Source: a virus. From it: a stretch of DNA of 42,205 bases. Position 1 is the stretch's first letter. Every line of letters begins with the position of its first letter. The notes beneath the pieces are model-generated. The model was not told the origin of the DNA, made no database searches, and saw nothing but the letters and a program-made list of their open reading frames with translations. Both the position numbers and the translations under genes were made by a program. Below, in pieces: positions 1 through 42,205 of the stretch. The stretch spans positions 1-42,205 of IMG/VR virus record IMGVR_UViG_3300009610_000048. One strand, written 5' to 3'.

Positions 1-761
1 CATGGATTTGTCTGGTTGACGTTCAGTGATGTAGACGTAGCTGTCAGGTCTACTCCACCAATGGACGGTAGGATCCGCAGTGACCCATACTGGTCAGCAT
101 TCGCCGCCACCAGGGAGTCATCCACGCTGGCTTGGTCTACTGGGGCGGTCTTACCTCGCAGGAGTAATCCAGGTGCGTCAAACTCAGAATCGAAGGGAAT
201 ATCCAGCGTCCACACTGTCCCGTAGGTCACTGGTGCGCCTGTATCTGGGTCCACCTCCACAACGGGTCGCGCTGACGTGACGGTGTCGCACGAACCGATC
301 TCGCAGACTGGCACACCGTCACCGCCAGTGATCGTCACATCACCTGAGACACTCGCGCTGTTCCCACCAGCGCTGCCGCCGTAGCCACGCGCCTGAATCA
401 CCGTGGCCGCACCGCTAATCGCGGACGCCCTGATGCGGAACATCAGGAACCCTGAATTGGCGAAGTAGTACGCCCCGTCTGCTGTGGCACTAGCATTCCC
501 ATCCGCATCATCAATGGCCGCCCATGTGCCGTTGGTGAGCGCCGTGGCGTCCTGACTCACCTCATACACAAATGTGCCAGAGGTGCCCACATTGATGTAG
601 ACACCGAAGCTCTCGAGGTCGAAGGCAGACCACCCCACGCAGTTGGTGGATGTTGAGCAATCAGATCCAGCCGTGCTGATCGTCCCTGTCGGATTGATCT
701 GCGCGCTGGCAGTAAACGGAATGCCCAGCAGTGCGAGCATCAAAACCAGTGACTTTCTCAT
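1..761 (-). CDS. Exported protein of unknown function, 3' end beyond the left edge
   Basis: The frame is open from an ATG at 761 to the window edge (about 253 codons), so the C-terminus is missing. The first ~21 residues form a classic Sec signal peptide: MRK, a hydrophobic run LVLMLALLGIPF, then TASA before QINPTG. The mature part is rich in Ser, Thr, Gly and Asp, with beta-type sequence and paired Cys (SDCSTSTNC, VCEIGSC), which fits an extracytoplasmic, disulfide-bonded protein. The ATG overlaps the stop of the preceding gene (ATGA), so translation is probably coupled to the ejection-protein genes. It is the first of the signal-peptide genes that resume at the right end of the window. The function is not recognised. 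Confidence 0.8.
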   Translation of the reverse strand, partial: MRKSLVLMLALLGIPFTASAQINPTGTISTAGSDCSTSTNCVGWSAFDLESFGVYINVGTSGTFVYEVSQDATALTNGTWAAIDDADGNASATADGAYYFANSGFLMFRIRASAISGAATVIQARGYGGSAGGNSASVSGDVTITGGDGVPVCEIGSCDTVTSARPVVEVDPDTGAPVTYGTVWTLDIPFDSEFDAPGLLLRGKTAPVDQASVDDSLVAANADQYGSLRILPSIGGVDLTATSTSLNVNQTNP

Positions 762-1531
762 TTCATCCCTTTTGCGGTGATGTGCCCGCGTTGTCTGAGC
801 GCCTTTGCCAATGTCTGTGCTTCCTGTAATGCCGTGGGTGTGTTCTGCTTCAACAGCGCCGCCATCCGATCCGCTAATCCGGGGATGCTCTCTCCCGCTT
901 CGATAATCGACCCGCCCTTGCCCATCGCATGTTTCATGGCATCAATCGGCACCGCATCTGTCGTGCGCCAGTCGATGCGCTTGGCTAACTCGTTCTCGAG
1001 GCTGGCGCTGGTCGCTGCTGATGCCTTCGGTGCGACTACGGGCGGAGCAGCACGCACCTTCGCATGTGCCGCAGCAATCATTTCGTCAATATCCAATGGC
1101 TTGCTGGCAACCGAGCTCATGCCCTGTGCGACCTTGTCGGGCTTGCCAAGACCGTGGCGGCTCAAAAATTCGTGGATCCTACCCTTGCCAACAACGCCAC
1201 CCGTAAACCCTGTTCCAGCCCCAATCACGGCTCCCACTGGCCCGCCAGTGACATAGCCGCCGATGCCGCCAATAGCAGCCTGCCCCACAGGAGACAGCGC
1301 GGCCCGCGCGAGTGGAGCCTTCAGGAATGGCAGCGCCTTACCGATGACACCACCGGCCGCCAGTGGCCCAACCTGTGTCGCCCACTCCTTGAGCATGTCC
1401 GGTGCGGCATCAGAGGCCTGCTGCAACGTGCGCTGCTCAATAGGAATCAGGTCAGGATTCGGCGGGGGAGCTGCCGCTTCCGGCTGAAAATCCGGCTGAA
1501 AGTCGATGGGCTGGAAGTCGATCTGCGGCAT
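758..1531 (-). CDS. Gly/Ala-rich candidate internal virion or ejection protein
   Basis: 257 aa. The N-terminus carries a short repeat (IDFQPIDFQPDFQP) and a Pro-rich stretch. Residues ~55-125 are a glycine-zipper-like hydrophobic region (LAAGGVIGKA, AAIGGIGGYVTGG, GAVIGAGTG). Sequences of this kind can insert into membranes and are common in podoviral ejection proteins. The C-terminal half is helical and charged. The ATG follows the upstream gene as TAATG. The role is inferred from position after the tail genes and from composition; no named family was recognised. Confidence 0.7.
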   Translation of the reverse strand: MPQIDFQPIDFQPDFQPEAAAPPPNPDLIPIEQRTLQQASDAAPDMLKEWATQVGPLAAGGVIGKALPFLKAPLARAALSPVGQAAIGGIGGYVTGGPVGAVIGAGTGFTGGVVGKGRIHEFLSRHGLGKPDKVAQGMSSVASKPLDIDEMIAAAHAKVRAAPPVVAPKASAATSASLENELAKRIDWRTTDAVPIDAMKHAMGKGGSIIEAGESIPGLADRMAALLKQNTPTALQEAQTLAKALRQRGHITAKGMK

Positions 1532-2580
1532 TACTGCTGCTTATAGCCCTGCGCCAATGCGTCCTGAAGCTGAGATGCCGGGATTGTCCCGCGCTTCCCG
1601 TCAGGCGCAATCACCGTTACACGCCCACCCGTGGCTGGCGCTGCCTCTGCCGGTGCAGCACCACCACGGCTACTCTTAATCTTGTTCGCCGCATCCCTGA
1701 GACGGGCCAGCTCAGTCGCGTACGCCCCGTGACTCTGCCTGCGGTTCTTCACCTTGGATGCGCCGCCTTGAAGGACGCCCAACTCCGGAGCGCTCAATGC
1801 GCCGAACCCAGTGGCACCTGTGCGCGACTGGTTCTTGAGTTCACCCAGTTTCTCAAGGGTCAGTAACGACTGGACGTGATCCAGGTCTTGAATCGCGTCC
1901 TGATTAAAGACGTGCGCCCCACCGGGAACCCACCCATCAAATCCACCCACCACGGACTGAGCTGCTGGCGTCAGGTTGCCTTGCTCGTCAATCAATCGAG
2001 ACAACGTCGTCAGCATGTCAGTGGCGTAGGAGTCGTCAGCATCTTCAACAGCCTTGCTGCGCCGCACGGTGTCTGCGTCCTTCGCCGCCTGTGCCGCCCG
2101 TGAGTCCTCAAACCGCTGTTGATCGCGCTTCTCTTCACTGAGCCGAATTTGGTCCTGAATGACTCGAGAGTTTTGTGAGCCCTGGCCCGCGATAGTCGCA
2201 AGGAATCGCTTGGTTTCGTCGGCCTGCGCTGCCTGTGCCGCCCTCGCCTCAGCGTTCTGTGAGGCCACATCAGCACGCGCGATGTTATTGGCCTCGGCGG
2301 TCATGAAGTTCATCGCGCGAGAGTCGGCCTTGTCCATCAGGCCCAGCTTGAACTGCTCCGCCTGTTGTGCGGTCTGTGCATCGCGGTCCTGTGCAATGCG
2401 CTGTTCCTGCTGCTGCTGGAGTGCGAGTGCGGCATCCTGACGCGCGGATTGCTGCTGCATCGCCTGCTGCTGCATGGCGTCGATCTGCGCCTGACGCTTC
2501 GCCATCGCCTGCTGCATCAGGAATTGCTCAATGGCGTTGCCGCCCAAGGCTCCAGGAGAGACGAATCGTGGTGATCCCAT
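1531..2580 (-). CDS. Gln/Ala-rich coiled-coil candidate ejection protein
   Basis: 349 aa. Residues ~15-175 are almost entirely Q, A, R, E, D and K with heptad-like spacing (runs such as MQQQAMQQQSARQDAAL), predicting a long coiled coil. The C-terminal part is more mixed, with an Ala/Pro-rich linker (GGAAPAEAAPATGG) near residue 310 and a short basic module ending in Lys-Gln-Gln. The low-complexity rod and the position between two other Gly/Gln-rich genes suggest an internal virion (injection) protein. The start overlaps the upstream stop as TGATG. Confidence 0.7.
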   Translation of the reverse strand: MGSPRFVSPGALGGNAIEQFLMQQAMAKRQAQIDAMQQQAMQQQSARQDAALALQQQQEQRIAQDRDAQTAQQAEQFKLGLMDKADSRAMNFMTAEANNIARADVASQNAEARAAQAAQADETKRFLATIAGQGSQNSRVIQDQIRLSEEKRDQQRFEDSRAAQAAKDADTVRRSKAVEDADDSYATDMLTTLSRLIDEQGNLTPAAQSVVGGFDGWVPGGAHVFNQDAIQDLDHVQSLLTLEKLGELKNQSRTGATGFGALSAPELGVLQGGASKVKNRRQSHGAYATELARLRDAANKIKSSRGGAAPAEAAPATGGRVTVIAPDGKRGTIPASQLQDALAQGYKQQ

Positions 2581-3119
2581 CAGATCCTCGGTGCCTGCTG
2601 CGTGGCCAAGATGCGCGCAAGGGCATTGCCGCCCTGATTCGGAATCTGCCGTGACTGCTGATAGATGCCCAACGCACCCATGCCCGCAGAGCCGTAGCCC
2701 AAGATGCGCTCCATGAGTCCAGGGTCCAGTAACTTCGGATCGATAGCCGCCTGCGATGGTCCACGCTGCAGCCGTGCTGAGACCTCTCGCGTGAGTGCAT
2801 CCGCACCAGAGAGTTCTGCGGCTCCCGCCTGCCTTGGAGCGACGGAATACCGTGACAACTGCGGTCTAGGGCCAGGGTTGATGGTGTGCTGCGCCGAGAG
2901 CAACCCTTGCCACGCACCCTTACGTGACTGGTTGTTCATCAACTCGCGCTCGATCAGCGCGCGTTCCATGTCCAACTGCCCACCGAACTTCTCGCCACGG
3001 TTGTGCGCTTGGCCCTGTGAGATCGCCCCAAGACCAGCACCGATAGCCCCTACAGGACCACCAGTGGCGAACCCAAGACCAACCTTGCCGATGCCTTTGA
3101 GTACGTCGAGGAACCCCAC
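2580..3119 (-). CDS. Candidate internal virion protein with glycine-zipper N-terminus
   Basis: 179 aa. The GTG start at 3119 is preceded by a strong Shine-Dalgarno (GGGAGGG, 4 nt before the start). Residues 1-35 (MGFLDVLKGIGKVGLGFATG) are an amphipathic/glycine-zipper segment very like the one in the 758-1531 product (both contain ATGGPVGA/VTGGPVGA). The rest is helical with a Gln-rich end. Podoviral DNA-ejection proteins often look like this, but no specific family is recognised. Confidence 0.68.
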   Translation of the reverse strand: MGFLDVLKGIGKVGLGFATGGPVGAIGAGLGAISQGQAHNRGEKFGGQLDMERALIERELMNNQSRKGAWQGLLSAQHTINPGPRPQLSRYSVAPRQAGAAELSGADALTREVSARLQRGPSQAAIDPKLLDPGLMERILGYGSAGMGALGIYQQSRQIPNQGGNALARILATQQAPRI

Positions 3120-3120
3120 G

Positions 3121-4110
3121 CTACCCTCCCAACCGCGCCCAGTCCTGGTCGGACTGATCTGTTGCTGTCCACTCTCTCAGCGCCAATTCGCGAAGGAACT
3201 GCTCCATCGCTTGGTCCTGTCCATACCGCTGGTTGTCCAACCCAAGGCGCTGGATGCCGTATCCCTGCTGGGCCAAGCTGTAGTCCTGTTCCTGCCCGTG
3301 CTGTGTCACGATGCGATCGGCATCCCTCGCTTGGTTATCCAGGAGTTTCAACTTCTCCTGCATCTCCAACACGGCAGAGGAATTTCCCATCTGTGTCGCC
3401 AACTGCAACGCATCCGCGACTTCATCGCGCTTGGCTTTAATCTCGCGCCCTATCAACTCGGCCTCGAATAGCCCCGAGTTCTGGCCCAACTTCTCAGCCG
3501 CCATGCGCTGCTCGCCGCCAATATTCCCGAGTGGCCCCTGCTGCTCTGCCACTTTCGCGAGATACTCCCGACTGGCCCTAGTCTGTTGGGCCACATATGG
3601 ATCCACTTGCGCCTTGATGGTCGGGTCGTCTGCGCTGACGGCAGTGCTCTGTCGCGCTCGAGCCATCAACTGCTCGAACAACGCATCACGGCCTGCCGTA
3701 CTCGCTGACTGCTGCACGGCAGGCGTTGCCGTCGTCGTCGCTGCTGCTGGTGCAGGCTGCGCGTTCCACTGCTGCGCGGGTGTGGCGTTCTTCGGCAACT
3801 GGCTGGGTGGTGCTCCACCGAGAAACCCCTGACCGCCCAACGCAGCGGCGTCACTGCTGTCTGTCAGCCCTTGACCACGCTTCTTTTCGAGATAGTCCTG
3901 CGCGAACTTACCCGGATCCTGACTCGGGTCATTCGCCACATCCGTAAAACCAGGGATGTTCTTGTAGGCGTCAGGAATTGTGGCGTAGTGATACGACTGC
4001 CGGCCGGTGTCCTGCACCCACTGGTTCGGGTTGACCGTCTGCCCACTGGCGATGCCTGGGCTCGCGCCACGCTTGGCCAGTTCCTCTTCCATGTCGTACT
4101 GGGTCGCCAT
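3121..4110 (-). CDS. Gln/Ala-rich virion-associated protein
   Basis: 329 aa. Residues ~20-90 look globular (NPNQWVQDTGRQSYHY, DAYKNIPGFTDVANDPSQDP), residues ~105-140 are an Ala/Thr/Pro linker, and the C-terminal 190 residues are a Gln/Leu-rich helical region with heptads. The stop at 3121-3123 lies 1 nt before the next start. The ATG overlaps the collar gene stop as TGATG. By order and composition it belongs with the two following proteins, probably as part of an ejectosome or tail interior. Function is not established. Confidence 0.68.
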   Translation of the reverse strand: MATQYDMEEELAKRGASPGIASGQTVNPNQWVQDTGRQSYHYATIPDAYKNIPGFTDVANDPSQDPGKFAQDYLEKKRGQGLTDSSDAAALGGQGFLGGAPPSQLPKNATPAQQWNAQPAPAAATTTATPAVQQSASTAGRDALFEQLMARARQSTAVSADDPTIKAQVDPYVAQQTRASREYLAKVAEQQGPLGNIGGEQRMAAEKLGQNSGLFEAELIGREIKAKRDEVADALQLATQMGNSSAVLEMQEKLKLLDNQARDADRIVTQHGQEQDYSLAQQGYGIQRLGLDNQRYGQDQAMEQFLRELALREWTATDQSDQDWARLGG

Positions 4111-4409
4111 CAGGCCACTCCCGTGAAAATGATCTCGTCTGCCGCGGTAGGCACATTGAACGAGGACGTGCCATCTCCAGCCCCGCCCTCCACGCCTATC
4201 TCTCGGAACAAGGCCGCATACTTCGTGCGCGAATACTCCCCGCCATCACAAAACAACCATCCGGTTGGACAGGTCGGCCCTGTGAACGTCACGCGAATGC
4301 CAACAGGCACAAAGGCGATGGAGTTCTGCACCTTACGGATGCTGCGGTCGAAGTGCTCAAATTCCTGCCGCACCTGATTGGGATACTGGTTCCGGTTGCG
4401 GAGGCTCAT
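4110..4409 (-). CDS. Small tail-collar-domain protein
   Basis: 99 aa. Residues 36-95 match the phage tail collar domain (PF07484): a GP(T)CPTGWLFCDGGEYSRTKY segment, then YAALFREIG, then GDGTSSFNVPTA. Usually the domain sits inside long fibre proteins. Here it is free-standing behind a 35-residue helical N-terminus. The ATG overlaps the stop of the large tail protein. Likely a small virion component at the tail tip or fibre base. The domain is confident; the role is inferred. Confidence 0.8.
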   Translation of the reverse strand: MSLRNRNQYPNQVRQEFEHFDRSIRKVQNSIAFVPVGIRVTFTGPTCPTGWLFCDGGEYSRTKYAALFREIGVEGGAGDGTSSFNVPTAADEIIFTGVA

Positions 4410-6379
4410 CGTGCCCCTCCCGCCTTATTCCCAGACACCACCGACATCGCAATCGCCTCAATCTCCCACTGCGTCGTGTCGGAATCAGGGAGATCGAAGA
4501 TGCCCACCCACACCGATTTCACTTCCGAGAGGCCGAGTTCGTCTGCGTGCCTGATGGCATAGCCATCCGAATAGAAGACCACTCCCTCGTTGGCATGGGG
4601 CGAGAAGTCCACCGATGCCGTGGAATCGCTAATCAGCCCATCATCGGCCTTGTTGCCGAACAACTGCACCTTGACGTGTGCCCCTTCACGCGCCAGCCCA
4701 TAGACCACGAGATCCTTGATCTCGGCGTCGTGGAGGTAATTTCCAAGTAGAAACTGACGGGTATAGACGCTGCCCTGATAAGAGGTGCCGTTGTCGTCGT
4801 TCCCGGTGTCCGTCAGCAGCATGAGGCCACCAGCCGCAGACGTGCCGAGAAATGGACGCAGGGTCAGCGTGCGCTCAGTATCCGCGTCGATGTTGGTCGA
4901 GAACAGGCACGCGGTATAGGTCTGCGTCGGGACCACCCAGAACGACCAGCCACCCCTGAAGCCTTCTTCAGACGAGCGCATGTGCTGTGTATGCAGCACG
5001 AGACACACGGGGTTGCCTGCCAGCCAGAACTGCACTTGGCGTTTCTCTGGGACATACACCGCTAACTGCGTCGTCCACACCGCACTGGCCACCGCGCCCG
5101 TTCGGTAGAGTTCCCACAATTTGATAAGGTCTGCCCCGCACGTCTCAATCCCACCGCCAGACCCACCCATCCGTGTAGGACCGACATGAGGGTCCAGCGC
5201 GAAGACAGACGGGAGTCCGCTATTATCGATGCCAGATACCACCGTGCCAGGAATCGCCCCACGGGACTTCGTAAGACAGATGAACTCATAGGCGTTGTCC
5301 CTGTCTCCCGTCCGCAACCCCTGATAGGTGTGCTCTAACTTAAAGGCATAGACGTAGCCATTCACCGGACCATGCAGGGCGGTGATCCCGCCACCATCGA
5401 GGTTGTTCAGGTTCTTAAACGGATCAGTGACCAGCGCATACCGCTCGTCGTTCCCCACACCCGGATCGGCATAGACTGGTGTCCACGCGACCTGTGAAGC
5501 TAGAGTCGCTGACTCGAACGACCCTGCGAACATCAGCCGGTCTTCTTCGGCAAGGAGATACCGCGCAGACGGCAGCAGCGTGTAATCGCCAATATTCTCG
5601 CTGAGCGTCCCAGACGTGTAATCGGAGGCATCTGCCGTGCTGTCCACGTAGGTCGTCGTCCCGACCACCGTTGTGGCGATGCGGTAGAACAGGACGTTGT
5701 CTTCGCTGGCCTCGAGTTCCCAGTGCGTCTCGCTCTCGGATATCGTGGCCGGCTTCGTCACGGTGACAGATGCCGTGGAAGTGGCGTTGTGCGTCAGCGA
5801 TGCCGATGGCTCACTGCGACGAAGGGTCGTGCCAGCCGCCTGCACCGTGTAGCGCACGCGGTAGTAGCGAATGTCTTCAATCGCACCAGCGCCTCCAGTG
5901 TCTGCGGCTGTGGGGGCCGCTGGCTGTGCAAGGCCAGTCCTCCGCAGGCTCGTACCGTCCCAGACGTGTAGTCGGTCTGACCCAGAGTTGTAGGCGATAA
6001 ACAACTTCCCGTGGAGAGAGGCCCCAGCCCAGCACCGTTCAGCCACACCATCCACCACGGGTGTGTCAGGAACGGAGACCGTGTGCCAGGTGGTGTCTTT
6101 GTAGACGAGGGTAATCGCGCCGGCCACTAACCCCATCGCCCAGTACTGCGCGTCACGGTGGTCCGCGGTTGGGGTGTGCCGGAACTCCCAATAGATTTCA
6201 GACGCACCCTCAACCGCACTGCCGACGTAATCGATCGCCTCACTGCCCAGACGCCGTTCGCCACACCTCGACTTGTAGAACTCCACGTTCAAGGCGTACG
6301 AGCACTGGTTGTCCAACATACTCGTGGGCGACTTCGTGCAGAGCCCCCCTTGGAGGCTTTGGATGAGGAGATCCGCCAT
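4406..6379 (-). CDS. Large beta-rich tail protein, possibly hub or stabilisation type
   Basis: 657 aa. It begins MADLLIQSLQGGLCTKSP, a start seen in podoviral tail-hub/stabilisation-type proteins that close the portal channel. The body is beta-rich with repeated short strands (YRVRYTVQAAG, LEASEDNVLFYRIATTVVG), which would suit a beta-propeller or fibronectin-like modules. There is no signal peptide, unlike the secreted genes elsewhere in the window. It lies between the adaptor/fibre gene and the collar gene, all overlapping, which supports a tail role. The family assignment is inference. Confidence 0.65.
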   Translation of the reverse strand: MADLLIQSLQGGLCTKSPTSMLDNQCSYALNVEFYKSRCGERRLGSEAIDYVGSAVEGASEIYWEFRHTPTADHRDAQYWAMGLVAGAITLVYKDTTWHTVSVPDTPVVDGVAERCWAGASLHGKLFIAYNSGSDRLHVWDGTSLRRTGLAQPAAPTAADTGGAGAIEDIRYYRVRYTVQAAGTTLRRSEPSASLTHNATSTASVTVTKPATISESETHWELEASEDNVLFYRIATTVVGTTTYVDSTADASDYTSGTLSENIGDYTLLPSARYLLAEEDRLMFAGSFESATLASQVAWTPVYADPGVGNDERYALVTDPFKNLNNLDGGGITALHGPVNGYVYAFKLEHTYQGLRTGDRDNAYEFICLTKSRGAIPGTVVSGIDNSGLPSVFALDPHVGPTRMGGSGGGIETCGADLIKLWELYRTGAVASAVWTTQLAVYVPEKRQVQFWLAGNPVCLVLHTQHMRSSEEGFRGGWSFWVVPTQTYTACLFSTNIDADTERTLTLRPFLGTSAAGGLMLLTDTGNDDNGTSYQGSVYTRQFLLGNYLHDAEIKDLVVYGLAREGAHVKVQLFGNKADDGLISDSTASVDFSPHANEGVVFYSDGYAIRHADELGLSEVKSVWVGIFDLPDSDTTQWEIEAIAMSVVSGNKAGGAR

Positions 6380-7824
6380 CAGGCCGACGCCTCATAGGTC
6401 ACCGTGAAGATGATGTCTGTGGTATTAGACATATCGGCCTGCACCAGTGCCGTCATACCCGTGGCGGGCACCTTGAGGCCGTAGAGCGTGGCCTTGGTGG
6501 TGGCGGTCTGCACGAGCATCGACAGACTGCCGAACGTCGCGGTCATCGCCGCGAAATACCCGATCGACCCACCTGAGTTGACGACGTTATGCGCCGTGAA
6601 TGGGAAGCCGTCGATCTGCGCGCTGGTGGTAATGGTGCCCAACCCAGACAGCGTGACTCGGCCCCAGAGCGTGACGTGCTTCCCAATCTTGACGTATCGC
6701 CCAGATTGCACTGAGTAGGTTTGCCCGCTCGCCCCGCCAGACCCGGTGATCGTGGGTGTCCAACTGCCTTCCTCGTAGTCGTCCAGTGTGTTGACATTCG
6801 TGGAGGCGTTCTGTGACGCAGGGAACTTCACCTGCCCATAGCCCAATGTCACCAGACCAGACGTGCCGTCCACGGTGATCGAATGGCCACCATCGCCCCG
6901 ACTCAGTGCGACATAGGAATTGGCGACGTTACCGGCCTGTAATGCCGCAACTCCTGGCGGGGATGCTTCATTGCCATACAGGATGATTCGTGAGCCACGG
7001 TCAAGGCCGCTATCTCCACCAGCGACAATCTCAATGTGCTTGGTGTCGGTGCCGTCGATGGTGTCGGTCTTGATGATGGGTGTGGCGTTACTGAGCGTGA
7101 TCGTGCTGCCAAACGTCCAGAACCCAAGGATGGTCTCGTTGGTGAGCTTGCGTGCGTATTCGTCTGTCGCTGACCCACCTGACGCCCCGCTACCAAACCC
7201 ACTAGAGTCGGTATCCCCCTGCCGCGTGTGGTAGGTCGGGCTGTCCGCAAGATGGAACTGCAGATCACTAAAGAGCTTGTCAGCCATCAAGTGATAGCGG
7301 TCAGAGAGGTCCGTCTTCTCTTTCCGCAGCAGTTCTTCGGAGATGACGTTAAACGTTAAAATGTCATGGAAAGAAGCTGGGAATGCCGGCACGTCCGTGG
7401 TTTCCAGATCCGACAGTGAGGTCCATCCATCGGCCTGCAGCGCGTAGGCCTCATCAGGGACGGTGTCCGTGAGGATCACCACCGATGTGCCCAGTACGTT
7501 CTTGGTCGCCCATTTCGTGGGCGCAGACGATCCAGGCTGCAGCGTGCGGAGTTCATGCAGGCTGCGCTCGAATAACGGGTTAATCGCGGTCGCCGTGGTG
7601 ACATCGATGACACGGTCAATTTTCTCGATCGAGGAGAAGGTGACTTCGCGCACCCCCACCGTCATGGCGACGGCGCGCGTGACGAATCGCGTGGTAGTCA
7701 TCCCCAGCTTGGAGGTGATCCGCCGATAGTGCTGGTTCACGGCGACGCCAACGCGGTCTTCGGCCTCATCGCTCTGCAGGTTGCAGCGCGTCATCACCGC
7801 GTCAACGATTTCGTCGAATGTCAC
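6379..7824 (-). CDS. Head-tail adaptor fused to a fibre-type C-terminal domain
   Basis: 481 aa, GTG start overlapping the upstream stop as GTGA. Residues 1-~205 look like a podoviral adaptor (P22 gp4/connector type): MTFDEIVDAVMTRCNLQSDE, INPLFERSLHEL, and PAFPASFHDILTFNVISEEL followed by a helix. A Gly/Ser linker (GSGASGG, ~211-217) leads into a different kind of sequence: TLSNATPIIKTDTIDG, then NTLDDYEEGSWTPTI at ~345-359 and SGRYVKIGKHVTLWGRVTL. That is the pattern of receptor-binding fibre or baseplate-associated domains. I see no internal stop or frameshift signal at the junction. It probably builds the connector ring and also displays or anchors fibre material. Confidence 0.75.
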   Translation of the reverse strand: MTFDEIVDAVMTRCNLQSDEAEDRVGVAVNQHYRRITSKLGMTTTRFVTRAVAMTVGVREVTFSSIEKIDRVIDVTTATAINPLFERSLHELRTLQPGSSAPTKWATKNVLGTSVVILTDTVPDEAYALQADGWTSLSDLETTDVPAFPASFHDILTFNVISEELLRKEKTDLSDRYHLMADKLFSDLQFHLADSPTYHTRQGDTDSSGFGSGASGGSATDEYARKLTNETILGFWTFGSTITLSNATPIIKTDTIDGTDTKHIEIVAGGDSGLDRGSRIILYGNEASPPGVAALQAGNVANSYVALSRGDGGHSITVDGTSGLVTLGYGQVKFPASQNASTNVNTLDDYEEGSWTPTITGSGGASGQTYSVQSGRYVKIGKHVTLWGRVTLSGLGTITTSAQIDGFPFTAHNVVNSGGSIGYFAAMTATFGSLSMLVQTATTKATLYGLKVPATGMTALVQADMSNTTDIIFTVTYEASA

Positions 7825-8186
7825 CGAACCGCCCTTCGCCCTGCTAACCGATCCTGCTCACGTAGTTCAACGCGCTCTCGACGGGCGCGCTGGGCCTCAC
7901 TGGATTTCAGCCACTCCCCACGCTCAATCGCTGGCTTGGTCTTGTCTTCCGTGTGGATGTCTGTCCACGGCACCAACCCTCGGCGCGCACACTCATCGCG
8001 AATCTCCGTCCGCGAGTAGTAGGTGCGTGGCGTGCCGTCCTCATTACACAGACCGTGCTCGATGACCAGCCCGCCCTCGATGGAGTCCTGCCACACCGCA
8101 GCAGACCGCCTGCGTGCTTCCAGCGGGCAGAGCCTGTGTCCGTGCTCACCAACGTCCAACGGCTTGTAACAGCGTTCACAGGTCAT
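7821..8186 (-). CDS. Small Cys-containing protein of the portal region
   Basis: 121 aa. It begins MTCERCYKPL and continues to RLCPLEARRR, giving C3-x2-C6 and a later Cys/His set typical of a small zinc-binding knuckle. The C-terminus is highly charged (RARRERVELREQDR). It is the third of three consecutive genes that start with Met-Thr-Cys, all translationally coupled after portal. Function unknown. Confidence 0.65.
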   Translation of the reverse strand: MTCERCYKPLDVGEHGHRLCPLEARRRSAAVWQDSIEGGLVIEHGLCNEDGTPRTYYSRTEIRDECARRGLVPWTDIHTEDKTKPAIERGEWLKSSEAQRARRERVELREQDRLAGRRAVR

Positions 8187-8410
8187 ACTGGCACCAGCGT
8201 GTTTTTGAAATGTGGATCAATCGGCTCGTCTACCTCGACAATCCACACCATCTTGTCTGGGCATTGACTCACTGGTCGCACAAATGTGGTGCACAATGCG
8301 TTCTTATTGAACAATCTAAAGAACCCATCTCGCGATGGCTCACTCACGAATGACCACTGAGCACGCAACTCCAACCGTCTCCTAGATTCATCTGAGAGAT
8401 AACAAGTCAT
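8183..8410 (-). CDS. Small protein of unknown function (portal region)
   Basis: 75 aa. I place the start at the ATG at 8410 because it overlaps the upstream stop (ATGA), as for its neighbours. An upstream in-frame ATG at 8431 would add seven residues. The sequence starts MTCYLSDESRRRLELRAQWS and ends with an acidic, beta-type stretch (KMVWIVEVDEPIDP). No family recognised. Confidence 0.55.
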   Translation of the reverse strand: MTCYLSDESRRRLELRAQWSFVSEPSRDGFFRLFNKNALCTTFVRPVSQCPDKMVWIVEVDEPIDPHFKNTLVPV

Positions 8411-8649
8411 ATCCCTAGCCGCTCTCTCCATGACTTGTCTTTCCAGAACTTCTGCTCTGGCACTTCAACTGGCGCAGGCACCACCGCCATCACCGGCTGC
8501 GGTTCTGCTATACGTGCAGGCTGCTCATCAGCCCACTCACCGCACCAGTCACTGCCCTTCACTGTTGGGAAGCCGTGAATGGCGACCGGGGGTGCCTTGT
8601 GACAGGTCTTGTTGTCGCTCTGCCAATAGATGCAGGTTGAACAGGTCAT
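8407..8649 (-). CDS. Small Cys-rich protein following portal
   Basis: 80 aa. The N-terminal half has MTCSTCIYWQSDNKTCHK and DWCGEW, i.e. Cys3, Cys6, Cys16 and a fourth Cys, arranged like a small zinc or Fe-S knuckle. The C-terminal half is a Pro/Val linker ending in a basic helix (KFWKDKSWRERLG). The ATG overlaps the portal stop (ATGA). Short Cys-rich proteins of this kind recur in phage genomes but have no known function. Confidence 0.6.
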   Translation of the reverse strand: MTCSTCIYWQSDNKTCHKAPPVAIHGFPTVKGSDWCGEWADEQPARIAEPQPVMAVVPAPVEVPEQKFWKDKSWRERLGI

Positions 8650-10544
8650 GCCCCACCATCCTGATCGCGCTTGTTAATACGCGGCTGTTCCTGCATGTCC
8701 GGATGTGCGATGCCGGGAGCCTCAATCTGCGCGGGCTGGCCATCTTCCGCAGGTTCCGGTGGCACCATCTGCGCGGCCATGCTGGGATTGCTCTCAATCG
8801 CCGCGAGGAGTGCGGCCACCGCAGTCACGTCCTGCGGAGTGGGTAACTGATTCGTCCGCGACAATGCCGCCAGCATGAGTGGGTTGATGATGTCCTCCGC
8901 ACTCCCGATGGAAATCTTGACCGGCTCAGGAGCCTTGGGCTGCGGTGGGACCGTGACTTCCTCCGGGTTCCACCCAAGCAACTCCGCGTGCTTCCGTGCG
9001 AGCACGAGCAGGTTGGCAGTCCCGCTCTGGCCCCACATATTCACGTAGTCTTTGATCTGCTCGATCTGCTGATGGGAATCCAGCAGTACGGTGGAATCCA
9101 CGCGCACTGAGTAGATAAATCCGTTCGCAATCGACTCTGGCTGAATCCCCTCTGGGAGCTGGAACTGGCCGTACAAAGCCATGTGGCCCGCCATCACCCG
9201 CGCAATGGCTAACCAGTGCTTCGTAACCCGATCGCGCTCCTGCCCTATGCGGGTCTGAAAGTTCTGCTGAATGACGCGCGCTTCCGTGGCGCTGTGCTCA
9301 CCCTCAGAGAAGGAGTTGGTCTGATTCGCGCCCACCTGCCAGATTTCAGACAGATCGGACCCGATGATGCGGTCGAGTTCATACTTCTCAGGCGGATACG
9401 CCCCGGTCTGGATCTGCCCGATCGCGCGGTCTCCAGGCCCCTGAATGGGAATCGCGCCGAGATACTCATCGTTCTCGAGCAGCACGCGCCCATTGGGTCC
9501 GAGGCGTCCGGTATCGAACCAGAGGCGCGGAATCGAGTGCTTTCGCTGCAGGCCAATCTGCGTTCTGCTCGTCTCGAGTTCGTCAACGCAATACCGCCCG
9601 ATCGTGGAGTCTGATGGAGGCAAGGCCTCATCGCTGATATACGTCAGCGTCAGAATCAGAAGCGGAAGTTCAAGGACGCCAACGAGTGTCCCGTCCGGCA
9701 GTGCCTTCTGGCCGCGATACGGCTCGTCCAGGACGGGCGCTTCAATGCCATCCACGAAAACACGATGCTGAATCGCCTTGTACCGCGTCTCTTCTGGATG
9801 GTAGAAGTGCCGCCAGTAGAACAACTCCTGGAACGTGACCACACCCTTGTTGTCACGGAACTTGTTGGAGTCCGTGTTCAGCGTGCTATTCGTGTTCGAG
9901 GTGCGCTTGTCTCCACCGAGAGCCTCAGTTAACTGCTCCTCCGTGAGCCCCAGGACGCGCTGCGCCTCGACCGGCGTCATGCGCCCTTCACGGCCCAACC
10001 ATCGGCACTGGTTGTAATCGCTGCCGGTGAAGTCAGAAGGAATCAAAATGTCTGGCGGGCTGACCCTGGACGCAAGGTATTGACGATCTGTCGGGAAGGG
10101 CGCATCCATCCCCGTCACTTCGTCAAAGCGCATCTCCGTCAGGGCTTCACACGAAACTAGGCACCCCCCGATCCCGGAGGCGTTGACCACGTCCGCGAGT
10201 TCTTCCTGCACCGTGGCATTCGCGCCTGATTCAGTCAGGATGGTGTTCAACTCCAGCCCGAAGTCATGCACCGCTGGCGCGAATACTGGATGCCGTGGAG
10301 ACAGACGAATCTCAGGCTGCTGTGAGGAGAGCTGCGCGATCTTGGCTTTCGTGAGGGGGTAGTCCTTGTTGATGGAGACGCCCTGCTCCGTAGACTCGGC
10401 CCCCTTGCCGGCTTTCCGCTTCTCGACGTTCTGCTGCCAGATGGAGACGCGATCGTCACGCATCCGCTGGGCCGCAGCGATGTGCTGCTTCCCAGGCCCA
10501 GGTAACGTCTCGTCCTCAGTCGGGACAGCCGGCTCCGTGATCAC
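8646..10544 (-). CDS. Portal protein
   Basis: 632 aa, in the size range of podoviral portals. The N-terminus (KQHIAAAQRMRDDRVSIWQQ) is helical. The central part contains HPVFAPAVHDFGLELNTIL, the wing/stem-type region RIIGSDLSEIWQVGANQTNS and QTRIGQERDRVTKHWLAIAR. The Pro/Gln/Met-rich tail is typical of portals. It would form the dodecameric ring through which TerL packages DNA. It lies after the capsid and decoration genes, with tail genes downstream. Assignment rests on these patterns, size and synteny. Confidence 0.82.
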   Translation of the reverse strand: MITEPAVPTEDETLPGPGKQHIAAAQRMRDDRVSIWQQNVEKRKAGKGAESTEQGVSINKDYPLTKAKIAQLSSQQPEIRLSPRHPVFAPAVHDFGLELNTILTESGANATVQEELADVVNASGIGGCLVSCEALTEMRFDEVTGMDAPFPTDRQYLASRVSPPDILIPSDFTGSDYNQCRWLGREGRMTPVEAQRVLGLTEEQLTEALGGDKRTSNTNSTLNTDSNKFRDNKGVVTFQELFYWRHFYHPEETRYKAIQHRVFVDGIEAPVLDEPYRGQKALPDGTLVGVLELPLLILTLTYISDEALPPSDSTIGRYCVDELETSRTQIGLQRKHSIPRLWFDTGRLGPNGRVLLENDEYLGAIPIQGPGDRAIGQIQTGAYPPEKYELDRIIGSDLSEIWQVGANQTNSFSEGEHSATEARVIQQNFQTRIGQERDRVTKHWLAIARVMAGHMALYGQFQLPEGIQPESIANGFIYSVRVDSTVLLDSHQQIEQIKDYVNMWGQSGTANLLVLARKHAELLGWNPEEVTVPPQPKAPEPVKISIGSAEDIINPLMLAALSRTNQLPTPQDVTAVAALLAAIESNPSMAAQMVPPEPAEDGQPAQIEAPGIAHPDMQEQPRINKRDQDGGA

Positions 10545-10978
10545 GCGGCGTTCTGTTCTGCCAGGATTTTGGCAATCAAGTCATCGAATGTCCCTGCGGC
10601 CATCGCAAACTTGATCGAATCCATCGACGTGCCGGCGCGATACGTGAGATGCACACGGCCCCTGCCGTCGTGACTGACCTCGGTCTGTGCCGGCGTGCCC
10701 TTGAGATACGTGCCGTCCTTCAACTTGGCGACACCCTCGATGGTTTCCTTCTTCAGGCCGCGCGCATTCGCCTTCTTGCCGTTCTGCCAGACTTCCACCG
10801 GGAACTCGTCATACCAGCCCTCTTCACGGAGACGCTTCTGGTACTCCGGGTGGGCGAATCCAGGCTCATTCGGTGGCGCGTTGCGCTGCATCTGCTCGAG
10901 GATGTCCGTCATCCGCTCGAGCACTTGTGGTCCTGCGGTTTCAGTCTCGTCGTTCTCAATCACGGTCTTTCCTGCCAT
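10541..10978 (-). CDS. Head-region protein of unknown function
   Basis: 145 aa. The start is the ATG at 10978, decided by AAGGAG five bases upstream; an in-frame GTG two codons earlier would crowd the ribosome site. Residues ~20-40 are helical (VLERMTDILEQMQRNAPPNE). The middle has a beta region (KLKDGTYLKGTPAQTEVSH), then RVHLTYRAGTSMDSIKFAM. It ends 4 nt inside the portal gene. Probably a small head component or assembly factor; not recognised. Confidence 0.65.
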   Translation of the reverse strand: MAGKTVIENDETETAGPQVLERMTDILEQMQRNAPPNEPGFAHPEYQKRLREEGWYDEFPVEVWQNGKKANARGLKKETIEGVAKLKDGTYLKGTPAQTEVSHDGRGRVHLTYRAGTSMDSIKFAMAAGTFDDLIAKILAEQNAA

Positions 10979-10990
10979 ACACACTCCTTG

Positions 10991-11707
10991 TTATGCGTAG
11001 TCCTGTAGTTCGGCGGTGATGCGCTCGCGCTCTATACCCATGTCATACCCATAGCGAAAGGTGCAGGGGGGAGGCGTGGGATGGTTCTCTGTGTCCAGAA
11101 TCATCTGCGGGGTAATGAGATTCGATGACAGCGTGTCAAACACAATCTCCACCCCGCGCGCATTCGCAAGGCGAAGCCAGTACATGAACGTGCCGTGGAA
11201 GTACCACCACTTCTGCGCGGCATCACTTGTACGTTCATGGCAATAGGGTTGTCCGATGCCGTAGAGAATCCAGCGATCAAACCCCTCGTGTAAGGCGAGT
11301 GCCGCCATGTAATCCAACTGGCACCCGAAGTAGTCCGCGCCAAATTCTTGAGTAATCGTGTCGATGGGATACGCGCGGCTCGCCATAATCGCGGGATACC
11401 GCTCCGTCATGTAGATCGGGCGCTCGCTGCCCTGCTTGTGGTACCACGCGAGCACATCAGGACGCATGGCCTTAATACCCGGGTAGAACGACTGAGGCTC
11501 GACCGTGTGAACGTCAAACCACCGCGACCAGTCAAAGAGCACCCAATCCCACGCTCTGGCACTCGTGGACTGCAGCCAGAGTTCGGCTTCAGGAAAGTGA
11601 TACCGTGGACTTTCGACCGTGTGACGGTACCCACCCAAGATGACTGACTTCATCAGCCTCCAACGATGCGGGCTGCTGGGCATATACACCCAGCCAGCCC
11701 GCTCCAT
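10991..11707 (-). CDS. Rossmann-like protein of unknown function in the head cassette
   Basis: 238 aa from the ATG at 11707. The frame is open further upstream, but that part overlaps the decoration gene and looks non-coding. Features are SVILGGYRHTVESPRYHF near residue 20, WDWVLFDWSRWFDVHTVEP, PIYMTERYPAIMASRAYP and GCQLDYMAALALHEGFDRWI-LYGIGQ. Alternating strand/helix blocks of this kind, ending in a helix-Gly-strand that predicts a nucleotide or sugar-binding fold, resemble small phage proteins related to MptE/glycosyltransferase-like folds, but that is a weak inference. Aromatic residues are unusually frequent. Confidence 0.6.
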   Translation of the reverse strand: MERAGWVYMPSSPHRWRLMKSVILGGYRHTVESPRYHFPEAELWLQSTSARAWDWVLFDWSRWFDVHTVEPQSFYPGIKAMRPDVLAWYHKQGSERPIYMTERYPAIMASRAYPIDTITQEFGADYFGCQLDYMAALALHEGFDRWILYGIGQPYCHERTSDAAQKWWYFHGTFMYWLRLANARGVEIVFDTLSSNLITPQMILDTENHPTPPPCTFRYGYDMGIERERITAELQDYA

Positions 11708-11709
11708 GA

Positions 11710-12186
11710 CTAGCCAGTGGACTCGTTCGACGCCCCGATGAACGCGCGATCGATCTGGATCTGAGCCGACCCCACCGCACCTGCGGCGTTCCGGATCATG
11801 AGGTTGAAGATCTGGTCGCCCTTGACTGCGGCCACATCCACATATCCCGCCACGCCACCGGCAAACAGTGCCGTGTTGGAGGTGCAGGCCGTGCGAACAG
11901 TGATCACATCCGAGCCGATATGGAGGAACCATCCCCACGAACTGCCCGTGACAGCCGCCTGTGCGATGGCGACACTGCCCTTGACCCCGGTCGCAACCAG
12001 AACCGCTATCCAGACGCCCGGCTGATACGCCACCACAGAGCCGTCTACGCAGGACGTGACGCCTTTGAGGTAGATGTAGGTGTTGCCGTCAGAGAACACA
12101 CGAACGGACCCCACCTTGTTTTTGGCGGTCGAATGGATTTCGTCCGACGCGCCAACCGCGGGAGAAGCATCAACGCAATAGGCCAT
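11710..12186 (-). CDS. Putative capsid decoration protein
   Basis: 158 aa with a good ribosome site (GGGAGGAC) before the ATG. The protein is beta-rich, Ala/Val/Gly-rich and almost free of charged clusters: GSVRVFSDGNTYIYLKGVTS, VVAYQPGVWIAVLVATG and GSSWGWFLHIG. It follows the major capsid gene directly, the usual place for head-decoration (cement) proteins. The role is inferred from synteny and composition. Confidence 0.6.
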   Translation of the reverse strand: MAYCVDASPAVGASDEIHSTAKNKVGSVRVFSDGNTYIYLKGVTSCVDGSVVAYQPGVWIAVLVATGVKGSVAIAQAAVTGSSWGWFLHIGSDVITVRTACTSNTALFAGGVAGYVDVAAVKGDQIFNLMIRNAAGAVGSAQIQIDRAFIGASNESTG

Positions 12187-12200
12187 TGTCGTGTCCTCCC

Positions 12201-13142
12201 TTACGTGAAGAGCCGCCCACCACGAGACCGATTCTTCGTGGCGAACTGCAAAATGGAGTAGGTCTTCATGTTCATCATCAGCGCGTTGACGTGCTCAATC
12301 GCCGACCGGCGTTTGCGCCATGCGCTTCTAACGACATACAACTTCGTGTCGCGGGTGTTGAACATCCACGCGCTGTCACTCGTGTACGCCGAGGACCAGA
12401 GATACGGGATGGTCTTGAACTGCACTTCGGTGAATCCACCGCTCGCCTTGTTCACGTTGGCGTAGCGCTGATTCGGGGTCAGGGCCGCTTCAAATGCGGC
12501 GTGCATCGTCGCAGACGAGACGATGATGTTCGGCTTACGACCGCTCGAGCCCTTCGCGCAGGAGTTGTACAGGGTCGTGTAGTCCGCGAGCAGGGTTGCG
12601 CCCGTGTCGTTGTTCCAGTCCTTGAACTGTGACTTCCACCACGTTTCCGTGCCGCTGACCACACCATGCACAGTGCCGGTGCCGTCCGTGGTAAACAGGG
12701 TGGGAAGCGACTCGAGGCCATCCGTGGCAGTCGCGGCGAAGAACGCATCCTCAATCACGTCGTCGTGCGAGGTCAGGGCGTTGTCCGTCAGCTCCGACAC
12801 GAGGTCGATGCGCTGCTCACGTCCGGTGTTCAGATCCTCGTCCCTGAACGACCAATTGATCGGAGCCTGGACAATCGCCCAATCCGCCTGGACCATCGTC
12901 AGGACTTCGGTTTTCGTGGTACTGGTAAGCGTGGTATCAGTGGCCAGCGTGCCGGCCGCTGGATTCGCGCGGTAGTTCAGGATGAGCTTAAGATCGGTGC
13001 CACCGGAGACCCGCTCGAGTCCACCGGTTTCCTCCATCCCCATGAGGAATGAGCTGTCCGACCACTGGTCGGCGCTCTTGTTGCGGTCGAGTACGGTCTT
13101 ATCGTACGTCGCCGCCAGATGCTGTTCAAAGCTAAGAGCCAT
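12201..13142 (-). CDS. Major capsid protein
   Basis: 313 aa. The start ATG has a strong Shine-Dalgarno (GGAGGGGGCCG-ATG). The sequence MALSFEQHLAATYDKTVLDR, the beta/alpha mix, the SELTDNALTSHDDVIEDAFF helix (spine-helix position) and the C-terminal TKLYVVRSAWRKRRSAIEHV fit an HK97-fold coat protein. The scaffold-like gene lies upstream and a decoration-like gene downstream. The 5' leader contains a branched RNA structure. High confidence from order (TerL, scaffold, capsid, portal) and pattern. Confidence 0.82.
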   Translation of the reverse strand: MALSFEQHLAATYDKTVLDRNKSADQWSDSSFLMGMEETGGLERVSGGTDLKLILNYRANPAAGTLATDTTLTSTTKTEVLTMVQADWAIVQAPINWSFRDEDLNTGREQRIDLVSELTDNALTSHDDVIEDAFFAATATDGLESLPTLFTTDGTGTVHGVVSGTETWWKSQFKDWNNDTGATLLADYTTLYNSCAKGSSGRKPNIIVSSATMHAAFEAALTPNQRYANVNKASGGFTEVQFKTIPYLWSSAYTSDSAWMFNTRDTKLYVVRSAWRKRRSAIEHVNALMMNMKTYSILQFATKNRSRGGRLFT

Positions 13143-13162
13143 CGGCCCCCTCCGCTAGAGTT

Positions 13163-13240
13163 AGGTTGTCTGGGTGTTCTGAACAGGCTCAGAACGGCCA
13201 TCACGCCCACCGTTGGGGCCGGTGGAACCCAAGACAACCT
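13163..13240 (-). ncRNA. Three-way-junction leader RNA upstream of the capsid gene
   Basis: On the minus-strand transcript the outer helix AGGTTGTCT (13240-13232) pairs perfectly with AGACAACCT (13171-13163) and extends by GGGT/ACCC across one bulged U. Inside are two perfect hairpins: CCACCG/CGGTGG (13225-13220 with 13212-13207, 7-nt loop) and GTTCTGA/TCAGAAC (13195-13189 with 13182-13176, 6-nt loop). It ends about 20 nt before the capsid ATG and leaves the GGAGGGGG site unpaired. It has no T-tract, so it is not an intrinsic terminator. It may be a cis-regulatory or RNA-stability element. The pairing is seen; the function is inferred. Confidence 0.6.
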
Positions 13241-13259
13241 GCGGTAAGGGGCAGGAACC

Positions 13260-13288
13260 CGCACTAATAGATGAAGACGGTTAGTGCG
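13260..13288 (-). other. Perfect 8-bp hairpin upstream of the capsid leader
   Basis: CGCACTAA (13260-13267) pairs with TTAGTGCG (13281-13288) around a 13-nt loop. It lies 20 nt before the three-way-junction RNA in the same intergenic gap (13143-13322). No T-run follows on the minus strand, so it is more likely an mRNA-processing or stabilising hairpin than a terminator. Confidence 0.5.
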
Positions 13289-13322
13289 CCACTACGGAGT
13301 GTATGTCAGATTTTTGACGGTG

Positions 13323-13526
13323 TCAAATCTTGTGGATGGCTGGGCCTCCACCCTTAGCGCAGTCCTCGTACATGCGGCGCATCTCATCCATCTGCGCCTG
13401 AGTGGGTGTAGAATCAGCCCGCGCTTGCCACCAGTCGCTAGTCGCCTTATCGATAGGCGGCAGCACCGCTGAGCGTTCCTTGTCGGCCATATAAGACCGA
13501 CTGCGCCACTTCTTGGGATTCTTCAT
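13323..13526 (-). CDS. Small basic protein between scaffold and capsid genes
   Basis: 67 aa from the ATG at 13526, five bases after the scaffold stop. Upstream in-frame codons to 13571 would add 15 residues within the scaffold gene. It starts MKNPKKWRSRSYMADKERSA and contains a helical TPTQAQMDEMRRMYEDCAKG. No clear ribosome site is seen, so translation may be by coupling. Function unknown. Confidence 0.5.
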   Translation of the reverse strand: MKNPKKWRSRSYMADKERSAVLPPIDKATSDWWQARADSTPTQAQMDEMRRMYEDCAKGGGPAIHKI

Positions 13527-13530
13527 GGTG

Positions 13531-14550
13531 TCAAGATTTTGACGCTGCGTCGTAGACTTCGGCTGCGGCATCCCTGATAGAGCCTGTTTTTACCTTACGT
13601 GGGGCTTCGCCTGACCGTGGAAGGGCCGTGGACTTCGGCGCGTCCTGCATCTCCTTCATCACCTTGGCCCTGACGGTGGCCTCGTCCGCGTTGAACCTGG
13701 GGCCGGCCACTTTCATGTACGCCGAGTGCAGGCTGAGAGTCGGATCGGCTTTGAAGGCGTCGAAGACTTCCTGCTGGAACTCGGTCAACTTCCCGTCATC
13801 AGCAATCTTCCCAAACAGCGGCCATGTCTGCGCCTCATCCATCTGGCCACGCACCTTGACCCGAATCTCGCCTTGGGCCTTCTCGGTCTGCTCACGCTGT
13901 TTCTCGGCCTTCTCGCGTTCCGCAAAGGGGGCCTGGGCCTCGGCTACGGCTTCCCGCTTCCACTGGCGCTTATCCCACGCCCGTACCGCCGCGAAGCTCT
14001 TGTTGTACGCATCCGGCCCCTGGTCCAGAATCAACTGCGGTTCTGGGTCGTTGGCGTCCACCGCAATAGCTTGTTTCTCCTGTGGGGTCAGGAACGACTT
14101 GTACCGCGCATCCTGGCCGGCCAAGGTCTCCAGAAACGCCTTGGGGTCTCCCTTAATGGCGTTGACGAACTCGGTCAGGTCGGCTTTAAAGGTGTCGCGC
14201 TCCTTCTCCACTGAGCCGTACTTGCCCTGGTGTTCAGTTTTCAGGGCCTCGAGCGACTTATTGAACAGGTCGATGACCTTAGACCTAGGGATCCGGAACT
14301 CGCTGTTATCCTTCCGCCGCGCGTCCTTGAACCCAGCCTTGATGAGAATGCGCTCAGCCTCGGTGACCTCGGCTGCGGTCATCTTCTCAGGCGCTGGGTC
14401 GGCTACTAGTTCGGGCTCGTCTGCGGAGTCTTCGGCCTCGGTGTCGTAGACGGCTGCCGCGATCTCGTTCGTCGTCCCTGTAGGGGCGGAATCTGCTACT
14501 GGCGCTGAGGCCTCGGTGATGCCACTGTCGGCTCCGGGTTCGATGTCCAT
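13531..14550 (-). CDS. Scaffold-like head assembly protein
   Basis: 339 aa, strongly acidic at the N-terminus (DTEAEDSADEPELVADPAPE) and Lys/Glu/Gln-rich helical in the middle (REKAEKQREQTEKAQGEIRV). The basic C-terminus (GEAPRKVKTGSIRDAAAEVY) is the usual coat-binding end of scaffolds. It lies just upstream of the capsid gene. Composition and position fit a scaffolding protein that is lost from the mature head. Its ATG directly follows the upstream stop codon, with GGAGAAGAAG before it. Confidence 0.72.
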   Translation of the reverse strand: MDIEPGADSGITEASAPVADSAPTGTTNEIAAAVYDTEAEDSADEPELVADPAPEKMTAAEVTEAERILIKAGFKDARRKDNSEFRIPRSKVIDLFNKSLEALKTEHQGKYGSVEKERDTFKADLTEFVNAIKGDPKAFLETLAGQDARYKSFLTPQEKQAIAVDANDPEPQLILDQGPDAYNKSFAAVRAWDKRQWKREAVAEAQAPFAEREKAEKQREQTEKAQGEIRVKVRGQMDEAQTWPLFGKIADDGKLTEFQQEVFDAFKADPTLSLHSAYMKVAGPRFNADEATVRAKVMKEMQDAPKSTALPRSGEAPRKVKTGSIRDAAAEVYDAASKS

Positions 14551-14745
14551 TTACTTCTTCTCCTGTGGTTGCCAGCGATATAACTCGTCTGGTGTTGGAT
14601 AGCGTTGGCTCACGGTCCCAACTGCCAAGCTTGGGTCGCCTTCTACTGGTATCCATGTGCCAGCCTTGGCCTCCATCGCCTCGTAGAGCGCCTTCGTGGA
14701 AATCCTGTTTGGGTCATACCAGACAAGCGGCTCAAGCGTGAACAT
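14551..14745 (-). CDS. Small protein between terminase and scaffold
   Basis: 64 aa: MFTLEPLVWYDPNRISTKAL, then a helical YEAMEAKAG, then WIPVEGDPSLAVGTVSQR and a basic end. The start overlaps the last base of the TerL stop, and the stop abuts the scaffold start. Tight packing in the operon supports a real gene. No family recognised. Confidence 0.6.
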   Translation of the reverse strand: MFTLEPLVWYDPNRISTKALYEAMEAKAGTWIPVEGDPSLAVGTVSQRYPTPDELYRWQPQEKK

Positions 14746-16373
14746 CAGCGCCGGCTGTACCTTCGGTATCCATTCGCGATCCTTTGTTGACGGGCGTCTT
14801 CATTCGCCCAGGTTTTCCAGATGGGTTCCTTCTTGCCTTCGATGGCCTGCGCCACTGTCAAGACTCCTGAGCTGATGCCGAAATAGCCCATGTTCATCGG
14901 CCAATGGTCGAATTTGTGATCCGCCATCTTCCTCTCATTCTTCTCGTCCCACCGCATTTTGGGGAGGTATCTGGCCAAGAGCGGGCACCCGGGCTCGTAA
15001 ATCTGACACCTCGGTACCCCAGGTTCGATTTCCTCCCCCAAGAGGCTATGAATGGCGTCGGCAATCATCACGCGGTTATTGATGCTGGGCTCACAGGGGA
15101 CGCCACGAGCCTCCATCTTGTCTTGCACCAGTACCGCATCCTTGCCGTCCTGGTAACTCAGATCAGGGTCGATGTAGGTCATGGAGCAGGGAATGTCTCC
15201 GAAGAGTTCTTTATGGGTCTCGACCATTTTTGTCGCCGCATCTTCAGCGATAGTCCTGAACCATGTCTCTTCGTGGACAGCAAATACTCGACGTCCCACG
15301 ACAACCCACCACATCGCCACAGCAGGGTCAGGGTTGTACCCATGGTCGTAAGTACGATAGACCTGTATCCACGGAACTTTGAGTAATGGAATCCCATCGA
15401 TAATCGGCAGCTCCTGAATGTAGTGGTACGGCCGGCCCAACAGAGAATCCGGCAGGGCTTGCGCTCGAGGCTGGCCACGGTGGGAGGTCAACAAGGCTTT
15501 ATCGACGGTCTTGTACACGTCGAAGAGGGTGCGAGCCTCCATCCGCACGCCATCAATCCACGCCGCCCGGTACACCGCGGGAATCGGCCCCAGAGACTTC
15601 AGATACTCATCCGGGTCCAGGGATGGGTTGTCCCGAAGGTTAATCGGGACGTGCTCCCAATCCTCAGGGTCGTAGTACTCGTTCCCTTCCACGTCCTTGT
15701 CGATGAAGTGATGGTCTAGTTCATCGATGCTCGCTCCGGTTGGATTTCCTGACAGGACAATCAGGGGAAAGTACGGCTGGGTACCGTCCGCGCGCTTGGA
15801 CACACGAACACTCGGCATCATGAGGGTCAGGTACTCAAATTCAATCTGGGGAGCCTCATCCACAAACAGAATCCCCGCCTCAGACCCGACGACCTTCTCG
15901 ACGTCCCGAAATTCCTCGCATTGACGGAAATACCCCCGACTCCCATTCGGATACCGACACAGCGGTACCGGACTCGAGACATACTCCCCGTCCAGCTTCC
16001 GCATCTCATCATGGAGGAACTGCAGATGATTCGAGTGCAGATCAGGGTTGTTCCTACGAACGACTACGTACCGTAAACCAGGGTGCGCCAAGGCCATTCC
16101 ATGCAGAAAGGCCCGCATCATCACTGATTTCCCGCCTCCACGGTTCCCTCGGAGGAAATACTTACTCGGCCCAGTACCCAGTACCAGCCTTCGCCCCAGC
16201 TTCGCCATGATCTGGGCCTGATGCGGATGGGGGTCGAAAAACACCTCCCCGTCATTCAGGGTAAAGGCTGATGGGCTACTCACACTCAGGACCGCGCTGT
16301 CATAAATGCGGATGCGTGGGGTGCTGACAGACCAATGGCTGCGTGGACGGCGCATCCACCATCGGCCCCTCAT
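14745..16373 (-). CDS. terL: Terminase large subunit
   Basis: 542 aa. Walker A is RGNRGGGKS (residues 75-83) and Walker B with the catalytic Glu is GILFVDEA (167-174). These form the ATPase that drives packaging through the portal. The nuclease domain shows the three acidic sites expected of the RNase H-like fold: TYDHGYNPDP with Asp343, YIDPDLSY with Asp402, and FDHWPMN with Asp489. The true start is uncertain: an in-frame ATG at 16355 (MRRPRSH) has GAGGGG ten bases upstream and may be used instead. The 5' end overlaps the preceding small gene. Confidence 0.92.
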   Translation of the reverse strand: MRGRWWMRRPRSHWSVSTPRIRIYDSAVLSVSSPSAFTLNDGEVFFDPHPHQAQIMAKLGRRLVLGTGPSKYFLRGNRGGGKSVMMRAFLHGMALAHPGLRYVVVRRNNPDLHSNHLQFLHDEMRKLDGEYVSSPVPLCRYPNGSRGYFRQCEEFRDVEKVVGSEAGILFVDEAPQIEFEYLTLMMPSVRVSKRADGTQPYFPLIVLSGNPTGASIDELDHHFIDKDVEGNEYYDPEDWEHVPINLRDNPSLDPDEYLKSLGPIPAVYRAAWIDGVRMEARTLFDVYKTVDKALLTSHRGQPRAQALPDSLLGRPYHYIQELPIIDGIPLLKVPWIQVYRTYDHGYNPDPAVAMWWVVVGRRVFAVHEETWFRTIAEDAATKMVETHKELFGDIPCSMTYIDPDLSYQDGKDAVLVQDKMEARGVPCEPSINNRVMIADAIHSLLGEEIEPGVPRCQIYEPGCPLLARYLPKMRWDEKNERKMADHKFDHWPMNMGYFGISSGVLTVAQAIEGKKEPIWKTWANEDARQQRIANGYRRYSRR

Positions 16374-16596
16374 GCCCTGGCGTCACATACGGCGGCTCCA
16401 GATACTTACTACTCGGGACCCACCAGTCAGGCTGATCGCAAATACGGTCATGGGCAGCATCAGTAAGGTACAGAACGATGTCCTCTAGCCGGTCCATACG
16501 CTGGCTTAGGGTGGGTATCTTGGCCACAGAATCACTTACAGCCACGCTATCAGATTCTGGCCCCGAGACCTTCGCATTTTCACTCAATGGTTCCAC
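16300..16596 (-). CDS. Small coiled-coil protein upstream of terL
   Basis: 98 aa from a GTG. Residues ~26-47 are a short coiled coil, AKIPTLSQRMDRLEDIVLYL, that closely resembles the N-terminus of the gene at 17554-17784 (KIPTATERIRRLETSVARL). The C-terminus is Pro/His-rich and overlaps the terL 5' end by 74 nt. No ribosome site is obvious. It may assist packaging given its place between the small and large terminase genes, but that is inference. Confidence 0.55.
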   Translation of the reverse strand: MEPLSENAKVSGPESDSVAVSDSVAKIPTLSQRMDRLEDIVLYLTDAAHDRICDQPDWWVPSSKYLEPPYVTPGHEGPMVDAPSTQPLVCQHPTHPHL

Positions 16597-16884
16597 CGAT
16601 CACAAAATCGTCAGATCCCGTAAGTTGAATTAGCGGCCCCATAAAACAGGGTCGCCATGTGTCAAAATCCAGGCCCGGCGAGCAGCTTCGGCCGGCCCTA
16701 ACCCAAATTGCTGGCCCTGAGATTTGAATTAGGTTGACCAGCCATATGCCGTACTTTCGCCTTTTGACCTTCGCTTTCGCCTATTTCGCTCAGCACTTAG
16801 CCTGTGCATAACTAGGCTATCTGGGGATTCGAGGTCGCATAATGCCGCTTATGATAACCAGCAAGTTGCTGTGCCAAGAGCTAT
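16597..16884 (-). other. Intergenic gap between TerS-like and TerL genes
   Basis: 288 bp without a convincing gene. It holds short direct repeats at ~16750-16795 (two TTTCGCC and two TTCGCT on the plus strand), a TTATGCACA DnaA-box-like match (minus, 16803-16811), and a possible sigma70-type promoter (16638-16665). Packaging (pac/cos) sites often lie in or near the small-terminase gene, so the repeats are a candidate recognition site. No function is shown by the sequence itself. Confidence 0.4.
16638..16665 (-). promoter_or_regulatory. Possible sigma70 promoter upstream of the terL operon
   Basis: A perfect TTGACA (16665-16660) is followed after 16 bp by TATGGG (16643-16638), which matches only the TAT half of the -10. 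It lies 42 bp before the 16596 start and would feed the packaging and structural genes. The weak -10 keeps confidence low. Confidence 0.35.
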
Positions 16885-17262
16885 TTATGTGTCATCAACG
16901 CGAGGCAGAACAAGTCTGGTTGGGCTCAATTTGGTGGTCAATTTGGTGATGTTGTCGGCGCCTATGTCAGGCTGGCTCTGGAGCTGCCTGGGCTCTGGTT
17001 GGTTGGTGATAGCCATGAAGCCTAGGTTGACTGTGAGGCCATTACCATTGCCTGCGCCGTTCTGTTCTTTGCTGGCGATCTCGAGTAATCGTGCATGAAT
17101 AGCAGGGTGGAGTTGGTTCTGCCTAATCAACTCTCGAGTCTGTATCCAGTAATCCTTATCAAAGAGTCGTTGGGCAAGCTCTCTGATTTCGGCTGTGGCC
17201 TTGTTGGATGTGCCTCGAGGCCGACCACCAGGGTTGCCACTGCTACCCTTCTGAAAGGCCAT
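16885..17262 (-). CDS. Small-terminase-like protein
   Basis: 125 aa, beginning MAFQKGSSGNPGGRPRGTSN. That FxKGxSGNPGGRPxG start is typical of DUF5681-type proteins found next to phage terminases. A helical region RELAQRLFDKDYWIQTREL and HPAIHARLLEIASKEQ follows, then a low-complexity tail. It probably binds DNA at the packaging site as TerS, but the family is broad. The ATG overlaps the endonuclease VII stop. Confidence 0.65.
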   Translation of the reverse strand: MAFQKGSSGNPGGRPRGTSNKATAEIRELAQRLFDKDYWIQTRELIRQNQLHPAIHARLLEIASKEQNGAGNGNGLTVNLGFMAITNQPEPRQLQSQPDIGADNITKLTTKLSPTRLVLPRVDDT

Positions 17263-17557
17263 TGATTGAGTTGTTGTTATCTAAGGCTTTCAGTTGTTCT
17301 CGGGCTCTGAGAGCGTCACGTCTTGGATGGTAGGCAGCAATCTCTGTGGTGACAAACTCTATAGGATGCCTCGGGTTGGCTTTGTGTCTGGAAATATAAG
17401 CAGCGGCTGCGGTTAGGCGCATCGCGCTGTCTTGGAACATACCTAAGCCACTATTACACCGTCGGCAGAGCCAATCCCTTGGAACACCAGTCACATGGCA
17501 ATGGTCCGCCAGGAGCTTGCCGGCACGTTGACAGATGGCGCAGCGCTTCTCACTCAC
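17243..17557 (-). CDS. Recombination endonuclease VII
   Basis: 104 aa. It has the endonuclease VII (PF02945) core: C6-x2-C9 zinc site, DHCH (18-21) with the catalytic His, TG-x-P/R turn, C31-x2-C34-N35, then SGLG. These enzymes resolve Holliday junctions and branched DNA before packaging. It starts from a GTG that overlaps the preceding stop (GTGA). Its place next to the terminase genes fits DNA debranching before packaging. Confidence 0.9.
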   Translation of the reverse strand: MSEKRCAICQRAGKLLADHCHVTGVPRDWLCRRCNSGLGMFQDSAMRLTAAAAYISRHKANPRHPIEFVTTEIAAYHPRRDALRAREQLKALDNNNSINGLSEG

Positions 17558-17784
17558 TGAACTGTCCCTAGCTCGGCCTGAGCATCCTTCATGGCTCGAG
17601 CGGCCTTTGCCTCGACATTGACGCGGTATAACTCCGCCATGCTCAAGACTTTAGACTCGCCGCCGATGATGGGGCTCTGCACGGTATGCTCGAGTTTCTG
17701 CATCACAAACCCTAACGCGTCAGCGAGTCTGGCTACGCTGGTCTCGAGCCGGCGTATGCGTTCGGTGGCTGTCGGTATCTTCAC
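17554..17784 (-). CDS. Small coiled-coil protein
   Basis: 76 aa from a GTG that overlaps the preceding stop (GTGA). The N-terminus MKIPTATERIRRLETSVARL is a coiled coil that matches the segment IPTLSQRMDRLEDIVLYL in the 16300-16596 product, so the two are probably paralogues or share a module. The rest is helical (AKAARAMKDAQAELG). Function unknown. Confidence 0.6.
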   Translation of the reverse strand: MKIPTATERIRRLETSVARLADALGFVMQKLEHTVQSPIIGGESKVLSMAELYRVNVEAKAARAMKDAQAELGTVQ

Positions 17785-18008
17785 AGGTGCCTCAGCTTCT
17801 CCGGCTCCAGCTTGCGCCTGGTGACCTTGCGGTAGTTCAGCTCTTTCCGCTCAATGATGTAACTCACGGATTCGGTTGGACTCACGCTGATGTCTACCAG
17901 GATCTCGGCAGGACTGGTGACAATGCGATCTCTACCTTCGAGGATCGTCTCATACAAGCTGTCGCCATTGATGAACCGATACTCCAGCTCTAGTGCGTAT
18001 TCGTCCAA
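17781..18008 (-). CDS. Small protein at the head of the packaging operon
   Basis: 75 aa from a TTG start at 18008; no in-frame ATG or GTG gives a better choice. The sequence is MDEYALELEYRFINGDSLYE, a beta-type middle (PTESVSYIIERK), then a basic end (RKVTRRKLEPEKLRHL). It is the first gene of the leftward packaging/structural run beside the divergent intergenic region. No family recognised. Confidence 0.5.
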   Translation of the reverse strand: MDEYALELEYRFINGDSLYETILEGRDRIVTSPAEILVDISVSPTESVSYIIERKELNYRKVTRRKLEPEKLRHL

Positions 18009-18100
18009 TTCTCAGACTTTCTGGCGGTTATCCACAGTCTATCAGAATCTTGTCGTCTGTCTAGCAGACTTCTTCTGTAAGTTGTTGAGAATTTGTGGCC
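18009..18100. promoter_or_regulatory. Divergent intergenic region with a perfect DnaA-box match
   Basis: This 92-bp gap separates leftward and rightward genes. It contains TTATCCACA (18028-18036), an exact match to the consensus DnaA box, and a perfect dyad GTCTG-TCTAG-CAGAC (18056-18070). Further AGACT/AGTCT half-sites are at ~18013 and ~18035. The dyad may be an operator for the divergent genes. A single DnaA box can occur by chance, so an origin is not claimed. Confidence 0.4.
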
Positions 18101-18307
18101 ATGTATCTTGCAGTATATCTCGGCATGACGCTACACACATATCGCGTGTTCTATCGATTCGAGGATGAATCAGACCGTGAAACCCGCATCCTTGTCACCT
18201 TTGCTGAGCATGTTGACGCTGCCGTAGATCGTGCCGTAAAGACCATTAGACAAACACACCAGCGCGAGGCGCATATCTACGGTGCCAAGCGGGAAAGTAT
18301 CGAATGA
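18101..18307 (+). CDS. Small protein of unknown function, rightward unit
   Basis: 68 aa, from ATG 18101 (an in-frame GTG at 18095 is an alternative; neither has a good ribosome site). It has an N-terminal hydrophobic strand (MYLAVYLGMTLHTYRVFYRF), then a helical FAEHVDAAVDRAVKTIRQTH. First gene of the rightward group at 18.1-19.9 kb. No family recognised. Confidence 0.5.
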   Translation: MYLAVYLGMTLHTYRVFYRFEDESDRETRILVTFAEHVDAAVDRAVKTIRQTHQREAHIYGAKRESIE

Positions 18308-18411
18308 ACGCCTGAACGCTGACAAAGCTGCTGGAGTGCCGGCCATTTGGTTCTCCGCTCTGGTTCGCTGACATTCGCCCGATTCACGACGTAGCGGCCT
18401 AGTGCTTTGCG

Positions 18412-18435
18412 TCTATGCCTGCACAGAGGCATAGA
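18412..18435 (+). other. Perfect 9-bp hairpin in the leader of the 18475 gene
   Basis: TCTATGCCT (18412-18420) pairs with AGGCATAGA (18427-18435) around a 6-nt loop. It lies 39 nt before the next ATG. No T-tract follows, so it is not an intrinsic terminator. It could be an mRNA-stability or regulatory hairpin, or an operator at the DNA level. Confidence 0.5.
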
Positions 18436-18474
18436 GCGGAACGCATTAACCGCCTTAAATTGAGGTATTTGACC

Positions 18475-18717
18475 ATGACGATCGACTACACACAACACGC
18501 AATCACGCGCACAAGACAAGCGGCCACTACCGCGCAGTATGTGGTCAATGGTAACCGCAAATCATCCACGGTGACCCTCTACTGCGACACCCTCGAGCAA
18601 GTGTTCAGTGACATCGACCTGTTGTTCCGTACAGGCTGTCTGTCGGCATCGTACGCACCGAACGACCAGAGGCCAGTCGCGCCACCGTCCGACAGCGTTT
18701 TGGAGATAGAACCCTAG
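18475..18717 (+). CDS. Small protein of unknown function, rightward unit
   Basis: 80 aa from ATG 18475 with GAGG 10 bases upstream. Longer in-frame starts run back to 18415, but they would read through the hairpin. Begins MTIDYTQHAITRTRQAATTA; has a central beta part (SSTVTLYCDTLEQVFSDIDL) and a Pro-rich end. No family recognised. Confidence 0.55.
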   Translation: MTIDYTQHAITRTRQAATTAQYVVNGNRKSSTVTLYCDTLEQVFSDIDLLFRTGCLSASYAPNDQRPVAPPSDSVLEIEP

Positions 18718-18768
18718 TCCGTAGCACTGCTTACACATTTACCTGAGAGAGTAGACAGGAGATACCCC

Positions 18769-19173
18769 ATGACCGCTACACTTCGTCAATTCATCAACTC
18801 GCACAACGTCAAGATGACCGCAGAATGGGCCGATTCTAATCCCAACATGACCGACATGGTCTCGGGCTCGTCTCACTGGCGCTGCACGCTGAAGGTCGGT
18901 CGCCGTCAAATGACCGTGTTCTTCTCAATGGGGCCAGCCTTGTGCCGCGAACCGACAGCCGAAGATGTCTTGGATTGCGTGGCGTCTGACTGTGCCGGCT
19001 TCGTTAATGCTCAGAGCTTCGAGGAATGGGCCAGCGAATACGGCTTCGACCCTGACTCGCGTAAGGCTGAGAAGACCTACAAGGTCATCGAGAAGCAGGC
19101 CGCCAAACTCCGTCAGTTGCTCTACACCGAAGACGCCTACAATGCGCTGCTGTTTGAGACGGAGCGCAACTAA
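18769..19173 (+). CDS. Conserved phage protein of unknown function
   Basis: 134 aa with an AGGAG ribosome site before the ATG. It has the pattern of a widespread small phage protein: an N-terminal LRQFINSHNVKMTAEWADSN, a SSHWRCTLKVGRRQMTVFFS strand block, EPTAEDVLDCVASDCAGF, and FEEWASEYGFDPDSRKAEKT. The last part is helical. The family has no known role as far as I know. Being small, acidic and in a short early-type operon, it may act on host functions, but this is inference. Confidence 0.72.
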   Translation: MTATLRQFINSHNVKMTAEWADSNPNMTDMVSGSSHWRCTLKVGRRQMTVFFSMGPALCREPTAEDVLDCVASDCAGFVNAQSFEEWASEYGFDPDSRKAEKTYKVIEKQAAKLRQLLYTEDAYNALLFETERN

Positions 19174-19174
19174 C

Positions 19175-19336
19175 GTGCTCTCATACATCCTCCGCGATAT
19201 CAACCCTGACCTCTGGGCGCGTGTCAAAACGCGCTCAGCCGTAGACCAGATGCCCGTCAAAGCCGTGATCTTCAAGCTGCTCGAGATGTATGCCGAGTTC
19301 CGGATCAACATTCAGGCTGAGGGAGACTCCAAATGA
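19175..19336 (+). CDS. Ribbon-helix-helix-like small protein
   Basis: 53 aa from a GTG just after the previous stop. The sequence runs SYILRDINPDLWARVKTRSA, then VDQMPVKAVIFKLLEMY. This is a beta strand, a helix and a second helix ending in LLEMY, the pattern of Arc/ParG-type ribbon-helix-helix DNA-binding proteins. A longer frame exists upstream, but it overlaps the previous gene in another frame. Its ATGA overlap with the next gene supports this reading. It probably acts as a small transcriptional regulator or antitoxin-like protein. Confidence 0.65.
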   Translation: MLSYILRDINPDLWARVKTRSAVDQMPVKAVIFKLLEMYAEFRINIQAEGDSK

Positions 19337-19626
19337 CTACCGACTTTAATTTCGTGGAATGGTCGAAGATGCGTGAACAACAGCGAGTAGACCGCAAGAT
19401 TGAGTTGCGCGAAGCACTGGCTCATGGTCTCGCAGTGTGGCATGGCGGTTCAGTGTGGAGCACTGCCGGCGTTATCAGTCCAGCAGGACGGTTCCACTCC
19501 ACGTCCGTACATGCTCACGCGGTATTCATTGAGCCGTATCAGTCCGATCCTGCTTACCTCGCTGAGCACATCGAAAGCCGTGAGCATGGATTCGGCTTTG
19601 AAACGCGCATTATCCGCTGCGCCTAA
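19333..19626 (+). CDS. Small protein of unknown function, rightward unit
   Basis: 97 aa; the ATG overlaps the stop of the ribbon-helix-helix gene (ATGA). N-terminal helix (FVEWSKMREQQRVDRKIELR), then a beta-rich half (AVWHGGSVWSTAGVISP, HAVFIEP) ending in FGFETRIIRCA. No family recognised; position suggests co-expression with the upstream regulator. Confidence 0.6.
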   Translation: MTTDFNFVEWSKMREQQRVDRKIELREALAHGLAVWHGGSVWSTAGVISPAGRFHSTSVHAHAVFIEPYQSDPAYLAEHIESREHGFGFETRIIRCA

Positions 19627-19698
19627 CTTCATCTATTTGATGCCTGAATCCTCGGCCCAGCAAGTTTTTAACCCCGGTTATTTGACTGGAGACTAACC

Positions 19699-19851
19699 AT
19701 GAAACCTATCCTGAAGCTAACAGTTAGTGTGGACGACTACAACGCGCTACTCAGACTAGCGCATGCTGCGGATACAGGCCTCTATTCCAGATTAGCGGTA
19801 GCGATCGAACACCCTGGCCTGCAAGCGACACCCACTCAGCGCCGCGCCTGA
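19699..19851 (+). CDS. 50-residue protein, last of the rightward unit
   Basis: A short frame (ATG 19699 to TGA 19851) with a TGGAG ribosome site upstream, encoding MKPILKLTVSVDDYNALLRL, then AHAADTGLYSRLAVAIEH and a Thr/Gln/Arg tail. The first half reads as a strand plus amphipathic helix. It overlaps the converging gene at 19836 by 16 nt. Unknown function. Confidence 0.5.
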   Translation: MKPILKLTVSVDDYNALLRLAHAADTGLYSRLAVAIEHPGLQATPTQRRA

Positions 19852-20225
19852 ATACGTGGGCCTGGATCAACATCAGCCGGGGTACTCACCTCGGCTGGTT
19901 GCACATGCTCCCGAATGGCACTCAGCCTGTTGATGTTGGCGTACCACTCCCCGCCAGACTTCAGCTCGCCTATGCGGTACCACCCGTCCTTGCCGGCCTC
20001 GAGGATGATCCAGGCTTCGGCATAGCACACATCAGCCGCAGTCGCACCCTCACTCGTGACCACTATTTGACGGGTGCATTGATACACCGCATCGTAGATT
20101 TTCCCTGTTTGAAGCTTGGGTGTGCCGCCTCCGCTGGCTGCTGATGCCTCGTAGACAGAGGCAATGCCGCTAATCGACCACACCAGTAAACACGAGCTGA
20201 GCACTGCTAGAACTATGTGCTTCAT
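19836..20225 (-). CDS. Exported small protein
   Basis: 129 aa from ATG 20225. Residues 1-~24 form a signal peptide: MKHIVLAVLSSCLLVWSISG, then IASVYEASA with an Ala-x-Ala cut site. The mature domain has GKIYDAVYQCTRQIVVTSEG, a second Cys (DVCYAEAWIILEAG) and DGWYRIGEL, suggesting a disulfide-linked beta fold in the periplasm. The frame is open further upstream to 20300, but that part has no signal-peptide character. No ribosome site is clear. Role unknown. Confidence 0.6.
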   Translation of the reverse strand: MKHIVLAVLSSCLLVWSISGIASVYEASAASGGGTPKLQTGKIYDAVYQCTRQIVVTSEGATAADVCYAEAWIILEAGKDGWYRIGELKSGGEWYANINRLSAIREHVQPAEVSTPADVDPGPRIQARR

Positions 20226-20344
20226 GCGGTAAAGCGCCGGTAGATGTGACGAGCACCTACCGGCTAGGAGGCTGAGAGGCTGAGAGGAGACGCGCGGCAT
20301 GGACGGGTAACTTCACTCCCCACACCACCAGATTATTGTGGACT

Positions 20345-20370
20345 ATTTGACGGCAGAGTCAAGTCTTTTT
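20345..20370 (+). terminator. Possible intrinsic terminator, plus strand
   Basis: ATTTGAC (20345-20351) pairs with GTCAAGT (20358-20364), with one wobble pair, around a 6-nt loop. CTTTTT follows. It would end rightward transcripts coming out of the 18.1-19.85 kb unit, lying antisense beyond the 20225 gene. The short stem makes it a modest prediction. Confidence 0.4.
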
Positions 20371-20712
20371 GGTGTCGGATTGTCGGCTATTTGAGTGTTT
20401 GGTGGTCTCTACATGGTGTCGGTACACCGACCTCCATCCTCGACATCCATCGTAGTCGCAATCACATGACACCACTATTCGCCCCTGTTTACGCAGGAAC
20501 TCTACGGTCACACATGAGCGCTCAGCATATTGACGCTCAAACTCGTCAGCCGTCAATTTCTCCTTCACTCCCTTCTCCTTCCGACACTTCGCACACTTTG
20601 GATCAGGGTTGGTGTTGTAGCTCACCTTCCCGCACCCTGCACACTTGATGAGCTTTGCGCCTATCTGGGTGTCGTCATATGACACTTTCGCTTTCCCTTC
20701 AAGAATCTGCAT
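20359..20712 (-). CDS. Zinc-ribbon-type small protein
   Basis: 117 aa. Residues ~22-44 have C-G-C spacing KLIKCAGCGKVSYNTNPDPK followed by CAKC, i.e. two C-x2-C knuckles as in a zinc ribbon. A second Cys/His group (VVSCDCDYDGCRGWRSVYRH) follows. It begins ATG 20712 with no ribosome site and is divergent from the 20766 gene, sharing its operator region. Probably a nucleic-acid-binding accessory protein. Confidence 0.6.
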   Translation of the reverse strand: MQILEGKAKVSYDDTQIGAKLIKCAGCGKVSYNTNPDPKCAKCRKEKGVKEKLTADEFERQYAERSCVTVEFLRKQGRIVVSCDCDYDGCRGWRSVYRHHVETTKHSNSRQSDTKKT

Positions 20713-20730
20713 AGCACTGTCGATTCTCTA

Positions 20731-20759
20731 TTGACAGTATCCCAGCGCTGGGTTATTCT
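20731..20759 (+). promoter_or_regulatory. Near-consensus sigma70 promoter with palindromic operator; leaderless start
   Basis: TTGACA (20731-20736), a 17-bp spacer, then TATTCT (20754-20759). The spacer contains the perfect palindrome CCCAGCGCTGGG (20741-20752). A second dyad, ACTGTC...GACAGT (20716-20721 and 20733-20738), overlaps the -35. Only six bases separate the -10 from the ATG at 20766, so the mRNA should begin at or next to the start codon. The dyads suggest a repressor that occludes RNA polymerase. Confidence 0.7.
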
Positions 20760-20765
20760 CTCTTC

Positions 20766-20921
20766 ATGACGAAGCTACCTGAGACGGTGACGGTGCTGAC
20801 AACAAACTTCCCACGGGGCGACCGATATTCAGTGTTTGCTGATGGTGTTCGCGTCTATACCACGGCCAACTATTCAGCGCTGATGAATTGGCTTCGACGA
20901 AAGGGCTACTCCAATGAGTAA
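20766..20921 (+). CDS. 51-residue protein from a leaderless promoter
   Basis: Short frame encoding MTKLPETVTVLTTNFPRGDR, then YSVFADGVRVYTTANYSAL, then a C-terminal helix MNWLRRKGYSNE. It looks like two strands plus a helix. It sits 6 bp behind a strong -10, so no ribosome site is present or needed. It overlaps the next gene by 8 nt. Function unknown; a promoter this strong argues for early expression. Confidence 0.6.
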   Translation: MTKLPETVTVLTTNFPRGDRYSVFADGVRVYTTANYSALMNWLRRKGYSNE

Positions 20922-21126
20922 GAATCCATCGGCTGTCGAACTGGGCAAGATGACCAGTGAGCGCAAGGCTTTGGCGGCGCGCATTAATGGCACGCTGGGC
21001 GGTCGTCCTAAGCGTAAGCGGCAATGCGAGAAGCACGAATACCCAATGGGTCCATGCGGTGAACACTGCACATTTTGCGAGGATTGCATCCATGAAGAAG
21101 ATCTTCAGATACCTGTTCCCGCGTAG
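20914..21126 (+). CDS. Small Arg/Lys- and Cys-rich protein
   Basis: 70 aa overlapping the previous gene by 8 nt. N-terminus MSKNPSAVELGKMTSERKAL, then AARINGTLGGRPKRKRQ: the ARxNGxLGGRP pattern is common in small phage proteins. C-terminus has C-EKHEYPMGPCGEHCTFCEDC-type Cys/His clusters that could bind zinc. Probably a nucleic-acid-binding accessory factor. Its 3' end overlaps the converging gene at 21105 by 22 nt. Confidence 0.6.
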   Translation: MSKNPSAVELGKMTSERKALAARINGTLGGRPKRKRQCEKHEYPMGPCGEHCTFCEDCIHEEDLQIPVPA

Positions 21127-21284
21127 GTGCTCGTGTGGGGCTCGGCTGTACGCTGATTGGGCGACGACCTGCTACAGCACGCGACCCTATCAGCGATAAC
21201 CCTTCCACTCCGGTCAACCATCGGGAGAGCGCTGATTGCACCAGCCTTCAGCCTCTCTAATTCTTCTGGCTTAACCCTGTTCAT
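21105..21284 (-). CDS. Small protein of unknown function
   Basis: 59 aa from ATG 21284; a GTG at 21296 just after the previous stop is an alternative start. MNRVKPEELERLKAGAISAL has a helical pattern; the rest contains CCSRSSPNQRTAEPHTS. Low-complexity end. The coding case rests on tight spacing to the upstream gene. Confidence 0.4.
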   Translation of the reverse strand: MNRVKPEELERLKAGAISALPMVDRSGRVIADRVACCSRSSPNQRTAEPHTSTYAGTGI

Positions 21285-21298
21285 ATCAACCCACACAA

Positions 21299-21520
21299 TC
21301 ACACTACTCCTACACCCTCTGGCAACTGAACGTCGCACAGCGCATCCACGTACCGCTCGCCCTTGATTGAGAGCATGTACCGTTGACCCGTGGTGTGCAT
21401 GGTCTCGACAATGAGCCCCTTGTTTAGAAGGGCGTCAATCATCGTTTGATCGGCGTCTCCCGGAGTCGCGTAGTAGTCCAACATCGCCCGAATGTACACT
21501 GGCGCAATTTTATTTCTCAT
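21299..21520 (-). CDS. Small winged-helix-like protein
   Basis: 73 aa from ATG 21520, overlapping the preceding stop. MRNKIAPVYIRAMLDYYATP, DADQTMIDALLNKGLIVETM and GQRYMLSIKGERYVDALCD form helices plus a wing-like strand pair (YMLSIKGERYV). That is the usual shape of small winged-helix DNA-binding proteins, but it is inferred from pattern only. Confidence 0.5.
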   Translation of the reverse strand: MRNKIAPVYIRAMLDYYATPGDADQTMIDALLNKGLIVETMHTTGQRYMLSIKGERYVDALCDVQLPEGVGVV

Positions 21521-21713
21521 GGGCCACCCTGTCTGCTTGTTCAAGTATTCCCTGTATAGCCCCACGAACAAAGGATATACACTCATCAGTCGTCTTTTGC
21601 CTGTCGTGCCACTTCTCGATCTCGCGCTCAATGAGCCCTACGGCGCAATTAGCCACGCTTCGACGGTAAGCTGTCCACTCACGCGTTGTCCAAGTTTGCG
21701 TGAACTCCATCAT
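21510..21713 (-). CDS. Small helical protein
   Basis: 67 aa. ATG 21713 overlaps the stop of the upstream nuclease gene (ATGA), with GGGAG before it. Reads MMEFTQTWTTREWTAYRRSV, GLIEREIEKWHDRQKT and IQGILEQADRVAHEK. It is almost wholly helical and charged. Function unknown. Confidence 0.55.
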   Translation of the reverse strand: MMEFTQTWTTREWTAYRRSVANCAVGLIEREIEKWHDRQKTTDECISFVRGAIQGILEQADRVAHEK

Positions 21714-22042
21714 TGCTCCCAATTCGCCCTGACGATCAGGTCTACCACCTTCACCGCATCATCCGCACTCGTCACCGTGGCACATTGGCCCTTCCAGCCT
21801 GCCACAAATGCCTGCTGCTGCACGCGCAGTTTCTTCTTGGGCATCTTCACCTCGAGCAGGATGTTGAGGCTCTGAGCTCCTACCAGGAGGTCAGGACAGC
21901 CCTTGCCCACTGTGGACAGCGACATAACCGAATAGCCGTGCGCTCGCAGGGCCATCACGATGGCGGTCTGGTTGCCATCCACACGGCACTTTAGCTTGTT
22001 CACTTGAGCTTGCTCATAATCTTGGCGAGGCACACAGGGCAC
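21710..22042 (-). CDS. VRR-NUC-type nuclease-like protein
   Basis: 110 aa. It shows the PD-(D/E)XK pattern of small phage VRR-NUC nucleases: GKGCPDLLVG with Asp51, then ILLEVKMPKKK with Glu64 and Lys66, then QQQAFVAGWKGQCATVTSAD. These enzymes are thought to cut branched or flapped DNA. It starts at GTG 22042; a GTG at 22003 is an alternative. It may act with endonuclease VII and the exonuclease in DNA repair and resolution. Confidence 0.78.
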   Translation of the reverse strand: MPCVPRQDYEQAQVNKLKCRVDGNQTAIVMALRAHGYSVMSLSTVGKGCPDLLVGAQSLNILLEVKMPKKKLRVQQQAFVAGWKGQCATVTSADDAVKVVDLIVRANWEQ

Positions 22043-22085
22043 AGAAAGTAGTTTGAGCAGTAGCAGCCTGCCGGCCTTTTCTTGC

Positions 22086-22298
22086 TCACTTCTTGCCTCG
22101 AGCTTTCAGGGCATCGGCTACACGCTGAGCGTGGGCCTTGACGCAGGCGCATCTATGGGCGTGGCTATGTGGCCCATGAGCCTTACCAAGGCTGCACCAT
22201 GTATCTTGACAGCGCTGCTCGACCCAGCCGTTACTACACTGCTCGCATGGTGTCCACTGCGGGACCACTGATGGGCTGATCTGGCTGAGTTTCTTCAC
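22086..22298 (-). CDS. Cys/His-rich small protein
   Basis: 70 aa from GTG 22298 (GTGA overlap with the previous stop, GGAG 9 bases upstream). A larger open frame to 22487 is mostly the shadow of the neighbouring gene. It has several Cys and His: TPCEQCSNGWVEQRCQDTWC and HSHAHRCACVKAHAQR, suggesting two zinc sites. Likely a nucleic-acid-binding accessory protein. Confidence 0.6.
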   Translation of the reverse strand: MKKLSQISPSVVPQWTPCEQCSNGWVEQRCQDTWCSLGKAHGPHSHAHRCACVKAHAQRVADALKARGKK

Positions 22299-22702
22299 GA
22301 TGCCTGCTCCTGCTCCCGTTTCTCCATCTTCCACAGCGCCACGCACGCCGCCCCTCCAGGCTCGGCACAGGTCGGCTTGTGCCGGCAATACCCCATGCGC
22401 TGTGCCCAATGCACCACATCCTCGAGCGGAGCAGCCTTGGCCTTCGCCAGTTTCTCGTGGCAGTGCCTGATAATCTTCGGCAGGCATGACCTGAAGCAGC
22501 CCAGAGAGTAGCCAGTTTCACGGAAGAATGGGTCATCCATCGTGAAGAATGCCGCCATGAACGCCTCGATCTCCGTGTCGCTGTAGATGGCACGCAGATC
22601 CTTTAACAGTTTGCCATCCTTGCCTGGGGTGAATGGATACTTGGCCCCTGACATCTTGCGCCCATACAGGGCATCCCAATATATAAAGAGAACCTTGCTC
22701 AC
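22295..22702 (-). CDS. Protein with a replication-initiator-like C-terminal pattern
   Basis: 135 aa from GTG 22702 (GTGA overlap). It contains TPGKDGKLLKDLRAIYSDTE, IEAFMAAFFTMDDPFFRETG and YSLGCFRSCLPKII, which resembles a helical module found at the C-terminus of phage replication-initiation or loader proteins. Cys/His residues (CRHKPTCAEPGG) follow. With no helicase or polymerase seen here, this is the nearest thing to a replication protein in the window, but the likeness is partial. Confidence 0.5.
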   Translation of the reverse strand: MSKVLFIYWDALYGRKMSGAKYPFTPGKDGKLLKDLRAIYSDTEIEAFMAAFFTMDDPFFRETGYSLGCFRSCLPKIIRHCHEKLAKAKAAPLEDVVHWAQRMGYCRHKPTCAEPGGAACVALWKMEKREQEQAS

Positions 22703-23163
22703 TTAGGTGGCTCAGGGAGAGGTAGCCAGTGCGTCGGATAGACCCTGTCGTCGGATGAGTAATCGCCAGACCGAACCAGTGACCAATGGCCACATTCCTG
22801 CCAATAAGCGGTGTACCTGTCGCCGCCAGTCTTACCTTGCCAGTGTTCATATGCAAGAATTGCCGTCCCATCCTTCGGCGCGGTCTCGATCTGTCGCCAT
22901 TCATCTGCTGGCACCCATGTGCCCTCTGGATAATTCAAGGCTGTCACAGCATTCGGGTTGTCAGGATTCAGATTTGAGTCTTCCCACTTCATTTCTCTTG
23001 CCCCTTGAACCGCGCATCTCACGGTCCCATTTACCGATCGCTGCGTGCACTCAACGCAGAGCCCACTCAGCCTCCGGTCTCTTGTCCTGCTCGCATTCGC
23101 TGCACGGCACGCATCACAGCGACAGCGCCGACCTGTGTAACAGCTCAAGGTTCCGTGGTTCAT
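22699..23163 (-). CDS. Two-module protein with DUF551-like C-terminus
   Basis: 154 aa from ATG 23163, chosen for AGAGG at the right spacing and because MNHGTLSCYTGRRCRCDACR is the standard opening of small phage Cys-rich proteins. That module has CRCDAC and GLCVEC knuckles. The second module, WRQIETAPKDGTAILAYEHW, then YPTHWLPLPEPPK, matches the DUF551 pattern seen in many phages. The fusion of the two is unusual; an in-frame ATG (MKWEDSN) between them could give the second module alone. Confidence 0.6.
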   Translation of the reverse strand: MNHGTLSCYTGRRCRCDACRAANASRTRDRRLSGLCVECTQRSVNGTVRCAVQGAREMKWEDSNLNPDNPNAVTALNYPEGTWVPADEWRQIETAPKDGTAILAYEHWQGKTGGDRYTAYWQECGHWSLVRSGDYSSDDRVYPTHWLPLPEPPK

Positions 23164-23222
23164 GCTCTGTACCTCTTGTTCTTCTCTTGCCATGCAATCG
23201 GTTCCCAACACGTAAAAATGGC

Positions 23223-23405
23223 CTAAATTTCCTTAGACTTGCGCTTCTTCCACACTTCGCGTGCTTTCTCGATCGCATTCTGATATCCGAAGTCCACAAG
23301 GAAGCGTTGACGACCCCGTTCGAGCGTCACGAATGCGGCTCGTTGCGCTGTCGTTGTTCTGATCCCGAGTCGTCGGCACCAGCTCTGTGCGTCCGATGAG
23401 CTCAT
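23223..23405 (-). CDS. Small basic protein
   Basis: 60 aa from ATG 23405, with AGAGGC upstream. MSSSDAQSWCRRLGIRTTTA then LERGRQRFLVDFGYQNAIEK, ending KKRKSKEI. Highly basic, possibly nucleic-acid binding. No family recognised. Confidence 0.55.
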   Translation of the reverse strand: MSSSDAQSWCRRLGIRTTTAQRAAFVTLERGRQRFLVDFGYQNAIEKAREVWKKRKSKEI

Positions 23406-23433
23406 CTCAAAGCCTCTTTTCGTTCTTCGTCTC

Positions 23434-23634
23434 TTACGCGGTCGCTTCTCGTTTTACAGAGAACGACCAACCGCCACGGCGACGTTGCAACGAGTCAGGT
23501 ATCGCGTAACGACGCTGTTGCCGCCAGCTCGTCGCTGGGTGGGCAGGCTCTGGCGGGTGTCGACCCCGGCTCCGTGGCGTCAATTCCACGGCCTCAAGCC
23601 CCTGTATGCCTATTACTCCACTCGCTGCCGGCAT
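23434..23634 (-). CDS. Doubtful small frame in a gap
   Basis: 66 aa, Arg/Pro/Ser-rich (LTPRSRGRHPPEPAHP), no ribosome site, no folding pattern. It is the only frame of note in the 314-bp stretch 23406-23719. The rest of that stretch holds the inverted repeat described separately. Confidence 0.25.
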   Translation of the reverse strand: MPAASGVIGIQGLEAVELTPRSRGRHPPEPAHPATSWRQQRRYAIPDSLQRRRGGWSFSVKREATA

Positions 23635-23661
23635 TTTTAGCGGCGGTGGCTATTTAGTTGT

Positions 23662-23709
23662 TGTGATTGGGGTATAGTTGGAAATCAGGTTCGCCCGCTA
23701 CCAATCACA
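23662..23709. repeat. Perfect 9-bp inverted repeat, 30-bp loop
   Basis: TGTGATTGG (23662-23670) and CCAATCACA (23701-23709) pair perfectly. The loop contains GGTATAGTTGG and GGTTCGCCC, which resemble D-arm and T-loop bits of a tRNA, but no anticodon arm or T-stem can be folded. No T-tract on either side. Located in the gap before the 23405 gene. Could be a regulatory hairpin or a degenerate tRNA-like relic. Confidence 0.4.
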
Positions 23710-23719
23710 GTTGGCGGAC

Positions 23720-23941
23720 TTAGGGGAGGGGTGGTAGGTTTACGCCTACTGCCCCACTCCGCATATCTTGCACCTCATCTTCCTTCTTAGTCAAGCGCAA
23801 ATGCTCGCCTAGTAGTTCTAATGCGTTCAAGGCAATCACCGACTTCAGGCTTAGTGCTTCCACACCGCTGATACGTGCTCCGTGTCGTACGCCTTGAATA
23901 AACTTGTGCACGACAACATAAGCCTTATCCACGTCGCTCAT
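23720..23941 (-). CDS. Small helical protein
   Basis: 73 aa: MSDVDKAYVVVHKFIQGVRH, then VEALSLKSVIALNALELLGE and a charged HLRLTKKEDEVQDMRS. Helical, amphipathic. No family recognised; position is the upstream end of a small-gene cluster with a gap after it. Confidence 0.55.
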   Translation of the reverse strand: MSDVDKAYVVVHKFIQGVRHGARISGVEALSLKSVIALNALELLGEHLRLTKKEDEVQDMRSGAVGVNLPPLP

Positions 23942-23978
23942 CTCATCTCCCGATCATTCCCAGCCGCACACCACATGG

Positions 23979-24161
23979 CTAGTCCTTTGACACGAGTTGC
24001 CATCTGCCACCTTCGCGCCATTCGTTGAACGTCAACAGGCAGGTGGTGGCCCATGAAGTAGAACAGGAGCGCAGAACAGCCTTGTCACCACTGATTGAGT
24101 CCACTTTCCAGTGGTACGTGCCGTCCGTGAACACGTCGCCAATATTCCACTGATAACTCAT
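23979..24161 (-). CDS. Small beta-rich protein
   Basis: 60 aa. MSYQWNIGDVFTDGTYHWKV, then DSISGDKAVLRSCSTS and NEWREGGRWQLVSKD. This is a small beta-barrel-like pattern common in phage accessory proteins. The ATG follows the upstream stop by 2 nt. Confidence 0.55.
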   Translation of the reverse strand: MSYQWNIGDVFTDGTYHWKVDSISGDKAVLRSCSTSWATTCLLTFNEWREGGRWQLVSKD

Positions 24162-24163
24162 GG

Positions 24164-24388
24164 CTAGTCCTTCGACGCGGTATCCGGGTGCGCCTTGGAT
24201 GCGGCCTCAACAAATAACCATCGCTCAAGCGCGGCTGTCTCGGCGGCTGGTCGATCTTCAGTCTCGCGGTTCCAGTCCAACCCAAGACCTTCGGCACACT
24301 CCTGAAAGCCAGTAGCCCAGCCAGCCCTGAATGCACGCGCGATCTGTTCTGCCTGCTTCGCTCTCACGGCTTCATCAAATGCGCCCAT
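24164..24388 (-). CDS. Small helical protein
   Basis: 74 aa. MGAFDEAVRAKQAEQIARAF then RAGWATGFQECAEGLGLDW and ALERWLFVEAASKAH. Helix-rich with several Trp. No family recognised. Confidence 0.55.
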   Translation of the reverse strand: MGAFDEAVRAKQAEQIARAFRAGWATGFQECAEGLGLDWNRETEDRPAAETAALERWLFVEAASKAHPDTASKD

Positions 24389-24391
24389 TAC

Positions 24392-24604
24392 TCACCTCTG
24401 ATAAAGCGATCCAAGTAGTGTTCTTGGCAGGCCCATGTTGCCAAGTAACCTCCGCGTTTCATCATCTAACTGAATCGCCACGGCTTCTTCCATCTCACGA
24501 GCTGGCTCACCGTGATACCGCTTCCATCGACCGCCATCAGGATTCCAGCCGCGCTGACGTAACCACCCAACAGGGTCAATTCCACTGGTTTTTGGGTCGG
24601 CCAT
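24392..24604 (-). CDS. Small protein of unknown function
   Basis: 70 aa. MADPKTSGIDPVGWLRQRGW, then GEPAREMEEAVAIQLDDETR, ending RTLLGSLYQR. Start overlaps the upstream stop (TAATG). No family recognised. Confidence 0.55.
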   Translation of the reverse strand: MADPKTSGIDPVGWLRQRGWNPDGGRWKRYHGEPAREMEEAVAIQLDDETRRLLGNMGLPRTLLGSLYQR

Positions 24605-24843
24605 TAGTCACCTCCACGCGCGAGAGCAGAGAGACGCTGGGACCACTCACGCAGCATGCGCCAACCTGCGTTGTCCTTATTGCCCATCTCTGTGGCTACC
24701 TGCTCGATCTCGGACCTGAGATGCACGAGTTCAGATCGAACTCGGAGATATTCTGCGTAGCGATCATCCTCGGACAGGATCGCCCACAGTGCCGGAGTGT
24801 AGGACGTGATCCGTTCATCGCTCTGTTCATGTCCCAAATTCAC
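24604..24843 (-). CDS. Small coiled-coil protein, paralogue of the next upstream gene
   Basis: 79 aa from a GTG overlapping the upstream stop. It contains YLRVRSELVHLRSEIEQVAT then LREWSQRLSALARGGD. The helix and the ALARGG[D/E] end match the 24840-25181 product (ALVRLRSELEQLAKG ... VFAALARGGE), so the two arose by duplication or share an end module. Confidence 0.6.
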   Translation of the reverse strand: MNLGHEQSDERITSYTPALWAILSEDDRYAEYLRVRSELVHLRSEIEQVATEMGNKDNAGWRMLREWSQRLSALARGGD

Positions 24844-24863
24844 TCACCTCCACGCGCGAGAGC
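24608..24863. repeat. 20-bp direct repeat at the 3' ends of two neighbouring genes
   Basis: TCACCTCCACGCGCGAGAGC occurs exactly at 24608-24627 and 24844-24863. On the minus strand each copy encodes the final ALARGG(D/E) residues of its gene and includes the ribosome-site-like GGAGGTGA just before the next start. It may be the trace of a tandem duplication. Confidence 0.8.
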
Positions 24864-25181
24864 CGCGAAAACATCATCGGCACATTTCATGAAGGCCGCC
24901 GATCGCAGCTTAATACTCGACCTATCCGATCGGTCTATCCATCCCTTAGCCAACTGCTCCAACTCGGACCTGAGACGCACCAGGGCGGCTTCTGCGGCAT
25001 CGCGTTGCGCTCTGACGCTGTCTATGCCGTCCCAGTCCTGTTCGGCTCTGGTGTCTGGTGTCACGTCATCCAGATGATTCAATGGCGTCCTGCCCATCAT
25101 TTCCCCAACCCCATCAAAATAGCCCTGCTGACCTGGGCTCTGCGACTCTGGGCTGACCGCTGCTCTCTGGTCATGGCTCAA
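24840..25181 (-). CDS. Coiled-coil protein, paralogue of the 24604 gene
   Basis: 113 aa from a TTG at 25181; an ATG at 25100 (MMGRTP) with GGGG upstream is an alternative. The N-terminus is low complexity (SPESQSPGQQGYFDGV). The C-terminal part is a helix, RAQRDAAEAALVRLRSELEQ, then MKCADDVFAALARGGE. The shared end with the downstream gene is noted there. It overlaps the methyltransferase stop. Confidence 0.55.
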   Translation of the reverse strand: MSHDQRAAVSPESQSPGQQGYFDGVGEMMGRTPLNHLDDVTPDTRAEQDWDGIDSVRAQRDAAEAALVRLRSELEQLAKGWIDRSDRSSIKLRSAAFMKCADDVFAALARGGE

Positions 25182-26004
25182 TATCTATTGTCAACTGGTG
25201 ACTAGGCTTCTGTAGAGTCTGGCCAGCAAATAAATCTAGCGCCCCTTGAGACAGCCTGCGCGCGGCTACTTCGCAGTACTTCTCCTCGCGCTCGATCAGG
25301 ATGCACTTACGGCCTAATCGCTTGGCGGCGACCGCTGTTGTGCCGCTTCCACCGAATGGGTCTAGGATCAGGTCGCCTTCGTCGGTGAACTGAGAAACTA
25401 TGACCTCTAATAATGCTGACGGCTTTGGTGTTGGATGATTTGCGTCCACGCGCTCTTTGCTTCCATTGACTGGCCTGTCAATTACCCATGCAGCCGGTTT
25501 ACCGCCGCCATTCCATCGGCTACGCCCCTTGGCATGCACAATTTCACATGCCTCCCATCCAGTACCTGGACGATCACCGCTAAACTGCGGAGTGCAGGCA
25601 GGTGACACCCATGCACCCATACGGATATGACGCAGGCCTCCGCCCTCTAGTGCGATACGCCATGACGTGAGGCTCTCAGCGTCGCAGAACACGATCCCCC
25701 ATCTTCTGGCTAATCGTCCTATCTCCGCGCCAAGCAGCCACCGTAGTTCGTCATTGACACCGGGATACCCAAGATCGCGACGTTGCGCCTTGCCGATGCC
25801 GTCACCGGCTCCCTTCGACGTGTTCACCACGAGTATGGAATACGGCGGGTCAGTAATCACATGATCCACGGCATCCAGCGTGGGTAATATCTCGCGGCAA
25901 TCACCGTGAATTAGACAAACCGAGTCGTCTACGTAGTATGGCTTTATCCCTTGCGGCGGCCACAAACTTGACATGGTTTCGTCGGGCGAGTTCTTTGAAC
26001 TCAT
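25171..26004 (-). CDS. DNA methyltransferase (N6-adenine or N4-cytosine type)
   Basis: 277 aa. Motif IV DPPY is at residues 52-55. The AdoMet-binding motif I is GDLILDPFGGSGTTAVAAKR at ~210-229, after the HPTPKPSALLEVIVSQF block. This order (IV before I) is that of beta-type enzymes. It lacks a clear target-recognition partner, so it is an orphan methyltransferase, likely protecting phage DNA from restriction. No restriction endonuclease lies beside it; the neighbours are an HNH protein and zinc ribbons. The start could also be ATG 25974. Confidence 0.9.
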   Translation of the reverse strand: MSSKNSPDETMSSLWPPQGIKPYYVDDSVCLIHGDCREILPTLDAVDHVITDPPYSILVVNTSKGAGDGIGKAQRRDLGYPGVNDELRWLLGAEIGRLARRWGIVFCDAESLTSWRIALEGGGLRHIRMGAWVSPACTPQFSGDRPGTGWEACEIVHAKGRSRWNGGGKPAAWVIDRPVNGSKERVDANHPTPKPSALLEVIVSQFTDEGDLILDPFGGSGTTAVAAKRLGRKCILIEREEKYCEVAARRLSQGALDLFAGQTLQKPSHQLTIDIEP

Positions 26005-26080
26005 CTAGGCGGCCATCCGATTCCATGTGGCAACGACGACAGACGACATACTGTCCACGGCTGCGTGATGACGTAAGCGA

Positions 26081-26263
26081 TCATGCAGCCTTCTTTCGCG
26101 CATAGCATCTGCGCTTACTGGCTGAGTCAATCAGCCTACAGTGCTGGCATAGTGTAAATCTCACGCGCTCGCGTCCACACTTCGGGCACATCTTTGCAGC
26201 CCTCGCCCGCGCCCACAGTGCGCGCCTCTTGGCCTTGCGCCGCTCACAGACGTGACACGTCAC
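26081..26263 (-). CDS. Zinc-ribbon protein
   Basis: 60 aa from GTG 26263 (GTGA overlap with the HNH stop, GAGG at correct spacing). It has CHVCERRK, MCPKCGRER and LCQHCRLID, giving C-x2-C pairs as in zinc ribbons, and is very basic. In the same frame beyond the TGA at 26081-26083, 59 more codons stay open and encode QYVVCRRCHMESDG, another Cys/His motif. Confidence 0.65.
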   Translation of the reverse strand: MTCHVCERRKAKRRALWARARAAKMCPKCGRERVRFTLCQHCRLIDSASKRRCYARKKAA

Positions 26264-26628
26264 TTCACCCTCACGTACGAATCTGACCAGTGCGGAGCCT
26301 CGCCACCGACCCGCTGTAACTTCTTCTCGGTGATGGCCTGATGACACCGATGACAGGCATGTTGTTTGTGCTCTGCTAGCAGGCTTGGGCCTCGAGCTCG
26401 GCTACCCCTGCCGGAAATCATGTGATGGACCTCGGTCGCCACTGCATAGCACCGATAACGTGGACCAGCGCCAGTGTGATGTCTTTCCGCAATCTCGCAC
26501 CGCCCCTCGCTGCGCGCCTTCACCTTCAGGTTCTCAGACTTGTCAATGCGCTTCCTCAAGGCATCGCGCATGGCCTTGGTCTGCACATGCTTATTGACCT
26601 TGGGCAAAGGCAGCGATTCGTAGTCCAT
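26260..26628 (-). CDS. HNH endonuclease-like protein
   Basis: 122 aa. The HNH core is AVATEVHHMISGRG (the EVHH at ~66-69 gives the metal-binding and catalytic His), with Cys44, Cys60 and the C92-x2-C95-H96 zinc site (ACHRCHQAI). The basic N-terminus fits DNA binding. Phage HNH proteins often serve in packaging or as homing nucleases; this one lies away from the terminase genes. It starts at TAATG with the preceding stop. Confidence 0.8.
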   Translation of the reverse strand: MDYESLPLPKVNKHVQTKAMRDALRKRIDKSENLKVKARSEGRCEIAERHHTGAGPRYRCYAVATEVHHMISGRGSRARGPSLLAEHKQHACHRCHQAITEKKLQRVGGEAPHWSDSYVRVK

Positions 26629-26837
26629 TACAGCACCTTGTTGTCGGCCGCAATCTGTAGTGTCACCCCACTGAACGTCTCGCCAGCAGTGGCATTCGGC
26701 CAGCGTTTCCGTGCCTCATCACCTAGTTCCTTGTGCGTCTTGCACAGGGTCCAAAATGACTGACCATCCACAGTTGGTGTCGGCTTGGGATCGCGCTTAC
26801 TCGACTGGATGCTGATGTGTGTGGTGTGGCTGTCCAT
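26628..26837 (-). CDS. Small protein of unknown function
   Basis: 69 aa with an AGGAG ribosome site. MDSHTTHISIQSSKRDPKPT, then FWTLCKTHKELGDEARKRW and AGETFSGVTLQIAADNKVL. No family recognised. Confidence 0.6.
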   Translation of the reverse strand: MDSHTTHISIQSSKRDPKPTPTVDGQSFWTLCKTHKELGDEARKRWPNATAGETFSGVTLQIAADNKVL

Positions 26838-26838
26838 G

Positions 26839-27114
26839 TCACACTCCTGTTAGTTCGTAGACGTGCCAGACCAATGCCCCGTCCTGCGCGGTGGCGATGT
26901 AGGTGTCTGAATAGCCAATGTCATTCGGAAGTGGGTTGCCAGTGCCATAGACCGCGAAGTGCCGAATCTCGCTCGGCTCTGATGGTTCACAATCAACCCA
27001 TAGGCACAAGTCGCCACGCTGCATCTGCGCTGTAAGCACCTTGGCAGCGGCTGGCATCTTGACCATTGACCTGTCAGCGATGGGCAGGTTGAACTTCCAG
27101 ATAGTTCTCGTCAC
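26839..27114 (-). CDS. DUF7352-like conserved phage protein
   Basis: 91 aa. MTRTIWKFNLPIADRSMVKM, PAAAKVLTAQMQRGDLCLWV, then HFAVYGTGNPLPND and a final LVWHVYEL. This pattern is widespread in phages of several host groups; function is unknown. GTG start overlapping the upstream stop. Confidence 0.75.
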   Translation of the reverse strand: MTRTIWKFNLPIADRSMVKMPAAAKVLTAQMQRGDLCLWVDCEPSEPSEIRHFAVYGTGNPLPNDIGYSDTYIATAQDGALVWHVYELTGV

Positions 27115-27863
27115 AGCTCCTCCACCGTCACGCAGACCGCGCCAGAATCGCCATGCAGTGAGCCTTGGTTGCCGGTGACCCTAATTTCGCCAATCGGTAG
27201 CCGTGTCGTCCATACCGTGCTGTGGCTGGTCTCGAGGTCGCCAATGTCCTCGGTGACACCGAAGCCGGACACGATGGCTGTCTCCACCTGCCCCACCTGA
27301 TAGCCGGCCTTGTGGAACTTGTCCCATGTGGTGGCTGTGACGCGATAGGAGCCCGCAGGGGCGTTGAACGTCAGGACTTCGGAGATGCCTGCCACCATGC
27401 TCTTGGCCTGCACACAGCGGGTCTGGGAATAGTGCTGGCGCTGGGTTGGCGTTGGTGTCTTTTGAGGTACCACCTCGCCAGAGGCATTCGGGTTGGCCGT
27501 GATTGTGAATGCCTGCTCCCTAGACCAACACCCACCAACATCCACTCGTATCCGATACGTCCCAGCATTGAGTGTCGCCAGCGAAGCGAAGTGCATGACT
27601 GGCGAGTGGAAGAAGTCTTGGAACTCGGCATACTCGCCGCCTATCACAGATGACCCACGAATGAGCCGCGATGAGTGGAACTGAGACGGCTTCGCCAAAT
27701 GCACATCAATCGACAGGTCAGCATCGAACAGCACACACGCCGCCGCAGGCTGAGTAACCGCAGGCACAGCCACCGCACTCGGCCCTGTCGTGGCCTTGGC
27801 GTGGTCACAGCCGGTGAGCAGGAAGAGACAGAGCAGGCTACTGGCGCGCATTGACGGCCTCAT
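27111..27863 (-). CDS. Predicted lipoprotein
   Basis: 250 aa. The N-terminus is MRPSMRASSLLCLFLLTGCD: a signal peptide with the lipobox LLTGC, Cys19 being the lipidation site. The mature part is beta-rich (LNAGTYRIRVDVGGC, GSYRVTATTW, TTRLPIGEIRVTGNQG), with four or more Cys. Phage lipoproteins of this sort are often superinfection-exclusion proteins (as in T5 or P1), but nothing identifies it as one. It starts at ATG 27863, within the end of the upstream gene; ATG 27851 is possible. Confidence 0.72.
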   Translation of the reverse strand: MRPSMRASSLLCLFLLTGCDHAKATTGPSAVAVPAVTQPAAACVLFDADLSIDVHLAKPSQFHSSRLIRGSSVIGGEYAEFQDFFHSPVMHFASLATLNAGTYRIRVDVGGCWSREQAFTITANPNASGEVVPQKTPTPTQRQHYSQTRCVQAKSMVAGISEVLTFNAPAGSYRVTATTWDKFHKAGYQVGQVETAIVSGFGVTEDIGDLETSHSTVWTTRLPIGEIRVTGNQGSLHGDSGAVCVTVEEL

Positions 27864-28071
27864 TCAATTCAGATGTTTCAGGTGTGACCACAACCACCTT
27901 AGGGGCCGCGCTGACGTTCGTGCGCCATTTCTGCGTGGCCTTGGCTATACCACGTAGTAGCACGCCAATCTGATCGACTTCAGAGGGTGTCAAATCGCCA
28001 CCACAATCCAGGTGGATCTCAACCGACACGCGCTTATTCAGTCTCACCGTTCCGAGTTCCCAGCGGCTCAT
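27838..28071 (-). CDS. Small protein of unknown function
   Basis: 77 aa from ATG 28071, which overlaps the upstream stop (ATGA). MSRWELGTVRLNKRVSVEIH then DLTPSEVDQIGVLLRGIAKA. Beta then helix. Further upstream in-frame codons reach 28140 but lie inside the previous gene. Confidence 0.5.
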   Translation of the reverse strand: MSRWELGTVRLNKRVSVEIHLDCGGDLTPSEVDQIGVLLRGIAKATQKWRTNVSAAPKVVVVTPETSELNEAVNARQ

Positions 28072-28250
28072 AACTGAATATCCGAGCCTTTCTCTACTTG
28101 GCCATTCAGTGACGGATTCGGAGGCGAGGGCCGGTCGCACTCTGGTGGCAACTCAAGATGAAATATCCGCAGCAGATACGTCAGCGCCTCACGCTCAACG
28201 CTGTTCTCTGGCTGAATCATCAGGCCACCATTGAGCCAGAACGCCTTCAT
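28068..28250 (-). CDS. Small protein of unknown function
   Basis: 60 aa. MKAFWLNGGLMIQPENSVER then EALTYLLRIFHLELPPECDR. ATG overlaps the upstream stop (ATGA). Helical middle. No family recognised. Confidence 0.55.
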   Translation of the reverse strand: MKAFWLNGGLMIQPENSVEREALTYLLRIFHLELPPECDRPSPPNPSLNGQVEKGSDIQL

Positions 28251-28537
28251 CGCATCACCTTCTTAATGAAATGCAGCCGTGGGTGGTTCTCGGCATACAA
28301 CTGGTCTACGTATACAGTCCTCTTCGACGCGCCGACCTGCGCCAGCGTGCTTCTGATTCTCTGGCCCAGCGCAGATACTTGACGCAGGCAATGAGTAGGC
28401 CAGCCGTGGCCAGGAACAAGGTCAAGAGCAATGCCACCAATGTAGTCATGTGATCCCTTCCTCAAGCCGAGTTCAATCAGCACGAACACCACCATCAGGA
28501 CCGCGCACACGATGCCGAAGACCATGAAGCTAGTCAT
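28247..28537 (-). CDS. Single-pass membrane protein
   Basis: 96 aa from ATG 28537, overlapping the upstream stop. Residues 1-~24 are hydrophobic (MTSFMVFGIVCAVLMVVFVL), a membrane anchor; the rest is soluble (GGIALDLVPGHGWPTH, VYVDQLYAENHPRLHF). Orientation is not determined. It may be a host-envelope accessory protein. Confidence 0.6.
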   Translation of the reverse strand: MTSFMVFGIVCAVLMVVFVLIELGLRKGSHDYIGGIALDLVPGHGWPTHCLRQVSALGQRIRSTLAQVGASKRTVYVDQLYAENHPRLHFIKKVMR

Positions 28538-28790
28538 GGCCCTTGTCCTCGTGCATGGCATCCATCGCCGCATCGAAGGCGTTACTGCTCTCGTAGTAAC
28601 AGCGCCGGCACGTCCCGCCAGACTCGCCATGTGGACACAGTCCGTCTAGGTCGCTAGACGGTACAGGCAGCGGGTCAGCCGCCCAGAACACGTCAGTAGC
28701 CATCGCCATGCTGAGTGGAGTGGGCTTCATGCGCGCCACGTCAGCCTTCAGCTCGGCCAGGAGTTCATTCAGCTTCTCTTGCGTCACCAT
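28530..28790 (-). CDS. Small protein with a C-terminal Cys knuckle
   Basis: 86 aa from ATG 28790, overlapping the upstream stop with GGAGG before it. Helical N-terminus (QEKLNELLAELKADVARMK), then GLCPHGESGGTCRRCYYESS, a C-x3-H/C-x2-C knuckle, and a helical acidic end (DAAMDAMHEDKGHD). Confidence 0.55.
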   Translation of the reverse strand: MVTQEKLNELLAELKADVARMKPTPLSMAMATDVFWAADPLPVPSSDLDGLCPHGESGGTCRRCYYESSNAFDAAMDAMHEDKGHD

Positions 28791-28999
28791 CACTCCTCCC
28801 CCACCCTGAGCGGGTCGCACAGACAATTGGACTGAAACCAGATGCCACAAGCGTCACAGTAGACCAACCCCCGCTCACGCGCGCTCGCCTCGAGGTCGCG
28901 CATCAAGGTCTCGTCAGTGGTCCTGTTTAACCACGCCATCTCTTCGCGTGGCGACAGCACCACTAACTTATTGGTCTTAGAACGAGTAGAAGCGCCCAT
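28790..28999 (-). CDS. Small protein with a C-terminal Cys cluster
   Basis: 69 aa. MGASTRSKTNKLVVLSPREE, then TLMRDLEASARERGLVYCD, then CDACGIWFQSNCLCDPL. The final Cys residues could bind zinc. No family recognised. Confidence 0.55.
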   Translation of the reverse strand: MGASTRSKTNKLVVLSPREEMAWLNRTTDETLMRDLEASARERGLVYCDACGIWFQSNCLCDPLRVGEE

Positions 29000-29017
29000 G
29001 ACTCAGCTCCACCCCGC

Positions 29018-29374
29018 CTAGAAAGGGACTGGTTCCTCTACTGCCTGGGTCTTCGGGGCGCGCACACGGATGCCGCCAGTTACCTTGCCGCCGTAGGACA
29101 CATTGGGGTCGGTGTAGACCACGATCTTCTTGCCCTTCCAGTCGTCGGTGTCGTCGGACCTGAACACCTTTTCGCAGACCTGGATGTTGATGGAGTTGAG
29201 CACCAGTGGCTTGTCGTTCTCCTCGAACGTCAGGCACCACTTCATCTCAGGGTCAGCGCCTTCCTGCGCCACGTTCTTCTGGATGCAGTTAGACACGGTT
29301 AGTAATGCACCGCGCTCACCCACGTCTGACTGCTTCAGGAACTTGCTCTCTCTCATGTCGCTTGTCTTGGGCAT
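29018..29374 (-). CDS. Conserved phage protein of unknown function
   Basis: 118 aa with GGAGG before the ATG. It opens MPKTSDMRESKFLKQSDVGE, then GALLTVSNCIQKNVAQ, PEMKWCLTFEENDKPLVLNS and KIVVYTDPNVSYGGKVTGG. This family is common in phages of diverse hosts, often beside recombination genes. A DNA-metabolism role is inferred from that context only. Confidence 0.72.
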   Translation of the reverse strand: MPKTSDMRESKFLKQSDVGERGALLTVSNCIQKNVAQEGADPEMKWCLTFEENDKPLVLNSINIQVCEKVFRSDDTDDWKGKKIVVYTDPNVSYGGKVTGGIRVRAPKTQAVEEPVPF

Positions 29375-29731
29375 CTATCCTCCAAAATTCTTCATGTGTT
29401 CGTGTTCGTTGCGGACGAGATATTTCAACGTCCCGATCATGGTGACGACAAGTTCCTTGGTGTTCTGGGCATCCATGAGCGCCGCATACTCTGGCCCTGT
29501 GTCTGCCTTGATGCGCGCCCGATTCGCCTTGCCCTCCACGTCGAAGTGATGCAGATAGCACTGGTTGTAAGCCATTTTGCACTTTGAAATCTGGTCGTTC
29601 ACGTTGCCAAGCAGCGCCCCTAGTGCGTTCATATCCTCGAGCGCCACGTCTACCGTCAGCCCACCCTTGAGCACGCGCACCTGAATCTCGTGGACCATGT
29701 CACGCACCGATGGGCGGGTCTCAGTGGTCAT
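29375..29731 (-). CDS. Conserved phage protein, helical
   Basis: 118 aa. Mostly helical: IQVRVLKGGLTVDVALEDMN, ALGALLGNVNDQISK, GKANRARIKADTGPEYAALM and VVTMIGTLKYLVRNEHEHM. A family found in phages with similar accessory regions. Often next to the 29018-type protein, as here, so the two probably act together. Confidence 0.68.
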   Translation of the reverse strand: MTTETRPSVRDMVHEIQVRVLKGGLTVDVALEDMNALGALLGNVNDQISKCKMAYNQCYLHHFDVEGKANRARIKADTGPEYAALMDAQNTKELVVTMIGTLKYLVRNEHEHMKNFGG

Positions 29732-29737
29732 ACAATC

Positions 29738-30082
29738 TCAATCGACTAATACGCCTGGAGTGCTGCTTCCGGCTGCGCTTTCGGCTGCTACAGATCCGGC
29801 TGCAGAGTGTCGCGGTCTTGCGCTTGCCGCCGATGTCGGCTCCGCATACTTCGCAATGGCGCGCACCCACGGCCCCTGGTCTTTGTCCGCAATCGGCCAT
29901 CCTCGAGCCATCCTGTTCTTCTTCTTGTTTCGGCACTTGATACTGCACATGGTGATGGTTCGCTGCGTGTACTCGTAGATGACCTTGTTGCAGACAATAC
30001 AGCGTGGGTCCATGGCCTCGTCTATCTCATCGCGCCTGACTTCGGCCTTGATGCGGGCGCTGGCTTGGTCAAAGGTTTCCAT
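29738..30082 (-). CDS. Zinc-ribbon-like protein
   Basis: 114 aa. CIVCNKVIYEYTQRTITMCS then IKCRNKKKNRMARGWP gives a C-x2-C ... C-x3-C site, with a long basic stretch. The C-terminal 40 residues are Ala/Ser-rich low complexity. Probably nucleic-acid binding. Start adjacent to the upstream stop. Confidence 0.6.
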   Translation of the reverse strand: METFDQASARIKAEVRRDEIDEAMDPRCIVCNKVIYEYTQRTITMCSIKCRNKKKNRMARGWPIADKDQGPWVRAIAKYAEPTSAASARPRHSAAGSVAAESAAGSSTPGVLVD

Positions 30083-30436
30083 CTAGCCCACCTTCCTCTG
30101 CTCGCCATCCTTCAGCGTGGCCTTCGCCTGCTTGAAATACAGATCCGCACTGGCCAGTTTCTGCAGGGCATCTTTCTCATCCTTCGCCGGCCAGACCGCG
30201 ACCCCACCCAAGTCCTCGGCCCAGATTGAGCACAGCCGTCGTTTCACACTGACTGGGAGCCGCATCACGAACCAGATCGCCAAGTTGCTGGCCCCGCTCA
30301 ACACGCGAGAGATGTAGCTTTCATCGCAGTCCACATGGGCCGCGATGCTGCCGTTGTTGTGCCCATCCTCGGTAATTGCCCTGCCGAAGGCGTTCAATAC
30401 GCATTCCTTTCGGTCATGCTTTCGTGATGTATCCAT
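30083..30436 (-). CDS. Helix-turn-helix protein (XRE-like)
   Basis: 117 aa from ATG 30436 with AAGGAG at correct spacing. NNGSIAAHVDCDESYISRVL followed by SGASNLAIWFVMRLP is a helix-turn-helix of the Cro/CI kind. The C-terminal half is helical (DALQKLASADLYFKQAKATL). Possibly a regulator of the leftward genes. Third HTH gene of this region, with 31473 and 31841. Confidence 0.6.
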   Translation of the reverse strand: MDTSRKHDRKECVLNAFGRAITEDGHNNGSIAAHVDCDESYISRVLSGASNLAIWFVMRLPVSVKRRLCSIWAEDLGGVAVWPAKDEKDALQKLASADLYFKQAKATLKDGEQRKVG

Positions 30437-30493
30437 ACCGCGCTCCTTGATACCGTAGTGACCCAGGAGACGACGACGATGGCGAAACAATTT

Positions 30494-30793
30494 CTAGTGC
30501 ATCCAGTGAGTGGCCTTGACCGTGAGCGAAGCCTTGAGTTGGTGCAGTTCGGCCAGCAGATTGGTGATGAGCGTGTCCCGCTCCTCGATGCACCCTTTGA
30601 ACCCGTGAGCGAGTGCGTACAGGGCCAGCAGGTGGTGCCGGTTGAAGGCGATGGGACTGCGCTGCTCGATGATGGCGCGGGCCTCTACGAGAGCATCACG
30701 GCCTGTAGTGGACTCGAACAGCTCAATCTCGCTGCGAGCGAAATCGACCAGTGCATCAGGATTCTGCGCGACCTCAGAAACAGGAAGTGACAT
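30494..30793 (-). CDS. Small helical protein
   Basis: 99 aa with AAGGAG before the ATG. MSLPVSEVAQNPDALVDFAR, AIIEQRSPIAFNRHHLLALY and CIEERDTLITNLLAELHQLK. Helical throughout. No family recognised. Confidence 0.6.
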   Translation of the reverse strand: MSLPVSEVAQNPDALVDFARSEIELFESTTGRDALVEARAIIEQRSPIAFNRHHLLALYALAHGFKGCIEERDTLITNLLAELHQLKASLTVKATHWMH

Positions 30794-30796
30794 GGG

Positions 30797-30994
30797 CTAC
30801 TCCTTTGAGAGAACGCAATCGCACCCACCAAGTGGCCTGTAACAGTTCACGTACTCACCGACTTCATCCACGGCCAAGTGGCAGTGCGCCTCATGCCGCT
30901 TCTGTATCCGCAGATCGGGCCGCGTGGCCAGCCGCGTGGTGCCCTGCTCCAACTTCGACAACTTCTCTCGACGCTTGTATACGTTGCGTGGCAT
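30797..30994 (-). CDS. Small basic Cys-containing protein
   Basis: 65 aa. MPRNVYKRREKLSKLEQGTT, then HCHLAVDEVGEYVNCYRP and GCDCVLSKE. Basic N-terminus, Cys/His C-terminus. Start is TAATG with the upstream gene. Confidence 0.55.
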   Translation of the reverse strand: MPRNVYKRREKLSKLEQGTTRLATRPDLRIQKRHEAHCHLAVDEVGEYVNCYRPLGGCDCVLSKE

Positions 30995-31191
30995 TACTTG
31001 CCTTCATACTTGGCGAGGATGTCCAGGCCGCGCTGGATTGCGGCTGGATTTCCGCCTATCAACAGCGCCTTCAGCGCAACCAGCAGCTCGTCACGCTGGG
31101 CCTTGACAGCCTTCAGGTCATCACAGAGGCTGTCCACCACTGCGTCTACGCTGGCTCTGTATGCGTTCAGGACTTGAGTTGTTTCGTCCAT
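30994..31191 (-). CDS. Small coiled-coil protein
   Basis: 65 aa from ATG 31191, TAATG with the upstream stop. MDETTQVLNAYRASVDAVVD, then SLCDDLKAVKAQRDELLVAL: a helix with heptads. No family recognised. Confidence 0.55.
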   Translation of the reverse strand: MDETTQVLNAYRASVDAVVDSLCDDLKAVKAQRDELLVALKALLIGGNPAAIQRGLDILAKYEGK

Positions 31192-31313
31192 TACTGCCCC
31201 CACCGCAAAAACCGCACGGCAATGCTGAGCACGCAGATGGCCCCGAGAATGCCCAGCGCCATCAGTACAAAGGCCAGGAAGATGTCGGGGAGGATGTTGA
31301 GAAGCCAGCGCAT
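31191..31313 (-). CDS. Very small membrane protein
   Basis: 40 aa from ATG 31313. MRWLLNILPDIFLAFVLMAL then GILGAICVLSIAVRFLRWGQ: two hydrophobic stretches, or one long one, with a basic end. Start is 2 nt after the upstream stop. Early position in the leftward operon suggests an envelope-directed early protein. Confidence 0.5.
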   Translation of the reverse strand: MRWLLNILPDIFLAFVLMALGILGAICVLSIAVRFLRWGQ

Positions 31314-31315
31314 GG

Positions 31316-31468
31316 CTAATCCTGCGCTCTGCGAAAATGTGTTAATATTGGCTTCGCCGCGAACATCTGGCGAACCCACCGCGACTTCAGGCCCGTTCTG
31401 GGCTGTTTGGCATCTTGACAAGCGAACCAACGCCTTAGAACAGGCGTTATGTTAACTATTGCGTCCAT
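31316..31468 (-). CDS. Small basic protein
   Basis: 50 aa from ATG 31468, 5 nt after the HTH gene. MDAIVNITPVLRRWFACQDA, then RTGLKSRWVRQMFAAKPIL. Strongly basic. Unknown. Coding support is mostly contiguity. Confidence 0.45.
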   Translation of the reverse strand: MDAIVNITPVLRRWFACQDAKQPRTGLKSRWVRQMFAAKPILTHFRRAQD

Positions 31469-31472
31469 GTCT

Positions 31473-31733
31473 TTACGCCTTGTCCAAGTTACGCTTACGG
31501 GTGCCAGCCAAGACAGGCTCTGCTGATGTGCCAACCTCGTCGGCCATCCACGCCTCAACTGGGATACCTGTCATGCGCTCGATCTGGACAGCGTTGTCCA
31601 GTCCCGGTGTCCGGCGTCCGGACATCAGGTTGGAGATGTACGCTTCGTCCCACTCGAAATAGGCCGCGACGAGCCGCTGATTAAAGCCTCGGAGGCCCAT
31701 CCACTGTTTAAACTGCTCTGGTCCCGACTTCAT
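31473..31733 (-). CDS. Cro/CI-type HTH regulator, first gene of the leftward operon
   Basis: 86 aa from ATG 31733. That start is set by the promoter: a TTGACA-17-TGTAAT box ends 7 nt before it. The HTH is FNQRLVAAYFEWDEAYISNL followed by MSGRRTPGLDNAVQIERMTG. The C-terminus is short and lacks an oligomerisation or peptidase domain, as in Cro. Being the first gene under the strongest promoter of the region, it is likely a Cro-like repressor. Confidence 0.72.
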   Translation of the reverse strand: MKSGPEQFKQWMGLRGFNQRLVAAYFEWDEAYISNLMSGRRTPGLDNAVQIERMTGIPVEAWMADEVGTSAEPVLAGTRKRNLDKA

Positions 31734-31740
31734 GAGAAGC

Positions 31741-31769
31741 ATTACAATACGAGTTGGCGCGGGTGTCAA
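31741..31769 (-). promoter_or_regulatory. Strong sigma70 promoter driving a leaderless leftward mRNA
   Basis: TTGACA (31769-31764), 17-bp spacer, TGTAAT (31746-31741), one mismatch from full consensus. Seven bases then lead to the ATG at 31733, so the transcript should begin at or one base before the start codon. Confidence 0.75.
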
Positions 31770-31818
31770 CTTAATTGTTGAGGCAAAAAACTCATGCGTT
31801 GGCACTCTGCCATGCGTT
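31764..31818. promoter_or_regulatory. Operator region of the divergent switch
   Basis: Contains TCAAC-TTAATT-GTTGA overlapping the leftward -35, an exact 8-bp direct repeat CATGCGTT (31793-31800 and 31811-31818) with an 18-bp period, and the perfect dyad TGGCA-CTC-TGCCA (31800-31812). A weak rightward promoter may use TTGGCA (31799-31804) with TAATAG further on. These are candidate binding sites for the two flanking HTH proteins. Confidence 0.55.
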
Positions 31819-31840
31819 TCGGTAATAGGATCAGCTAGTG

Positions 31841-32359
31841 ATGCGCGCCAATGACCTGATGAAGCACAACGTGCTGGCGCTGCTCAAAGGCAGGCGTCAG
31901 ACGCAGCGCGATCTGGCCCAGTGGTGTCGGCGCTCAGATGCGTGGATAGGGAAAATACTCAAGGAGGACCGGCGCGAGTTCCCGATGAAGTACTGGGACA
32001 GGATTGCCGATTTCTTTGGCATCGCTGTCTATCAACTCATCCAGCCAGGAATCTCGGCCCTGACTGAGCGCCGGAAGCGTGAACGCAGGGATGGTGTGGA
32101 CAGGCGGCTCAGAAACATTGCCGCAGAACCTCACCGAGCGGCCATATCGGACCAGTCGCTCATACGAGAAGTGCTGAATCTCGGCTCCGACGACCGCGTA
32201 GAGCTCGTGCGCCTACTCGCGCTGGCGAAGCGTCGTGGCATCGACGTGCCCAATACAAGATCGACTGGACCTGATCAGGGCTCATCCGATCTATCAACTG
32301 ATGCAGGGTCCGTCTCTCAGAAACAGCGACGGACGAAGTTCCGCGAGCCTTCGACGTAA
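31841..32359 (+). CDS. Helix-turn-helix repressor-like protein (CI-like)
   Basis: 172 aa from ATG 31841 (a GTG lies one codon upstream). The N-terminus carries an HTH: LMKHNVLALLKGRRQTQRDL, AQWCRRSDAWIGKILKEDRR, then YWDRIADFFGIAVYQL. The remainder is basic (TERRKRERRDGVDRR) with a Ser/Thr-rich tail. It lacks the S24 peptidase motif of lambda CI, so any induction would differ. It is divergent from the Cro-like gene, which is the usual place of a CI-type repressor. No ribosome site is obvious. Confidence 0.68.
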   Translation: MRANDLMKHNVLALLKGRRQTQRDLAQWCRRSDAWIGKILKEDRREFPMKYWDRIADFFGIAVYQLIQPGISALTERRKRERRDGVDRRLRNIAAEPHRAAISDQSLIREVLNLGSDDRVELVRLLALAKRRGIDVPNTRSTGPDQGSSDLSTDAGSVSQKQRRTKFREPST

Positions 32360-32529
32360 TCAGACGCATGGGCGCAGGGGTAGCCAAATTGGGGTACCTT
32401 TCTGTTGGGCTAAGTTTCGTCAGTGTAAACGTGGATGAGGCTGTTTCGTACACGTCGAGGCTGACTTTTACATCTTTAACAATTTCGGTGTGCAGAGTTG
32501 GCTGGTTATCGACACCTGCGAGAATTTCC

Positions 32530-33477
32530 CTACCTAGGCAGTGGTAGAAAATCTTCAAGGAGCAGGCCAGCCGATATTTTGGTCTCAGGCGTGGTGTGGG
32601 TCTCGGTGAAGGCTCCAGCACTGATCCAGGTGCGTGGGCCATCTGGCAGCAGGGCACGAGCAATCAGGTTGTCAATCATCGGGCCGAAGTGGATAGTGGA
32701 ACTGGTCTCGCTGTTTAACTGCCACTGCTCAGCCTTGACGATGACGTAGTAGTAGGCTGGAGTTTCGATGGCCAGGATGATGTCCGAATCTGGGTGGGCA
32801 TCGCCCCAATTTGGGTGGACGTAGAGCATGGCATCGACCAGGACAGACTTGCCTGCCCACCAGCCCTGTAAGGTCACTCCCATTCTGGAGATGCCGGCTA
32901 GGGCGGTCTCATCTGACCTGACCTCGTTATAGATTCCCCTTATGTAGATGCTCAGATCATTCGTGTTTGGTAATGGCCCCCCACCAGAACTGGCGTGATC
33001 CATGATCGAGAACCACGTCCACACATTGTCTACACACGGGTGCCTGAAGTTCCAGAAGTCCGTATGGAGCCTCGCTGCCCACGCGCCCTGGTAGGGCTCG
33101 TAGGTCAGGGACATTGGCCCACCGACGTTAATCGGCAGGCTCTGGGCGTTCGTCCCTACGCAGGCCTCGCCTAGCGTGTCCTCAGACTGCACCCCGACCA
33201 GCCAGTGCCGTGTAGGGTTACTGCTAGAGCAGCCAGCGGTGTTGCTGAAGTAGTTAGGCTGGGAGGGGTCTAGGCTGGTGACGCACTGGGTAAAGCCTGG
33301 ACGCCATGACACTTGAGCATCGGCCACAGGAACGGCCAAGAGTGCTAGTATCAGTAGTGTCAGGCCGAAGGCGCAGCCAAGCTTATCCCTGCGAGTGGGG
33401 CACTGCTCGCATAGGTGCACGAATCGGCGGAGTGGATAAACGCCGAGGGATCTAGTGGTCGGCCTGACAGCTTTCAC
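32530..33477 (-). CDS. Exported protein of unknown function
   Basis: 315 aa from GTG 33477, overlapping the upstream stop (GTGA). A ~35-residue basic head precedes a strong hydrophobic signal segment, GLTLLILALLAVPVADAQ. The mature domain is beta-rich with aromatic and Cys residues (NYFSNTAGCSSSNPTRHWL, YEPYQGAWAARLHTDFW, RHPCVDNVWTWFSIMDH). The pattern suggests a lectin-like or jelly-roll fold in the periplasm or on the surface. Neighbouring lysis-type membrane genes suggest late expression. Confidence 0.65.
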   Translation of the reverse strand: MKAVRPTTRSLGVYPLRRFVHLCEQCPTRRDKLGCAFGLTLLILALLAVPVADAQVSWRPGFTQCVTSLDPSQPNYFSNTAGCSSSNPTRHWLVGVQSEDTLGEACVGTNAQSLPINVGGPMSLTYEPYQGAWAARLHTDFWNFRHPCVDNVWTWFSIMDHASSGGGPLPNTNDLSIYIRGIYNEVRSDETALAGISRMGVTLQGWWAGKSVLVDAMLYVHPNWGDAHPDSDIILAIETPAYYYVIVKAEQWQLNSETSSTIHFGPMIDNLIARALLPDGPRTWISAGAFTETHTTPETKISAGLLLEDFLPLPR

Positions 33478-33659
33478 TCCCGCCCCTCTCGCCGTAGCCG
33501 CTCAGCCAATGCCCGCTGGCGTTCTCGCTCATACAGCAGTTCCTTGACGTACATCCGCAGGCAGACCGCGCCGACCACCACCGCAATCACAATGACCACG
33601 GCATCCACGGTGATGCGCTGAAACAGCAGCTCAGTGTCAAGGCCGACAGTCCACGGCAT
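33474..33659 (-). CDS. Small membrane protein with charged C-terminus
   Basis: 61 aa. Residues ~16-36 are a membrane segment (ITVDAVVIVIAVVVGAVCL). The last 25 residues are highly charged and helical (YERERQRALAERLRREGRE). Single TM plus coiled-coil-like tail resembles an inner-membrane spanin, but it is short for one. The start context AGGATAACAC is shared with the 33912 gene. Confidence 0.6.
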   Translation of the reverse strand: MPWTVGLDTELLFQRITVDAVVIVIAVVVGAVCLRMYVKELLYERERQRALAERLRREGRE

Positions 33660-33695
33660 GTGTTATCCTGTCTTTACCTGCGAGGGGTTCGTCAT

Positions 33696-33732
33696 GGTCG
33701 GCCGGTAATTAGCAAACTGGCCGGCCATTTTT
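33696..33732 (+). terminator. Strong plus-strand intrinsic terminator
   Basis: GGTCGGCCGG (33696-33705) pairs with CTGGCCGGCC (33717-33726), two wobble pairs, 11-nt loop, followed by ATTTTT. It would stop transcription moving rightward. No plus-strand gene ends nearby (nearest at 32359), so it may end an antisense or read-through transcript from the repressor. On the minus strand the structure has no T-tract after it. Confidence 0.6.
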
Positions 33733-33735
33733 CAT

Positions 33736-33912
33736 TCATGGCAACACGTTAGGCAGCGGGACCAGTCGGCTCAAGACGTAGAGGATGAGGACAACCAGCG
33801 AGAGCACCTGAATGGCTTTCGCCCATCCTGGCGGCATCGGGATAGTCGTGGTCAACACGTAGACCAGCCAGCCAATGAGCACGGCCACGAGCACGAGGAA
33901 AATCAGATCCAT
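33736..33912 (-). CDS. Small two-span membrane protein, possible holin
   Basis: 58 aa, ATG 33912 to TGA 33738. MDLIFLVLVAVLIGWLVYVL, a short polar turn (TTTIPMPPGW), then a second span (IQVLSLVVLILYVLSRL) and a short tail. This length and two-hairpin topology fit a small class II-type holin or antiholin. Located between the holin-like 34254 gene and the 33659 membrane gene. Confidence 0.6.
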   Translation of the reverse strand: MDLIFLVLVAVLIGWLVYVLTTTIPMPPGWAKAIQVLSLVVLILYVLSRLVPLPNVLP

Positions 33913-33980
33913 TGTGTTATCCTATTCAGTTACTCTAACAAGGAGGGCATATTGCAGCCGGCTGGGTGCGACCCCTTGAC

Positions 33981-34004
33981 CATGCGCTACCGTGCGGGCG
34001 CATG
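33981..34004. other. Perfect 7-bp hairpin between two membrane genes
   Basis: CATGCGC (33981-33987) pairs with GCGCATG (33998-34004), 10-nt loop. No T-tract on either strand. It lies in the 120-bp gap downstream of the holin-like gene. Confidence 0.45.
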
Positions 34005-34032
34005 TGGATGAGGTCCAAAAACGCGCACGTTC

Positions 34033-34254
34033 TCAATCCTGCGGCCTCGTCCACATCGGCTGGGCCACCTTTACGCTATTACTCGGCGCGTAGTAGACGC
34101 AGGCTGCGCCAATAATCGTGCTGACCAAGGCGATGATGGCCGACTTGGGCTCATCGGGAATCGCCACCCATCCCGGCACTAGCGAGAGCACCCACAGCGC
34201 AATCGTGACAAGGTTGGCGGCAATGGCTCCGGCTACAGCTTTAGTGGCTGTCAT
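34033..34254 (-). CDS. Holin-like membrane protein
   Basis: 73 aa. The ATG at 34254 has GGAGG four bases upstream; an ATG one codon earlier (34257) overlaps the previous stop but is too close to it. MTATKAVAGAIAANLVTIAL, then WVLSLVPGWVAIPDEP and a second span (SAIIALVSTIIGAACVYYAP). The topology and the PxE-type turn between spans resemble common phage holins, which open the inner membrane for lysis. Confidence 0.68.
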   Translation of the reverse strand: MTATKAVAGAIAANLVTIALWVLSLVPGWVAIPDEPKSAIIALVSTIIGAACVYYAPSNSVKVAQPMWTRPQD

Positions 34255-34406
34255 CATTCCTCCATCGGCTTCGCGACTACCCAACTCTGCCCGCAAGACT
34301 TGCACGTATATTCAATGAACCGCTTGCGGTCCCAGCGCTCGATCATGTCTGGCGCATCCTCGAGGCAATGCCGGTTCTGGCAGATCGGCTCTGGCGATTT
34401 CTTCAC
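34254..34406 (-). CDS. Small zinc-ribbon protein
   Basis: 50 aa from GTG 34406, overlapping the preceding stop, with GAGG upstream. An earlier GTG at 34439 lies inside the previous gene. PICQNRHCLEDAP then EYTCKSCGQSW: four Cys in two C-x2/4-C pairs. Sits between the peptidase-like and holin-like genes. Function unknown. Confidence 0.55.
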   Translation of the reverse strand: MKKSPEPICQNRHCLEDAPDMIERWDRKRFIEYTCKSCGQSWVVAKPMEE

Positions 34407-34843
34407 GACACCCTCACCAGTAATGATCCAGGCTTCCACTTGTTGTGCGTGAAGTAGTCTTCTGGATCCAGCCAGCCCTCGCCGTTGCCTTCCATGATTC
34501 GCCCTGCCCAGAGGTAGACCGCGTGCGCGTCCTTCTTGGTTTCCACGTACAGCACGCCCGTGGCTTCCTCGACGTCGTATTCACCGCGCCTGATAGACTT
34601 GACCTTGCCGCCGAGCATCATTGCCGCCTGCTTCATGCGCTTGAACTGCATCCCGCTATGCAGGACTTCCGGGCACACAAGTAGGCAGGCGGCTAGCGAT
34701 TCCTCGTAGGTCACACCGAACATCATGGCCAGCGATGCCACCGCGCAATCGGCATTCACAGAGTTCTGGCGTACGAACTTAAAGAACGCCGGCTGGAGCA
34801 GTGGCGCAGGTTCGTAGTCCGGCTTGTCGGTCCAACTACTCAT
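34403..34843 (-). CDS. Peptidase C39-like cysteine protease fold
   Basis: 146 aa. FVRQNSVNADCAVASLAMMF gives the Gln26 and catalytic-type Cys33 of papain-like/C39 enzymes. HAVYLWAGRIMEGNGEGWLD gives His107 and a candidate third residue (Asp126). No signal peptide. C39-like proteins in phages can be structural proteases or peptidoglycan enzymes. Here it lies next to the lysis-type membrane genes, so it may be a lysis peptidase; no other endolysin candidate is in view. Confidence 0.6.
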   Translation of the reverse strand: MSSWTDKPDYEPAPLLQPAFFKFVRQNSVNADCAVASLAMMFGVTYEESLAACLLVCPEVLHSGMQFKRMKQAAMMLGGKVKSIRRGEYDVEEATGVLYVETKKDAHAVYLWAGRIMEGNGEGWLDPEDYFTHNKWKPGSLLVRVS

Positions 34844-35499
34844 GGCACATACGCCGGCAGCTCACTCGTGGACCGCCAGACCTTCGGTGGGTTGAGCCAG
34901 CCAGACTCAAGCATCTCTCGTCGCATAGCCATGTGCTGAATAACGTCACCGATGACACGCTCCTTGGTCAGCGCCACGCCTTCCCTGGTCAGCCTGTTGG
35001 CGTCTCTCCATGCCGTCTGGTTCATCTTCACTTTCGGGTGCTCCAGCCGATACATGGCCCCGATGCTTTCCTGCGACATCGACACGCCGGCCCGTGGCAC
35101 CGCGTCTGTCTTCGTGTCCTGTGCGAGCTTGTCTGAGAGCGGCGGCAGTCGATACTCAAAAAGCATCCCGTTAATCAGCGGCAAGTCATAGCCCCTGATA
35201 TAGTGCCCAGTGACCATGTCAGCTTGGTCATAGGCCTTGCGGAAGGCGTTGAGCATACGGAGGTGGTTCCCGCGCTGGCTGAGGGTCATACACTCCACCG
35301 GAGAGTCTTCACCTACCCACGCCCACGCAATGGCGGTGATTTCCTTACTGACGTAATCGCTACTGATCCAGGACAGCGGGCGGGCCTCGCAGTCGAAGTC
35401 GAGGATCCGCATTGGCCTGGACTCTATCTGCACCACCGCTGGTTCAATGGTGATATTCGACACCAACGTTGGCTTCCCAACGACGAACTCGATAATCAC
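34840..35499 (-). CDS. DnaQ/RNase H-fold 3'-5' exonuclease-like protein
   Basis: 219 aa. Exo I motif RILDFDCEARPL has Asp36 and Glu38. Exo II motif MVTGHYIRGYDLPLINGML includes Asp105. Exo III-like ERVIGDVIQHM has Asp185. WRDANRLTREG and LNPPKVW are typical of this phage family. It may trim DNA ends, degrade host DNA or proofread. It starts from GTG 35499; an ATG at 35412 (MRILDFD) would match the usual family start. Confidence 0.82.
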   Translation of the reverse strand: MIIEFVVGKPTLVSNITIEPAVVQIESRPMRILDFDCEARPLSWISSDYVSKEITAIAWAWVGEDSPVECMTLSQRGNHLRMLNAFRKAYDQADMVTGHYIRGYDLPLINGMLFEYRLPPLSDKLAQDTKTDAVPRAGVSMSQESIGAMYRLEHPKVKMNQTAWRDANRLTREGVALTKERVIGDVIQHMAMRREMLESGWLNPPKVWRSTSELPAYVP

Positions 35500-35666
35500 T
35501 TGTCTTCTTTGACTACGCGCACACTGAATAGCGACCCTGCCTCAATGCCCAAGACAGGCTTTCCAGCCTTCATCGCCTCTATCTGCGGGTACAGAACGTC
35601 GTGCTTGAAGTCGATGACATCAAAGCGCTGCTGTAATCGGAACTTCGCCCAAAGCAGCGCCTTCAT
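35496..35666 (-). CDS. Small protein of unknown function
   Basis: 56 aa from ATG 35666, with GAGG 5 bases upstream (an upstream ATG at 35702 also possible). MKALLWAKFRLQQRFDVIDF then LYPQIEAMKAGKPVLGIEAG and FSVRVVKEDK. The stop overlaps the exonuclease start (GTGA). No family recognised. Confidence 0.5.
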   Translation of the reverse strand: MKALLWAKFRLQQRFDVIDFKHDVLYPQIEAMKAGKPVLGIEAGSLFSVRVVKEDK

Positions 35667-35949
35667 CTTTTCCTCTTGCTTGCTGTCGGAGCTTAAAGCC
35701 ACGCATACTCTCCTTGATATAGTGACGAGCGGCTTGCGCGAGTGCTTCGGTGGGCATGAAGATGGTTCGATCGTGGCCCACGCATACCCTGAGAGCCTTC
35801 CGAGATTGGTTGTGGCGGCTGTGTCTGGCGTTAGACAACGCAGACCCTTGATACCGCTTCTGAGTCGCGGCGAACTTATCAGGGCAGCGCCAGCAGCCGC
35901 CCTTGAACACGCGCTCCTCTGGCCGATGACAGGTGCAGGGCTGTCTCAT
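35620..35949 (-). CDS. Small Cys/His-rich protein
   Basis: 109 aa. PCTCHRPEERVFKGGCWRCP is a C-x-C-H ... C-x2-C zinc site; the rest is basic (NARHSRHNQSRKALRV, KESMRGFKLRQQARG). ATG follows directly after the upstream stop. Probably nucleic-acid binding. Confidence 0.6.
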   Translation of the reverse strand: MRQPCTCHRPEERVFKGGCWRCPDKFAATQKRYQGSALSNARHSRHNQSRKALRVCVGHDRTIFMPTEALAQAARHYIKESMRGFKLRQQARGKDEGAALGEVPITAAL

Positions 35950-36150
35950 TCAGTCACCGCCATCGTCTCTGCGCGGGTTGGACTGCGATGGATTAATCTC
36001 GTCCCGATACGGCATGCACTCTTCATCTTCACGTCCCAGCACCCACGCGCCCTGCTTGATTTCCAAGTCAAGATGATCTAGCGTCGTGAGGGTGATGAGG
36101 CCCCTGCTATGCTTCCGCATAACCAAGGCATAGGTCGGGGTCTCTGCCAT
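35950..36150 (-). CDS. Small protein of unknown function
   Basis: 66 aa from ATG 36150. MAETPTYALVMRKHSRGLIT, then LTTLDHLDLEIKQGAWVLG and a charged end. Beta-type. Upstream in-frame codons to 36288 lie inside the previous gene and look like its shadow. Confidence 0.5.
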   Translation of the reverse strand: MAETPTYALVMRKHSRGLITLTTLDHLDLEIKQGAWVLGREDEECMPYRDEINPSQSNPRRDDGGD

Positions 36151-36157
36151 TTCACGG

Positions 36158-36421
36158 CTAGGGAGTGGTGAAGACATGCACCACGAGCGCAACCATGCCG
36201 CTAAGAACCGCCAGCCCCACAGCTCCGATGATGGCGATGGCCCATGAATGGATGGCCGCGAGCGTTTCGACCTTGCGCGTGCGTCCATTCAGCAGATCCA
36301 ATCGGTTATTCAGACCGAAGAATCCGTCTTTGAGCAGTAACGTGAGCTGATTGCGGACATCCCAGAGGTCTTCTTTGCCCACACTGCTGGCCTGTGATTG
36401 AGACTGCTGCTGTGGATCCAT
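36158..36421 (-). CDS. XhlA-like lysis-associated membrane protein
   Basis: 87 aa. An amphipathic helix (DVRNQLTLLLKDGFFGLNNR, then LDLLNGRTRKVETLAA) is followed by one C-terminal membrane span (WAIAIIGAVGLAVLSGMVAL). This arrangement is that of phage XhlA/hemolysin-type proteins that work with holins. A Gln-rich N-terminus is extra. Confidence 0.62.
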   Translation of the reverse strand: MDPQQQSQSQASSVGKEDLWDVRNQLTLLLKDGFFGLNNRLDLLNGRTRKVETLAAIHSWAIAIIGAVGLAVLSGMVALVVHVFTTP

Positions 36422-36545
36422 GCCATGACCGCCCCTTGGTTCGGTTTGCGATATAAGTAGTGGACAGGTAGGGGCATCGCACTGACCCTGCGCTGTTCTT
36501 GCTCAGGGGCCGGTTGAGGTGTCATCTCGGCTGGCCCCGCCTTCG

Positions 36546-36815
36546 CTATTGTTTCGCTGGTGCCTTCAGTTTAGCCTGCTGGTCAACTGCCGCCTGATAC
36601 GCCTTGGCTTCCTCTGTTTTCCTGAGATATTCCAGGCGAATCATCACCACCTGAGCCGCTAGTTTGTCCACCTGTTCTCTGCACGCGGCCAATTCGTTAG
36701 CTACTGGTGTCTCCTGTGCATAGACAGAAGAGGCAAGCAAGACGAACAGAACTGTGATACCGTTGCGAACCTTGGAGGCGACTATGCGACGAATGACACT
36801 CGCGCTACTCTGCAT
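36546..36815 (-). CDS. Signal-anchored periplasmic coiled-coil protein (spanin-like)
   Basis: 89 aa from ATG 36815 (36821 possible). Residues ~19-33 are a signal or anchor segment (GITVLFVLLASSVYA), then QETPVANELAACREQVDKLA and a charged coiled coil (RLEYLRKTEEAKAYQAAVD). A membrane anchor and periplasmic coiled coil are the layout of an inner-membrane spanin. Its 5' end overlaps the divergent PEP-CTERM gene by 32 nt, and its coding region contains that gene's ribosome site. Confidence 0.58.
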   Translation of the reverse strand: MQSSASVIRRIVASKVRNGITVLFVLLASSVYAQETPVANELAACREQVDKLAAQVVMIRLEYLRKTEEAKAYQAAVDQQAKLKAPAKQ

Positions 36816-37446
36816 CTGCATCCCATCTGCGGCCTTCGCCGCACCTATCACGTTCAACTTCGCCGCTGACAACGTGTCTGGGTGGTACACCTTCGAGACC
36901 CAGACTCCAGGCGTCCGCAACCGCTACGAGGGTGAAGATGTCTACTGGGACCGCGACGGAGCCATGACCTACCTGAACGCCATCACCGAGTTCGGCATTG
37001 AGCTGGGCCAGGGTGATGCGTTCATCTCTGGGCGTGGCGGCGATCTGACCCTTGCCGTGAACCGAGGCGAACTCAGCGAATCGTCGTATTCCGCTCTGTT
37101 GCCGATTGGTCAGAACTGGCGGCTGGCCCTGAGCATCTGGAGCCCGACGAATGGCAGCTTCCTCGCCAGCGAATCCCTTGACGCGGTCCCAGACCTCACC
37201 GGCTATGACATCATCAGCGAAGTGGTCATGTTCGATGCGCGCCGGCCAGCCGAAACCGCAAGCTTTCATCAGATGTCCAGTTTCAGCCGTGCTGGGGCCA
37301 CGGACACCGCAGAACTCACCAGCGCGAGCACACTGGCAGTCGCCGCACCAACCAAGGTGCCAGAGCCGTCCACGATGCTGCTCATGGGATTCGGACTCAT
37401 CGCCGCTTTTTCAAGGGGATGTAGGTCACGTATTTATGGACGGTAA
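36784..37446 (+). CDS. Exported protein with C-terminal PEP-CTERM sorting signal
   Basis: 220 aa from ATG 36784, with GGAGG five bases upstream. Residues 1-19 are a Sec signal peptide (MRRMTLALLCICIPSAAFA). The mature part is beta-rich, of the kind seen in secreted PEP-CTERM proteins (PITFNFAADNVSGWYTFETQ, WRLALSIWSP). The C-terminus is VPEPS at 192-196, a hydrophobic segment (TMLLMGFGLIAAF), then RGCRSRIYGR. That is the tripartite PEP-CTERM signal recognised by EpsH-type exosortases, which cut near the PEP motif and release or anchor the protein at the envelope. It is the only plus-strand gene between 32.4 kb and the right edge. Its last 50 nt overlap the 3' end of the converging 998-aa gene. 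Confidence 0.85.
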   Translation: MRRMTLALLCICIPSAAFAAPITFNFAADNVSGWYTFETQTPGVRNRYEGEDVYWDRDGAMTYLNAITEFGIELGQGDAFISGRGGDLTLAVNRGELSESSYSALLPIGQNWRLALSIWSPTNGSFLASESLDAVPDLTGYDIISEVVMFDARRPAETASFHQMSSFSRAGATDTAELTSASTLAVAAPTKVPEPSTMLLMGFGLIAAFSRGCRSRIYGR

Positions 37447-40393
37447 GCAGTGACGTGCCGGTCCCGTCTGCGCCGTCCATGCAGGAAATCTCAATGTCGT
37501 TGAGTCCTGACACTGCTCCGAACTCGTCGCGATACTGAAGCAGGCCGACACGGGCCGACCATGAGTCGGTCCCTGTCGCCACAACCTGAGTACCTCCGAT
37601 GACTGGGTTTGGGTCAGTCACATTAGTCAACAGCACGCTCGTGCATTGAGCCGCCGTGAAGGTGCCCATCAGGTCTACGAGTCGGCCGCGCTGTGTCCAC
37701 GTCGCGTCAGCCGTGGGGTAGGTGAACGTCGCCACCACACTTGACGCAGGCACGTAGGAGATGACTTCGGAGACGGTCGTGCTGTTACTCGCCGCGTCAG
37801 TGAACGTGACCTGAACCGTATTGGTGCCAGAGATCAGGTCGATTCCTCCGCCTGGAATCGTCCATGTCCCGCTCGTGGACGGGAACGCCGAATTAGGCGT
37901 CACCGTCCCGTTCTCACTGGGGTTCTCCGCGACTCTCCATGTGCCTGTTGCGACACCCACGGCATCACTGAACGTGCCAGCCATCGATGTGTATGGAGTC
38001 GCCGCGACTTGCAAGACGCCAGTAGGTGTCGTAATCGCGGCTACTGGGCTGATGATGTCACCACCGCCAGCCTGCGCAGTCGCGACGAAGTTCGAAAACC
38101 CAGTAGCGGTGCCCCATGCGCCAGCCCACGCATAGCCACTGGTGAACGAGCTGGACCCGTCAGTGGCGCACGAGCCCTGCACCACACCGTTTTTCAGTAG
38201 GCAATATTCCTGACCAATCACTCGACACGACGCCACATCACCAGACACCCACGGGGTGGTGGTCATATCGATCGTGGCGAAGGTCGTTCGATTCGTGTTG
38301 ATGAACTTGGCTATGTAACTAATCGGGTTCTGTGCCGTGCAACCCATCCCTGAGTAGTTTGACCCAGACACAGACCCGCGCACGCCTTGGTAGATCCAGA
38401 CGTTATCCGTGGGTGTCACGTCGATGGTGACACTCGCCATCTGATCGTTATTGATCGCGCTGTTGAAGTAGAACAGGTTGCGCGCGTTCGTAGAACTCCG
38501 AAGGTGGTTGTTCTCCCACAACAGCGAGCCGACCATGTTGACCCAGCAATGGGGATTAGGTGTAGCCCATGACCCGCTGAGCGTGAACGTATCTAATAGA
38601 CCCGTGCAGGTACTGGACGCACGCAACACACTGACAGGGATGATGGCCGTATCCGTGTCGTCATCGATGGACGTAACCGTAATCGCGCTCACGCTCATCG
38701 ACGGCAGATCCGGTGTGCAGGCCCATGCGGTTGGCGTCCCGGTATTCGTAATGCTGCCGTCCTTGTCAGACGCGCACACCGTGCCGGTCACTGTGCCGTC
38801 AGAGTCCGCTGCGGTTCCAGCAAGGGCAATTGTGGCCGATGACGTGTAGTGAGTAGCCGCAGATGACGGCGTGGTCAACGCAGACGTGGGTGGCTCATTC
38901 GGCGTGACCGGCGCACTCCCAAGAGACCCGTCAATAGACGCCTCATTGATGTAGGTATCAAAGAGCGCACACGCCGTGTCGTCAGGCACCCCCTGAGAGG
39001 CAGGGTTCCCAGAGTAACACTCGCCAGTAAACTGAGCCCTCCACAGGGTCATGATGCGGTTGTCGCCCCAGTTGTTGTTGCGATTCAGCAGATACTGGAA
39101 ATACGCTGAATTGCCGTGCTCCTCCTCTAACTGCATCTCCGACAAGATCACGGCTATTCCCACCGGCCCCTCCACAGGCATATAGGCATAGGTGGGATTC
39201 CAGACCGCAGAGCACTTCGGGACATTCGACCAGTCCGCACACCATTGCGCCCGATTAAGCATCTCCTGTGTGAAGTCCACGCATAAGTGGGTGGCCGTGC
39301 CGTTATGACCACACGATGCTTGCAGCGTGGTATCGATGATGCCCTGCGTGATGGTGGCATACTGGAGATTCGTGCAGAACTTATTTCCAGACACGGCATT
39401 CGGAGCGATAGACATCATGTCTGCGTTGTCCAAGAGGGACGCCCCGAACACGATGAGTTCCTTCGCCGGCCAGCACCATCCAGCGATGCCGATGAAATAC
39501 TGTCCCGCGCGATACTGACTCCAGAGATCAATGGCCATCTGTGACATGCGGATGGCCAGTACCTCTTTTTGGCCGTCAGTCGCTGATTGACTGAGCGCAG
39601 CCATCGCATTCAGCGTGGCCCCCTGGATCTGTCGGCCATAGGCGATGATGGGTGTGTTGCACCAGCTACTGGGCATCGCATCCGTCCACCCATCCGCGCC
39701 CTTGCCAGCCAGAATCAGGAGCGGACCACGGAACCAGCAATTCGACTCAATCGTGGCGAGGCTAGAAATGGCCCCAGAGTTGGTGTAGTCGTGCAGGACG
39801 TTGTAACGAATCTGGCTCTTGGTCGTGATGCCACTCGGAAATGATTTATCGGAGCCAGCCCATGGTGGACGCCACGCGCAGCCATTGCCACACGCTGGCG
39901 CAGCAGAGATGATGGTGACAACATCCGCGTATTGCATACACGCGACCGAGTTCGATCCTGGCGCAATTGGGCATGAACCAGTCGGATTATTCGAGGTCGC
40001 AAACACAATCGATGACCCCGCCGCAATCGTTGCAGACGGGAACGAATCACACACGTTTAACGTGTCCGTGTAGGCGTACGACAGCGTCCGCGAATCAAAC
40101 CCCTGTAACACTTCACCGGATTTCGCAGAGGTCAACGTTGTGGGCGCATGGGGCACTGGGTTGATCTGACACCCATTCGTGAACGGCGTGACTGTGTCCG
40201 CGCCTGTGCGCGTAACAATAGTGGTCGTGCCTCCCCCGACCACCACAAACGGGTCACCATTGGCGTACGTGCCTTGCGTTGGTGAGCCCGAGAACGTCAC
40301 CGAGCCACCAGAGATCGGCAGCGTAACAACGATGTCAGCCGACGCAGGAACGGCCCACACCAACAGCGCGAGAATAATTACAACTATCTGCAT
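37397..40393 (-). CDS. Large exported multidomain protein
   Basis: 998 aa. Residues 1-19 are a signal peptide (MQIVVIILALLVWAVPASA). Residues ~195-490 are helical with repeated Trp/Cys (FIGIAGWCWPAKELIVFGAS, LSEMQLEEEHGNSAYFQYLL), possibly an alpha/alpha-barrel as in polysaccharide lyases. Residues ~600-765 resemble a ConA-like lectin domain (DTFTLSGSWATPNPHCWVNM ... SGYAWAGAWGTATGFSNFVA). Ig-like modules lie at ~505-590, ~775-875 and ~880-990 (ITTPTGVLQVAATPY, TNTVQVTFTDAASNST). It is probably surface-located and carbohydrate-interacting. It starts inside the end of the upstream gene by 10 nt. Function unknown. Confidence 0.75.
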   Translation of the reverse strand: MQIVVIILALLVWAVPASADIVVTLPISGGSVTFSGSPTQGTYANGDPFVVVGGGTTTIVTRTGADTVTPFTNGCQINPVPHAPTTLTSAKSGEVLQGFDSRTLSYAYTDTLNVCDSFPSATIAAGSSIVFATSNNPTGSCPIAPGSNSVACMQYADVVTIISAAPACGNGCAWRPPWAGSDKSFPSGITTKSQIRYNVLHDYTNSGAISSLATIESNCWFRGPLLILAGKGADGWTDAMPSSWCNTPIIAYGRQIQGATLNAMAALSQSATDGQKEVLAIRMSQMAIDLWSQYRAGQYFIGIAGWCWPAKELIVFGASLLDNADMMSIAPNAVSGNKFCTNLQYATITQGIIDTTLQASCGHNGTATHLCVDFTQEMLNRAQWCADWSNVPKCSAVWNPTYAYMPVEGPVGIAVILSEMQLEEEHGNSAYFQYLLNRNNNWGDNRIMTLWRAQFTGECYSGNPASQGVPDDTACALFDTYINEASIDGSLGSAPVTPNEPPTSALTTPSSAATHYTSSATIALAGTAADSDGTVTGTVCASDKDGSITNTGTPTAWACTPDLPSMSVSAITVTSIDDDTDTAIIPVSVLRASSTCTGLLDTFTLSGSWATPNPHCWVNMVGSLLWENNHLRSSTNARNLFYFNSAINNDQMASVTIDVTPTDNVWIYQGVRGSVSGSNYSGMGCTAQNPISYIAKFINTNRTTFATIDMTTTPWVSGDVASCRVIGQEYCLLKNGVVQGSCATDGSSSFTSGYAWAGAWGTATGFSNFVATAQAGGGDIISPVAAITTPTGVLQVAATPYTSMAGTFSDAVGVATGTWRVAENPSENGTVTPNSAFPSTSGTWTIPGGGIDLISGTNTVQVTFTDAASNSTTVSEVISYVPASSVVATFTYPTADATWTQRGRLVDLMGTFTAAQCTSVLLTNVTDPNPVIGGTQVVATGTDSWSARVGLLQYRDEFGAVSGLNDIEISCMDGADGTGTSLLTVHKYVTYIPLKKRR

Positions 40394-41148
40394 CTGCCCA
40401 CCCCAAGAAGAAGACCGTCACCGCAATTCGTGCCTGCTGCGGCGGATTGACTAATGGCGAAATGCACCGCCGCCCGCCCGTTCGATGTCACAGAAAACCC
40501 GATAGACCTGCTCCCTTGACCTGCCGTGGTCTCGAACACAGACCCTGCCACGACACTGCCTAAATCTTGTGCAGGCCCAACCGTAGAATTAGCCCCAGCA
40601 CCAATCGCGGACGATGATCCAGAAAACGCACAGGCGAACCGCATGCTGTTCGTGCCTGGGGAGCTATCATCCACGCTCTGTTCAGCAAGCGCACCGTCCT
40701 CGCTCAATAGAACAGGCGCGTTTGTGATCTGGGTGTTCCCGCCAGCAGTGACCCATCCCAAATACGCATACAGCAGATTGGCGTTGTTGTTTCTCGTCAC
40801 CCTGACGGTTTGGGTGCCGGTTGGTACCCCAGACCCAAGGAAATACAACTTCGCGAATCCGGGTTCTGACACCGTGTCTGTAGCAGTCGCACTTGCGACT
40901 GCGGGAATATTGGGGCCGCTGACGAAATCCACGCTCGTCGCATCGACCGTGGCACTTGATAAGCCGATCACGCACACAAACACCCCTTGTGACGTGCCTA
41001 TATCTGTGGCGGCAAAATCGAAAGACGCCTCTGACGCAGACGCCGTGGCCGCTACCGTGTGAGACTCGATAATCCCTATGGCGACTACTTGCGCGAAAGC
41101 AGGCCACGCCCACAGCGCCAGACACGCGGTCAGGAGTAGTCGGCGCAT
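40384..41148 (-). CDS. Exported beta-rich protein
   Basis: 254 aa; signal peptide MRRLLLTACLALWAWPAFAQ. Mature part is Ala/Ser/Thr-rich with beta strands (EASFDFAATDIGTSQGVFVC, GTQTVRVTRNNNANLLYAYL, RSIGFSVTSNGRAAVHFAIS) and three or four Cys. It reads as a jelly-roll or galactose-binding-like domain. The start overlaps the upstream stop (TGATG). Unknown role. Confidence 0.72.
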   Translation of the reverse strand: MRRLLLTACLALWAWPAFAQVVAIGIIESHTVAATASASEASFDFAATDIGTSQGVFVCVIGLSSATVDATSVDFVSGPNIPAVASATATDTVSEPGFAKLYFLGSGVPTGTQTVRVTRNNNANLLYAYLGWVTAGGNTQITNAPVLLSEDGALAEQSVDDSSPGTNSMRFACAFSGSSSAIGAGANSTVGPAQDLGSVVAGSVFETTAGQGSRSIGFSVTSNGRAAVHFAISQSAAAGTNCGDGLLLGVGRCR

Positions 41149-41672
41149 CAGAATTTGCCGTTCATCGCCGCGCGGGTAGGACCATCGGCCGCGTTGTAGT
41201 CCGCGTTAATCTCGGTGCGAAGCGTGCCAATCTGCGTATTGAGCGCGGTAATGGCCGTCTGGAGCGCACCTGATGGTGTGACACCCAGCGCCGTGAACCG
41301 CGCCAACTTGTTCTGATTGAGTTCCAATAGGGCAATCTTCGCGCCCCACGCATTGGCCGCAATCTCCACAGCCGTGAGCACGGTCGGATCGATTGGGACA
41401 ACAGTCTGCCCGACCTGCACCGCTGCCAGCTTAGACACCGCAACAGACGCATTCAGGTTCAGGAATTGCTGCCCAACCCATGTTCGGAAGCCGACAAAGG
41501 TGGACGACTGAGAGACGGTATAGGTCAGTCGTGCTTCTGCCTCACCAACCCCATTGAACGCGACGGTGATAATCTTCCCGTCGTTACCGACAATCTGATG
41601 CGTGGTGTAGTCGGCAGACGCGATGCGGCCGACGAGCAGGAACAGGACAGCAAGTACGAGAATCCGCTTCAT
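41148..41672 (-). CDS. Exported protein of unknown function
   Basis: 174 aa. The ATG at 41672 is chosen because AGGAG lies 6 nt before it; an ATG two codons upstream touches the ribosome site. Signal peptide MKRILVLAVLFLLVGRIASA. The mature part has beta (KIITVAFNGVGEAEARLTYT) then helical regions (LLELNQNKLARFTALG, QTAITALNTQIGTLRTEINA). No Cys. Function unknown. Confidence 0.72.
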   Translation of the reverse strand: MKRILVLAVLFLLVGRIASADYTTHQIVGNDGKIITVAFNGVGEAEARLTYTVSQSSTFVGFRTWVGQQFLNLNASVAVSKLAAVQVGQTVVPIDPTVLTAVEIAANAWGAKIALLELNQNKLARFTALGVTPSGALQTAITALNTQIGTLRTEINADYNAADGPTRAAMNGKF

Positions 41673-41681
41673 CGACATCTC

Positions 41682-42205
41682 CTATGGAGCAGGAACGGCC
41701 ACAATCGTGCCGTGTAATTCAGTAGTCCCACTGGTCACGAGACACAGCACGGAGTTCGTGGTCACTGAGCGCATAACCGCGCCTTGGCCACCGCCAAGCG
41801 TCAGGCCACCATTGGCCCCGAAGCCCCATCCGTCAGCAGCGGCCAGACCCGTTGACATTAGCGATGCCGTGACAGATCCGCAGTTGTCTGAGTTGTCATC
41901 AACCAAGTTGACGTTGTTCGCGCCGGTCGTCACCAGATTGATCGCGCAGATGTGCCAGTAGTTGCCGGACCCTGACAGCGACGGTGTGATCACGGTCGTC
42001 GCGGCTGACGTAATGTCTACCGTGAAATACTGCTTCGCCACGCCGGAACACGGATCCAACTGGCGCGTCCACACCAACCCAAGCACATCCACGTTGATCG
42101 TGGCATTCTCGCCATCCGTTGCCGTGCTGCCAGCCGCAGCCAATCGCACCACCGCACCTGCTCTACACAGCGCACCACCGGCTGTCTCTGCAACGTCCTC
42201 TGTGC
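41682..42205 (-). CDS. Beta-rich protein, 5' end beyond the right edge
   Basis: The frame is open to the window edge (about 173 codons), so the N-terminus is missing; an in-frame GTG at 42152 is probably internal. Contains VWTRQLDPCSGVAKQYFTVD, HICAINLVTTGANNVNLVDD and a Gly-rich ADGWGFGANGGLTLGGGQGA. This repeat-like pattern (VDDNSDNCGSVTASL) occurs in many uncharacterised phage proteins, possibly virion or secreted. Whether it has a signal peptide cannot be seen. The stop lies 9 nt before the 41672 start. Confidence 0.7.
   Translation of the reverse strand, partial: TEDVAETAGGALCRAGAVVRLAAAGSTATDGENATINVDVLGLVWTRQLDPCSGVAKQYFTVDITSAATTVITPSLSGSGNYWHICAINLVTTGANNVNLVDDNSDNCGSVTASLMSTGLAAADGWGFGANGGLTLGGGQGAVMRSVTTNSVLCLVTSGTTELHGTIVAVPAP

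Follow-up and report, generated by a model that had tools for sequence, protein, structure and literature searches.

Environmental Gram-negative bacteria commonly possess exosortase systems, and the role of most exosortase substrates is unclear. The bacterial substrates of the PEP-CTERM/exosortase (EpsH) system (TIGR02595, PF07589; PMC1569441) feature a signal peptide, a variable body, a PEP motif, a hydrophobic segment and a basic end. They are exported by Sec, held by their C-terminal helix and processed by the exosortase (Haft 2006, PMC1569441; PMC12188702), and they are gone from the exoproteome when the exosortase is lost (PMC12188702). The flocculation protein PepA of Zoogloea and Aquincola (NF033554) binds exopolysaccharide into flocs (PMC9850573). 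Phage, prophage and virus are not mentioned in the text of Haft 2006 (PMC1569441), and the PEP-CTERM genes of PMC12642866 are host genes. The nearest parallel found on the phage side is a prophage LPXTG protein of Streptococcus agalactiae (PMC6546898), which likewise bears a sorting tag of the host at its C-terminus; it depends on a sortase and a Gram-positive wall, whereas the present case concerns an exosortase and a Gram-negative envelope. A common purpose is also conceivable with the Ltp lipoprotein of phage TP-J34 (PMC3952083) and with SieA of P22 (PMC10883804), which are reported to be phage envelope proteins expressed in lysogens. They provide precedents for superinfection exclusion with other anchors, as these two proteins are held by lipoprotein or membrane anchoring and not through an exosortase.

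The window analysed here, 42,205 nucleotides of the virus record IMGVR_UViG_3300009610_000048, encodes a protein in which all the elements of an EpsH substrate are present. Unlike the bacterial substrates, its gene is phage-encoded, occurs in a single copy and lies in a record without an exosortase. The sorting tail is shared with PepA; the body is not. The initial annotation knew of no described system of this kind, and the titles and abstracts of the open PMC literature, a scope that largely leaves aside subscription papers and preprints, likewise contained no phage-encoded exosortase substrate.

Sequence features of the tagged protein

The gene for a protein of 220 residues at 36784–37446 (+) is defined by its translation, by profile matches to PF07589 and TIGR02595 and by a codon model. 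Its product begins with a predicted Sec signal peptide, MRRMTLALLCICIPSAAFA (36784–36840, +), for which an n-region, an h-region and a cleavage site between AFA and A were assigned by visual inspection and with a rough script. It continues with APITF into a mature domain of ~172 residues (36841–37356, +) and ends in KVPEPSTMLLMGFGLIAAFSRGCRSRIYGR before the stop codon. The complete tail, VPEPSTMLLMGFGLIAAFSRGCRSRIYGR (37357–37443, +), is composed of the motif VPEPST (37357–37374), the hydrophobic segment TMLLMGFGLIAAF (37372–37410) and the basic end SRGCRSRIYGR (37411–37443). It reached 30.3 bits against PF07589 (curated cut-off 20.7, E=4e-7) and 22.3 bits against TIGR02595 (curated cut-off 16). 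The Sec signal and the complete PEP-CTERM tail read from the letters alone in the initial annotation both hold, the former as a prediction. A profile search found this single PEP-CTERM match in the whole record (E=2.8e-9 for the record) and none over the cut-off in 14 control genomes. The ribosome site that had been claimed is present as a Shine-Dalgarno sequence GGAGG (36774–36778, +), 5 nt upstream of the ATG. In the codon model, which was built from genes of the same phage, the frame of 36784–37446 was preferred over the five other frames; the tail alone, short and atypical for such a model, scored -0.12 and was still the best of six. Taken at the level of sequence, these features support a phage-encoded protein with predicted signals for both Sec and exosortase.

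Relatives of the whole protein were detected neither in IMG/VR, phage records, genome contigs, PHROGs and PDB nor, at E<0.01, in plasmids. The exact pattern of the tail was absent from the genome contigs searched. A tblastn search with the tail only gave no matches in phage records, a result that is not evidence of absence since low-complexity filtering possibly masks such queries. The mature domain is an orphan in all libraries and collections searched. Compared with the PEP-CTERM proteins of other phages, this domain gave a best E of 0.009 over 41 residues, and a kinship with them was rejected. PepA (NF033554) was among the best NCBIfam matches of the 220-residue protein; an identity with it was discarded at 27 bits against a cut-off of 80, and no match was left once the tail was removed. 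A single-sequence AF2 model of the protein was uninformative (pLDDT 35).

The virus record and its lineage

Its gene content identifies the record as that of a phage, with a major capsid protein (12201–13142, −; phrog_9953, E=7e-18), a terminase large subunit (TerL; 14745–16373, −; phrog_979, E=1.4e-12), a DNA methyltransferase of the adenine/cytosine type (25171–26004, PHROGs match) and a pair of HTH genes of the cI/cro kind. The capsid aligned with 18 relatives in IMG/VR at 51–66% identity, TerL is 54–57% identical to its counterparts, and the order of the structural core is common to five of the largest capsid relatives. Neither the capsid nor a 632-residue protein matched any INPHARED phage record, so that the lineage is undescribed there. 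The similarities of the methyltransferase and of the 632-residue protein were uninformative on the host. Contigs L138–L154 represent this undescribed lineage with the capsid and terminase of the window; some carry integrases and none a PEP-CTERM gene.

The cI-like HTH regulator (31838–32359, +) is divergent from the Cro-like HTH_3 protein (31473–31805, −; PF01381, 26.3 bits against 23), and both are ~57% identical to their counterparts in relative G022. The arrangement resembles a cro/cI switch and is conserved in G022 and G026. Tyrosine integrases are present in three relatives, by which the lineage includes temperate phages; in the window record no integrase was found. An exosortase gene was not found in the record either, and the exosortase of the host would therefore be needed. 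A group of small plus-strand ORFs with phage-like codon use is situated in the early region (18415–19696, +).

Genomic neighbourhood

Right of 20 kb nearly all genes lie on the minus strand, the main exceptions being the PEP-CTERM gene and the cI-like gene. The PEP-CTERM gene is thus opposite to its neighbours. On its left, a small gene with a signal peptide followed by a charged helix (36546–36815, −; start codon uncertain) is divergent from it with a short 5′ overlap. On its right, the gene of a secreted 998-residue protein without detected relatives, possibly a fibre or surface protein (37397–40393, −), is convergent with it, and the 3′ ends of the two overlap by 50 bp. The gene had been described as lying amid late genes. 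This does not hold: it lies outside the conserved late operon, in an accessory zone (32.5–42.2 kb) that has no homologue in the relatives.

A zone of this kind leaves room for host DNA that flanks a prophage or was joined to the phage in a chimeric assembly, as would also fit a linear record without end repeats. We nevertheless regard a bacterial origin of the right 10 kb as quite improbable. No recognisable bacterial gene was detected among the tested proteins of the zone, which contains a weak match to a phage exonuclease family, and all of its genes except the PEP-CTERM gene keep the strand of the phage. Read on a circle, the zone is located between the tail genes and the repressor, a place occupied in relatives by lysis and integrase genes (both in G013); the contig ends offer no in-frame join, so that circularity is something we infer. 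The tetranucleotide pattern of the zone correlates with that of the core at 0.68, against at most 0.57 in 28 other loci of like G+C, a measure to be read with the caveat that host DNA can resemble its prophage. Circular placement and tetranucleotide agreement together lead us to take the zone for accessory DNA of the phage, in line with the earlier claim that the gene is not a host fragment at a contig edge.

Apparent Sec-type signal peptides were also noticed on neighbouring orphans (37397–40393, 40384–41148, 41148–41678, 3–761, 32530–33477 and 36546–36815, all −); such a grouping of seemingly secreted phage proteins close to the tail/lysis zone is unusual. A protein of 146 residues (34403–34843, −) with weak, below cut-off similarity to C39 peptidases is encoded near small membrane proteins, by a possible lysis gene.

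A probable cargo gene of the phage

Among 23 records related through their capsid, of which 18 are close relatives, none had a PEP-CTERM gene. Many of these records are short (among the 18, only about five exceed 20 kb and several are fragments), and the absence is therefore firm only for the long ones (G012, G013, G017, G022). With this restriction, the gene is sporadic among its relatives and looks like cargo (a 'moron'). It has its own ribosome site on the opposite strand, with no promoter or terminator above chance, and a single strand switch is shared by this gene and the repressor-like gene, which speaks for the same reading. We consider it probable (roughly 0.55) that the gene is phage cargo of the moron or lysogenic-conversion type, whose product would use the PEP-CTERM/exosortase route of the host.

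The same lack of a homologue in 18 relatives, within an accessory zone of orphans, could also mean that a host gene was captured recently and is carried as a passenger without benefit to the phage. Bacteria with an exosortase system average more than 10 such genes (Haft 2006, PMC1569441), which makes capture easy, and the 50-bp overlap of the basic end with the 998-residue gene could mark a recombination junction. A mere passenger is unlikely, however, given the intact frame, the ribosome site and a codon use that fits the phage. Two further results speak against it, namely the tagged genes of unrelated phages and, for one phage family, the purifying selection seen in the tail.

PEP-CTERM genes in other viruses

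A first pattern scan of IMG/VR yielded 10 contigs, all with genuine C-terminal PEP-CTERM tails. A looser scan was added, and the two together cover at least 121 loci. All 126 matches listed, from these at least 121 loci, are C-terminal PEP-CTERM tails in frame, located 23–47 residues from the stop where this distance is listed; a chance origin of the matches was rejected on this ground. Some of the tagged contigs will hold host flanks, but several are plainly phage. Among the matches listed, PEP-CTERM genes recur near phage genes in about seven unrelated lineages, whose distinctness was judged by differing gene sets and not by a tree. The viral-database search that the initial annotation had called for thus turned out positive.

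In one lineage (L003) the tagged gene is placed between a terminase and a phage-like gene of 607 codons and, as in the window, on the opposite strand. Elsewhere it occurs with a portal (phrog_156) and a capsid (phrog_334) gene (L036, L058, L063), beside a weak terminase match (L042, L035, L045), beside a gp32-like protein (L015, where it is a ssDNA-binding protein, and L006), with an integrase and DnaB (L021), beside an exonuclease (L085) or, in a 228-kb record with a clamp loader, as two tagged genes (L016). An exosortase adjoins the tagged gene in L008. Similarly tagged genes in unrelated viruses suggest that host exosortase machinery was borrowed repeatedly.

The family of L036, a phage family different from that of the window, allowed an estimate of selection. 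Here, in about a dozen contigs, the tagged gene has a fixed position between portal/methyltransferase and scaffold/capsid genes (scaffold being a label given here). Among seven members the dN/dS of the tail lay below that of the whole ORF in most or all pairs, with about 0–0.15 against 0.13–0.26 in close pairs and 0.06–0.34 against 0.37–0.57 in the noisier distant pairs; these are rough values from ~25 codons per tail and from pairs that are not independent. The phages of this family thus appear to keep the tag by selection. An AF2 model of an L036-family protein (pLDDT 69) featured a beta-rich body and a C-terminal helix, and its fold had no significant counterpart in PDB or among viral models.

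These results also bear on the idea that the C-terminal segment serves as an inner-membrane anchor only, for example of a periplasmic exclusion or lysis-timing protein, and is not processed by an exosortase. A hydrophobic segment followed by basic residues is enough to anchor a protein, and small membrane and secreted proteins are found among the neighbours. For a mere anchor, however, VPEPS would be superfluous, and in the L036 family VPEPxTLxLLGxGL is nearly invariant and the dN/dS of the tail is low. We therefore give simple anchoring only a slight probability and retain exosortase processing as part of the cargo reading.

Proposed function

The bacterial PEP-CTERM route being known, it is simplest to suppose that the protein of the phage follows it by means of the exosortase of the host. 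The gene, whose strand is opposite to that of the lytic operons, would be translated from a ribosome site of its own, and its product would presumably be exported by Sec, as in the bacterial family. A host exosortase may then recognise the PEP motif and cleave the tail, upon which the body would pass to the outer surface or into the exopolysaccharide, a step established only for the bacterial relatives. Our guess is that the displayed protein could alter the surface of the infected or lysogenic cell to the benefit of the phage. It would do so most likely either by hindering the adsorption of further phages or by altering matrix or aggregation, two routes between which we make no choice. For effects on matrix or aggregation there are precedents among the bacterial PEP-CTERM proteins, which act on matrix binding (PMC9850573). 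The initial annotation had suggested an envelope protein placed by the host exosortase; this part gains from the two sorting signals and from the recurrence in unrelated phages, whereas the role in adsorption or superinfection is a guess among several.

More tentatively, we propose that the uptake and retention of PEP-CTERM proteins, repeated among phages of exosortase-bearing Gram-negative bacteria, may amount to a general strategy, of which the gene of the window would be one example. Through the host exosortase, a protein made by the phage would cover the infected cell or its matrix and block competing phages or reshape the exopolysaccharide. If it is borne out that phages carry exosortase substrates and preserve them, the sorted surface layer would count in the conflict between phage and host. 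This would represent a new route of cell-surface remodelling by phages and provide compact natural exosortase substrates for study. The tag would further hint at the host, which should be found among exosortase-bearing bacteria.

Two observations on individual tagged genes are added. The two PEP-CTERM genes of L016 (9689–10351 and 11359–12015) differ from each other and are separated by ~1 kb. In L021, the PEP-CTERM protein encoded at 7300–8067 (−) has a C39-like cysteine peptidase domain (PF13529, 46 bits) and is a candidate for a phage surface protease.

Follow-up and report, generated by a model that had tools for sequence, protein, structure and literature searches.

In the phage genome analysed here, four consecutive and coupled late genes are predicted to start with Sec signal peptides, and we estimate at about 0.5 the probability that this cassette encodes exported, fibre-derived and glycan-related proteins whose target is the host envelope or matrix, as opposed to virion parts assembled in the cytoplasm. 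The window, i.e., the whole stretch of DNA under study, is an entire IMG/VR virus record of 42,205 bases, which appears to be a nearly complete circle. It encodes a terminase large subunit, a major head protein, a tail-collar fragment, a methyltransferase and a helix-turn-helix repressor (31473-31805, PF01381), and no tyrosine integrase was found in it. The gene order from the terminase to the presumed ejection genes is common to the window and a group of uncultivated phages, in two records of which the ends repeat each other over 127 and 35 bp, as in closed circles. Elsewhere on the minus strand of the window, we noted a homologue of recombination endonuclease VII shortly upstream of the terminase (17243-17557; PF02945, 52.5 bits), a stand-alone 3'-5' exonuclease domain of the DNA polymerase type (34840-35499; phrog_403, E=2.5e-11) and, near the lysis-type genes, a 146-aa protein whose similarity to C39 peptidases is below threshold (34403-34843; 16.4 bits for a cut-off of 22).

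The cassette is a neighbour of the tail and lysis genes; on the circular map, it directly follows ejection-type genes and consists of a lead gene and then of genes for proteins of 174, 254 and 998 aa, all on the minus strand. The block directly upstream of the lead gene (four genes, 758..4110, minus strand) encodes probable DNA-ejection, i.e., internal virion, proteins, judging from its position, and its gene order is unchanged in relatives without the cassette. The lead gene is cut by the ends of the record: a 5' half (3..761, minus strand, 253 aa read) runs off the left end, and a 3' half (41682..42205, minus strand, 173 aa read, stop at 41682) enters at 42203. The two parts almost certainly belong to a single gene, since the homologues in other phages are single signal-peptide-led proteins with the same C-terminus; those of two phages described below, L042 and L050, are uninterrupted frames (461 and 794 codons) with a signal peptide at the start. 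When the record ends are joined directly, the two lead-gene frames are off by one base. The sequence-only reading had placed all these genes in one leftward run, with the 761 gene at its other end; the run holds on the circularised map, where the 761 gene is not distant from the others but is the 5' half of the first of them. Starts and stops overlap or abut along the run, as that reading had also noticed, so that the genes are coupled: the lead start at 761 overlaps the upstream stop at 758, the lead stop and the start of the 174-aa gene lie a few bases apart, the 174-aa and 254-aa genes meet in a TGATG at 41148, and the 254-aa and 998-aa genes overlap by 10 nt (40384-40393).

The lead protein starts at 761 with a 20-aa signal peptide, MRKSLVLMLALLGIPFTASA, followed by Q, and continues with a beta-rich region (of the GTFVYEVSQD type) and a CEIGSC loop; its conserved C-terminal domain has the pattern TEDVAETAGG...DPCSG...ICAINLV...VDDNSDNC...VLCLVTS. 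The next gene (41148..41672, minus strand) has an AGGAG 6 nt upstream of the start at 41672, which is favoured over 41678, and its 174-aa product has a 20-aa signal peptide, MKRILVLAVLFLLVGRIASA, followed by D and by a mature part without cysteine. No relative of it was found in viral_contigs. A resemblance by eye between the 176-aa protein and the 144-aa protein in the next slot of a third cassette-bearing phage, L048, was not supported by the comparison of the two. The third gene (40384..41148, minus strand) starts at 41148 and encodes a 19-aa signal peptide, MRRLLLTACLALWAWPAFA, followed by Q and a mature part with 4 cysteines; the 254-aa protein ends in GLLLGVGRCR and has the LLGVG motif in common with proteins in similar slots of other phages. 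This grouping across phages is based on slot, size, signal peptide and C-terminal motif, the profile comparison having aligned the signal peptide only. The motif is at the extreme C-terminus in the window (40384-40413, minus strand) and in proteins of L042, L048, L050, L055 and L056, the last of these being a protein without signal peptide (9841-11097); it could be a docking or sorting tag.

The fourth gene (37397..40393, minus strand) encodes the 998-aa protein, which starts at 40393 with a 19-aa signal peptide, MQIVVIILALLVWAVPASA, followed by D, and has 26 cysteines in its mature part. An Ig-like domain at around residues 754-883 is 31% identical to a cassette protein of L050 (E=4e-6); the protein has no match above threshold in PDB, Pfam or PHROG. 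More generally, searches of Pfam and PHROG with the cassette proteins of the window returned no tail-fibre or other family, sequence searches of PDB with three of them gave no match, and scans of IMG/VR for related proteins, using the 176-aa, 253-aa and 998-aa proteins and TerL as queries, gave nothing usable. No enzymatic domain was identified among the window's own cassette proteins. Structure prediction, proposed as a check by the sequence-only reading, was run with AlphaFold on the lead C-terminal domain (from an alignment of 5 sequences) and on residues 20-500 of the 998-aa protein, and reached pLDDT values of only 34.4 and 32.5.

Signal peptides were scored with a home-made score, which gives 4.6 to 8.2 to eight E. 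coli precursors. Three of the four cassette genes score 8.1, 7.3 and 7.8 (8.12 for the lead gene), and 0, 13 and 3 of 5000 shuffles of the respective proteins reach the protein's own score (0/5000 for the lead). The 998-aa protein fails solely for want of a charged residue before the hydrophobic stretch, which has a mean hydropathy of 3.9 and is followed by an ASA cleavage site. The N-termini are thus as the sequence-only reading described them for the starts at 761, 41672, 41148 and 40393. High scores are rare in the background: 3 of the 78 annotated genes of three phage records score at least 5, two of these being cassette homologues, and among the relatives only 1 of 783 six-frame ORFs of at least 100 aa scores at least 7.3. 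The features of Sec substrates cleaved by signal peptidase I (basic n-region, h-region, AxA site) are present in three of the four cassette genes and in the PEP-CTERM gene described below. Further signal-peptide-like genes, which the sequence-only reading had not named, occur in the window. One, with an uncertain start codon (36546..36821, minus strand), has a mature part that begins with QETPVANEL and contains 1 cysteine; it resembles, by eye only, the small signal-peptide proteins found late in the cassettes of L042 (8583-8912) and L050 (12520-12849) in size, style and position. At a second site, beside the repressor genes, a gene of uncertain true start (32530..33477, minus strand; score 4.6) encodes a mature part of 261 aa with 4 cysteines. 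A small signal-peptide-like protein at 19836-20300 (minus strand) is 66% identical over 83 aa to a protein of another genome, G017, with two cysteines common to both.

The lead family, at full length and with a signal peptide, recurs in four other phages (L042, L048, L050 and L055), and its C-terminal domain is 52-68% identical to the proteins of the first three and to a fragment on L044, a 3-kb contig of a Myxococcaceae MAG that carries the C-terminal end of a family member. One cassette gene of L044 weakly matches a tail PHROG (E=7e-5). L042, a 44-kb record with 68-bp end repeats, has five consecutive signal-peptide genes (4909-9307), followed by transmembrane and endolysin-like genes; L050, a 38.9-kb record with an integrase, has six within 7267-13264, followed by one transmembrane and one endolysin-like gene; in L048, such genes lie amid other module genes, upstream of a tape-measure-like gene. 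L055 is the GenBank record MW202554.1 (podovirus ctLwi270), in which a lead homologue (38.6% identity to the L050 protein) starts with a signal peptide after the portal gene and precedes a signal-peptide ORF, a signal-peptide concanavalin A-like lectin and a polygalacturonase-like gene without signal peptide. This block, annotated 'glycoprotein repeat', 'concanavalin A-like lectin' and 'endopolygalacturonase', is like that of the window in having a signal-peptide lead after virion genes, but its lectin and beta-helix proteins have no recognisable homology to the 998-aa protein of the window, and the beta-helix one lacks a signal peptide. The signal-peptide ORF (11231-11824, 197 aa) lies between two annotated genes of this block and is itself unannotated in the GenBank record.

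The cassette is missing at this place in five near relatives of the window phage, where ejection-type genes run straight into lysis-type genes, which suggests an accessory function. Two relatives, G003 and G007, do carry signal-peptide genes at other sites of the structural region, the tail-fibre slot among them. In G003, two consecutive ones lie between a head gene and a portal-type gene (19310-20378, parts of L029 and L030), and the second has, by our own reading, a tail-fibre-shaft-like SFASDTNTGRFR in its mature part, behind the signal peptide. The tail-collar fragment of the window (4110-4409, minus strand) is just 99 aa long, and the matching slot measures around 0.8-1.4 kb in relatives and holds a signal-peptide protein in G003 and G007; the window phage may have lost its ordinary fibre. 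A host search across 377 genomes of the phylum of the MAG returned the L044 MAG and one weak partial match without supporting gene, and the 3-kb contig in a MAG is a weak pointer to Myxococcaceae as hosts.

Mature signal-peptide proteins are richer in cysteine than non-signal proteins of the virion region (medians of 1.70% and 0.00%, Mann-Whitney p=9e-6), and 24 of the 25 intact signal-peptide proteins with any cysteine have an even number of them, against 6/15 controls (Fisher p=1.5e-4), p-values that are indicative only because members of the set are partly homologous and not independent. The odd count comes from the small gene at 36546. The class of protein could explain the richness as plausibly as the compartment. 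A more direct comparison is offered by podophage MW202647.1. Its lead homologue, found at the equivalent position between the ejection-type and the lysis genes, lacks a signal peptide and contains a single cysteine in 689 residues. Its residue 29 aligns with residue 29 of the MW202554 protein (44% identity over 87 aa, E=1e-11), and the same spot reads VECVSGC (C-x3-C) in the exported MW202554 form and AITG in MW202647. Exported and non-exported members of the family would thus differ exactly as expected from a change of compartment. The signal peptides, the enrichment and even counts of cysteines, the recurrence in independent phages and the homologue without signal peptide argue for real export of the cassette proteins, in agreement with the initial proposal of exported proteins in a late phage operon.

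The cassette has a neighbour on the plus strand that the sequence-only reading had not described, a 220-aa protein with a 19-aa signal peptide (36784..37446), whose gene overlaps the 998-aa gene tail to tail. Its C-terminus carries a PEP-CTERM sorting motif, VPEPSTMLLMGFGLIAAFSRGCRSR (37357..37416, plus strand), recognised by PF07589 (30.2 bits, cut-off 20.7) and TIGR02595 (22.2, cut-off 16); the motif was found in the window (E=2.8e-9) and in none of the 20 other phage records tested. The signal peptide scores 7.99 (0/5000 shuffles). The protein has both sequence characteristics of PEP-CTERM proteins, i.e., an N-terminal signal peptide and a C-terminus with PEP motif, hydrophobic stretch and basic tail. 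It had no tblastn match at E 1 in 50,697 phage records, and we found no report of a PEP-CTERM protein in a phage in the open-access literature. PEP-CTERM is the exosortase tag of surface proteins of Gram-negative bacteria. The presence of such a gene in a phage implies that the host is Gram-negative and possesses a surface-sorting exosortase, which would direct the product to the surface or matrix. The 220-aa protein is like those of the PEP-CTERM/exosortase system (Haft et al. 2006), for which PMC12642866 cites Gao et al. 2018 on the formation of flocs in Zoogloea, but differs from them in being encoded in a phage genome.

We thus favour a model in which the four coupled late genes would be translated together with virion genes, after which the host Sec machinery would export their products, signal peptidase I would cleave them and they would fold in the periplasm with formation of disulphide bonds. 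Their probable ancestors are tail-fibre or virion-appendage proteins in which a signal peptide took the place of the N-terminus. They also probably bear glycan-binding or glycan-acting modules, as suggested by modules of lectin-like, Ig-like and polygalacturonase-like type at the equivalent positions of related cassettes. They would most likely act late in infection on the host envelope or surface matrix, and the PEP-CTERM neighbour raises the possibility of action in lysogens. By binding or cutting surface glycans, they would hide receptors or make the matrix that surrounds the lysing cell looser.

The sequence-only reading had opposed host-surface coats or remodelling factors to virion parts that pass through the periplasm. 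This was the right pair to consider, and the observations are divided between the two: the kinship of the domains suggests an origin from tail fibres or virion proteins, and export speaks against ordinary cytoplasmic assembly. The fibre-like ancestry and the location of the genes in the late operon, just behind those for portal, ejection or tail proteins, also fit virion proteins, which would be exported, folded with disulphides and captured by particles at lysis, giving a receptor-binding apparatus assembled in two compartments. We consider this unlikely. It accords with the placement of the L048 genes upstream of the tape-measure-like gene, with the signal-peptide-less homologue of the lead protein in the same slot, with an LLGVG end, perhaps a docking tag, on proteins both with and without signal peptide, and with the signal-peptide proteins in the tail-fibre slot of G003 and G007 and the fibre-shaft-like motif of G003. 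However, tailed phages assemble in the cytoplasm, from which the inner membrane separates exported proteins, and we found no precedent in the open-access literature.

It is similarly doubtful that the genes are lysogenic-conversion morons like lambda Lom or Bor, i.e., exported proteins with which lysogens change the host surface (superinfection exclusion, adhesion, matrix). Their accessory distribution, the repressor gene at 31473-31805, the integrase of L050 and the location of the PEP-CTERM gene on the opposite strand, shared with a repressor-like gene, are consistent with this possibility, but the four-gene cassette is on the late strand and coupled to late genes, and the window lacks a tyrosine integrase. 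Host-surface action, virion parts matured in the periplasm and lysogenic morons overlap biologically, and we tentatively entertain, as an improbable variant, a receptor-binding apparatus partly moved outside: a fibre-derived, Sec-exported and disulphide-hardened set that works on the host surface or matrix, or is picked up at lysis, together with an exosortase-sorted partner. In such tailed phages, a single set of exported proteins would serve both the virion and the host surface.

It is very unlikely that the hydrophobic N-termini are uncleaved anchors or lysis parts of the signal-anchor-release type and the products lysis accessories: the L042 and L050 cassettes directly precede transmembrane and endolysin-like genes, and endolysins of the signal-peptide and SAR kinds are familiar (PMC6116005), but the cassette proteins have clear AxA cleavage sites and long cysteine-rich mature parts, and no cell-wall hydrolase family, the mark of SAR or secreted endolysins, or other lysis domain was found in them. 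Accidental hydrophobic N-termini or a host fragment joined to phage DNA are extremely unlikely; they would agree with record ends that do not join in frame, but starts and stops overlap, shuffled proteins seldom reach the signal-peptide scores, and a chimera or artefact was rejected in view of a G+C content that matches that of the remainder of the window and of the recurrence of the family in other assemblies and in a GenBank circular genome.

Returning to the favoured reading of exported host-surface proteins, two known systems come close. Lambda Lom is an outer-membrane beta-barrel with a signal peptide, encoded between tail genes (PMC12309495), and like the cassette products it is accessory, exported and encoded within the tail region of a phage, but it is a single membrane barrel expressed in lysogeny, whereas the cassette is a coupled row of cysteine-rich, fibre-like proteins; this distinction is drawn from the description of Lom, and no Pfam family matched the cassette proteins. 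Signal-peptide and SAR endolysins, such as Lys44 of the Oenococcus phage fOg44 and those of the phiKMV type (PMC6116005, PMC3765740), are also late phage products that use the host Sec, as predicted for the cassette, but they are lysins. Phage-exported single lysins and surface morons are thus already known, and what appears to be new is a coupled multi-gene cassette derived from fibres with an exosortase-tagged neighbour.

An exported multi-gene cassette that recurs in unrelated phages would be a distinct route to act on the exterior of the host, by means of virion-like proteins that have acquired signal peptides and cysteines in pairs. The existence of members with and without signal peptide in one family makes the choice between virion part and host-surface effector directly testable. 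Since similar gene rows recur in unrelated phages, there may be a scarcely documented way in which phages coat or reshape the surface of their hosts, and an exosortase-tagged phage gene would tie phages to the control of floc and biofilm matrix.
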